Assembly: GCF_018613235.1 (NCBI RefSeq)
Contig: NZ_JAGGQP010000018.1
Span: forward strand, 1-39,981
From: Bacillus sp. ISL-41
GTDB taxonomy: Bacteria > Bacillota > Bacilli > Bacillales > Cytobacillaceae
Reading direction: 5' to 3'
DNA length: 39,981 nucleotides
The position numbers and the translations under genes are program-made. Positions 1 to 39,981 of the stretch are shown here, one piece after another. A model generated the notes under the pieces. The model saw only the letters and a list, made by a program, of their open reading frames with translations, had not been told where the DNA came from and searched no databases. Within the stretch, counting starts at the first letter, position 1; every line of letters begins with the position of its first letter.

Positions 1-232
1 GTAAGTGACAGCCGAAACCGTCTTTCAGCTTTCCCTCATGTGAGGGAAAGGATTATCCGGTATTAGCTCCGGTTTCCCGAAGTTATCCCAGTCTTACAGG
101 CAGGTTGCCCACGTGTTACTCACCCGTCCGCCGCTGATCTTCAAAAGCAAGCTAATGAAGATCCGCTCGACTTGCATGTATTAGGCACGCCGCCAGCGTT
201 CGTCCTGAGCCAGGATCAAACTCTCCAAAAAA
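1..232 (-). rRNA. 16S ribosomal RNA, 5' end (partial)
   Basis: The minus strand reads the universal bacterial 16S start, GAGAGTTTGATCCTGGCTCAG, followed by AACGCTGGCGGCGTGCC and the V1 stem loop around GAGCGGATCTTC. Only about 230 nt of the 5' end lie inside the window; the gene runs off the left edge. The mature 5' end is placed a few bases before GGAGAG by analogy with Bacillus and may be off by several bases. The V1/V2 sequence is Bacillaceae-like, and I would guess Mesobacillus. Confidence 0.97.
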
Positions 233-319
233 GAGTTATGAGTTAGCTCATAAGTTAAAACGTTGGCTCATGTTCTTATAGAAGAAACATGATCATTTAT
301 TGTTTGTTGACGCTTGTTT

Positions 320-490
320 GTTTAGTTTTCAAAGAACAATTTATTGCGCCGCTCAGAAGCGACTTTAATAATTTATCACATCACAGCGTTAAATGTCAAC
401 AGCTTTTTGATTTATTTTTTCATCATCAAAATGTTGTTAACCTGTTCGCGACTGTTTCTATATACTATCACCGGACATGTCCAGAGTCAA
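320..490 (-). promoter_or_regulatory. rrn operon tandem promoters and boxA-like leader
   Basis: Reading leftward, P1 has -35 TTGACT (490-485), a 17-nt spacer and -10 TAGTAT (467-462). P2 has a perfect -35 TTGACA (399-394), an 18-nt spacer and -10 TAAATT (375-370). About 30 nt further on, TGTTCTTTGAAAACTAAAC (near 338-320) matches the boxA-like antitermination element usual in Bacillus rrn leaders. Two promoters about 90 bp apart are typical of Bacillus rRNA operons. The short ORF readable on the plus strand here is not a gene. Confidence 0.8.
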
Positions 491-549
491 CATGATTATC
501 CCTTGAAATAATTGGGAAATATTCCGGATGCTCACTTTTCTTCTATATA

Positions 550-589
550 TAAAAACAGCCGGGCTCCATTCAAGAGACCGGCTGTTTTA
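550..589 (-). terminator. Rho-independent terminator of ptsG
   Basis: Just past the ptsG stop the minus strand has AAAACAGCCGG, a loop of about 15 nt, then CCGGCTGTTTTT. The 11-bp stem is followed by a U tract. It separates ptsG from the rrn promoters. Confidence 0.9.
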
Positions 590-598
590 GTTTTAATC

Positions 599-2674
599 TT
601 ATTTAGAAATTGTAATGATATTCTCGTCCTTCACATCCACATTGCCTTTCTTGTTGATGACAATGCTTTCCCCTTCTGAAAGGTTAGTGAATACGATTGG
701 GGTGATAATGGATGTTGCGTTTTTCTTGATGTAATCAAGGTCAACCTTCAACAATGGCTGTCCTTTTTTCACAGTGTCATTTTCAGATACAAGTGTTTCA
801 AATCCTTGTCCCTTCAGGTTCACTGTGTCTATGCCCACATGGATAAGGATTTCCCGTCCAGAGTCAGAAAGGATTCCGATCGCATGCTTTGTCGGGAACA
901 GGTTGACGATTTTTCCGTCTACTGGTGATACAACTGTACCTTCAGCAGGAACAATCGCAAATCCATCTCCCATCATCTTTCCTGAGAAGACTTGGTCAGG
1001 CACTTCTGTGATTGGCAGGATTTCACCCTTAATAGGAGAAACGAATACATCTGCATTAGCATCTGCATCATGATGCGTCTGCAATGCTTCTGGATTCACT
1101 TCTTCAATTTGCTGCTCAACCTCTGTTGCCTGGTTTGTTTCAACCGGACGGGGCCTTTTACCATTCATGATATCTCTCATCTGACCTTTAATTGTCTCTG
1201 AACGCGGCCCGAAGATTGCCTGGATGTTGTTTCCGACTTCAAGTACACCGGCAGCACCCAGCTTTTTTAAACGATTTTTATCAACGTTGTTAATATCATT
1301 CACAGATACACGAAGTCGAGTGATACATGCATCAAGGTGAGCGATGTTTTCTTTACCGCCCATTGCGTCAAGAACTTCATACGGAAGGTCGCTAGCCTGT
1401 CCTTTTGCACCGCCTTCTTCCTGATCATCTTCCGCTGCTTCACGGCCAGGAGTCATCAGGTTGAACTTGCGGATCGCGAAACGGAAACCAAAGTAGTAGA
1501 TAACCGCGAATACTAAACCTACGGGAATGACAATCCACGCATTTGTCTGCGGATTGATCAATCCAAACAGAATGTAGTCAATAAGACCACCAGAGAATGT
1601 CATACCGATTTTTACATCTAATAGGTGCATCGTCATGAATGAAAGACCTGCGAAAATCGCGTGAACTCCGAATAGTACTGGAGCTACGAACAGGAATGAG
1701 AACTCTAGAGGTTCTGTGATACCTGTCAGGAATGAAGTCAAAGCAGCAGATACCATCAGACCGCCGACGACTACTTTTCTTTCCGGACGTGCTTCGTGAT
1801 AAATCGCCAAAGCTGCTGCTGGAAGTCCGAACATCATGAACGGGAACTTACCAGTCATGAACGTACCAGCTTCAAGGTCTTGTACGTTATCCGCAATCTG
1901 CGCCATGAAGATACGCTGGTCACCGCGGACAACATCTCCAGCCAAAGTAGTATACTGGCCAAATTCATACCAGAATGGTGAATAGAAAATGTGATGCAAG
2001 CCAAATGGAATCAATGAACGTTCAACTACACCAAAGATGAATGCTGATAGTGTCAAGTTTGCGTGAACCATGTTTTGTGAGAATGCATTTAGGCCATTTT
2101 GGATTGGCGGCCAGATGACAAGCATGGCCAGACCAAGCAAAATTGCCGTTCCTGCTGTGATGATCGGCACGAAACGCTTACCAGCAAAGAAACCAAGATA
2201 AGATGGCAACTCGATTTCAAAGAATTTATTGTAAAGAGCTGCGGCAATAATACCTACGATGATACCCCCGAACACACCTGTTTGCAGGGTTGGGATACCA
2301 AGAATGTTTTGGTAGTTAAGACCGTTAACATCCTCTGGCGTGATTTGCAAAACTGTACCCATCGTTACATTCATGATCAGGTACCCGATAATCGCCGCCA
2401 GACCAGCAACACCTTCACCGCCAGCCAAACCAACAGCTACACCGACCGCGAACAAGAGCGGCAGGTTCCCGAAGACAACGTCCCCGGCTTTTTGCATGAC
2501 AGCAGCTACCATATCAACGCCGCTGTTATCTAAAAATGGAGCAAGCTCCAGTAAAGCAGGGTTTCTCAGCGCCGCACCCAGAGCAAGCAAGATACCTGCA
2601 GCTGGAAGCAAGGCAACTGGAAGCATGAGCGCTTTACCTACTTTTTGAAGAACACCAAAAGCTTTCTTAAACAT
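599..2674 (-). CDS. ptsG: PTS glucose transporter subunit IICBA
   Basis: Glucose-specific enzyme II of the phosphotransferase system, 691 residues, close to the size of Bacillus PtsG. It imports glucose through the membrane IIC domain while phosphorylating it. IIC spans about residues 1-405 and contains the GITEPLEF motif (318-325). IIB follows a charged linker, with its phospho-cysteine at C450 in [12 protein letters not shown] occupies about 540-691, with active-site His 597 and 612 ([14 protein letters not shown]). The reading frame stays open upstream, but the start at 2674 has AGGAGG eight bases before ATG. The longer version would begin inside the terminator hairpin and is rejected. glcT and an antitermination element lie directly upstream, so expression is expected to follow glucose availability. 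ptsH and ptsI do not follow here, unlike in B. subtilis. Confidence 0.97.
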
Positions 2675-2730
2675 AGGAAGACCTCCTGAAATTTTTTCTC
2701 CTAAAGCGGTTACAAACATTAAAAAAACAA

Positions 2731-2840
2731 ATAAAAAAGGCATGAGAAAGATGTATCGAAAGAAGCATACGGATATATTACCCATAAAACTCCATTTCAA
2801 TTACATTCTTTACTCATGCCTGATCGAATCAGTAACACGT
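2731..2840 (-). promoter_or_regulatory. GlcT-responsive RAT element overlapping a leader terminator
   Basis: Between glcT and ptsG the minus strand contains ACGTGTTACTGATTCGATCA followed by GGCATGAG (2840-2811), which closely resembles the ribonucleic antiterminator bound by GlcT ahead of B. subtilis ptsG. Its 3' part, GGCATGAG (2820-2813), is also the 5' arm of a terminator. The matching arm CTCATGCC lies at 2746-2739 and is followed directly by TTTTTTA. RAT and terminator are therefore mutually exclusive. The terminator loop is long, about 66 nt. Confidence 0.88.
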
Positions 2841-2854
2841 AAGAAATAATTGCT

Positions 2855-3697
2855 TTATTTAACTTTTTTCTGAAGCCTTTGCAAATGCATCGTCAGATAC
2901 ACGGCTTCAGCATCGCATACTTGTTTTTTCAAGGTCTGCTGCATCACTTTAATGAGTTTCCACGAAAGATTGTAGCACACTGGATATTCTTCTTTCAAGA
3001 GGATTGCAAATTTTTCTGGTTCCTCTACCGTTTCACCATTATTGACCCTTTCGATCGTGAACCGTATGTGGCGCACAAGCCTTGTGTAGTCTATGCCTTC
3101 TTTATCGATTGTGATATCGAGATTTTCTTCAATTATCTGTACCAGTTTTGTCACAAGTTGCGAGTGTTTATTAACATCAGACAGATTTCGGTTCATTACC
3201 GCACTGTGGATATGGAGAGCAACAAATCCAATCTCCCCATCAGGAAGTTCAATCCCGGACTTCTCTTTAATCAGTTCCACAACCTCTTTCGCGATTTCAA
3301 ATTCGGTAGGATACAGTGTTTTTGTTTCCACCAAAAAAGGGTTTTTGAATTCCATGCCTTTTGCAATCCTGTTCACTGCAAACATTAAGTGATCTGTCAG
3401 GGCAACGTGGATGTGTTCGTTCAGCTGGCTGCCTGTCCTTTTCTTGATTAATTCAGTAGAAGAAATGATGGCCTCATGCAGCTCATTCTCAACAAAAGGC
3501 AAGAGTTTGATATAGTTTGCCTGCTCCTTTTCATCCTTCAGGACAAACATCTTCTCCGCCTGTCCCTCTTCAAGCCTGTCTCCTTTTTTTCGATTGAAGC
3601 CAATGCCCTTGCCGATCAGGATGACTTCCCCGAATGTAGGGTGGTCAGCAATCAAGACATTATTATTCAAACCTTTTTTTACTTCGATATTGTCCAT
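2855..3697 (-). CDS. glcT: Transcription antiterminator GlcT (BglG family)
   Basis: RNA-binding antiterminator of 280 residues, the usual family length. An N-terminal CAT RNA-binding domain (about 1-60) is followed by two PTS regulation domains. PRD1 (about 65-165) has H103 and H162/H164 (LHIH); PRD2 (about 170-280) has H210 and H271. In the family these histidines are phosphorylated by PTS proteins, and the glucose permease inhibits the regulator when no glucose is present. Its gene sits 180 bp upstream of ptsG with the RAT/terminator in between, the classic arrangement. The ATG is preceded by GGGGA. It should act in the cytoplasm on the nascent ptsG leader RNA. Confidence 0.96.
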   Translation of the reverse strand: MDNIEVKKGLNNNVLIADHPTFGEVILIGKGIGFNRKKGDRLEEGQAEKMFVLKDEKEQANYIKLLPFVENELHEAIISSTELIKKRTGSQLNEHIHVALTDHLMFAVNRIAKGMEFKNPFLVETKTLYPTEFEIAKEVVELIKEKSGIELPDGEIGFVALHIHSAVMNRNLSDVNKHSQLVTKLVQIIEENLDITIDKEGIDYTRLVRHIRFTIERVNNGETVEEPEKFAILLKEEYPVCYNLSWKLIKVMQQTLKKQVCDAEAVYLTMHLQRLQKKVK

Positions 3698-3796
3698 GCC
3701 GGATCCCCGTTTCAGCTTGTTCTATGGGAATATCGTATAAAAGGAAGATTTATAAGTCAATCCGGAGTAATTAGCAGGAACTGTTCAATTTTTGCC

Positions 3797-3826
3797 AAAA
3801 AAAGATCCAGCGTTATCCGCTGGACC
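3797..3826 (-). terminator. Terminator of pbuG
   Basis: The minus strand reads GTCCAGCG, GATAA loop, CGCTGGAT, C and seven T. It lies just past the pbuG stop codon and before glcT. Confidence 0.9.
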
Positions 3827-3832
3827 TCATTG

Positions 3833-5164
3833 CTATTCTGTCAAGAACACGAAGTAAAGAACGAAAATCACAAAGAATAGATACATGATTGGGTGAACGT
3901 CTTTTGACTTCCCTTTTACAATCATTGTAATTGGGTAAAAGATGAAACCTGCTGCAATCCCTGTTGCAATGCTGGATGAAAGCGGCATTGCGATCATGGT
4001 CAAGAAAGATGGAACGGCAATTTCGAATCGGCCCCATTCAATTTTGCCAAGAGAAGAAACCATCAGCACTCCAACGATAATCAATGCTGGTGCTGTTACA
4101 GCAGAGGTAACGACTGAGAGCAGCGGGAAAAAGAACAGTGACAACAGGAAGAATCCAGCCGTTACTAGAGAAGCAAATCCACTTCTCGCTCCTGATGCAA
4201 CACCCGCAGATGATTCAATATAGGAAGTTGTTGTCGATGTTCCGAAAATGGATCCAACAAGTGACGCGATTGAATCTGCAAATAATGCGCGGCCGGCGCG
4301 CGGAAGCTTGTTGTCCTTCATTAGACCTGCCTGGTTGGCAACCGCCACAAGTGTACCGGCGTTATCAAAGAAATCAACGAACAGGAATGTCAGGATGATC
4401 CCGAGCATTGTTGATGTATAGAATGACGGATCACCGAAAGCGCTGAAAACTGCTCCAAAGGTTGGCGCAACGCTTGGTACTGCTCCGACTACTTTTTCAG
4501 GTGTTTCAATAAGGTTGAAAACCATTCCGACAATAACGCTAATGATGATTCCGAAGAAAACTGCACCATGAATGCCTCTTGTCAGCATGATGACTGTAAT
4601 CAATAAACCAAAAAGCGCTAGCAATGTGTTGGCGTTTGTCAGGTCACCCAGCCCGACGAGGGTTGCTGGATTATCGACAATGATACCCGCATTTTTCAAT
4701 CCGATAAACGTGATGAACAAACCGATACCAGCTCCGACTGCGTGCTTCAGTTCAACCGGTATGGCATTGATCAATTTTTCCCGCCAGCCTGAAATCGTCA
4801 GGATCAGGAAGAACACACTTGAGATGAACACTGCTGCAAGTGCATGCTGCCATGGTGCTCCGTGGCTTAGGACGACTGTGTAAGCAAAGAATGCGTTCAA
4901 TCCCATTCCAGGAGCAAGGGCGATTGGGTATTTACCGAGCAGACCCATGATGATGGAGCCGACTGCTGCAGCAAGTGCTGTCGCTACGAATACAGCTCCT
5001 GTATCCATTCTCAATGCTTCCGGCAGGTCAGGTACGTCTGCCAATGTGAGTATATTTGGGTTAACAACCAGGATGTAGGCCATGGCGAGGAATGTGGTCA
5101 TTCCGCCAATGAATTCGCGGCGATAGTTGGTGCCGAGCTTTTCAAATTCAAAATACTTCTTCAT
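3833..5164 (-). CDS. pbuG: Hypoxanthine/guanine permease (NCS2, AzgA-like)
   Basis: Purine base permease of 443 residues in the AzgA-like branch of the NCS2 nucleobase transporters. About 12-14 hydrophobic segments span the whole protein. Family-like stretches include GGMTTFLAMAYILVVNP near residue 20, the GMGLNAFFAY segment, and FVDFFDNAGTLVAVANQAGL in the middle. The frame remains open upstream, but the start at 5164 follows AGGGGGAAAG at good distance and matches the family N-terminus MKKYFEFEKLGTNYRREF. A guanine-type riboswitch with terminator lies in its leader and guaA lies next upstream, as in B. subtilis. That context favours guanine and hypoxanthine as substrates over adenine. The paralogue PbuO cannot be excluded from sequence alone. 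Confidence 0.93.
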   Translation of the reverse strand: MKKYFEFEKLGTNYRREFIGGMTTFLAMAYILVVNPNILTLADVPDLPEALRMDTGAVFVATALAAAVGSIIMGLLGKYPIALAPGMGLNAFFAYTVVLSHGAPWQHALAAVFISSVFFLILTISGWREKLINAIPVELKHAVGAGIGLFITFIGLKNAGIIVDNPATLVGLGDLTNANTLLALFGLLITVIMLTRGIHGAVFFGIIISVIVGMVFNLIETPEKVVGAVPSVAPTFGAVFSAFGDPSFYTSTMLGIILTFLFVDFFDNAGTLVAVANQAGLMKDNKLPRAGRALFADSIASLVGSIFGTSTTTSYIESSAGVASGARSGFASLVTAGFFLLSLFFFPLLSVVTSAVTAPALIIVGVLMVSSLGKIEWGRFEIAVPSFLTMIAMPLSSSIATGIAAGFIFYPITMIVKGKSKDVHPIMYLFFVIFVLYFVFLTE

Positions 5165-5202
5165 TTTTCTTTCCCCCTGAATAGAATTCAGGAAATAAGG
5201 CC

Positions 5203-5372
5203 AAAAAGAAAACGCCACGGGATACCGGGCGTTGACTGAAGGTAGTAGAAAAATGATGGTGGCAATAGATTATAAGTTTGATAGATTGCCCGCCATGATT
5301 TATATACCTCGTAGTCAAGCCATTTACGGTAGCTCGGTAGAAACTTTTGGGCCATATCCCCAAGATTATACG
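5203..5372 (-). promoter_or_regulatory. Guanine (purine) riboswitch controlling pbuG
   Basis: The aptamer spans 5372-5310 on the minus strand, with conserved GATATGG, GTTTCTACC, CCGTAAA and TTGACTACG. The specificity base in GACTA is C, the guanine/hypoxanthine class; adenine aptamers have U. Helix P1 closes CGTA with TACG. A terminator follows at 5234-5203: AACGCC, loop, GGCGTT, TTCTTTTT. The P1-side strand GGCTTGAC (5321-5314) can pair with GTCAACGCC (5236-5228), which contains the 5' arm of the terminator, giving an antiterminator. So purine binding should switch transcription off. Confidence 0.93.
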
Positions 5373-5404
5373 ACGAATTATGACAAATTATTAAGTTCAG
5401 TTTT

Positions 5405-5433
5405 ATTCTAACAGGGCTTTTGACCTGAGTCAA
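5405..5433 (-). promoter_or_regulatory. Sigma-A promoter of pbuG leader
   Basis: -35 TTGACT (5433-5428), 17-nt spacer, -10 TAGAAT (5410-5405), about 33 nt upstream of the riboswitch aptamer. It abuts the guaA terminator. Confidence 0.8.
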
Positions 5434-5434
5434 T

Positions 5435-5465
5435 AAAAAAAACGAACATTTTCATGTTCGTTTTT
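5435..5465 (-). terminator. Terminator of guaA
   Basis: AAAAACGAACAT, GAAA tetraloop, ATGTTCG and eight T on the minus strand, 15 nt past the guaA stop. The long stem also has a T run on the plus strand, so it could work both ways. Confidence 0.92.
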
Positions 5466-5480
5466 AAAATCGTTCGTATT

Positions 5481-7028
5481 TTATTCCCATTCAATTGTTG
5501 CAGGCGGTTTGCTCGTGATGTCATAAACAACCCGGTTCACGTGATCCACTTCATTGACAATCCTTGTCGAGATGATTTCAAGGATATCCCAAGGAACCCT
5601 TGCCCAGTCTGATGTCATTCCATCAATGGACGTTACCGCACGGATTCCGATCGTGTAATCATAGGTTCTCGCATCGCCCATGACACCGACGCTGCGGATA
5701 TCAGGAAGGACGGTGAAGTACTGCCAGATTTCACGGTCAAGTCCGGCTTTTTTGATTTCGTCACGGAGGATGGCATCTGATTCCCGAACAATCTCAAGCT
5801 TCTCTTCAGAAATAGCCCCAAGGACCCGGATACCGAGACCTGGTCCAGGGAATGGCTGGCGCCAGACGATTTCATCAGGTATGCCAAGCTCTGTTCCGAG
5901 CGCACGGACTTCATCCTTGAATAAGGTATTCAACGGCTCGATCAATTTGAACTGCATATCTTCAGGCAGTCCGCCAACATTATGATGCGACTTGATTGTC
6001 TGTGCTGTCGCCGTACCGCTTTCGATAATATCGGTATACAATGTTCCCTGCGCAAGGAACTCGATGCCTTTCAGTTTTTCAGCTTCATCATCAAAGACAT
6101 AGATGAACTCATTGCCGATGATTTTACGCTTCTGCTCTGGATCGGAAACTCCCTCGAGCTTGCTGAGGAAACGGTCCTTCGCATCGACTTTGATGACATT
6201 CATGTTGAAGCCATCAGCAAAAGTCTTCATGACACCTTCTGCTTCATTTTTACGCAATAAGCCATGATCAACAAAGATACAAGTCAACTGGTCGCCGATC
6301 GCTTTGTGGATTAGCACCGCTACCACCGAGGAATCCACTCCTCCGCTCAGCGCACAAAGAACTTTTTTATCACCGACCTGCTGGCGGATTTTCTCCATCT
6401 CGATTTCGATGAAGTTTTCCATCGACCAGTTGCCTTCACATTCGCACACTTTGAACACGAAGTTTTTCAAAAGTTCATTTCCGTAGATGGAATGGCGAAC
6501 CTCAGGATGGAATTGCACCGCGTAAAGCTTGCGGCTTTCATCACTCATTGCCGCTATTGGGCAGGATGGATTGACGCCATCCACCGAAAAGCCCGGCGGT
6601 GACATCGTCACAAGGTCTCCATGGCTCATCCAGACAACCTGTTCGCCCGGTGTTCCTTCAAATAGTCTGTTCTGATTATGCAGTGTCAGCAGGGCCTTTC
6701 CATATTCACGGTTCTTTGCCTTCTCGACCTTGCCTCCGAAATGCATCGTCATCAGCTGCATTCCGTAGCAGATTCCCAAGATCGGCAAACCTAGCTCAAA
6801 TATCTCCTCATCACACCGGAATGCCCCTTCATCATAAACAGAGTTCGGGCCCCCAGAGAAAATGATTCCCTTTGGATTCATCTCCTTGATTTCAGCTGCC
6901 GTAATCGTATGTGGATGAAGCTCGCTGTAGACGCCAAATTCCCTGATCCTTCTCGTGATCAGCTGGTTATACTGGCTGCCAAAATCTAATACAATAATCT
7001 TTTCCTGGTCTTGCAGCTCGGTTTTCAT
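5481..7028 (-). CDS. guaA: GMP synthase (glutamine-hydrolysing)
   Basis: Converts XMP to GMP using ATP and glutamine, the last step of guanine nucleotide synthesis. The protein has 515 residues, the normal size. The class I glutamine amidotransferase domain (about 9-200) carries the triad C87 (GICYGMQ), H174 and E176 (FHPEV). The ATP-pyrophosphatase domain has the PP-loop SGGVDS at 228-233, and the C-terminal dimerisation domain ends in KPPATIEWE. The ATG is preceded by GAGGTGA. Expression is controlled by its own promoter and a guanine riboswitch just upstream. The purine permease pbuG lies downstream, so synthesis and salvage of guanine are switched by parallel RNA sensors. Confidence 0.98.
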
Positions 7029-7051
7029 AAAGTCACCTCATTATAAATTAG

Positions 7052-7109
7052 AACGCGGAAACTTCCTTAAGCAGAAGGTTATGTAGATAGTATGGTTTAT
7101 CGCCGCGTT
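7052..7109 (-). other. Second inverted repeat in guaA leader near the RBS
   Basis: AACGCGG (7109-7103) and CCGCGTT (7058-7052) on the minus strand form a perfect 7-bp stem with a 44-nt loop. It ends about 15 nt before the guaA Shine-Dalgarno sequence and has no U tract, so it is not an intrinsic terminator. It might stabilise the mRNA or modulate translation. The function is unknown. Confidence 0.45.
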
Positions 7110-7150
7110 TTTTGTACATACAGAAAAGCAAATGCGCAGAAGCTGGACAA

Positions 7151-7299
7151 TAAAAAAGGCCAGAATCCTGCCTCCAAAAAATAATAGGAAAGCAGGGTTC
7201 CAGCCCGTTACGAACAAAAAGAAGCCTGCCTTCATAGTCAAATCATTTCCGGTGATTTGGTAGATACTTTCGAACCATATTATCGAGGATATATGAAGG
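7151..7299 (-). promoter_or_regulatory. Guanine (purine) riboswitch controlling guaA
   Basis: The aptamer spans 7299-7229 on the minus strand, with AATATGG, GTATCTACC, ACCGGAAA and TTTGACTATG. P1 pairs CCTTCAT with ATGAAGG. GACTA carries the C that specifies guanine/hypoxanthine. A strong terminator lies at 7205-7151: arms GGCTGGAACCCTGC and GCAGGATTCTGGCC pair at 13 of 14 positions and are followed by TTTTTTA. The P1 3' strand GAAGGCAGG (7233-7225) can instead pair with CCTGCTTTC (7196-7188), disrupting the terminator. This is the standard off-switch design. Confidence 0.93.
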
Positions 7300-7321
7300 T
7301 TGATTCTATATAGTTGCAAAC

Positions 7322-7351
7322 ATTGTATCAGTATAATAATTTATCGGTCAA
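7322..7351 (-). promoter_or_regulatory. Sigma-A promoter of guaA leader
   Basis: -35 TTGACC (7351-7346), 18-nt spacer, -10 TACAAT (7327-7322). The -35 box overlaps the last codons of yebA, so guaA can be transcribed independently. No separate terminator for yebA is visible, and read-through would still meet the riboswitch. Confidence 0.75.
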
Positions 7352-9564
7352 GCACTAACTTTCCGAATCATGAACTCCCAATACTTTTTCGCATCCTGCC
7401 ACATGTCTTCATCCATATTGCCGCGGTAAAGATATTCTTCATACTTTTCCGTGAGCCAGCGCATCTCGTTTGTAGAGAAGAATGAATCCACATAGTTGGC
7501 ATAGTCGCGCAATGTCTGGCCTTTCTCTCTCTTCAAGCCATATCTTCCGAGCTCTTTCAATAGGACGATATAGGCTTTCTCCAAGTACTTGTTTTGCTTT
7601 TTGTACTTATAGAGAAGTATATACACGATAGGGAGCCATTTTCCTCTCAATCTATATAAGATTGCGGTGAACACGGCAACTACGAGCAATGTGAGGAAAA
7701 TCTTCTGCAGGTTATCCTTCAGGAATGCTCCTGCAGTTTTCAGGCCTTCTGAAAAAGAGACCTTTGGCTGATCAACCGAAGCCTGCTCTTCTGGCAGTTC
7801 AGGCTTCACCGGATCTGCAGGTGTTGTGTCTTCCTCTTCTTCTTGGCCCGTCTGGTTTTGTGAGTCATTATTATTGTCATACTCAAATTGAACGTTATTT
7901 GAAAATCCTTGCGTCGGCTCAAACGGCACCCAGCCGACACCAGGGAAATAACCCTCTACCCATGAGTGGGCATTGTTATTGGTGACCTCATAAAGTCGGC
8001 GGCCATTCCCTAGTGTATCGATATATTCGCCTTCTGTATAACCCTTTACCCATCGCGCTGGAATGCCGACGGAGCGCATCATGACAACCATTGATGTTGA
8101 GAAATTGTCACAGTAGCCGCGCTGTGTTTCAAACAGGAATTGGTCGACATAATCTTGATCGTCGTCCGGGACTGCCACATTCGTTTGGTCATAGACAAAT
8201 TCGTTCGACCGGAAGTACTTTTCTATTGCCTGCGCTTTTTCAAGCCAGGTCTCTTTGTCTTTTGTTATTTCCTCAGCAAGCTCAACTACCCGCTCCGGAA
8301 GCTCTTCAGGTACCTGTGTGTATTTCGAGACGAAGGCAAATTCTGCTGCCAGCTCTTCAGGTCCGGCTGCCTTAAGCTTTTCTACACTGTATACCGGGTG
8401 GTTAAAGGTCAGGGAGTATGGTCCAATTGAGCCTGCTTGCCCATCCGCCATTGACATGATCTTTTCTGTTGACGGATCAAGGCTGAATTGGAGAACGGAT
8501 TTCCCCGCAGATGCCTCAACTTGTGTCACCCCCAACGGATAGACAATGTGAGGATAACCTATCTTCGGGGTAACTCTGCTCTTCCGCTGTTCCGTTTTGA
8601 CTTGCTCTTCAAAAGGCTGCATCGGGATGGCTTGCTCAGGTGAAAATTCCACTGGCACGGCAGTCCCCTTGTCTGCAACCCACCCTTTGCCTGTATAGAC
8701 GTCTTTGGTCTCAATCCGCCAGTAATGACGACCATCGGCTTCAGCGGTAAAAACAACCCGATCATCCCCGATGAACGCTCCGCCAAGTGCGGAATCATCC
8801 GTTCCGTAACCGACTTTTTTAACTCCTCCGCTGCCTTCGCCTGAATCCTCATTATAGGAGGTGATGAACGGAACAGGGTCCGGCCAGATTGGATCAGCCT
8901 TCGGGGCTGCATAGCCAACCCCCACACTCAGGATAATCATGGCGACTAGCGGTACCATCCACCTTTTTGCACTTTTCAGGTTCTTATTCACTGCTTCCTT
9001 ATCTGCAATCCGGTAATACGCCAGCATCCCCATCACAGCAAAGCCCGCAATCACAGTCCGGACGATCGCCAGGTCTGCTTCATATGGAGTAAACGTATCA
9101 AGTACCGTGATATAAACGAGCGTCATGAAGAAAAACACGAAAATTTGTTTCCTGTTAATCAGCCAGTATTGAATCAGGTATGCCATCAGCCAAAGCAAGG
9201 TGAAGAACAGCAACGTCCTGAACGCATTGGAAATTTCGGTCCATTCTGCATTCATGATAATCCCAGAATTAGCGAGAACCTCATTGAACAACTGGCCAAA
9301 CCACTCCAGGCTGAAGAAAGTGCCCTCATAATACATAAAGTGGACGGAATATAAGATAATGATGATTTTTATGATAGCTGACGGAAGAATTGGCATATTG
9401 AAGTAGGACATCATTAGTGAGATAAACACAAAACCAAGAAACACACTTAGGTGTCCAGTATCTGTCAGTTCCTTCAATGGCCGAAGCCACTCCCACAGCA
9501 GCAAAAAGCTGAAAATATACAGCAAGAAGAAAGTGAAGTCTTTTTTTGGATTATCGTTCCTCAA
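7348..9564 (-). CDS. yebA: Transglutaminase-like membrane protein (TgpA/YebA family)
   Basis: Large membrane protein of 738 residues. About six hydrophobic helices lie in the first 220 residues, followed by a long extracytoplasmic part containing a transglutaminase-like domain, a helix near 620-640, and a cytoplasmic C-terminal DUF4129-type tail. The core residues are C485 (RGYCDNFST), H533 (NNAHSWVEGY) and E549 (WVPFEPTQG), the last at the usual Asp position. In the family this is a putative protease or amidase-like fold, and the substrate is unknown. Translation starts at a TTG that overlaps the yeaD stop (TTGA), with GGAGGTGA at good distance. The set MoxR ATPase, DUF58 protein and TgpA protein is a conserved operon. 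guaA follows, as in B. subtilis. Confidence 0.9.
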   Translation of the reverse strand: MRNDNPKKDFTFFLLYIFSFLLLWEWLRPLKELTDTGHLSVFLGFVFISLMMSYFNMPILPSAIIKIIIILYSVHFMYYEGTFFSLEWFGQLFNEVLANSGIIMNAEWTEISNAFRTLLFFTLLWLMAYLIQYWLINRKQIFVFFFMTLVYITVLDTFTPYEADLAIVRTVIAGFAVMGMLAYYRIADKEAVNKNLKSAKRWMVPLVAMIILSVGVGYAAPKADPIWPDPVPFITSYNEDSGEGSGGVKKVGYGTDDSALGGAFIGDDRVVFTAEADGRHYWRIETKDVYTGKGWVADKGTAVPVEFSPEQAIPMQPFEEQVKTEQRKSRVTPKIGYPHIVYPLGVTQVEASAGKSVLQFSLDPSTEKIMSMADGQAGSIGPYSLTFNHPVYSVEKLKAAGPEELAAEFAFVSKYTQVPEELPERVVELAEEITKDKETWLEKAQAIEKYFRSNEFVYDQTNVAVPDDDQDYVDQFLFETQRGYCDNFSTSMVVMMRSVGIPARWVKGYTEGEYIDTLGNGRRLYEVTNNNAHSWVEGYFPGVGWVPFEPTQGFSNNVQFEYDNNNDSQNQTGQEEEEDTTPADPVKPELPEEQASVDQPKVSFSEGLKTAGAFLKDNLQKIFLTLLVVAVFTAILYRLRGKWLPIVYILLYKYKKQNKYLEKAYIVLLKELGRYGLKREKGQTLRDYANYVDSFFSTNEMRWLTEKYEEYLYRGNMDEDMWQDAKKYWEFMIRKVSA

Positions 9565-10778
9565 CCTCTATTCACCTCCGAGAAGGCTTCCGCGAACTGT
9601 CCGTCATGTACCATGACAAGATGGATTCCCCTTGCATTGGCCGAGGCTCTTAAATTTTTCTCCGTATTGGTCGGGGATTCCTGTCGGTTCTTGACCAGGA
9701 AAATGCTCACCGATCCGTTCCGTTGATTATAGAAGGCAGCTTTTTCAATCAGCTCTTGAGTCAATTGTGCGGTTATCAACATGATTGAATTGTTCTGCTG
9801 CGCTAAGAAGCTCTCTGCCTCAAGGACCCGGTTAAACTGAACTGCGCACTCATCCCGGATTTTAGCAAGATGGTAGAGCAGCTGTTGCTGATGACCTTCA
9901 CCGCCACGGGCAGGAAACGCCTTACGCTCAGCACTTAATGTCAATAAGCCCACCTGTGCGCCTTTTCGTAAAATCGCCCTGATGACTGAAGCAGTGAAAG
10001 ATACGACAACTTCAAAGCGCGGTTCAGGGGCACAGTCCATCAGAATAGTCACGTCATGCGATTGCCTCTGTTCGAATTCCTTAGTCATAATGTCATTCCG
10101 TCTTGCGGTCGCCTTCCAGTTAATCCATGAGAAACGGTCTCCCGGCTGGTATTCACGAACACCTATAGCCATCGACGTATCACGCTGGACTCGCTCCTTC
10201 GAGGCGGTCATCCCCTGGTCAAAATGATGGGCTGCCGGTCTGTAAACCATATCCTGATACGCAGGATAAACCAGAATCTTATTTTCAACCGGCAGCAGCT
10301 TTTCTTTTTCAATTAATCCGAGCGGATCCCCCGTTTTAAACTTGATGCCTTGTAATGTATGCTCACCGCGAGGAAGGTTTTCAATCGAGTAATCAAAGCC
10401 GAATACCCGGCTGAATCCCGGAAACAGCATTGTCCTCGCCTTTTGCAAATCCCTGTGACCGGAAAGTGTATTCCCGACCGCTTCTTCGCCAATCGCATAA
10501 AACAGCGGGAAAATCATATTCCTTTCAAGAACGATGCTGGCTTTGAACTTCTCTCCAGCGTTAAATTCCTGTTTTGTATACACTCTTTCCGCCTTGATAT
10601 CTTTTATAGAATAAAGAGCGAGGCCCAATGCGTAAAGAGCGAATGGCAAGAAGCTGTAAAACAGGAACCAGCTGACAAAGCCGCCCTGGAACATCGCATA
10701 GGAAAAGGTAATCAAAATCAATAACAGTAAAATGATGAGCTTCCAAACTTCTTTAAACTTTTGGAAATACTTTTTCAT
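9561..10778 (-). CDS. yeaD: DUF58 domain protein (YeaD family)
   Basis: Membrane-anchored protein of 405 residues. Two hydrophobic segments near residues 15-55 are followed by a cytoplasmic region with the DUF58 signature, GVREYQPGDRFSWINWKAT and KEFEQ. The C-terminal part has a vWA-like fold in this family, with MDCAPEPR near residue 250. DUF58 proteins work with MoxR ATPases, presumably as assembly targets, but the biochemical role is not settled. The gene begins one base after the yeaC stop and overlaps yebA by 4 bp, so the three are translationally coupled. Confidence 0.9.
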   Translation of the reverse strand: MKKYFQKFKEVWKLIILLLLILITFSYAMFQGGFVSWFLFYSFLPFALYALGLALYSIKDIKAERVYTKQEFNAGEKFKASIVLERNMIFPLFYAIGEEAVGNTLSGHRDLQKARTMLFPGFSRVFGFDYSIENLPRGEHTLQGIKFKTGDPLGLIEKEKLLPVENKILVYPAYQDMVYRPAAHHFDQGMTASKERVQRDTSMAIGVREYQPGDRFSWINWKATARRNDIMTKEFEQRQSHDVTILMDCAPEPRFEVVVSFTASVIRAILRKGAQVGLLTLSAERKAFPARGGEGHQQQLLYHLAKIRDECAVQFNRVLEAESFLAQQNNSIMLITAQLTQELIEKAAFYNQRNGSVSIFLVKNRQESPTNTEKNLRASANARGIHLVMVHDGQFAEAFSEVNRG

Positions 10779-10779
10779 A

Positions 10780-11733
10780 TTACTTCACGAGCCTTTGGAC
10801 CGGCACAGGCACTCTCGCCAACACTCTGTTGACGACATCCTCGGTTGTAATCCCTTCGAACCTGGCCTCTGATTTCAAAATGATCCTGTGGGCGAAAACA
10901 TATGGTGCAAGGTACTGAATATCATCGGGAATGACATAATCCCTTCCGTAAATAAATGCATATGCCTGGGCAGCCTTCATCAAGGCGATCGAACCACGAG
11001 GGCTGACACCAAGATATACGCTTGAATGGCCACGAGTCCGGCTAGACAGTTCCACGATATATCGCTTGATCGTATCATCTACCACTACTTCTTTAATGCT
11101 CTGTTGCAGGTCACGCAGATCTTCAAGCGTTACAACAGGCTGCAAGTCTTCGACCGGAAGATTCCGCTGCGCTCGATGCAAAACTTCCATTTCCTCATCC
11201 AGAGCAGGATAGCCCATCTTCATTTTTAAAAGGAATCGGTCAAGCTGTGCCTCAGGCAATGGATAAGTACCCTCATAATCAATTGGATTCTGTGTCGCCA
11301 TGACGAAAAATGGCTTGCCAAGTATATGGGTCACACCATCAACCGTGACACTATGCTCTTCCATTCCTTCCAAAAGAGCCGACTGTGTCTTTGGGGATGT
11401 CCTGTTGATCTCATCGGCAAGAATGATATTACCCATGATTGGGCCTGGCCTGAATTCAAACTCCATCTCTTTTGGATTGTAAATCGAAACCCCTGTCACA
11501 TCGGAAGGCAACAGGTCTGGTGTGAACTGGATCCTCCTGAACTTCGCGCTGACAGACTTCGCAAGCGCACGGACCATCATCGTCTTCCCCACTCCGGGCA
11601 CGTCTTCAAGCAGAACATGTCCGCCAGCAAGTAATGCAATCAAGCTGAGCTCCGCCACATTCCTCTTACCCGTCATAACCTTATCAATATTTTCTAGTAT
11701 TCTTTCAACTGTTGGATCCATCTGATTCCGCAT
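10780..11733 (-). CDS. yeaC: MoxR-family AAA+ ATPase
   Basis: Cytoplasmic AAA+ ATPase of 317 residues, typical of the MoxR/RavA group. Walker A is DVPGVGKT at residues 44-51. Walker B is ILADEINR, with D107/E108. FFVMATQNPIDYEGTYPLPEAQ is the family signature with sensor 1, and SPRG near 255 lies in the sensor 2 region. MoxR proteins act as chaperones that mature metal- or vWA-containing partners, here probably the DUF58 and TgpA proteins of the same operon. AGGGGG precedes the ATG. It is the first gene of the unit. Confidence 0.94.
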   Translation of the reverse strand: MRNQMDPTVERILENIDKVMTGKRNVAELSLIALLAGGHVLLEDVPGVGKTMMVRALAKSVSAKFRRIQFTPDLLPSDVTGVSIYNPKEMEFEFRPGPIMGNIILADEINRTSPKTQSALLEGMEEHSVTVDGVTHILGKPFFVMATQNPIDYEGTYPLPEAQLDRFLLKMKMGYPALDEEMEVLHRAQRNLPVEDLQPVVTLEDLRDLQQSIKEVVVDDTIKRYIVELSSRTRGHSSVYLGVSPRGSIALMKAAQAYAFIYGRDYVIPDDIQYLAPYVFAHRIILKSEARFEGITTEDVVNRVLARVPVPVQRLVK

Positions 11734-11896
11734 CGGAATTTCCCCCTAAAAATCTATTTATCTACGTAAATCAATTGCTTTTTTACTTCAATAAGTCTAT
11801 ATTCGCTATTTTCTGGCAAAATCCTGTAATATTCAGGGTGAAAATATTTTCCACTTTGTGATAGACGGAATATTTAGCATGAATGTTTCATTCAAA

Positions 11897-11928
11897 TAAA
11901 AAAAACGGCCTCATCCGAGAAGCCGTCA
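11897..11928 (-). terminator. Terminator after the 124-residue protein gene
   Basis: GACGGCTTCTC, short loop, GAGGCCGT and eight T on the minus strand. It separates this small gene from yeaC. Confidence 0.88.
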
Positions 11929-11950
11929 CCAACACTTATATGAACCCTCT

Positions 11951-12325
11951 TTAACTTGCTGCCTTTGGGATTGCACCCATGCCCTCAAGGATGATTTTCG
12001 CATCCGTATTTAAATAGGCTTCAATATCATTCCGTAAAAATAACAATGAGTGGTCCCTGATGATTACCTTCAAGCCTCTCAAGTCAAACTTTGAAGCATA
12101 GCTGTTCACTGCATTGATGACCGCCATTTCTTTCCTCGTAAGCGGCTGCTGACCAGCTTCCATCCTTTTCGTCAAAAACTCAAGCAATTCCCTCGCATTT
12201 GATTTTAAACGGCTGCGATGCTCATTCAGGATCTCGATGTTCTCCTCCATATACATCCTTGCGGCAGCAAAATCGAGTTCTTCGACACAATTGTTGATTC
12301 TGGCAACCAAATCCAAAACATGCAT
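11951..12325 (-). CDS. Conserved-looking hypothetical protein, 124 residues
   Basis: I do not recognise the family. The protein is soluble and mostly helical, with no signal peptide or membrane segment. It starts MHVLDLVARINNCVEELDF and has a charged central helix (about 28-65). Its C-terminal half contains FDLRGLKVIIRDHSLLFLR and ends in IPKAAS. A perfect AGGAGG Shine-Dalgarno sequence lies nine bases before the ATG and a strong terminator follows, so it is a genuine single-gene unit. The context (MoxR operon on one side, lipase on the other) gives no clear hint. The repeated leucines and charged pattern could support protein-protein interaction. Confidence 0.8.
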   Translation of the reverse strand: MHVLDLVARINNCVEELDFAAARMYMEENIEILNEHRSRLKSNARELLEFLTKRMEAGQQPLTRKEMAVINAVNSYASKFDLRGLKVIIRDHSLLFLRNDIEAYLNTDAKIILEGMGAIPKAAS

Positions 12326-12475
12326 TACTTTCTCCTCCTGGTGTACAAACTCTGCTTATCTTCTATATCGGACGGTAATCCTGCCACTCCATCATATATG
12401 TATATTTTAGTGAATAAGACTCAGGGCCAGGAATTGATTGTAGGTAGAACAGGCTATATCAGGAATTTGGCTGCT

Positions 12476-12562
12476 TAAGGGCACATTCCATGGATAAATA
12501 CACCCTTATGCATGGAGTTTCTCTTACATAAGGGCACATTTATAATCCTTATGGATGGCGTT
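12476..12562. repeat. Two tandem ~53-bp units with inverted repeats
   Basis: AAGGGCACATT occurs at 12477 and 12530, a 53-bp period. In the first unit TAAGGG (12476-12481) is answered by CCCTTA (12503-12508). In the second, CATAAGG (12527-12533) is answered by CCTTATG (12547-12553). Between them lies ATGGAG (12512-12517). The layout resembles the arrays at 23823 and 39872. The rest of the 12326-12632 gap holds the upstream region of the 124-residue gene and no ORF I would defend. Confidence 0.6.
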
Positions 12563-12596
12563 TGATAGGTTAAGTTCCGTCAACCCTGTCATTCAT

Positions 12597-12629
12597 AAGA
12601 AGCAGCTGGTTTTTCACCAGCCGCCTCTT
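12597..12629 (-). terminator. Long hairpin after the lipase gene
   Basis: The minus strand folds AAGAGGCGGCTGGT onto ACCAGCTGCTTCTT, 14 pairs including two G-U, with a 5-nt loop. There is no proper U tract after it. It is probably a terminator or an mRNA-stabilising hairpin of the lipase-like gene. Confidence 0.65.
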
Positions 12630-12632
12630 CCT

Positions 12633-14096
12633 TTATCTATGAGTCTTTCCGTTTTCATCGACATAGATGGATTCAATGATGGTCCTTTCGAACGGCTTCC
12701 CTTTAGTGTCTACTCCTGTCACTTCTGTTGTCAGGTTGTATACACCTGGCTCGGCGAGGTCACCGTCGAGGACCTTGCCAGCTTTCGAACCTTTGCCTGC
12801 TTCCTTTAGCTTCTTTTTTCCATCGTGGTCATATTTGATCCACTTTGTTTTATATGAAGCCTTCAGACTTTGACTTTTTTCCTTTTTCAATTCAACATCA
12901 AGCGGACTGTCAATGCCGACCACTAGCAGGTAGGAGGCGGCTGGGCCTGATACCTTCCAGCTCCCTGCCTCTGGTTTTTCGATTTTAAAAGTATGGACCC
13001 ATGCGCCTTTAAAGAAGTCACCAGCGTCTTGTTCGACTCTTGACGCCTTATACTCTTGGCCATCCGGTCCCTTCAGTTTGAGCGAAGCCATCTTCTTTTC
13101 ACTGAGGAATGCCATTTGGAAGCTTTCTGCGCCTTCCTCGATCACGAAACTTTCTCTGATAGCTTTCTCAGCTTTGCCGCCTTTGATAATCTGGTTTGTC
13201 TCAGGCTCTGCCACGCTCTCCGCAGCTGAGAATGCATTTGAACCGGCAGGCTGCTCTGACATTGTATACGGCTTGAATACCGAAAAAGTATGTGAGCCTT
13301 CACGAATGGTCGTATGATTCCATGCGCCTTCGCGAATGATTGTTCCGCCAGGCAAGCGGGAGCTGGAGACTGTGACGACACCGTCATTAGATCCATAACT
13401 GCTTAAATATAGGCCTCCCCAATATAAAGCACTGCCGAATGAACCCCATTTGTATCCGCCTAACGTATAATAGCGGTTCAATTTTGCCTCAGCCTTCCCA
13501 TCGGTAATGCTTCGAAAATATCTCATATTCCCTGTCTGCAGAGAACGTGTCGCATCATTATTGTTCCCAAGCAAGGCTGCCAGCCACCAGGCAGAGCTGC
13601 TGTGGGCAAGGTCCGATAGTTGTGTGCCATGATGCGGTGATGAAAGAGTGATGACATTCGATACATACTGGTGCGCCCCGTAGTGGACAAGCGCGGTCTG
13701 GGTATCGACTCCACCTTTGCTGTGGCCAACCACGACCAGCTTCTTGTAGCCGAAATACTCATAAATTTGTCTCAGCTTTCCAGCCAGCATTGCCCCATTT
13801 TCCCACATATCCCTTTCCGGATAAAGATCAATGAATGCTGTTTGATATCCATTGGCCAGCGCGGTCTCATACATATCATTGCCGTCCCACCAGACTGAGG
13901 CCGAACTGTTGTAACCATGAATAAAGACAATCGGCGCTTTTGCCGGGTCCACCCATGAAGGGTTAGAACCTACATACCATGTTCCCGGAGTCCCAGAAGA
14001 ACCCCCGCCTAAATCTCCAGCTTTTGCAACAACCTGCACCATCAGCAATAAAACCATCAATAATGACATAATCCTCTTACTCCTTCGCAAACCCAT
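12633..14096 (-). CDS. Secreted lipase/esterase-like alpha/beta hydrolase
   Basis: Exported hydrolase of 487 residues. A basic n-region (RRSKR) and hydrophobic stretch 9-25 ending VVAKA form a signal peptide. The hydrolase domain (about 50-290) has the oxyanion segment FIHGYNSS, nucleophile S126 in GHSKGG, probable acid D238 (GSNDGVV) and histidine H261 or H269 (NHTTIREGSH). PHHGTQLSDLA is typical of triacylglycerol lipase-type proteins. Residues about 300-487 form a beta-rich C-terminal region that could mediate binding. The substrate is probably lipid or ester, which is not provable here. The annotated ATG sits only one base from GGGGG, so the TTG two codons later (spacing six), or the ATG at codon 10, may be the real start. 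Confidence 0.87.
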   Translation of the reverse strand: MGLRRSKRIMSLLMVLLLMVQVVAKAGDLGGGSSGTPGTWYVGSNPSWVDPAKAPIVFIHGYNSSASVWWDGNDMYETALANGYQTAFIDLYPERDMWENGAMLAGKLRQIYEYFGYKKLVVVGHSKGGVDTQTALVHYGAHQYVSNVITLSSPHHGTQLSDLAHSSSAWWLAALLGNNNDATRSLQTGNMRYFRSITDGKAEAKLNRYYTLGGYKWGSFGSALYWGGLYLSSYGSNDGVVTVSSSRLPGGTIIREGAWNHTTIREGSHTFSVFKPYTMSEQPAGSNAFSAAESVAEPETNQIIKGGKAEKAIRESFVIEEGAESFQMAFLSEKKMASLKLKGPDGQEYKASRVEQDAGDFFKGAWVHTFKIEKPEAGSWKVSGPAASYLLVVGIDSPLDVELKKEKSQSLKASYKTKWIKYDHDGKKKLKEAGKGSKAGKVLDGDLAEPGVYNLTTEVTGVDTKGKPFERTIIESIYVDENGKTHR

Positions 14097-14199
14097 ACCC
14101 CCTTTTTTTCACATCGTTAAAAAGTATTATGTTATGGTTTTATTTAGAAGGGTATTTCGGTTTATTTAGATTAGGAAAATAGTATCATCTGGTCAGCTG

Positions 14200-14233
14200 C
14201 ATAATAAGAGCCTGCAAAAAATCCTGCAGGCTC
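14200..14233 (-). terminator. Terminator of the TrpX-like lipoprotein gene
   Basis: Perfect 9-bp stem GAGCCTGCA / TGCAGGCTC with an 8-nt loop, followed by TTATTAT on the minus strand, directly past the stop codon. Confidence 0.87.
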
Positions 14234-14240
14234 CTCCCTA

Positions 14241-15236
14241 TTATTCTCCTACAATTTTTGCATCTTTGAGCATATCCTCAGTCAGCGTGATTCCTTCCTC
14301 TTCAGCCGCCTTTTTATTAACGACCAATTCGAGGTTCTCCGGATAGCCAACAGGAATGTCAGCTGGTTTTTTGCCCTCGAGGATTTCGACTGCCATTTTC
14401 CCTGTGGTGTAGCCAAGGTCATGATAATCAAGTCCATAGGATGCGAACGCTCCTCGTTTTACTGAATCGCCTTCACCGACAAACATCGGGATATCTTTAT
14501 CATTCGCCACTGTGATCACGGATTCGAGCGCAGCTACGACCGTGTTATCCTTTGGGATATAGAGAACATCTACCCGGCCGACCATGGATTCAGCTGCCTG
14601 CTTCACTTCAGAGCTGGCTGAAATAGTCGTTTCAACTGCCTCAAGTCCCGCTGCTTCCAGTGCTTCCTTTGCATTTTTCACATTCACGACAGAGTTAGGT
14701 TCTCCATTGTTGTAGATTATCCCAACCTTCTTCGCTCCAGGGATGAACTTTTTAATTGCTGCGATTGTGTTCTTAATGGCATCGGGATGTGTATCTGTTG
14801 TACCCGTTGCATTTCCACCTGGCTTCTCCATGGATTGAACCAGCTCAGCACCGACAGGATCTGTGATTGCCGTGAACAGAACCGGAATATCCTTTGTCGC
14901 TTGGACAGCTGCCTGGGCACTTGCTGTCGCAATCGCTAAAATAAGATCATTTTTATCTGAAACGAACTTTTGCGCAATCGATGCATTGTTGTTCATATCG
15001 CCCTGGGCATTCTGGTAATCAAGCTTCAGATTCTTTCCTTCTTCATAACCTGCATCCTTAAGTGCGTCAATAAAACCTTCCCTCGCTGCATCAAGAGACG
15101 GATGTTCAACAATCTGGGTGATCCCGATTTTCACCATCTCTTCCTTCTTTTCTCCGCTCGCCTGATTACCACCGCCACCGCAAGCAGCGAGCATGAGCAT
15201 CGCTCCGCTCAATAAAACCGCTAGACTCTTCTTCAT
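14241..15236 (-). CDS. ABC transporter substrate-binding lipoprotein (TrpX-like)
   Basis: Extracytoplasmic binding protein of 331 residues with a lipobox (LAAC, Cys20) and a glycine-rich linker. The mature part matches the ABC_sub_bind family: KIGITQIVEHPSLDAAREGF at its start, then AIATASAQAA, ITDPVGAELV and GIIYNNGEPNS. Characterised relatives bind tryptophan or tyrosine, and others bind unknown small molecules. The expected permease and ATPase genes are absent on both sides; a terminator follows at once and the neighbour is a lipase-like gene. It is either an orphan that borrows a transporter encoded elsewhere or a remnant of a larger locus. The ATG has GGGGAGG at good spacing. Confidence 0.9.
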   Translation of the reverse strand: MKKSLAVLLSGAMLMLAACGGGGNQASGEKKEEMVKIGITQIVEHPSLDAAREGFIDALKDAGYEEGKNLKLDYQNAQGDMNNNASIAQKFVSDKNDLILAIATASAQAAVQATKDIPVLFTAITDPVGAELVQSMEKPGGNATGTTDTHPDAIKNTIAAIKKFIPGAKKVGIIYNNGEPNSVVNVKNAKEALEAAGLEAVETTISASSEVKQAAESMVGRVDVLYIPKDNTVVAALESVITVANDKDIPMFVGEGDSVKRGAFASYGLDYHDLGYTTGKMAVEILEGKKPADIPVGYPENLELVVNKKAAEEEGITLTEDMLKDAKIVGE

Positions 15237-15433
15237 CCTTCATCCTCCCCAATTTTACGAAAATGGTTATGTATCGTCTTGGTGAATGAAAAAGCCCACT
15301 GTCCTCCTTTGTAAATATTTTTATATTATTTTTAATATTCTGATATTAACACGTGCAAAAATTTAGGACAATAGGAAAATATAATTTAATATTATATATC
15401 CAATAATTTCAGTCGCATTAAAAGACAGCCTTA

Positions 15434-15463
15434 AAATTAAAAGAACTCTCACCAGGGAGAGTC
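15434..15463 (-). terminator. Terminator of the SoxB-like/DsrE-like unit
   Basis: GGACTCTC, CCTGGT loop, GAGAGTTC and TTTTAATTTT on the minus strand, just past the DsrE-like stop. Confidence 0.85.
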
Positions 15464-15486
15464 CTTCCTATGATATTTATAAATGA

Positions 15487-15963
15487 TCAAGACCGCATGT
15501 AAATCCATCCTTGACGCTGTTTGCGGATTACTTCCGCAGCACCTGATGGCACCTGGACCGCACCGTCGATCATATCTTCCATTTCATATCCGTTTTTCGC
15601 CATTGAATTTGCGCAGGCTGCGAATACAACTCCGCGCTCTTGAAGTTTACGGATACGCTCTTGAAGCTCTGGAGATGATTTTTCCTTGCTCAACATATGA
15701 ATGCCTGCTCCGAAAGCTACTACTTCGATTTCCATTTTATCTTCACCGATTTCAGCAAGTGAGTTTTCAACATTGTTTAAAACACCTGCCCAGTTACTTT
15801 CGTTTGTTCCAGCGGGGTCAGTTACCTGCCAGACTACCTGGTAATGTCCCTGCGGCGTTGTATCCGGCCGTCCCGTTTCTCCATCTGTTTTGGCTGCAGC
15901 CCAGGATAGGCTTGTAGTTAAAAGCAATGCTGTCATGACAATAAAGATAATTTTTTCGCGCAT
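15487..15963 (-). CDS. Exported DsrE/DsrF-like protein
   Basis: Protein of 158 residues with a signal peptide (about 1-24, cleaving near AAA-KT). The mature domain resembles DsrE/DsrF-like proteins of the COG1416 type: YQVVWQVTDP, ENSLAEIG, IEVVAFGAGIHML, then the cysteine-bearing strand GVVFAACANSM with C117. DsrE-type cysteines carry sulfur in some systems, and many COG1416 members are of unknown function. GGAGAG precedes the ATG. The gene follows the SoxB-like gene by 33 bp and shares its terminator, so the two are an operon and may act together outside the membrane on sulfur compounds. That link is inferred. Confidence 0.82.
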   Translation of the reverse strand: MREKIIFIVMTALLLTTSLSWAAAKTDGETGRPDTTPQGHYQVVWQVTDPAGTNESNWAGVLNNVENSLAEIGEDKMEIEVVAFGAGIHMLSKEKSSPELQERIRKLQERGVVFAACANSMAKNGYEMEDMIDGAVQVPSGAAEVIRKQRQGWIYMRS

Positions 15964-15996
15964 GTTGATCTCTCCAATCTAGTATTTTAGTATTTT

Positions 15997-17823
15997 TTAG
16001 TTTTGAATTGTCCCGACTCTCTCAGGGACTCCATTAAGAGGCTGGATTTCACGATTTCCATAGGCTGGCTCTGGAAGTTTATGAAGAAGCTTGACCCGTC
16101 CTAATTCAGGATCCGCTGGATTTTTGGACAGGTATTGGGCTACTACCTCGGTTGCGTCAAGCGGATTGCCGTCTGCATCATTTACGGTCACAGCAGTATC
16201 ACTGATCTTGAGTCCAGTTCCAATGTCATCCGGCCGGCCTGGATACCAATATCCTGCAACAGTGTATTCCTTGTCCACATCAAGCGGCTGCCAGGTCCCT
16301 GTCTTACGATCGAATACCTCGATATTACTTGCTTTACTTAAAGCAGGAGCGTATGGATCAAGTTCATAGCGAACACCGCTGTATCCCTGTACCCAGCCTC
16401 CTGTCCATTTGAATGGATCAGGATTTAGTGCACCGTTAAGGCTTCTCTCAATCTGGCCGGATAGCTGGCTGCCAGTGATTGTTCCTTTCGCAATGAAAGG
16501 GGCAACTGGAATAAAGTGATATATATCCTCAAGAAGGATATCTCCTGCAGCTACATGCGTCCCATATCGGAAACCGCGGATGGTGCCAATGTCCGCTCCT
16601 GTTTCTTCCCGGAACACATCTGCCAGGAAGTCGTGGGAAGAACCCTCTACTACTCCGGGCATTTCATGATCCGAGAAATTCCCGCGATAGAGAGGCTTTT
16701 TTGCCTCGCCAATCACAGTATCTATCGGTTTGGACAAAATTGTCTTGTTTATTGGATTTTCGTGTGAATGGAACTTCTTCCCTTTCACAAACTTGGAACG
16801 TTCCTTTTCGACAAGCTTGGAAGTTCCCTTATCCTCTGGTACGCTGTCGTTTATTCTATGCAATTCATAGCGCCAGCCTGTGATGCCTTCCTCCCCTATC
16901 TGGAGATCCATCTGCCCGACAGCAATCCCATCATGACTCACTTCAGAGACGAGGGTCCCTGACTTCATTTCTATCAGTCTCGGAGTCTCTTCATGCATAT
17001 CGGCTGACAGAAGGATATCCACCCCAGGGTAGCGGTTTGCCAGCTGCAGGTTCTTGGCCAGTCCGAGTTCAGAAATCATGATGACTAAATCGACCTTCTC
17101 TTTTTCACGCAGCTCATGAATCATCTCTGGCAGCTCTTCTCCTTCTCCAGTAAAACGGAACCCTTTGGTTGTGCTTGTTCCGACAGTTGGCCCTCGCTCA
17201 CTTGTGAAACCTACAACCCCAATACTTAGTCCAGCCCGCTTGATTACCCGGTATGGCGGAAGGACCCGCTCCCCAGCCTTGTCAGCATAAGGCTCGCTCT
17301 CATAATAAAGGTTCGCTGCGACCGCTCCCCATCGCCCATTCCTGAAGAGATCCAGGTAGCGTTCGGTTCCATAAAGAAAATCCCAGTTACCCGAAGCATA
17401 TCCGTCAATTCTCCACTTATCCAAAATATTTGTCATCGCCTGGCCCTCAGTGTAGAGCGCCTCAGCACCGCCATGCAGGGTGTCGCCAACGTTGAATAAC
17501 AAGTTCTGCGGGTGTTCTCTCCTGATATCCTTAATCACAGTTGCGATGCGGGCCAGTCCTCCCACAGTGCCCTTGTACTCTTCAGAATTCAGGTTTTTAC
17601 GCGGCGTAAGGTGTCCGTGAAGGTCACCAAGCTGCATGAGCGTCAGTGTAGTGATAGCGTTTTCATTCCAGCCCGACTGTTGAACTTCCTTTTTATCAGA
17701 CCGGACATATGCTTGCTTGCTTGCCGGTGAGTCAGCCAGATTCGCGTACGCGGTAAAACCAGAGGCTAACAAAGCGGCAGATAATATACTTGCTACGACT
17801 TTACGAACAGTTTTCTTTTCCAA
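15997..17823 (-). CDS. SoxB/5'-nucleotidase-like metallophosphoesterase, exported
   Basis: Exported protein of 608 residues with a signal peptide (about 1-28, ending TAYA). The N-terminal calcineurin-like domain has D67 and H69 (GDLHGH), D114 (NVGDTLHG) and N146 in GNWDF, where most relatives have GNHEF. The C-terminal 5'-nucleotidase domain spans about 360-600. The W in GN-W-DF and the partner DsrE-like gene recall SoxB thiosulfohydrolases. However, two later metal-ligand positions differ: E252 stands in the usual SH motif, and D275 with H277 in the usual GHTH motif. Start is a TTG with GGGAG 12 bases upstream. A 9-codon ATG ORF in another frame begins 7 bases earlier and has better Shine-Dalgarno spacing. 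Substrate unknown. Confidence 0.83.
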   Translation of the reverse strand: MEKKTVRKVVASILSAALLASGFTAYANLADSPASKQAYVRSDKKEVQQSGWNENAITTLTLMQLGDLHGHLTPRKNLNSEEYKGTVGGLARIATVIKDIRREHPQNLLFNVGDTLHGGAEALYTEGQAMTNILDKWRIDGYASGNWDFLYGTERYLDLFRNGRWGAVAANLYYESEPYADKAGERVLPPYRVIKRAGLSIGVVGFTSERGPTVGTSTTKGFRFTGEGEELPEMIHELREKEKVDLVIMISELGLAKNLQLANRYPGVDILLSADMHEETPRLIEMKSGTLVSEVSHDGIAVGQMDLQIGEEGITGWRYELHRINDSVPEDKGTSKLVEKERSKFVKGKKFHSHENPINKTILSKPIDTVIGEAKKPLYRGNFSDHEMPGVVEGSSHDFLADVFREETGADIGTIRGFRYGTHVAAGDILLEDIYHFIPVAPFIAKGTITGSQLSGQIERSLNGALNPDPFKWTGGWVQGYSGVRYELDPYAPALSKASNIEVFDRKTGTWQPLDVDKEYTVAGYWYPGRPDDIGTGLKISDTAVTVNDADGNPLDATEVVAQYLSKNPADPELGRVKLLHKLPEPAYGNREIQPLNGVPERVGTIQN

Positions 17824-18349
17824 CTTGCATGTTCACTCCCTGATTATTTATGGGACTTGCTTTTATAGAACTAATGTCACCTCCGGCTTTTCTTGGTATG
17901 TAATAATTCAGGATACTATCAATGGTATATTATTTAGTCAACGACTATTAGGAATTTTCAGACTATTTACCCAAAATAGATAGACTTCTCGCAAAACAAT
18001 TGAATCCCTTTCTCCATCTAGATTTATCCATTAAATCGTAACGGAAAAATAGTTATATTTTACCGTAAAAGTAATAAAAATGAAAAACTAGTTATTTCAG
18101 TAAGCACTTTCTCCTAAAACCAACAAAATGGACCTATCCCAAAAGGGAAAGGTCCTTAATTATGCATTATACTCCTAATCGTTGAAAGCTTTTTACTTCA
18201 ATGCAACAAACTATACAGATACCAAACTCAACACGCCGGCATTCATTGAAGAACAGGTATAGATACCCCTAGCGTTCGGGACGCTTGGGACATTCTAAAG
18301 AATTGTTTTGTTGTTGAATAATTACTTAGCTTGATTCGTTTATCTGCTG
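17824..18349. other. 526-bp intergenic region with one terminator-like hairpin
   Basis: No ORF here looks like a gene. GGACCTATCCC, AAAA, GGGAAAGGTCC (18130-18155) pairs at 10 of 11 positions and could end the BCCT transcript reading leftward. A weaker inverted repeat, CCTAGCGT / ACGCTTGG, lies near 18268-18287. The left part (17830-18120) is AT-rich and holds the leader and promoter of the SoxB-like gene, but I cannot pick clear boxes. Confidence 0.5.
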
Positions 18350-19891
18350 TTATACCGGACTTGGATCTGGCTTATCTTCTTTCTTTGCGAATTTCCCTTT
18401 TTCCTTTTTCGGCTTTTTTTCAAGGGCCTCTGATTTAAAGTCTTTTAATATTGAGAAGGACATAGCGATCAAAACAAAGGTCAATGGAAAGGCACTGACG
18501 ATGATGGCTGTTTGCATAGCACTCAGTCCTCCGGAGAGCATTAGTACGATAGCAGAGGCTGATAGAAAAAGTCCCCAGACTATTTTGACCACATTGGGAG
18601 GGTTCAGATCTCCTCTTGCTGTTTGCATCCCTAAGACGAATGTGGCTGAATCTGCCGAAGTAACAAAGAATGTTGTAATCAACAACAAGGTTATAATGAC
18701 CAATGCACCGGAGAATGGTAAAAGGTCGTACACGTAAAACAGGGCTGTTTCTAAGTTTTGCCCGGCTATGTTGGCACCTTCAAAGTACTCGAAGTAAATA
18801 GCAGTCCCGCCAAATATCGCAAACCAGAATGCACAGACCAGAGTAGGTATAACGAGAACGGCAATCATGAACTCCCTCACCGTCCTTCCCTTGGAAACAC
18901 GTGCAATAAATGTCCCAACGAAAGGTGCCCAGGCAATCCACCATGCCCAGTAAAAAATCGTCCAGTCCTTTATCCAGCTCGCTTGTTCTTCATTAAAAGG
19001 AGTGAGCCTTAATCCCATGCCAGACAGGTTCTGAACATAACTCCCGAGCGTAGTGGTAAACAGATCAAGCACAAAACCTGTTGGACCCAAAAACAAGAAT
19101 GCAAAAAGCAGAATGACGGCCAACACTAAATTGGCATTACTTAAATACTTAATCCCCCTCTGCAGTCCGGTACTGGCAGAAAGGAGAAAGAGAACAGTTA
19201 CGATTGCAATAATAATGAGCTGAGTCGTGAAGTTGTTCGGTATCCCCACTACATAGTTGAGACCCCCATTGATCTGGGCAGCTCCTAACCCTAAAGATGC
19301 CGCTACACCAAAAATAGTCGCAAATACCGCGACTACATCCACGATGGTTCCAATCGCTCCTTTTGAGCGTTCACCTAACAGAGGACTAAGAGTTATACTC
19401 ATCAGCCCAGGTTTCTTTTTCCTGAATTTATAGTATGCCAGGATAAGCGCAATGACAGCGTATATAGCCCAAGCATGAAAACCCCAATGTAAATAGGTGT
19501 ATCTCAACGCAACTTTTGCTGCCTCAGGTGTCCCCCCTTCACCAATAGGCGGATTGGCAAAATGAGAAATAGGCTCCGAGACTCCAAAGAATAGCAACCC
19601 GATCCCCATACCAGCACTAAATAGCATGGCAAACCACGTTTTTCTGTTAAAGTCTGGTTTGTCGTCATCTGCTCCTAATTTTATTTTTCCATACTTGCTA
19701 AAGATCAAAAATATCGCAAACAGGAGGAAGAAAGAAGCTGCCATTTGATAGAACCAGCCAAATGAATCTAAAAAGAATGCCTTGGTTTGATCCATTACTT
19801 CACCTAATTGGACCGGAGCAACCACGCCCCAAATCACAAAGCCACTCGCAAGAACGAGAGAAATCCAGAACACATTTGATACCTTATTCAC
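18350..19891 (-). CDS. BCCT-family glycine betaine/choline-type transporter
   Basis: Secondary transporter with 12 hydrophobic helices, 513 residues from the chosen start. It has the BCCT hallmark GMGIGLLFFGVSEP early on and the core segment WTIFYWAWWIAWAPFVGTFI with ARVSKGRTVREF in the second half. Glycine in GMGIG is seen in sodium-coupled betaine carriers such as OpuD, so uptake of betaine-like osmoprotectants is likely. The charged C-terminal tail (KKPKKEKGKFAKKEDK) is the osmosensing region in some relatives. The frame is open to an ATG at 19930 with no convincing Shine-Dalgarno. I prefer the GTG at 19891, which has GGGGAG nine bases upstream and aligns with the OpuD N-terminus (VSNVFWISL). 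Confidence 0.9.
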   Translation of the reverse strand: MNKVSNVFWISLVLASGFVIWGVVAPVQLGEVMDQTKAFFLDSFGWFYQMAASFFLLFAIFLIFSKYGKIKLGADDDKPDFNRKTWFAMLFSAGMGIGLLFFGVSEPISHFANPPIGEGGTPEAAKVALRYTYLHWGFHAWAIYAVIALILAYYKFRKKKPGLMSITLSPLLGERSKGAIGTIVDVVAVFATIFGVAASLGLGAAQINGGLNYVVGIPNNFTTQLIIIAIVTVLFLLSASTGLQRGIKYLSNANLVLAVILLFAFLFLGPTGFVLDLFTTTLGSYVQNLSGMGLRLTPFNEEQASWIKDWTIFYWAWWIAWAPFVGTFIARVSKGRTVREFMIAVLVIPTLVCAFWFAIFGGTAIYFEYFEGANIAGQNLETALFYVYDLLPFSGALVIITLLLITTFFVTSADSATFVLGMQTARGDLNPPNVVKIVWGLFLSASAIVLMLSGGLSAMQTAIIVSAFPLTFVLIAMSFSILKDFKSEALEKKPKKEKGKFAKKEDKPDPSPV

Positions 19892-20120
19892 CTCATCCAA
19901 CTCCCCATGATCGATTTCGGTACAAGACATCGTTATGTTTCCCGAAAATTAAGCATCGATTCGTATTTAGGCATAAGGGGGAAGCTTTAAATTCCCAAAA
20001 TTCTGTACAAGTGTATATTATTATGTATTTATTAAGTTACCAATAAGGAGTATGATAGTAAGTAAAAAGGCTGTTTCGAAGCATACGAAAAGAGTCCTGA
20101 AAAGAGAAAGAGGTTACGAA

Positions 20121-20645
20121 ATGAATGCAGCATACTCAACAACCAAAGAAACAACTAAAACAAAAGTTTTAGTCATCAATGCGCTTTTTATTGCATTGAC
20201 TGTCGTTGCAACCATGTTCATTAACATCAGGCTGCCGATTATGGGTAATGGAGGCCTGATCCATATGGGCAACATTCCTCTATTTATTGCTGCTTTCGTC
20301 TACGGCAGAAAAACAGGTGCAATAGCAGGGGCCTTCGGTATGGGCTTGTTCGACATAATCTCCGGTTGGGCATTGTGGGCACCGTTCACTTTCGTTATCG
20401 TCGGCGCTATGGGCTATGTAGCGGGATTGATGGCTGAAAAAATGCCAGGCAAGAAAGTATTTGTTTACTCCCTGGCAGTTGCCGCTGCCCTTGTCATTAA
20501 GATCGTAGGCTACTATTTTACTGAAGTGGTCCTATACGGAAACTGGATCCAGCCATTTGGCTCCATCCCAGGAAACGTCATGCAGGTCGTAATCGCAGGT
20601 CTGATTGTCATCCCTCTTGCAGGCCGGATGAAGAAGCTGCTATAA
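20121..20645 (+). CDS. ECF transporter S component (substrate unknown)
   Basis: Membrane protein of 174 residues with five or six hydrophobic helices. It fits the ECF_S/ECF-ribofla_trS type: an N-terminal ALFIALTVVATMFINIRLP helix, the family-like stretch HMGNIPLFIAAFVYGRKTG and the helix AGAFGMGLFDIISGW. S components bind a vitamin or precursor and use the shared EcfA/EcfT energy module encoded elsewhere. No ATPase or T component lies nearby. The substrate cannot be read from the sequence, and I see no recognisable riboswitch upstream. The frame opens at 20052, but the ATG at 20121 follows AAAGAGG at seven bases and gives a normal N-terminus. It is one of the few rightward genes here and has its own terminator. 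Confidence 0.85.
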   Translation: MNAAYSTTKETTKTKVLVINALFIALTVVATMFINIRLPIMGNGGLIHMGNIPLFIAAFVYGRKTGAIAGAFGMGLFDIISGWALWAPFTFVIVGAMGYVAGLMAEKMPGKKVFVYSLAVAAALVIKIVGYYFTEVVLYGNWIQPFGSIPGNVMQVVIAGLIVIPLAGRMKKLL

Positions 20646-20656
20646 AATGAACGACA

Positions 20657-20697
20657 AAAATCCCCTATGGAGCATACTCCGTTGGGGATTTTATTAT
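20657..20697 (+). terminator. Terminator of the ECF S-component gene
   Basis: AAAATCCCC, inner pairing GGAG/CTCC, GGGGATTTT then ATT on the plus strand, 12 nt past the stop. Confidence 0.9.
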
Positions 20698-20996
20698 GTA
20701 TTCATTGATCCGCGTTCTGTTAATATGGAAGTTCTGGTATTTTGTCGAACGCATAATCATAAATTGTAGATATTTCTCGGGAAATTGTTGAATTTTGAAG
20801 GTGGGGTAATCGACACCTGGCTTTGCTGTCCGGAGGCATTTTGAATGTTTTTCGCATAGCGTATCGTCAGGCGATATATCGTAACGCTTTCTGAAGCACA
20901 TGAATACTCACTTTTAGCAATGCTCATGTACATATCGGTCAGCAATACGATCCGTTCTTCTTTATTTTTAAGAGTATTGAAGGTCTTTCATGTAGC
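20698..20996. other. Intergenic region with CGATAT boxes, no clear gene
   Basis: Short open frames exist on the minus strand (up to 78 codons), but none has a Shine-Dalgarno sequence or a recognisable protein pattern. The right half contains a palindrome CGATATATCG (20872-20881) and ATATCG (20932-20937), members of the same set of boxes that crowds the upstream side of the neighbouring regulator gene. Confidence 0.5.
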
Positions 20997-21701
20997 TTAT
21001 TTCCGGAATATCGCGGACAGCCAACCCCATTTTCTATTCTTTAATTCTTCTTCTAAACGTTTATTGAAATCACTCTGGGAGTTCCACTCACTCTTTTGCT
21101 CGTCCCGCATTTTCTGAATCTCTTTTTGCAGGAGCCCGCTTCTCTCTCTTTCCTGCTGCAGCAAGTCTTCATAATGGGCATTTTGCTGTTCAAGGATTTT
21201 TTCAATCTTTGCATTTGTTCTTTGTGCTGAATTCCCAATGCTGGAACTGATCACATGATGGTCTTGCTGAAGCTGGGAAACACTTGTCTTCATCTGGGCC
21301 ATATCGTTTTTCAGCTGCATATTCATTTCACGCGCTGCTGCCAGTTCATTGACCACAAAAAGCAAAACCTCTTTCAATTGCTCAGGGTCCTGCGGTAAAT
21401 TATTCCCATATGTATCATTGATTGCAATCTCCGTACTGCCCGATCCCTCGAGCCTTTCCTTTTGCTCGGCCACAAGATCTTTAGCTGTATCGTCCAGCGG
21501 CTTGTCCGTATCGCGCAGCGCTATAAGCGCTTTAATATCAGACTGGACAAAGATTCGGCGGTCGCCATCTTTCAAAAACTCGTAACCGTTGCGCTCCAGA
21601 ATTTGTCCATACTTTCGGACAGTTGGAGTAGCAATCCCTACTTCCTCCGCCACTTCTTTCGTTGAGAATGCCTGTTCATTCGGCTGTATATCGTTTCGCA
21701 T
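20997..21701 (-). CDS. MerR-like HTH protein with coiled coil (DUF3967/RacA-like)
   Basis: DNA-binding protein of 234 residues. The N-terminal winged helix-turn-helix (about 10-65) reads FSTKEVAEEVGIATPTVRKY and DGDRRIFVQSDIKAL, a MerR-type pattern. A long charged, glutamine-rich helix (about 115-220) should form a coiled coil, and a short basic aromatic tail, KWGWLSAIFRK, ends the protein. This layout matches DUF3967-type proteins and resembles RacA, the chromosome-anchoring protein of sporulating bacilli. The amphipathic tail could touch the membrane. The ATG at 21701 has a perfect AGGAGG; a longer frame exists but lacks one. Five CGATAT boxes lie in the promoter and first codons, suggesting autoregulation or a nucleation site. 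Confidence 0.82.
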   Translation of the reverse strand: MRNDIQPNEQAFSTKEVAEEVGIATPTVRKYGQILERNGYEFLKDGDRRIFVQSDIKALIALRDTDKPLDDTAKDLVAEQKERLEGSGSTEIAINDTYGNNLPQDPEQLKEVLLFVVNELAAAREMNMQLKNDMAQMKTSVSQLQQDHHVISSSIGNSAQRTNAKIEKILEQQNAHYEDLLQQERERSGLLQKEIQKMRDEQKSEWNSQSDFNKRLEEELKNRKWGWLSAIFRK

Positions 21702-21802
21702 ATCGCACCTCCTATCTACAATATGACGAGTTTCTACAATATTTGCAAGAGTCATATCGTCTAAATTTATATTTTAGCAGATATATCGCTATCCCTATAT
21801 CG
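21688..21802. promoter_or_regulatory. Cluster of five CGATAT boxes upstream of the HTH gene
   Basis: ATATCG (CGATAT on the coding strand) occurs at 21688, 21700, 21754, 21783 and 21797, five hexamers in 115 bp. Further copies lie at 20872/20876, 20932, 21008 and 21301. Chance expectation for a hexamer is about one per 4 kb per strand. They overlap the Shine-Dalgarno region and the probable promoter, so they are candidate operators for the encoded HTH protein. Confidence 0.55.
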
Positions 21803-21876
21803 TTCTTGACTCTTAAGAGACACAGAAAGCCGGCTGTAATTAGAGTTTGTTTTTAACTTGAGCCCTGTCTAGTTAC

Positions 21877-21914
21877 AAAAAAATCTCAGAGCCAATTTCA
21901 GCTCTGAGATTTTT
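21877..21914 (-). terminator. Terminator of the transglutaminase lipoprotein gene
   Basis: AAAAATCTCAGAGC, loop, GCTCTGAGATTTTTTT on the minus strand. The near-perfect stem carries T runs on both strands, so it may be bidirectional. Confidence 0.92.
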
Positions 21915-21915
21915 C

Positions 21916-23619
21916 TCAATACGATATTCCCGTTCTTGTATGTGTTTTTTCAAACTCAGTCATATTGGGATCAAAATACTTTTCATCATATTTTGCCACA
22001 AACTTTCCATCGTCTACATACCCGGAACCCCAGGTCGGATCCATGGTGATCCATTTACCGTCAATTTCCGCTTCGACCCACGCATGCCTTGAAGGCCACC
22101 AGCCGCCGCGGGCCATACCTTCAACGAACCGCGATTCAATATCGCTCGCTCTCATTAAAGCAATTGTCAGATAAGAATAGTCCTGACAGACACCTGTTTT
22201 TAAATCCAGTGTTTTCAGGGCGCTATCATCCCACTCAAAATCATCCGTCTCCAGCTTTTCAACATCATAGGCAACAGTTTTGGCTACATACTCATAGATT
22301 GCTTTAGCCTTATCCCTCTCCGTGCTCTTTCCTGCGGTGATTTCACTTGCCAGCTGTCTGATCGGCTCTGAATCGGATTGAACACCCCTTGATGGCAGCA
22401 GGTCACGCTGGTCTTCACCGGTTGATTCAACCTCAAAGCGGGCAAACCCGTAAAACCGGAAGTAATCACTATTTTCTTCTTTTATCTCAGGAACACTTAG
22501 TATAACCTCATATGTTCCGGGGCCGAACCGCAGATAAAAGGAGTCATCAAATGTAAAGTCCTTAACCGGAATGACATCTAACGCTTCATCTTCTCCCTTT
22601 TTAGTCGTGATATAGATATGTGTTGTATCAGGGCCAAACTCAGCATTAGGATCAATTTTCCCCTTTATACTGTACATTCCATCTGTCTCTTCACCGCCAT
22701 ATACAGGGGACTCGAGAGTAACGCCGCGCTCTAGGTATTGATCCATATACTCAATCGGCAGCATCGTCTTGTCAGACTCATTATCAATTAAAATAGTCGT
22801 AGCCGTCTGGTAGTAATTCTCACGTTCTTCATCCGGAACGAGAACCTCGAGTTCATGGACACCTTTACCGTAAAATAAAGGCACGTCATAGCTGAATTTA
22901 CCATCCTTGATCGGCATAATATGCTTCCAGCTCTCCATATCCTTTGTCAGCTGAAGCATGACGGTATCTTCATCTGTCAGATTTCCAGCTTCCCCTTCCA
23001 ATCTAAAAATCTCGTTTTCTTTCACATAGCCAGAATCAACACCAAGAGCCACTTCCGCGTCCTGGCCAAACGGGGTCAGCACAAGATCACGTTCAATATC
23101 CGGATTCACATTGTGGACATCAAAGGCGGTTGCTTCAAAATAATAATTCTCCGTTTCATTGCTCGGGATATGGACACTCACATGGTACTTACCTTCCCCA
23201 TTAAAAAAACGAATTGTCTGCTTGTACTTGCCCTCCTTGAGCTTAGCGTAGTACTCATGCTGCTGTCCCGCAGGCCCTTCTTCATCTGCCGATACTTTGA
23301 TCAATATATAATCCGACTTCAAAGAGGAAAACTTGTCAATCTTCCCTTCGACGACAACCTTCCCGTTGACCGCGAATTCCTTATGCTCCGGACTGGAAAA
23401 AGTGGAGCCAATCTCCTCGTTATAGGAACCCAGTTCAAGCGGCTGAAGCTCAAGTTCCTTGTTTTTTTCCTTCACCAGCTTTTCGTATTTATCCTCTTGT
23501 TTCTTCTCAGCCTTCGCCTTAGCATCACTCGGACTCGCATCGCTGCAGCCAGACAAAATGAAAAACGAGCTTAACAACAACAGCAAAACTGATAATATAG
23601 GATTCTTCTTCCGGTTCAT
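21916..23619 (-). CDS. Transglutaminase-like domain lipoprotein
   Basis: Surface lipoprotein of 567 residues. The signal peptide ends in the lipobox LSGC (C25), followed by a charged linker. Three related beta-rich segments follow, recognisable by the recurring endings ENYYFEATAF, ENYYQTATTI and SDYFRFYGFARF (about residues 60-420). The C-terminal transglutaminase-like domain has C478 (GVCQDYSYLT), H512 (SRHAWVEAEIDGKW) and D527 (MDPTWGSGY), the complete triad. Such domains may crosslink or cleave proteins at the cell surface; the target is unknown. The gene has its own terminator. Upstream (23620-23822) I see only leader sequence, and beyond that the 52-bp repeat array. Confidence 0.9.
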   Translation of the reverse strand: MNRKKNPILSVLLLLLSSFFILSGCSDASPSDAKAKAEKKQEDKYEKLVKEKNKELELQPLELGSYNEEIGSTFSSPEHKEFAVNGKVVVEGKIDKFSSLKSDYILIKVSADEEGPAGQQHEYYAKLKEGKYKQTIRFFNGEGKYHVSVHIPSNETENYYFEATAFDVHNVNPDIERDLVLTPFGQDAEVALGVDSGYVKENEIFRLEGEAGNLTDEDTVMLQLTKDMESWKHIMPIKDGKFSYDVPLFYGKGVHELEVLVPDEERENYYQTATTILIDNESDKTMLPIEYMDQYLERGVTLESPVYGGEETDGMYSIKGKIDPNAEFGPDTTHIYITTKKGEDEALDVIPVKDFTFDDSFYLRFGPGTYEVILSVPEIKEENSDYFRFYGFARFEVESTGEDQRDLLPSRGVQSDSEPIRQLASEITAGKSTERDKAKAIYEYVAKTVAYDVEKLETDDFEWDDSALKTLDLKTGVCQDYSYLTIALMRASDIESRFVEGMARGGWWPSRHAWVEAEIDGKWITMDPTWGSGYVDDGKFVAKYDEKYFDPNMTEFEKTHTRTGISY

Positions 23620-23822
23620 TGTTACCTCCTTAGGTTTTAATCCTTAAAAATTTCAGCGATGTTTTATTTACGAATAACAACTTTGGAGGTTCCTAGGACT
23701 ATAGACTCTATTCACAAAAATTTCTAAGTGGATATGACTTAAAAAGATGAGCCTCCTAAAAAGCTAATCTAGATTTTTAATGATACATTTTCTTGATACT
23801 TCAGTTGAAATGAAAGTGCATC

Positions 23823-24029
23823 TCCGAAATGTTTATTAAATCCACTTTCTTAGACATTTTGGGACTGCTTCTTCTCCGAAATGTCTATTAAACCACTTTC
23901 TTAGACATTTTGGAGCTGCTTCATCTCTGAAATATCTATTAAACCCACTTTCTTAGACATTTTGGAGTTGCTTCACCTTTGAAATGTCTATTAAACCCAC
24001 TTTCTTAGACACTTTGGAGTTGCTTACTT
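23823..24029. repeat. Four tandem ~52-bp hairpin repeats
   Basis: Units start at 23823, 23875, 23926 and 23978 (lengths 52, 51, 52, 52) and differ at only a few positions. Each carries the arms CCGAAATGTCTA and TAGACATTTTGG, a stem of about 12 bp around a loop of about 16 nt (TTAAACCCACTTTC core), followed by GGAG(C/T)TGCTTC. Units abut with no spacers, so this is not a CRISPR array. The array ends exactly at the stop of the small membrane-protein gene at 24030. It may act as a terminator for that gene or be a mobile repeat. Confidence 0.9.
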
Positions 24030-24320
24030 CTATAATGCAACCGAAAGCCTCCATATGAAGAAAATCACTGCCAGTGCCAACCCTGAAAGCACCGACTTTT
24101 TACTAATGATGTCACCTTCATCATTTGTTGCTCTTAAAGATATCGATCCGGTAATCAGGCCAAGGATTGATAAGCCTAAAAAGATATAAGCTATATTTTC
24201 ATTCCCTTCAAGATATATTACCCCATTTTCGTCCGCTTCAGAAATAGCCCAAATAATAGCTCCAGTTAAAGTACCCACAATGATAATCCCCGTTATTATG
24301 GTTAGTAACTTCTTTGACAT
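24030..24320 (-). CDS. Small three-helix membrane protein, paralogue B
   Basis: Protein of 96 residues, no family recognised. Three hydrophobic helices (about 6-27, 45-62, 77-95) are separated by acidic loops. It is clearly related to the 97-residue protein encoded 218 bp upstream: both share ADEN, YIFLxLS, a KK pair at the same spacing, and GLxLAxxFxxWRLxV at the end. The ATG at 24320 has AGAGGTGA; the frame is open further upstream without support. A terminator separates the two paralogues, so this copy probably has its own promoter. The low GC content matches the other paralogue and the 3' half of the Trp-rich gene. An immunity-type role is inference. Confidence 0.75.
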   Translation of the reverse strand: MSKKLLTIITGIIIVGTLTGAIIWAISEADENGVIYLEGNENIAYIFLGLSILGLITGSISLRATNDEGDIISKKSVLSGLALAVIFFIWRLSVAL

Positions 24321-24446
24321 GAAATCACCTCTAATTCCTAATGCACACATAACAAGTTGGACACTATCAAAGATCCAATGGTGAGGGTCCTTGGTCACCA
24401 TAAAATAGTTTTTAGAGAAGGTCTACATTTGAATATAAGAATTTCT

Positions 24447-24481
24447 AAAAAAATGGATTAGCCTTCTTCGGCTAATCCTTT
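24447..24481 (-). terminator. Terminator between the two small membrane-protein genes
   Basis: Perfect 9-bp stem GGATTAGCC / GGCTAATCC with a 6-nt loop, followed by A and seven T on the minus strand; T runs lie on the other strand too. It probably ends the Tad pilus operon. Confidence 0.92.
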
Positions 24482-24537
24482 TAAATATTGGAGCGTAGAG
24501 TTATTATCTTAGAAATTAAACTTTTTTAAATGTTATA

Positions 24538-24831
24538 CTAAAATATTGTGACAAGAAGTCGCCAAACCACAAAAAGAGCTGCAAGAGATAGTCCCCCGTA
24601 AATAGCCTTTTTTCCTACATTTTTACTATTTTCCCTAACACCTGCCGCATCTACTGCAGTTAAAATTACTGCCACGAATGATAAGGCGAGAAAGATATAT
24701 ATATTATTTTTTTGTTCTTCGAAATCTATATTCCAATTTTCGTCTGCAACATTGAATGCATAGATTGCAAATGCTACGCCTACTAAAAGAAGGTATGAAT
24801 AAGTTATTTTTGTCCACGTTTCCTTTTTCAT
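24538..24831 (-). CDS. Small three-helix membrane protein, paralogue A
   Basis: Protein of 97 residues with three hydrophobic helices (about 10-26, 44-62, 77-96) and a charged loop (ADENWNIDFEEQKNN). It is paralogous to the protein at 24030-24320, with roughly a third of aligned residues identical by eye in the last 68 positions. It starts 32 bp after the stop of the Trp-rich gene, in the same operon, and ends before a strong terminator. The base composition is AT-rich. Size, membrane location, duplication and position directly after a mosaic exported protein are what immunity proteins usually look like, but no family match is claimed. Confidence 0.78.
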   Translation of the reverse strand: MKKETWTKITYSYLLLVGVAFAIYAFNVADENWNIDFEEQKNNIYIFLALSFVAVILTAVDAAGVRENSKNVGKKAIYGGLSLAALFVVWRLLVTIF

Positions 24832-24863
24832 TTAATTCACCTCTTTAAAAGCAATTACTTTAG

Positions 24864-26393
24864 TTAGTTTTGAAGTGGATAAGGAGGGGCTGTTTGATTG
24901 TTATGAATACTCTTGGATTCAGGTATATTTTTATCCTCAATATCTGATGTTTTATTATTTGGACTTGTATCATTTTTAGAATCTACACCAGAATTCGTTT
25001 CTGGCTTTACACTTGGTTCATTTTTAGAATCAACATCAGAATCCGTCTCCGGCTTTACACTTGGTTCATTTTTGCTGTTATTAGTGAGATCACCGTTCAC
25101 CCCACTTTTCACTACTTCCTCAATTGTTTTAGTAACACTGTCAGCTACTACTCCCTCTTTTAAGAATGAAAGGAGTGGGGTAAAGACTTTAATTGAAACA
25201 ACAGTAACAACAGCACCTACAAGTATATTGTCAAACCCTAACCAATCTCCTTCTTTAATTACTCCAGAAATATAGTTTTCTATTCCACCATACACTCCTA
25301 TAGCTCCTACCATGCCAAAACCTAAAGTAACGCCAGGAATAAGAATTGGACCTAATAGGAAACCTGAAACAGAACCAATGATAGTATCCCAAAATAAATC
25401 AGAAACCGAAAATTCTTTCCCAGTGAATTTATAAGTAAGAACATAAGATAAAATATTGGAGAAGAACCCTGCTGCTCCTCCTAATGCTGCTCCTTTAAAC
25501 ATTAATTTAAGAACATTATTCACAGTATAAAATCCCTTAATTTGCCCCCATAAAGGCCTCATCTTTACCCATCTATATGCGGCAACAGTCTTTGTTCTAA
25601 GCCACGGCCAAGCGGTACCTCGCATCCAGCCCCAAATAGCAGCCGGGCGCCCTCTGAGCCATGGCCAGGCGGCCGTTCTCCACCAGTTAGCGGCAACAGG
25701 CCAGGCAACTGTCCTGATCCAGCCGATTGCTGCGGCAAATGCGCCGGTGGCATAGCCAATATACCCTAGTACTCCTCCAACAAGAGCGAAACTAAACGCT
25801 CCCCAGAAGCTGTAATTATCACCCGCGAGCCATTGATAGGTGAATCCGCCAATAAGCGCACCAGCCACAATGATCAGCCCTGCTACAATCCCAAGAGGAA
25901 TAGCAATCACTCCAAAGAATACAAGGAGCGCAATGACACCGATGATAATGCCCGCAGCAAGAATCCCTCCGAGCAGCGTCTGCGCCCATTCATTTTCACT
26001 GAACCAGTCTCCAATACTTTTAAAGAAGTCTTCGATGCTGCCCCACACGTCTGTTGCAAGATCCCAGGCATCATTCCACTTATCTTTTGCGAAATCCCAG
26101 GCATCATTCCATTCATCAACCGCCCAGTCTTTAAACTTGTTCCAGCCATCTACTAGACTGTCTCCGATATCCCCCAGCTCATTCAATGCCTTTTTCCACC
26201 AGGGCAGGGGACCATCCTCGCCATCAACCGGTTCTCCTCCCGACGCATCGGTTGGTTCTGTTTTACTCAAACCCTGCTTATTGGTTTCGACCTCTGTCAA
26301 ATCCGCCGAGACAGGGATTATAACGGCAAACTGGATCAGAAATAAAGCCATAAATGCTAATACGATTCTAATTTTTGAACTTCTAATTGTCAT
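24864..26393 (-). CDS. Trp-rich exported membrane protein at the end of the Tad operon
   Basis: Protein of 509 residues, family not recognised. It has a signal peptide (1-30, IPVSA-DL). Residues 62-136 carry an amphipathic, Trp-rich repeat (WNDAWDFAKDK, WNDAWDLATDV). A cluster of hydrophobic helices (140-222) is followed by a second Trp-rich repeat (224-282, WPWLR twice). More membrane helices fill 295-405, and a low-complexity tail contains the 16-residue repeat SKNEPSVKPETDSDVD twice. Of 27 tryptophans, 25 lie before residue 283. Hand counts give 63% GC at 25580-25699 but 34% at 25381-25500, a sharp change within the gene near codon 278. This suggests a conserved N-terminal carrier part joined to an acquired C-terminal part, as in polymorphic toxins. 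Toxicity is not shown. Confidence 0.72.
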   Translation of the reverse strand: MTIRSSKIRIVLAFMALFLIQFAVIIPVSADLTEVETNKQGLSKTEPTDASGGEPVDGEDGPLPWWKKALNELGDIGDSLVDGWNKFKDWAVDEWNDAWDFAKDKWNDAWDLATDVWGSIEDFFKSIGDWFSENEWAQTLLGGILAAGIIIGVIALLVFFGVIAIPLGIVAGLIIVAGALIGGFTYQWLAGDNYSFWGAFSFALVGGVLGYIGYATGAFAAAIGWIRTVAWPVAANWWRTAAWPWLRGRPAAIWGWMRGTAWPWLRTKTVAAYRWVKMRPLWGQIKGFYTVNNVLKLMFKGAALGGAAGFFSNILSYVLTYKFTGKEFSVSDLFWDTIIGSVSGFLLGPILIPGVTLGFGMVGAIGVYGGIENYISGVIKEGDWLGFDNILVGAVVTVVSIKVFTPLLSFLKEGVVADSVTKTIEEVVKSGVNGDLTNNSKNEPSVKPETDSDVDSKNEPSVKPETNSGVDSKNDTSPNNKTSDIEDKNIPESKSIHNNQTAPPYPLQN

Positions 26394-26462
26394 TTACTTT
26401 ATCACCCTTTTAAAAAGAAGTGAATGCTCCAATAATCATGGGTTAATGGACCATTGTGCAGA

Positions 26463-27200
26463 CTAGTCGCAGAATATGTCAAAGCCCTCTGGCTCCCCGA
26501 TCCTGGCAGATGATTCTGCGGTAATTGCCGGAACTCCTTCATCTGGTACTGTCGTATATTGACCCTTCCGTTCTGTCACGACATAGATGCGGAAATCCTC
26601 GGGGATGAATGTCATTTGTTTTATTTTGTCATTCTGGTTTTCCTTCGCGAATTTTTCTGCTTCCTTACGGGCTTCCGTCAAATTATCCCTGACCGACTTG
26701 CAGGCAATATCCCTTACGCCATCATCATCAAAGAAGAACTTCATGGCTGTCTTTGCTTTGACTTCGACAGAATGATCCAGAATCCACCCGACCATATCGC
26801 CAGGCATATTCCGGCCATCGTAATTGTCTTCCATCATTTCCACAAACTCTGCTAATAGCTCACTTTCAGAGGGAGGCGGCGGTGGATCCTCTCCTTCCGC
26901 AGGAGGCTCTGAATCTGCAGAATCCTCCAGGAACTGTTCCCAGGCTTCTCCTAATGCATCCAGCTCTTCCTGGGTTTTATCCTGCAGCGTTTCCTTCATC
27001 GTGTCCTTGGAGGACTTTGCCGCCGCCAAGGCTGCTGAGTCAGCGCCTGTTTGGGTCACCCGTTTATTGATGAATACATTTGAGAAATCAAAGAACATCA
27101 AAGCTATGAAAATAGCAGCTATAAGCATGCCAACCATGATGATCAGCATGCCGCTGCCTCTCTCGTTGTTAATATAGTTTTTCAGTTTCTTAATCGTCAT
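26463..27200 (-). CDS. tadG: TadG-like pilus assembly/pseudopilin protein
   Basis: Protein of 245 residues with the N-terminal sequence NNERGSGMLIIMVGML, a prepilin-like basic segment and one membrane helix (about 17-40), then FINKRVTQTGADSAALAAA, typical of TadE/TadG-type proteins. Unlike the Flp pilin and TadE it lacks the glutamate at +5 after the glycine, so processing by a prepilin peptidase is doubtful. The extracellular part is acidic, with a PPPPP stretch near residue 110 and no vWA domain, so it is shorter than classical TadG. Start ATG follows GGAGG. It overlaps the TadE stop by 11 bp. Confidence 0.82.
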   Translation of the reverse strand: MTIKKLKNYINNERGSGMLIIMVGMLIAAIFIALMFFDFSNVFINKRVTQTGADSAALAAAKSSKDTMKETLQDKTQEELDALGEAWEQFLEDSADSEPPAEGEDPPPPPSESELLAEFVEMMEDNYDGRNMPGDMVGWILDHSVEVKAKTAMKFFFDDDGVRDIACKSVRDNLTEARKEAEKFAKENQNDKIKQMTFIPEDFRIYVVTERKGQYTTVPDEGVPAITAESSARIGEPEGFDIFCD

Positions 27201-27576
27201 CTGGTTCTTCCTCCATTGGCATCACTGCATCCATCGCAAAGGAGAATTTCATTTCCGAAATCAGCGGAAGGGCCACGATTGGCGCCTGGACCTCCACCAC
27301 AACCCTGGCTTCATCAGGACCCGGTCCACCTGATATATTTTTAATTTTTACGCCATAGGCTGATCTTTTTGTGACATTTTCCCAGTCAGGATCATGTACA
27401 GAAGCTGCCCTTGCACCATCTCGGGCAGCCGATTCTGCGACTACAACTGAAAAGGCAATCAGCGCAACCTGCCAGATGATCAGGAAAGCCAGAATAACCA
27501 GCGGGAACATCGCGACAAATTCGATCGACTGTGAACCCTTTTCATTATTAAGAAGCTTTTTTATTTTTCCTTTCAA
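27190..27576 (-). CDS. tadE: TadE-like minor pseudopilin
   Basis: Protein of 128 residues. KLLNNEKGSQSIEFVAMFP contains a prepilin peptidase site: cleavage after G leaves SQSIEF, with Glu at +5 and Phe at +6. A single helix (about 20-42) is followed by AESAARDGARAASV, the TadE signature. TadE proteins are minor pilins of the Flp pilus. I place the start at the TTG at 27576, eight bases after GGGG; an in-frame TTG at 27585 directly abuts that sequence. The gene lies between flp and the TadG-like gene. Confidence 0.87.
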   Translation of the reverse strand: MKGKIKKLLNNEKGSQSIEFVAMFPLVILAFLIIWQVALIAFSVVVAESAARDGARAASVHDPDWENVTKRSAYGVKIKNISGGPGPDEARVVVEVQAPIVALPLISEMKFSFAMDAVMPMEEEPDDD

Positions 27577-27600
27577 ATTTAACAACCCCGGAAATTATTA

Positions 27601-27816
27601 TTATGATCCTGCGCCAATCTTTCCTACCAATTCACTCAACTTGCTCATGATCGTCTGTCCAAGAGAAGTGTCCTCGCCGATGCCCGAAGCAATTGCGCCC
27701 ATGACCGCAAGGACAACAAGGCCTAATGCAACCCATTCAAGCGCCTGGGCACCTCTCTCATTGTTCACATAACGATTGTATACACCAGTCATCTTCACCA
27801 TAGTTTTCTTTAACAT
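27601..27816 (-). CDS. flp: Flp-type major pilin
   Basis: Prepilin of 71 residues. The leader MLKKTMVKMTGVYNRYVNN ends in ERG; cleavage after G gives AQALEWVALGLVVLAV, with Glu at +5 and Trp at +6 in place of the usual Tyr or Phe. The mature pilin would be about 47 residues with one hydrophobic helix, typical for Flp. Start ATG at 27816 lies nine bases after GGGAG; the ATG three codons earlier abuts the Shine-Dalgarno. Position between TadC and TadE supports the call. The mature end, LSELVGKIGAGS, is small and polar. Confidence 0.93.
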   Translation of the reverse strand: MLKKTMVKMTGVYNRYVNNERGAQALEWVALGLVVLAVMGAIASGIGEDTSLGQTIMSKLSELVGKIGAGS

Positions 27817-27856
27817 ATTATTCATCTCCCGATTTTTATTTTTATAGTTAATCCTT

Positions 27857-28795
27857 CTACTTGAAGAAGGAGTCCAACCCAAATGCTTGAGGATTGTAGA
27901 AAATATTTAACGCAAGCAGACCAATTATGAGGCCGAATACGGCTGGTGCCACGAAAAAAGTGGTGACCAGCGTGATTTGCGGGCTTGCTTTGGCTGCCTT
28001 TTCTTTAGCAATGAAACCTCTTGTCGCCCTTAAATCATCCGCCTGGAGTTTGAATGTCCTGGATACCGGCACACCAAGTGAAGATCCTTGTATCAATCCG
28101 TTAACCAGTGAATGCAGTTCCTTCGAAGAATTCCTTTCTATCAAACTCTGATAAGCGGTCAGCCTGGGAACTCCGAGCTCGACTTCCTTGTTAAAACGAT
28201 CAATCTCCTCGCTTAGCGGCCCTTCAAATTGCTTTGTTACTTGTTTCAGGGCTGAATCCAACCCAACTCCTGCCTGCAGGGTGACACTGACGGTATCAAG
28301 AAAATCAGGCATCATGATGCTGATCGTTTCCTGTCTGTATTTCGCTTTGAAATAAAGCCAAAGACTCGGTCCTAAAAACCCGCCTAAAATGGAGATTAAT
28401 AGAATCTGGAGTCCTGATGGCATTCCCAGAATAGAGTAGAAACTGCCAAATCCGAGGCCGATCAAACCAAGCACAAACCTGAAACCATAGAAATCCTGGA
28501 TTTGCATCCCTAGAGGGTTTCCCGCCTCCTTTAGCATGCGATCGTGTTTATCGATCTCAGCAAAAAACGGATATTTAATCCCGACCGGGCCTGCCTTGAA
28601 TCCCCATTGGATAATCGGTGACAACAGCCTTTCCCTTAGTGGGATCTTTTTCTTCCGATTCTTTGGATTATATCCCTGGGAAAGCAGGAGCTTTTCTTTT
28701 TTTACGATAAACAGATACAGATAGACAAACCCAATGAACAACGTCAGCAGTATAAGCGAAAACATCACCATTGAGAAAAAACCGATTAATTTCAT
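27857..28795 (-). CDS. tadC: Tad pilus inner-membrane platform protein TadC
   Basis: Type II secretion F-family membrane protein of 312 residues. Hydrophobic helices lie near the N-terminus (5-30), in the middle (about 110-155) and at the C-terminus (about 275-305). The GspF domain contains PDFLDTVSVTLQAGVGLDSAL and RNSSKELHSLVNGLIQGSSLG. It forms the membrane platform with TadB on which the TadA ATPase acts. AAGGGTG precedes the ATG, 5 bp after tadB. Confidence 0.92.
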   Translation of the reverse strand: MKLIGFFSMVMFSLILLTLFIGFVYLYLFIVKKEKLLLSQGYNPKNRKKKIPLRERLLSPIIQWGFKAGPVGIKYPFFAEIDKHDRMLKEAGNPLGMQIQDFYGFRFVLGLIGLGFGSFYSILGMPSGLQILLISILGGFLGPSLWLYFKAKYRQETISIMMPDFLDTVSVTLQAGVGLDSALKQVTKQFEGPLSEEIDRFNKEVELGVPRLTAYQSLIERNSSKELHSLVNGLIQGSSLGVPVSRTFKLQADDLRATRGFIAKEKAAKASPQITLVTTFFVAPAVFGLIIGLLALNIFYNPQAFGLDSFFK

Positions 28796-28800
28796 CCTAT

Positions 28801-29733
28801 CTACACCCTTATATTTGTAATTCTCTTAATTAAAATGAAGGCAAAAAAGACTAAGGCGGAAAAAGCTAAAAATAACAGCAAACCCAAAGGTCTAAATAAA
28901 ACATTCAAAAAGCCTTTGATGAAGAGATTCATCATCATCGCCATCAGAAATGGCATCACGACCAGGATATAAGCGATCGAGCGGCTTTCAGCCGTGACGG
29001 TCTGGATTTCTTTATGGACACGGCTGCGTTCTTCCAGGGTTTCAGCCATTGAAGAAAGAACTTCAGCAAGGTTTCCCCCCACACGTTGCTGGATCAGGAT
29101 TGTACTGACAAAAATATTGATATCATTACTCGGTACCCGCTCCCTGAAATCATTCATAACGGTCTCAAGGCTGTCTCCAAGTTTAAATTGGTAATCCATC
29201 TTCTGAAACTCCTGGCCGCTTGGCTCCTTCATATCTCGCCCAACCATTTCGATTGTCTGCGGAATGGTTTGCCCGGCCTTTATACCGTTGGACATCATCC
29301 GGCACACTTCCGGAAGCTGTTTATTAAATATTTCTGTCCGTTTATTTTTAGTAGAGTTCAAATAAAACTTAGAACCCAATGAAACGATTAAATAAGCGAA
29401 CATGATTGCCATGATGATATAAAGCCCTAGGACAAAGTGATTGATAAAGGTCAAGAGCGCAAGCAGCAAAATATAGATTCCCATATATTCAGAAGGTTTC
29501 AACGGAATATTGCCCTGGTAAAGTTTCCTTTCCAATTCATCCGAGAGTTCTGAACGGTCGAAACGGTCACCTATTAACAAGACGAAGCTTTTTCGTTCCA
29601 GGCTATCGCTTTTATCAAACCATTGATCTACTCTTTTAACCGTCCCTCTTGTATTACGGCTCTGCACAATATAAAACATACCAATGATGAAAAAGAAAAC
29701 ACAGCCAGTCAATAACAGCAAGGCAGTTGTCAT
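28801..29733 (-). CDS. tadB: Tad pilus inner-membrane platform protein TadB
   Basis: Type II secretion F-family protein of 310 residues with a first helix at 3-22, a central pair (about 84-120) and two C-terminal helices (about 255-305). LPEVCRMMSNGIKAGQTIPQ and IQQRVGGNLAEVLSSMAETL are the GspF-domain signatures, found in TadB. Its start overlaps the tadA stop by 4 bp, indicating translational coupling. It is the partner of TadC. Confidence 0.92.
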   Translation of the reverse strand: MTTALLLLTGCVFFFIIGMFYIVQSRNTRGTVKRVDQWFDKSDSLERKSFVLLIGDRFDRSELSDELERKLYQGNIPLKPSEYMGIYILLLALLTFINHFVLGLYIIMAIMFAYLIVSLGSKFYLNSTKNKRTEIFNKQLPEVCRMMSNGIKAGQTIPQTIEMVGRDMKEPSGQEFQKMDYQFKLGDSLETVMNDFRERVPSNDINIFVSTILIQQRVGGNLAEVLSSMAETLEERSRVHKEIQTVTAESRSIAYILVVMPFLMAMMMNLFIKGFLNVLFRPLGLLLFLAFSALVFFAFILIKRITNIRV

Positions 29734-31070
29734 GTTACTGCACCCGCCTGAAAGTGTTCTTTCGTGAATTCAACACCATAAGATACAAAGCGCTGATACA
29801 GCTTTGGCACATATCCTGTCGCAGCGAAATTTCCGACAATTGTTCCATCAGCCAGTGTTGCTTCCCGGTTAAATCGGAATATATCACGCGCAATAATCTC
29901 CCCATCTTCCTCCACCAGTTCAGCGATGCTGACAATTCTCCTTTTACCGTCAGAGAAACGAGAGGTTTGGACGATTAAATCAAGCGCCCCAACGAAATAT
30001 CCTCTGATTACCTCAACCGTCAGCGGAAGTCCTGACATAATGACCATTGCTTCCAGACGGCCAAGGGCATCCTTCGGGCTGTTGGCGTGAACAGTCGTCA
30101 ATGACCCTTCATGACCTGTATTCATCGCCTGAAGCATATCGATTGCTTCCGAGCCACGGACCTCACCTACAATGATCCTGTCAGGACGCATCCTCAGTGC
30201 GTTCTTAACCAGATGATTGATCGTAACTTCCCCTTTTCCTTCCATGTTCGGCGGCCTTGCTTCAAGCCTGACCAGATTGTCATAATTGAAACGAAGCTCT
30301 GCCATGTCCTCAATCGTGACGATCCTTTCACCTCTTGGAATCGAGGCTGACAGGACATTCAGAAGGGTTGTTTTACCGCTTCCTGTCCCGCCGGATACAA
30401 GGATATTTGCTTTTGCTTCAACTGCGGCCTGCAAAAAGATGGCCATTTCATTTGAAAAACTGCCAAAGCCCATCAAGTCTTCAAGCGTAAATGGATCCTT
30501 TTTGAACTTCCTGATCGAAATCGATGGACCATCGATACTGATTGGTGGAATGACGGCATTTACACGGCTTCCATCGAGCAAACGCGCATCTACCATCGGT
30601 GAACTCTCGTCGATCCTTCTGCCTAGCGGCGCAATGATCCGGTCGATAATGTGACGGACATGCTCATCATCCTTAAACCGTACATTCGTTTTTTCTATCT
30701 TCCCCTGTTTCTCAATGAACACCTCGTAAGCACCATTCACCATGATTTCAGTAATCGAATCATCTCTTAACAGGGCTTCCAATGGCCCATATCCTACAGA
30801 CTCATTGATGATCTGCTGGATAATCTGTTCAATCTGGTCATTTGGAATAATGACCTTTTCTTCATCGATCATTTGCATGATCAGTCGTTCAATCGTCTTT
30901 TTTCGTTCGACAGGTGATAAGGTCGTTATGTTTTCAAGATTGGCTTCCTTTATCAGACGGGATTTATAATGCCTCACCCATCTGTCGACCTGGGATTGTT
31001 CTACGTTCCATTCACGTTGCGGCGTGATTTTTTGTGTGCTTAAAATGGAGGCTTTCTCTACCCACGACAT
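29730..31070 (-). CDS. tadA: Tad pilus secretion ATPase TadA/CpaF
   Basis: Cytoplasmic secretion ATPase of the TadA/VirB11-like group, 446 residues, which powers pilus assembly. Walker A GGTGSGKT lies at 227-234; the Asp box TIEDMAELR follows near 252; Walker B DRIIVGEV lies at 297-304 and is followed by RGSEAIDMLQAMNTGHEGSLTTVHANSP (His box) around 306-331. The N-terminal region (about 75-200) is the usual recognition domain with GYGPLEALLRDDSITEIMVN. AAGGGGTGA precedes the ATG. It lies 5 bp after cpaE. Confidence 0.96.
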   Translation of the reverse strand: MSWVEKASILSTQKITPQREWNVEQSQVDRWVRHYKSRLIKEANLENITTLSPVERKKTIERLIMQMIDEEKVIIPNDQIEQIIQQIINESVGYGPLEALLRDDSITEIMVNGAYEVFIEKQGKIEKTNVRFKDDEHVRHIIDRIIAPLGRRIDESSPMVDARLLDGSRVNAVIPPISIDGPSISIRKFKKDPFTLEDLMGFGSFSNEMAIFLQAAVEAKANILVSGGTGSGKTTLLNVLSASIPRGERIVTIEDMAELRFNYDNLVRLEARPPNMEGKGEVTINHLVKNALRMRPDRIIVGEVRGSEAIDMLQAMNTGHEGSLTTVHANSPKDALGRLEAMVIMSGLPLTVEVIRGYFVGALDLIVQTSRFSDGKRRIVSIAELVEEDGEIIARDIFRFNREATLADGTIVGNFAATGYVPKLYQRFVSYGVEFTKEHFQAGAVT

Positions 31071-31075
31071 TCAAA

Positions 31076-32203
31076 TCACCCCTTTGTACGATTTTGCATT
31101 TCATCCACATACTTTTTCATGGATTTCGAGACCTTGTTGCTGCCCTTATCCTTCTTCTTTTTATAAAATCCTTCTCCCATATTGATGAATGGCTGGATCG
31201 AGAAGAAGTCCGATTCAATGCAGCCATTCACTTCACGGCCAATGATTTTTTCCATATCCTTAAGAGTTAATTCAAGCTTTGGATGGTATCGATTAATCAG
31301 GACTGATACCTCTCCTCCTCTGCCAATCTGGAATCGCTCAAACAAATCCTCAGAATACTTAAAGGCTCTCAGCCCCAGGCTGTCAGGTGTCAGAATGTAA
31401 TGAATGTGATTGGATTCATTCAGTCCTGTAAAAGTTGAATTGTTGATGTGAGACGGCAAATCAAGAATGATGTAGTCATAATGGCTTTTTGCCACACGAA
31501 TCAGCCTTCCGATTAATTCATCAGGAATGGATTCTGCCTTTGCCGGATTCGCTGGACCAGTCAAAAGCGTTACCTTTGTTTCTTCATGATAATTTGAAAC
31601 GTTTTGCAGGTGGCGAATATCCATCTCATCCATAACTGGAATCAGATCAAAATAAGAACGGACAGGCTGAATGCCATATAGAACATCTGCATTCCCGAAT
31701 TGAGCATTCAAATCAATAAGCAGAACCTTAAAACCGTGATGAATACTCAAGGATTGAGCCAGCAAGCTGGCGAGCAATGTCTTGCCGCTCCCGCCCTTCG
31801 CACTATAAAAGGCATGAACCTGACCATTGCCATATCCCATTTCTGTTTCTTTTTGGAACTTAAATTGCTCTTTAGAAGCTTTCAATGCTTCCAACAGCCT
31901 GTTTTTCTCACCTGGCAGGACGATAACATCCTTTGCCCCGGCTACAAGCCAGGTTCTCGCTTGCTCAAATTCATAATTGCGTGTTAGACCCAGTACAATG
32001 CTTGAGGAAGACATTGGAATTTGCTGCGGGTTCTCAATTGTATCTAAATCAACAAATATATAATGATAGGACTGCTGCTCACGAAACGTCCGTTTCCATT
32101 CGGACACAACGGAAATTTCGATATTTTCCTCGCTGACCAACTGCAGCAGTTCCTCACTCCAGCTCCTATCCTTGCTAATCAGCAAACCTTTATATATGCT
32201 CAC
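31076..32203 (-). CDS. cpaE: CpaE/TadZ-like localisation ATPase
   Basis: ParA/MinD-type protein of 375 residues. An N-terminal receiver-like domain (about 1-120) is followed by a deviant Walker A motif, AKGGSGKTLLASLLAQSL, then LLIDLNAQFGNADVL and YDYIILDLPSHI. In Tad systems CpaE/TadZ proteins position the pilus machine at a cell site. The frame begins at a TTG (32221), but the GTG at 32203 has GGAAGGA nine bases upstream and gives MSIYKGLLISKD, so I use it. In the 104-bp gap to cpaB a small hairpin, TCAGGG/CCCTGA, may modulate downstream expression. Confidence 0.92.
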   Translation of the reverse strand: MSIYKGLLISKDRSWSEELLQLVSEENIEISVVSEWKRTFREQQSYHYIFVDLDTIENPQQIPMSSSSIVLGLTRNYEFEQARTWLVAGAKDVIVLPGEKNRLLEALKASKEQFKFQKETEMGYGNGQVHAFYSAKGGSGKTLLASLLAQSLSIHHGFKVLLIDLNAQFGNADVLYGIQPVRSYFDLIPVMDEMDIRHLQNVSNYHEETKVTLLTGPANPAKAESIPDELIGRLIRVAKSHYDYIILDLPSHINNSTFTGLNESNHIHYILTPDSLGLRAFKYSEDLFERFQIGRGGEVSVLINRYHPKLELTLKDMEKIIGREVNGCIESDFFSIQPFINMGEGFYKKKKDKGSNKVSKSMKKYVDEMQNRTKG

Positions 32204-32307
32204 ACTTTCGCATCCTTCCAAAGCAATGAAATATTTATGATTAAGGTGTTTCTTCAGGGGTGATTCCCTGAGTTTAAAACGGTATAAGATTAAGATTTTA
32301 ATATATT

Positions 32308-33114
32308 CTAAGGTTTAGACTGTTCTTTAGATGCAGGCTTGTCGGTTGCCTTGTCAGCTGGTGCCTTATCGGCTGGGGCTTTCTGTTGTTCTGTATTTGC
32401 TGCTGCTCCAGCCTCCCCATCAGCTTTATTTTGCTCCTGCTGCTTTTTGTCTGCTCCTTCAGCTTGTTGTGAAGTCTCCGCTTCCTTAAGCTCTTGCTTA
32501 CCTGAAGATGCCTGATTTACCCTGAGCACCCTGATTTGCTTTGCTGAGTTCTGGTAATGAATCAGGCTTTCTGCATCCTCAATCGGCACGGAAATCCGCA
32601 CACGTGGAGGTTCTTCATCCACTTCTTCAACCTCGACAACATAAACATTTTGGAAGATTCGCTTTGTTTGCATTTTGTCTTCCTTGCCAGTTGTAACTAT
32701 GATATCTACAAGATCCCCTGGAGCAATGTTCTTCTGGTCGACCAGAACGATTTCAGTTGCATTCAGCCATACAACACGCTCGTTTTCAGGTATATCTATT
32801 TTCTTTCTCACAAGGTTTTTTGTAAGAAGGTCTCCACCTTTTAAATTTACGACGGTAATAACTTCTTCTAAATCCTTCTCATCTGTAATGAAGCCTTTTT
32901 GTGCGCTTGCTTTTGGAAGCTGGATCCATTCAATGTCTTTAGCTGTAAGCTCATAATAGGATTTTACATCTTCCTTTACCGCTGCAACCGCTACAGTCTT
33001 ACCTAGCTTTTCCTGTGCCTGGTTGATTTGGACGAGGATGACCCCCGCTGCTACAAGAGCAAGTAAAAAAGAAATCGTTAAAAATAAAATTGCTTTTCTT
33101 TTAGAATCTATCAT
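32308..33114 (-). CDS. cpaB: CpaB/RcpC-like pilus assembly protein (SAF domain)
   Basis: Membrane-anchored protein of 268 residues with one N-terminal helix (about 9-28). A SAF domain follows (AAVKEDVKSYYELTAKDIEW onward, then GDLLTKNLVR and VLVDQKNIAPGDLVDIIV). The C-terminal 65 residues are low complexity, rich in Q, A, K, E and D with the repeat KAPADKAPADKA, probably an extended linker in the wall. In Gram-negative Tad systems this protein works with the secretin; here there is no outer membrane, so a wall-associated role is likely. The start overlaps the upstream gene by 4 bp. Confidence 0.9.
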   Translation of the reverse strand: MIDSKRKAILFLTISFLLALVAAGVILVQINQAQEKLGKTVAVAAVKEDVKSYYELTAKDIEWIQLPKASAQKGFITDEKDLEEVITVVNLKGGDLLTKNLVRKKIDIPENERVVWLNATEIVLVDQKNIAPGDLVDIIVTTGKEDKMQTKRIFQNVYVVEVEEVDEEPPRVRISVPIEDAESLIHYQNSAKQIRVLRVNQASSGKQELKEAETSQQAEGADKKQQEQNKADGEAGAAANTEQQKAPADKAPADKATDKPASKEQSKP

Positions 33115-33854
33115 CCATTTGTCACTCCATTAGTTTTCTTCACATACAGCGGCACGTCCTGATCAGCAATCAAGATATCCACCACGTCTGAGTGAACTGG
33201 CAGCCCTGTGCCTTCCAGCTGATAAAAGCTCGCTCCCTGAGATTCAAAATCCAGTTTTGTTCTCGATGCCATAATCAGCATATCGGAAGGATTATGCTTC
33301 AAAATTTCATCAAGCAGCCCTTGTTTCATTCCTGAGACAAGGGGCTTTTCACTCGTATGATCAAATAAAAAATACTGCTTGGATTTTCTCTCCTTCAATG
33401 TAAGGTAGTTAGAGGGTTTGCGGTATTTCTGGTTATTAACCACTGTCAGTCTCTTATAATTTCCTGTAAAAGCAATTTCCTCTGCATCAGTAAGATTGGC
33501 TTGCTCAAGAATAAGGTATACTGCTAGTGCCTTATTTTCTGAACCATCGAGAATGTAAAGCTTTTCGTTAGGAAAATACCAGTTTTTCAGCCGCTTGATG
33601 ATTCCGCTATCGGTTGTAAACGCATCATAGATATATAGAACAGAGCGATGGGTTTCCAGTAAAGCCCCTACTTCTTCAAGCTCCTCCTGAAGAGTGCGGT
33701 TGATGAGCGGCAAGCTTCTTTGGAACATGCCGCCCTTTTTTGAGGTTATATATTCATGTAAAGAATCTGCTTTTTTCAATTTAGAATTCCGGATTGTTGC
33801 AGAACCCGTAATGTCCTTTGGGATACCCAATGATTCATCCATCACAATATGCAT
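33111..33854 (-). CDS. Unknown protein within the Tad locus
   Basis: Protein of 247 residues, no family recognised. It has no signal peptide and no clear membrane helix, so it is probably cytoplasmic. It contains alternating strand-helix patterns such as HRSVLYIYDAFTTDSGIIKR, EKLYILDGSENKALAVYLIL and HNPSDMLIMASRT, which suggest an alpha/beta fold, possibly receiver- or ATPase-like without a P-loop. It is the second gene of the pilus operon, 21 bp after the vWA lipoprotein and overlapping cpaB by 4 bp, so it is probably a dedicated Tad accessory protein. GAGAGG precedes the ATG. Confidence 0.8.
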   Translation of the reverse strand: MHIVMDESLGIPKDITGSATIRNSKLKKADSLHEYITSKKGGMFQRSLPLINRTLQEELEEVGALLETHRSVLYIYDAFTTDSGIIKRLKNWYFPNEKLYILDGSENKALAVYLILEQANLTDAEEIAFTGNYKRLTVVNNQKYRKPSNYLTLKERKSKQYFLFDHTSEKPLVSGMKQGLLDEILKHNPSDMLIMASRTKLDFESQGASFYQLEGTGLPVHSDVVDILIADQDVPLYVKKTNGVTNG

Positions 33855-33875
33855 TCTGGATCCTCTCTTCTCTCA

Positions 33876-35210
33876 TCAGCTAGCATTAATCTGGTCGATT
33901 AATTCCTGGCGTCTTTTGTCTACTTTTTCTTTCGCTTGTTCCATCAGGGACTCACTGAAGCTATTCAATTCCTCATATCGGATTTTAATCAAATCATAGA
34001 TGGCGTCTCTGTCTTCGGGTTTAATTTTTTCCTGCTTCTGCAGTTCCGATAATGCATCTCCTAACAGCATTCTTTCCGTGTCTGCAACGTCCATGAAATC
34101 ATTCCTGATTCCTCCGACCTGCTGCTTTAAGTCTGCGGTCCGGAAGTTGATTTCTGTTTTGCTGGATGCTTTAGAGATATTTTTCTCAATGGAAGACATT
34201 GCTTCACCCATCAATTTGGTTAGAGTGTTTTCCAGTTCTACCTTTGAGTTGACGGTATAGTATTGGCCATTCCCTGCTTGAGCTGCCGCTTTAAGCTGCC
34301 TCTGCCCCTCATCATCCACATTAAAGCCAATGATATTGACCTTGACCTGCAGATCAGAGTTTGCGAGCTTTCTAGCTTCTTCAACTGGGTCACCATCACA
34401 TGTTTCAATCCCGTCACTCACAACATAGAGGATATTTTCTGTATTTTCATCTGCCTTTGTTTGTAAATCGTCATATCCGGCTTTTATGGAGGCCGCTATA
34501 GGCGTCCAGCCGCTTGGCTTAAACTTATTCAGCGCAGCACTGAAATTTTGTTCATTATAAGTATTGGTTTCATACATGACCTCCGTACTTGAACAGGATA
34601 GCTGTTTGTCTTTGTCATCTCCTGTGCCCTTATGCCCATAGGTACGCAAGGTGATTGGGGTCTCATCCGGGAATCCGGCAGCAAATTTTCTGACGGCATT
34701 TTTGGCTAAATCCATTTTCACTCCGCCTGAAACCTGTCCGTTCATACTTCCGCTTGAATCGATATGTATAGCAATATTCTTGATCTTTTGTTTCTCGCCG
34801 GCGATGTCGTATTCACCATAATCAGGTTCATAGTTTACAAGGTTTTGGTAAACTTCTGTATAATCCATGCCAAACCAGTGAATCAATCCATTTAAAATTT
34901 CCTGTTCCGATTGATCTTTCGTTTGGAATTCCGCCATCAATTTGTCCATGTCGCTTATAGAATCCTCATCAGCTGTTCCAGCCTTGGCCGCTGCCTCTGC
35001 CATCTTTTCTCCAACTGGCTGGTTGACAATTTCTTCACCCGTCATTGCCGCTTCGGGATATTCAACCTTTTCTGCAGCTTCCTCTTTCTCTTTCTTTTCC
35101 TCCTGCTTTGCTGGCTGGCTGCTTTCTTTTTCAGCGGCACCCTGATCGGAACATCCAGTAAATAGAGCCGCTGAAGCCATGCAGAAAATTAGTGCTGCAA
35201 TCTTCTTCAT
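33876..35210 (-). CDS. vWA-domain lipoprotein heading the Tad locus
   Basis: Lipoprotein of 444 residues with lipobox FTGC (C20), then a highly charged Glu/Lys linker. The von Willebrand factor A domain (about 145-335) has a full MIDAS: D151-S-S153-G-S155, a threonine in TPITLRTYGHKG, and the acidic site VSDGIETCDGD. A helical, charged region follows to the C-terminus. It resembles YwmC/YwmD-like vWA proteins of bacilli. At the head of a pilus operon it may be a surface adhesin or anchor, replacing the vWA part missing from the short TadG-like protein. GGGGAG precedes the ATG. Confidence 0.88.
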   Translation of the reverse strand: MKKIAALIFCMASAALFTGCSDQGAAEKESSQPAKQEEKKEKEEAAEKVEYPEAAMTGEEIVNQPVGEKMAEAAAKAGTADEDSISDMDKLMAEFQTKDQSEQEILNGLIHWFGMDYTEVYQNLVNYEPDYGEYDIAGEKQKIKNIAIHIDSSGSMNGQVSGGVKMDLAKNAVRKFAAGFPDETPITLRTYGHKGTGDDKDKQLSCSSTEVMYETNTYNEQNFSAALNKFKPSGWTPIAASIKAGYDDLQTKADENTENILYVVSDGIETCDGDPVEEARKLANSDLQVKVNIIGFNVDDEGQRQLKAAAQAGNGQYYTVNSKVELENTLTKLMGEAMSSIEKNISKASSKTEINFRTADLKQQVGGIRNDFMDVADTERMLLGDALSELQKQEKIKPEDRDAIYDLIKIRYEELNSFSESLMEQAKEKVDKRRQELIDQINAS

Positions 35211-35354
35211 CTCTTTCTCCCCTTCTCTTGCTCAAACTTAAAGATTTTTCTTTTTTAAATATGAAAATTATGGAAATATTTATTTGTTTATTTCCAATTT
35301 TATGATTCATTAAACCTATATACATGGAGTTTTTTCTTTTTTATTACTATATAT

Positions 35355-35383
35355 TTACTATCACTTGTTCACAAAACCGTCAA
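35355..35383 (-). promoter_or_regulatory. Probable promoter of the Tad pilus operon
   Basis: -35 TTGACG (35383-35378), 17-nt spacer, -10 TAGTAA (35360-35355) preceded by TGA. The leader to the vWA lipoprotein gene would be about 140 nt. The -10 is weak, so activation by another factor is possible. Confidence 0.5.
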
Positions 35384-35739
35384 ATCAGACCCTTGACAGC
35401 TGCATTATCTCCAGTGATTTTATTCCCACAAAAATCTTGAATATAAGATTTTTTTATAGGTAAAATTTCATATTTTTATTTTTAATTGAAAATATTGCAA
35501 CTGTGGAATTTTGTTGGATTTTGTCGGATTGATTTCAAATATTAAGTTTTATAGGTATATATAACTATTTTTAGCAGTAATCAGGAAATATTTTCATTAA
35601 GAAATTGCAGCTCCCTCCTTTCCGTTCCTCTAATACGTTATACGTTTTGGCGTTGGTCGAGTTTTCAGACTATTTACTCATTTAGGGATAGTAGGAAGCA
35701 ACTATTTTATCCCCTTGAAAAACTTGACACATAATCTTA

Positions 35740-35895
35740 ATGAGTTTAGACATTAGGAGATGGGTTAATAAATTTTTAGCCGACATGCAGAAAGAATCCT
35801 TTACAAATCATCAAGAGAAACATGAAAGTAATTTGGACCAGTCAATGCCAGCAATGAGAGGTTTATTGTTTTTTATTCTGCTGAAGATATTATAA
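35740..35895 (+). CDS. Doubtful 51-residue ORF
   Basis: ATG to TAA, MSLDIRRWVNKFLADMQKES at the start and LLFFILLKIL at the end, with a charged middle and a short hydrophobic tail. No Shine-Dalgarno sequence precedes the ATG, although TTGACA lies 17 bases upstream. It could be a tail-anchored small protein, a decayed gene end or chance. The family is not recognised. Confidence 0.2.
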   Translation: MSLDIRRWVNKFLADMQKESFTNHQEKHESNLDQSMPAMRGLLFFILLKIL

Positions 35896-35903
35896 AACTC
35901 AAC

Positions 35904-35946
35904 GAAAAAGAGGCTCCCCACATGTCTTAGGACTAGGGAAGCCTCT
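35904..35946 (-). terminator. Terminator of the CoA-transferase gene
   Basis: AGAGGCTTCCC, 16-nt loop, GGGGAGCCTCT then TTTT on the minus strand, about 70 nt past the stop. Confidence 0.85.
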
Positions 35947-36017
35947 ATATAATCTTCTATATTAATTTCCTATTTTCGATTGAAATGAAATCTAAATTCC
36001 CTTAGAAATACAATGCG

Positions 36018-37538
36018 CTATACAGTAATCGTTTCCGTCGATTCTTCAAGCATTGTACCCTTGCTGGCAAAATTGGTATGCCATGATAATGCTTTTTCTA
36101 AAATATGCGGTGTTTGCCCGCCTCTTTCCAGCGCTTCTCGATAATAAGCACGCAGTTGGTCGCGGTACATCGGATGCGCACAGTTTTCAATGATCAGTTC
36201 CACTCTTTCCCTTGGAGCAAGGCCTCTTAGGTCGGCATATCCCTGTTCAGTGACAATCACGTCTACATCATGCTCTGTATGGTCTACATGTGAGACGAAA
36301 GGCACGATGCTCGAGATGTTTCCACCTTTGGCAATCGATTTTGTGACGAAGATGGCCAGGCGTGCATTTCTGGCAAAATCGCCAGAACCTCCGATGCCGT
36401 TCATCATTTTAGTGCCGAGGACATGAGTTGAATTCACATTTCCGTAGATGTCCAACTCCAAGGCAGTATTGATTGAAATCAACCCGAGACGACGGATAAT
36501 TTCAGGATGGTTGGAGATTTCCTGAGGGCGCATCATCAATTTATCGCGGTATTTTTTAAAGTTTGAGAATACCTGCTTCATTTTTTCTTCGGAAAGTGTG
36601 ATTGAACAGCATGAAGCAAATTGGACCTTTCCCGCGTCAATCAGGTCAAACACCGCATCCTGAAGCACTTCGGAATAAACTTCTAAGTTCTCAAACTCTG
36701 AATCAAGCATTCCATGTAGAACGGCATTGGCAACCGAACCGATTCCTGATTGTAATGGAGCCAGGCTTTCGGTAAGTCTTCCAGCCTTCACTTCTTTTCG
36801 CAGGAATTCGATTAAGTGCTGAGCCATTACCACTGTTTCTTCATCCGGAGGGACAATCGTCGATGGGGAATCCAGCTGATTCGTGAACACAATTCCTTTG
36901 ACCTTGTCCACATCAATCGGGATTCCGATGGTTCCGATCCTGTCATCCGCTTTTGTTAGCGGGATAGGCTGCCTTGCCCCCTGTTTTCCTGGTTCGTATA
37001 AATCATGCAGTCCTTCCAGATCTGTTGACTGAGCTGTATTGATTTCGATGATGATTGATTTTGCATTCCGGGCAAAAGCCATCGAATTGCCGATCGAAGT
37101 CGTTGGAATGACCATTCCGTCCTCGTTGATTGCAACCGCTTCCAAAATAGCGACATCAACTTCCATGACATCAGCACGGATCAGCTCGGCTGTATGGGAT
37201 AAATGCTGGTCGACAAATAGAAAATCTCCCTGGTTGATTCCGCGGCGCATTGTCGCATCTGCCTGGAATGGCAATCTTTTGCCCAGAATGCCCGCTTCAG
37301 CGAACCGCTTATCAACATCAGAACCCAGTGAAGCACCAGTATAGACATTAACCTTAAAATTTTCATCTTCTTTTACCTTATTAACCAGAGCAAATGGTAC
37401 CGCTTTTACATCACCCGCACGCGTGAATCCGCTTAACCCTAAAGACATTCCGCTTTCAATGAAGGAAGCTGCCTGTTCAGGAGTCACAACTTTGTCCTTC
37501 AGTCGGTGATCTTTAATTCTTTCTAATTGATGTTCCAT
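36018..37538 (-). CDS. Succinyl-CoA:acetate CoA-transferase / acetyl-CoA hydrolase family
   Basis: Cytoplasmic enzyme of 506 residues, the length of AarC-type class I CoA-transferases, which move CoA between acetate and succinate or related acids. Probable catalytic glutamate is E290 in VYSEVLQDAVFDLID. The glycine-rich GIGGSGDFARNA (381-392) forms the oxyanion/CoA site, and VSHVDHTEHDVDVIVTEQGY is conserved. It could support acetate overflow or use, or another short-chain acid. GAGGGA precedes the ATG. A LytTR regulator gene lies 128 bp upstream on the same strand and the gap holds a direct repeat, which suggests local control. Confidence 0.93.
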   Translation of the reverse strand: MEHQLERIKDHRLKDKVVTPEQAASFIESGMSLGLSGFTRAGDVKAVPFALVNKVKEDENFKVNVYTGASLGSDVDKRFAEAGILGKRLPFQADATMRRGINQGDFLFVDQHLSHTAELIRADVMEVDVAILEAVAINEDGMVIPTTSIGNSMAFARNAKSIIIEINTAQSTDLEGLHDLYEPGKQGARQPIPLTKADDRIGTIGIPIDVDKVKGIVFTNQLDSPSTIVPPDEETVVMAQHLIEFLRKEVKAGRLTESLAPLQSGIGSVANAVLHGMLDSEFENLEVYSEVLQDAVFDLIDAGKVQFASCCSITLSEEKMKQVFSNFKKYRDKLMMRPQEISNHPEIIRRLGLISINTALELDIYGNVNSTHVLGTKMMNGIGGSGDFARNARLAIFVTKSIAKGGNISSIVPFVSHVDHTEHDVDVIVTEQGYADLRGLAPRERVELIIENCAHPMYRDQLRAYYREALERGGQTPHILEKALSWHTNFASKGTMLEESTETITV

Positions 37539-37617
37539 ATCTCAATCCCTCGCTTAATGAATAGTTATAATCATTTTACCCATTAGCACCATCAAGATAT
37601 GGTTTTTGGCATACTAG

Positions 37618-37657
37618 ACCAAAGATTCGGACAAAACAGCAAATTTAGACACCAAAG
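37618..37657 (-). promoter_or_regulatory. Direct repeat upstream of the CoA-transferase gene
   Basis: ACCAAAG occurs at 37618-37624 and 37651-37657 on the plus strand (CTTTGGT on the transcribed sense), exactly 33 bp apart, about three helical turns. LytTR proteins bind paired direct repeats, so this is a candidate operator for the neighbouring regulator. Spacing and sequence do not match a known LytTR consensus exactly. Confidence 0.35.
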
Positions 37658-37666
37658 CAGAATAAA

Positions 37667-38311
37667 TCAGAATCCCAGCAGCTTTCTAAAGTAACTGGAG
37701 TAAGATTGGCTGACCGGCACCCGTTCCCCATTATCCATCGAAAGCAAAAAAGTAGAATGAGTGTCCGGATAAATCGTCTTAATATGGTTCACATTTACAA
37801 TAAAAGATCGATGGCAGCGAATAAACGAATCCTTCGGAAGTAAATATTCAAACTCCTGCAGGGAGTATTTATGGGTACCCGATATCTCATCTGTGTAGAC
37901 ATGCGTCTTCTTATCTTTAGCTTCAATATGGATCACCTTTGAAAAAGGAACCGGAATCCAGCCATCCTGGGTTTTCAGAGTCACGACTGACTTTCCATCC
38001 GTCAGCGCCGGATAGATCGCTGTCACACAGCCCTCAATCTTGCCATTATGTAAAAACGGTACTGCCATGCCATGATAAGGAATACCAAAAACATCCCTGT
38101 TAATAAACTCAGAAACCTTCTGCTTCGACATCAGCGCTTTATAGGCAATCGTCCCTTCCTTAACAGGATCGCCAGCAGCAATCTTCAAATCAACCCTTTT
38201 GCTGGGACGATAATAAATGTATTCTCTTGTATTCGAAACCGCAATCGAAATCTCATCCGAAAACAACTCTCCGATGACATCCAGCAATGAGCTTAATGTT
38301 ATGTCCTCCAT
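37667..38311 (-). CDS. LytTR-type transcriptional regulator with sensor-like N-terminus
   Basis: Regulator of 214 residues. The C-terminal LytTR DNA-binding domain (about 115-214) is clear: VIHIEAKDKKTHVYTD, the segment LPKDSFIRCHRSFIVNVNHI, and VPVSQSYSSYFRKLLGF. The N-terminal 110 residues are not a receiver domain; they look PAS- or GAF-like (ISIAVSNTREYIYYRPSKR, GIPYHGMAVPFLHNGKIEG), so the protein may sense a small molecule directly rather than through a kinase. GAGGTGAG precedes the ATG. Adjacency to the CoA-transferase suggests that enzyme is its target. Inference only. Confidence 0.9.
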   Translation of the reverse strand: MEDITLSSLLDVIGELFSDEISIAVSNTREYIYYRPSKRVDLKIAAGDPVKEGTIAYKALMSKQKVSEFINRDVFGIPYHGMAVPFLHNGKIEGCVTAIYPALTDGKSVVTLKTQDGWIPVPFSKVIHIEAKDKKTHVYTDEISGTHKYSLQEFEYLLPKDSFIRCHRSFIVNVNHIKTIYPDTHSTFLLSMDNGERVPVSQSYSSYFRKLLGF

Positions 38312-38475
38312 GCTTTTCTCACCTCGTTTGTTATTATACTACGATTATGAAAATTCTTTGAGGGTAAGCATCGAAAGGCAAAATTAGAAGAATACCTTTT
38401 TCGAACCAATACATTCATCCACTCAAGTTAAGTGTTAAGTGCATATCCATATTAAAGAAAGGAGTGTTGTTAAAA

Positions 38476-39135
38476 GTGGAAAAAAAAATGATAAACGAGA
38501 ACAAGGAAGTTAAAAACCCGCTTCCGTCTCTTCCTGACCAAGCGGCTGCTGAGGGGGTGGATTTTACACCTGTTACTCCTAATCAAGTTGGTGACCTTAC
38601 GTGTGAACCGGTTAATCGAAACGTCAATTTTTGCTGTGAAGTAGAAATTCCTGAGGGTTTTTTGGGCGTGATTGACGATATAAGGTTAATTTATAATACG
38701 AATCAATTAAGGGCCCATGTAGAAGAATGTGAGCAGACTGTTGAGACCGACTGTGGTCCTGTAACCGTACCATTATATCAAGTAAGGGTTACTGGATGTA
38801 TTCCCTTTATTGGGAGCTCATCGATAATAGGTGATTGCGGAGGATTAAACACAATAGAAAATGACCCTGCTTGTCCACCAACATTTGATGATTCCGGCCT
38901 TGGACGTATAAGTTGTTCAGGTAAAGTATGTGTAGACCATGTTATAGGTTGTTGTACAACTCCACCAACCACTCTCCCTACTTTGGACTGTGACACGATA
39001 ACGGTTACAGGATATGGTGTGTTTAATGGTTTTCGGCCTGTAGTAGTGTGTGGAAATCAGATTGTATGTAGAAGCATTATCTTTGCAGGCACCTTCCAAC
39101 TTCCCACTTTTACTTGTGTCCATATGAAGAAATAG
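38476..39135 (+). CDS. Cysteine-rich hypothetical protein, possibly spore surface
   Basis: Protein of about 220 residues with 16 cysteines (about 7%), including CC pairs in NFCCEVEIPEG and IGCCTTPP. There is no signal peptide or membrane helix. After a charged start it is beta-rich, with Val/Thr/Ile strands such as YQVRVTGCIPFIG, TITVTGYGVFNG and PVVVCGNQIVC. Family not recognised. High Cys content without an export signal is typical of spore coat and exosporium proteins, which fits a sporulating host. I use the GTG at 38476, 11 bases after AAAGGAG; ATG at 38488 or earlier GTG/TTG codons are alternatives. It is one of the few rightward genes. Confidence 0.75.
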   Translation: MEKKMINENKEVKNPLPSLPDQAAAEGVDFTPVTPNQVGDLTCEPVNRNVNFCCEVEIPEGFLGVIDDIRLIYNTNQLRAHVEECEQTVETDCGPVTVPLYQVRVTGCIPFIGSSSIIGDCGGLNTIENDPACPPTFDDSGLGRISCSGKVCVDHVIGCCTTPPTTLPTLDCDTITVTGYGVFNGFRPVVVCGNQIVCRSIIFAGTFQLPTFTCVHMKK

Positions 39136-39166
39136 ATGGATCATATTGAAACTGTTAATTTTCGCC

Positions 39167-39198
39167 AAAATGAAAGAGCAGCATGGCTTTTCGTTTTA
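39167..39198 (+). terminator. Weak terminator of the Cys-rich gene
   Basis: AAAATGAAAGAGC, loop, GCTTTTCGTTTT on the plus strand, with one bulge, about 30 nt past the stop. The rest of 39136-39358 is AT-rich without a gene. Confidence 0.5.
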
Positions 39199-39358
39199 AG
39201 CTATTATTGCATACTAGTTAAATACGATAATATTATTAGAAATAGGGATAGATTCGATAACGTTTGGTCCCTATTAACACTACCAAGAATATTTAAACAA
39301 CAAATATAAAAAAGGCCTCCAGCAGTTTAGAAAACAACAAAGTTTACCTAATAACATC

Positions 39359-39802
39359 TCATGCTTCCCCGAATCCAAGGTGCCTTTCATACTCGGTCAG
39401 CACTTCCATATAATTTGGAGTAGGCTCTATGTCCGGTTTAATTTGTCTTACAGTATGCAGTGCCTGATTAAGGCTTAACTGAAAACGCTGCATATAATAT
39501 GCTGTTATCACAAAACCCAGCCGTTGGGAACCATACGTATCATGAATAAGGATGCGGTGTCCCTTTTCAACTAAATAGTTTAATTGTTTAATTAGCTTTT
39601 CTACCCATTCGATGGTCGGAGCTTCCTTGATAGTTAAAGGTGCCCATATCATTATTCGCTGAGAAAAATCAAAAGGCGGTTGGTCAGGCTTTGTCCGCAG
39701 GTTTACGATCGAAGTAATATGTTGATAGACAAATGGCCAATCCTTAAAGGAAATCCTGCCTCCTACAAAAACCCTTCCTGGAATCATCTCTGTAAAGCTC
39801 AA
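39359..39802 (-). CDS. Dual-specificity phosphatase-like protein lacking the catalytic Cys
   Basis: Protein of 147 residues with the fold pattern of small dual-specificity/tyrosine phosphatases: VFVGGRISFKDW at the start, ITSIVNLRTKPDQPP, then a P-loop region LIHDTYGSQRLGFV. The active site should read HCxxGxxR; here it is H87-D88-T-Y-G91-S-Q-R94. Asp (codon GAT) replaces the nucleophilic Cys while the His, Gly and Arg remain. It is therefore probably a pseudophosphatase that binds, rather than cleaves, a phosphorylated partner. TTG start with GGGGAG five bases upstream; an ATG lies five codons later. No operon partners inside the window. Confidence 0.82.
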   Translation of the reverse strand: MSFTEMIPGRVFVGGRISFKDWPFVYQHITSIVNLRTKPDQPPFDFSQRIMIWAPLTIKEAPTIEWVEKLIKQLNYLVEKGHRILIHDTYGSQRLGFVITAYYMQRFQLSLNQALHTVRQIKPDIEPTPNYMEVLTEYERHLGFGEA

Positions 39803-39871
39803 TATGGCTCCCCTCGCTTTCCTTATTTACTTTATGTCATTTAGATTGCAGGGTTCCTCCTACATACATCA

Positions 39872-39981
39872 ATGGATAGCGCTTTTTTCGGGATTCGCTC
39901 CTTTTTGTGTCTCCATCGACGCTATGGATAGCGCTTTTTTCGGAATTCGCTCCTTTTTGTGTCTCCATCGACGCTATGGAT
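39872..39981. repeat. Tandem 52-bp repeat array, cut by the window edge
   Basis: ATGGATAGCGC starts at 39872 and 39924 and begins again at 39976, a 52-bp period. The two full units differ at one base (CGGGATT versus CGGAATT). The unit junction is a perfect palindrome, CGCTAT-GG-ATAGCG (39920-39933). CTCCAT (ATGGAG on the other strand) occurs once per unit. The array runs off the right end. It is the same period and style as the repeats at 23823. Confidence 0.88.

What the first reader, a model, noticed from the sequence alone, without database searches (positions are those of the whole stretch)
24030..26393. Candidate cargo/immunity cassette fused to a Gram-positive Tad pilus operon
Directly after the TadG-like gene, and before any terminator, comes a 509-residue exported Trp-rich protein, followed by two paralogous three-helix membrane proteins. 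Within the large gene GC drops from 63% (25580-25699) to 34% (25381-25500) near codon 278, and tryptophans almost vanish after residue 282. A conserved front, a foreign-looking back and duplicated small membrane proteins behind it are the layout of polymorphic toxins with immunity genes. Here it is tied to a pilus machine rather than to type VII or WXG secretion. None of the three proteins matched a family I know.
Basis: partly seen in the sequence, partly recalled or inferred. Interest (0 to 1): 0.8.

Follow-up and report, generated by a model that had tools for sequence, protein, structure and literature searches.

The report
Swappable toxin gene in pilus operon
A pilus-building gene cluster in a Bacillus relative ends in a gene that looks like a modular bacterial weapon: its front half is kept while its back half and the small gene behind it are exchanged between strains, which suggests that this kind of pilus may deliver toxins to rival cells.

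Summary
The 509-aa gene (24864-26393, -) follows tadG in a Tad operon. Against a same-genus genome, DNA is 92% identical up to window 25598 (codon 265); a 1.2-kb block (toxin back half, first small gene, terminator) is then replaced by a different 2.8 kb, and identity returns at 24398. Relatives sharing the front end in known toxin domains: LHH nuclease with SUKH_5, HNH-HHH nuclease with SUKH-4, TNT. The window's own back half is a helical hydrophobic domain without a recognised fold, followed by small membrane genes whose relatives recur as orphans in sister strains; it resembles TspA/TsaI-type membrane-depolarising toxins. In the family sample, toxin and this Tad type occur in the same 10 of 193 genomes. 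In distant Bacilli, toxins with a similar backbone begin with Flp-prepilin signals. Correction: the second small gene lies past a terminator, outside the exchanged block, and looks like an older orphan immunity gene. Toxicity, protection and pilus delivery are inferred. One paper mentions Flp pilins beside a toxin domain; a Tad-operon polymorphic toxin was not found.

The parts
24864..26393 (-). Candidate polymorphic toxin, 509 aa: Sec-type signal, Trp-rich amphipathic stretch, hydrophobic hairpin, Trp-repeat linker, membrane-type C-terminal domain, low-complexity tail
25598..26393 (-). Conserved N-terminal (trafficking) part, codons 1-265
   Evidence: 92% DNA identity to G011 ends at 25598; N-terminal alignments A1, A2, A6
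25074..25553 (-). Variable C-terminal domain, residues 281-440 as aligned, helical in low-confidence models, GxxxGxxxG at the aligned zipper position
24538..24831 (-). P0002, 97 aa, three hydrophobic segments: candidate cognate immunity gene, inside the exchanged block
24455..24478 (-). Terminator-like hairpin (9 bp stem, T run) ending the toxin/immunity unit
24399..25597 (.). Block replaced in the same-genus genome G011 (1.2 kb here, 2.8 kb there)
24030..24320 (-). P0003, 96 aa from the likely start: paralogue in the conserved flank, candidate orphan immunity gene
26463..27200 (-). TadG-like (Pfam Tad)
27190..27585 (-). TadE
27601..27882 (-). Flp-type pilin: the sequence carries GAQALEW followed by a hydrophobic stretch; no Pfam family hit
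   Evidence: same motif in Flp genes of other loci
27857..28795 (-). TadC (T2SSF)
28801..29733 (-). TadB (T2SSF)
29730..31070 (-). TadA-like ATPase (name by position and sequence, recalled; not run through a family library)
31076..32221 (-). TadZ-like (name by position and sequence, recalled; not run through a family library)
32308..33114 (-). RcpC/CpaB-like (Pfam RcpC, below cut-off)

Best explanation
This is a polymorphic toxin-immunity module built into a Gram-positive Tad (type IVc) pilus operon. The toxin is exported by a Sec signal (inferred from sequence). Its Trp-rich, hydrophobic front part holds it at the donor membrane or pilus base (inferred). The Tad machine presents or pushes it to a touching cell (inferred). 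There the exchangeable back half acts; in this genome it is most likely a helical membrane-inserting, depolarising domain (inferred). P0002, a small membrane protein made from the next gene, protects the producer (inferred); P0003 is a leftover immunity gene from an earlier toxin version (inferred). Shown by comparison: conserved front, exchanged back plus first small gene, small-gene paralogues that persist in sister strains, known toxin domains and SUKH genes in relatives, and near-obligate linkage to this Tad type. Not shown: toxicity, protection, and delivery by the pilus.
For: Exchange block with sharp ends. Same pattern clearly in 7 of 11 close pairs, partly in 1. Orphan paralogues: L020's first small gene matches L019's second (95%), L022's first L024's second (81%), L023's first L022's third (78%), and P0003 an ORF in G011 (86%). 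Toxin domains on the same front: LHH 2.4e-27 followed by SUKH_5 1.5e-29; Tox-HNH-HHH 3.3e-39 followed by SUKH-4 7e-16; TNT 6.3e-34 in a copy away from Tad; TNT 2e-29 in a gene just upstream of a Tad operon. Tad genes upstream, with at most four ORFs between, in 24 of 26 loci, plus 4 more seen later. Family: toxin in 10 of 193 genomes and TadC at 70% identity or more in the same 10. Order: 14 of 15 genomes with TadC at 50% or more (of 348 searched) carry the toxin at the locus. First small gene has 3 hydrophobic segments in 19 of 21 loci with membrane-type ends (others 4 and 2), against 0 and 1 in the two Tad-linked nuclease loci; L021, L025 and L071 were left out of this count. Back-half and first-small-gene distances correlate beyond front distance (n=20, partial r 0.32, permutation P 0.0004). 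In another family of Bacilli, toxins with a related backbone carry Flp-prepilin-like starts.
Against: No known toxin domain was found in the window protein itself. Structure models are poor (full length pLDDT 50.1, pTM 0.26; back half 60.0, 0.43). The glycine-zipper count of the window's back half is not above shuffles (P 0.42; P<0.05 in only 2 of 10 back halves). One genome (G448) has this Tad type without the toxin at the locus. One toxin (L021) lies away from Tad, and so do all 9 loci L111-L119 of distant relatives. The window toxin has a Sec signal, not a pilin signal, so Tad dependence is not written in its sequence. The permutation test does not fully remove relatedness, and front and small-gene distances correlate too (partial r 0.37).
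Confidence: 0.74

Rival explanations
1. The protein is a polymorphic toxin, but it is exported by Sec alone and only shares an operon with the pilus; the pilus provides cell-cell adhesion while the toxin acts on its own at the surface.
For: Sec-type signal. One copy (L021) and 9 loci of distant relatives without neighbouring Tad genes. One distant relative (L160) starts like a lipoprotein.
Against: Near-perfect co-occurrence with one Tad type; Flp-prepilin-like starts on relatives with a related backbone, two of whose genomes were tested and have TadE genes.
Confidence: 0.2
2. The protein is a fast-evolving structural or tip part of the pilus (adhesin or membrane anchor) whose back half diversifies under phage or immune pressure, and the small proteins are its partners rather than immunity proteins.
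For: Position after tadE/tadG; near-obligate with this Tad type; no recognised enzyme domain in most copies scanned. Another Tad type has a different exported protein near the same place.
Against: Nuclease and TNT toxin domains, with SUKH genes behind the nucleases, on the same front; a run of 12 small ORFs behind one toxin; persisting small genes in sisters; G448 has the pilus genes without it.
Confidence: 0.1
3. The GC step reflects only a compositional quirk (a Trp-rich, GC-rich repeat) within an ordinary gene.
For: The GC peak sits on the Trp-repeat linker.
Against: The back half is replaced at the DNA level while both flanks stay 92-93% identical.
Confidence: 0.01

Closest known systems
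Polymorphic toxin systems (Zhang et al. 2012, PMC3482391; passages seen)
   Same: Conserved trafficking front, exchangeable toxin end, adjacent immunity genes; Tox-LHH, Tox-HHH and Imm-SUKH are named there
   Different: The held text (first 300,000 of 357,715 characters) has no match for pilus, pili, Flp, prepilin or tight adherence; delivery here is tied to a Tad operon
TspA/TsaI and EsxX/ExiCD of the Staphylococcus aureus type VII system (PMC9484751, PMC12744356; passages seen)
   Same: Membrane-depolarising toxin end, polytopic membrane immunity proteins, runs of 2-16 tsaI copies downstream of tspA, orphan exiCD genes
   Different: Type VII delivery; [quoted passage not shown] no LXG family hit in the window protein
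Kil Tad-like killing apparatus of Myxococcus xanthus (PMC8460266, PMC12075869; passages seen)
   Same: Tad-like machine needed for contact-dependent killing; in the 2025 paper one pilus tip (Tip4) carries or binds a toxic activity
   Different: Gram-negative, works with a needleless T3SS; the 2021 paper says that the toxin remains to be discovered; no polymorphic toxin-immunity cassette appears in the passages seen
Flp pilins listed beside an ADP-ribosyl cyclase toxin domain (PMC12605009; one passage seen)
   Same: Toxin domain associated with a Flp pilin, as in L117, L118 and L152-L158 here
   Different: A mention in a list of architectures; no Tad operon linkage, no Sec-type Tad-operon toxin and no cassette exchange in the passage seen

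Membership tests
Polymorphic toxin system | Conserved N-terminal part with exchangeable C-terminal domain among close relatives | tested here: met
   7 of 11 pairs clearly, 1 partly, 3 not
Polymorphic toxin system | Known toxin domains found on the same N-terminal part in relatives | tested here: met
   LHH, HNH-HHH, TNT
Polymorphic toxin system | Recognised toxin domain in the window protein itself | tested here: not met
   no family; an unrecognised membrane domain is not excluded
Polymorphic toxin system | Adjacent immunity-type gene exchanged together with the toxin end; orphan copies | tested here: met
   (by sequence; protection not tested)
Polymorphic toxin system | Toxicity and specific protection | not testable with these tools
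   needs bench work
Tad (type IVc) pilus locus | TadB/TadC, TadE, TadG-like, Flp, RcpC, TadA/TadZ in one operon | tested here: met
   (T2SSF twice, TadE, Tad over cut-off; RcpC below cut-off; Flp no family, by motif and position; TadA and TadZ by position and sequence only)
Tad (type IVc) pilus locus | Prepilin peptidase (TadV) in the genome | not tested
   no search made
Type VII LXG/WXG toxin | LXG or WXG N-terminal domain | tested here: not met
   no family hit in Pfam or NCBIfam
Glycine-zipper membrane toxin (TelE, EsxX type) | Extended glycine zipper in a membrane-active C-terminus | tested here: inconclusive
   GxxxGxxx[GAS] at the same aligned place in 10 of 11 back halves, read by eye; counts exceed shuffles at P<0.05 in only 2 of 10, not in the window's; activity not testable
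Tad-like contact-dependent killing machine (Kil type) | Killing lost when the Tad machine is removed | not testable with these tools
   needs bench work

The most novel reading that the evidence does not exclude
In Bacilli the Tad pilus is a dedicated delivery machine for polymorphic toxins, with two loading modes: Sec-exported toxins encoded in the Tad operon (this window), and toxins that are themselves Flp-type prepilins and so become part of the pilus or its tip.
Probability: 0.45. Interest if true: 0.9.

Novelty: new variant of a known kind. Interest (0 to 1): 0.74.

Why it matters
Tad-like machines kill by contact in Myxococcus, but the passages I saw name no toxin gene for them. This locus offers defined, swappable candidate toxins with candidate immunity genes in culturable Gram-positive species (two Robertmurraya strains among them), so the question whether a Tad pilus can deliver a toxin becomes directly testable. 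If true it adds a route to the known ways by which Gram-positive bacteria fight neighbours.

Tried and rejected
Naming the window proteins by family: nothing over cut-off in Pfam or NCBIfam; PADLOC gives no match for the toxin and one weak match for P0002 (PycTM, E 0.042). PHROGs gives only weak tape-measure matches on and beyond the Trp-rich part (best for the window protein 3.5e-4), which I take as shared composition; this is why the weak hits in long frames were left aside. Of its 37 genomes, 16 (own included) were looked at and 21 were not. Of the 23 genomes, 13 were looked at and 10 were not.

Plasmid and phage carriage: no match to P0001. Fold search of the back half: 55 matches at E<=10, none at E<=0.001, from a low-confidence model; many of the top rows are respiratory complex I structures, not used. 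Searches of solved structures by sequence gave one chance-level match each.

A repeat at the right end of the exchange block: the 121-bp stretch 24300-24420 occurs once in the genome. Independent use of the window's back half in other toxin types: 7 of 397 genomes matched; 4 are Tad-linked toxins already mapped (own included), 3 are weak, two of them in what look like ABC transport genes (label recalled). That profile missed the back halves of the other Tad-linked toxins in the sample, so its reach is short. L063 (Amoebophilus MAG, E 3e-9) and the short remnant L071 were not followed.

Full report
WHAT IS THERE. The window is contig C10 of an unnamed 4.6-Mb genome. On the minus strand it carries a Tad operon: a lipoprotein that looks like a vWA protein (label recalled), a 247-aa gene, RcpC-like, TadZ-like, TadA-like, TadB, TadC, Flp, TadE, TadG. 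The 509-aa gene starts 69 bp after tadG and the 97-aa gene P0002 32 bp after that; then comes a terminator-like hairpin (24478-24455), then P0003 with its own ribosome site.

ANATOMY. Residues 1-30 look like a Sec signal. A short conserved stretch follows, whose Thr45 is nearly invariant in the 20-row N-terminal alignment. Then come a Trp-rich amphipathic stretch, a hydrophobic hairpin and a Gly-rich stretch, a Trp-containing linker, the variable domain, and a low-complexity tail. Models are all-helical but of low confidence.

CASSETTE EXCHANGE. Against G011 (same genus), DNA identity is 92.4% over 10.2 kb ending at window 25598 (codon 265) and 93.5% from 24398 on. In between, 1.2 kb here faces 2.8 kb there, which holds G011's own back half (40% identical to the window's over the domain), a different 97-aa gene and a lipoprotein-like gene. 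P0002 lies inside the block, P0003 outside. Pairs with closely similar Tad proteins repeat the pattern: L019/L020, L022/L023/L024 (3 pairs) and L067/L069 (TadG 81%, front less even). L026/L027 keep much of the front and end in two different nucleases. L074/L075 is partial. L073/L076 and L077/L078 have not exchanged, and L072/L074 is diverged throughout.

SMALL GENES. In the closest loci they form one loose family. In three cases the first gene of one strain is found at 78-95% identity as a later gene in a sister with a different toxin end, and P0003 has an 86% counterpart in G011. Runs occur: five genes in L020, 12 ORFs, alike by eye, in L078. Loci with membrane-type ends are followed by proteins with three hydrophobic segments in 19 of 21 cases (the others gave 4 and 2); the two Tad-linked nuclease ends are followed by SUKH proteins. 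Distances of back half and first small gene correlate after removing front distance (n=20, partial r 0.32, P 0.0004), though front and small gene do so too (0.37).

KNOWN TOXIN ENDS. Pfam finds LHH (L026), Tox-HNH-HHH (L027) and TNT (L021) in proteins that share this front, and TNT in a 617-aa gene upstream of the Tad operon of L068. L064 has two exported proteins after tadG, the first with lipase-like matches that are all below cut-off. The other Tad-linked proteins scanned gave no toxin family.

LINKAGE. Of 26 loci mapped, 24 have Tad genes upstream with at most four ORFs between; the exceptions are L021 (orphan) and L071 (54-aa remnant). L109 and L110 and L161 and L162 add four linked cases. 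In the family sample the toxin is in 10 of 193 genomes, and TadC at 70% or more identity is in exactly those 10; the next listed TadC matches are 47% or less. In the order sample of 348 genomes, 15 have TadC at 50% or more: 12 had toxin loci already mapped, 2 more were found on inspection, and 1 (G448) lacks it at the locus. In the genus, 2 of 21 genomes have the toxin and 3 of 21 this TadG; the third, G015, keeps a truncated tadG, has no TadC of this type and no toxin.

PREPILIN-HEADED RELATIVES. A class-wide search with the front led to nine loci in distant Bacilli without Tad genes nearby (L111-L119). Of nine toxin proteins scanned there, six end in a toxin family over cut-off (colicin-type DNases, endonuclease, two deaminases, LHH) and three in none. 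In L117 and L118 the Sec signal is replaced by a Flp-prepilin-like start. In the family of G725, 7 of 10 genomes match this type; of seven such toxins scanned (L152-L158), three end in a toxin family over cut-off, one has matches below it, three have none. Pfam DUF4244 hits the start over cut-off in L117, L152, L155, L156 and L158, below cut-off in L118, L153 and L154, and not in L157; the genome's own Flp in L151 hits it below cut-off, the window's Flp not at all. DUF4244 is labelled a Tad pre-pilin in a Bifidobacterium table (PMC11418510, passages seen). A class III motif scan finds the motif in nine of these toxins (L117, L118, L152-L158), in a pilin-lipase gene inside a Tad locus (L151), in 13 of 203 ORFs of ten Tad loci (at places and sizes that fit Flp and TadE), in Flp- and TadE-like genes of L150 and L151, in one stray ORF, and in none of 28 Sec-type proteins (the 26 mapped loci plus L064b and L068b). 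Relatives without it are L111-L115 and L119 (7 ORFs), L116 and three ORFs of L159 with unclear starts, and L160 with a lipoprotein-like start. Of the genomes with prepilin-headed toxins, G824 and G725 were tested and have TadE genes; of the ten genomes tested in all, six do.

MECHANISM. Most likely the toxin is exported, kept in or near the donor membrane by its hydrophobic front and handed over on contact with help of the Tad machine; the back half then inserts into the target membrane, and P0002 blocks this in kin. Inferred steps: export, Tad dependence, membrane action, protection. Membrane action is argued from hydrophobicity, the membrane-protein neighbours, and the resemblance to TspA/TsaI and EsxX/ExiCD. 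The glycine-zipper argument is weak.

NOVELTY. (polymorphic toxin with Tad pilus, tad locus, prepilin) each list one paper, on Myxococcus; PMC10433427 was seen in listings only. Searches list 17 and 9 papers, whose titles and abstract starts show none on this. One search found 57 papers, 20 listed, one of which mentions Flp pilins among partners of a toxin domain. The 2012 survey has no pilus term in the held text. So the kind (polymorphic toxin) is known, a pilin-toxin association has been mentioned, and the Tad-operon system with its own front domain and membrane-type cassette was not found in the library searched, which lacks most subscription papers and preprints.

Noticed in passing
L117 9640-11061, L118 9426-10976, L152-L158: Toxin-like proteins whose N-terminus is a Flp-prepilin-like class III signal; several end in DNase, endonuclease or deaminase domains.
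   Followed up: partly
L151 4832-5917 (-): Flp-prepilin-like start joined to a lipase-like domain, encoded within a Tad locus.
   Followed up: partly
L082-L089: A second Tad type in the same family (TadC 39-42% identical to the window's in these 8 loci) has a different exported protein of 416-586 aa with N-terminal repeats and a Gly-rich hydrophobic end; of 7 such and neighbouring proteins scanned, none hits Pfam over cut-off.
   Followed up: partly
L078 143-7967 (-): Twelve small membrane-protein ORFs, alike by eye, in a row behind one toxin gene.
   Followed up: no
L028 (G015) 8254-10497: Remnant of this locus: truncated tadG next to a broken transglutaminase-type lipoprotein gene, with an integrase-like gene (label recalled) nearby; no toxin.
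   Followed up: partly
L163 (G448) 9273-11466 (-): This Tad type without a toxin gene at the locus: tadG is followed directly by the vWA-like lipoprotein gene.
   Followed up: yes
window 23819-24025: Four copies of a 52-bp tandem repeat between P0003 and the transglutaminase-type lipoprotein gene.
   Followed up: no
window 24963-25073: 48-bp repeat, 2.3 copies, coding for part of the low-complexity tail of the toxin.
   Followed up: no
window 21916-23619 and 33876-35210 (-): A transglutaminase-domain lipoprotein and a vWA-like lipoprotein (label recalled) flank this Tad locus; relatives of one or both appear in many of the mapped Tad loci, role unknown.
   Followed up: no
window 26001-26201 (-): The Trp-rich stretch weakly resembles phage tape-measure proteins (PHROGs, best E 3.5e-4); shared composition or a shared membrane-crossing role cannot be told apart here.
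   Followed up: no
L160 3230-4507: A relative of the same backbone with a lipoprotein-like signal, so the export signal of this family seems exchangeable too.
   Followed up: no
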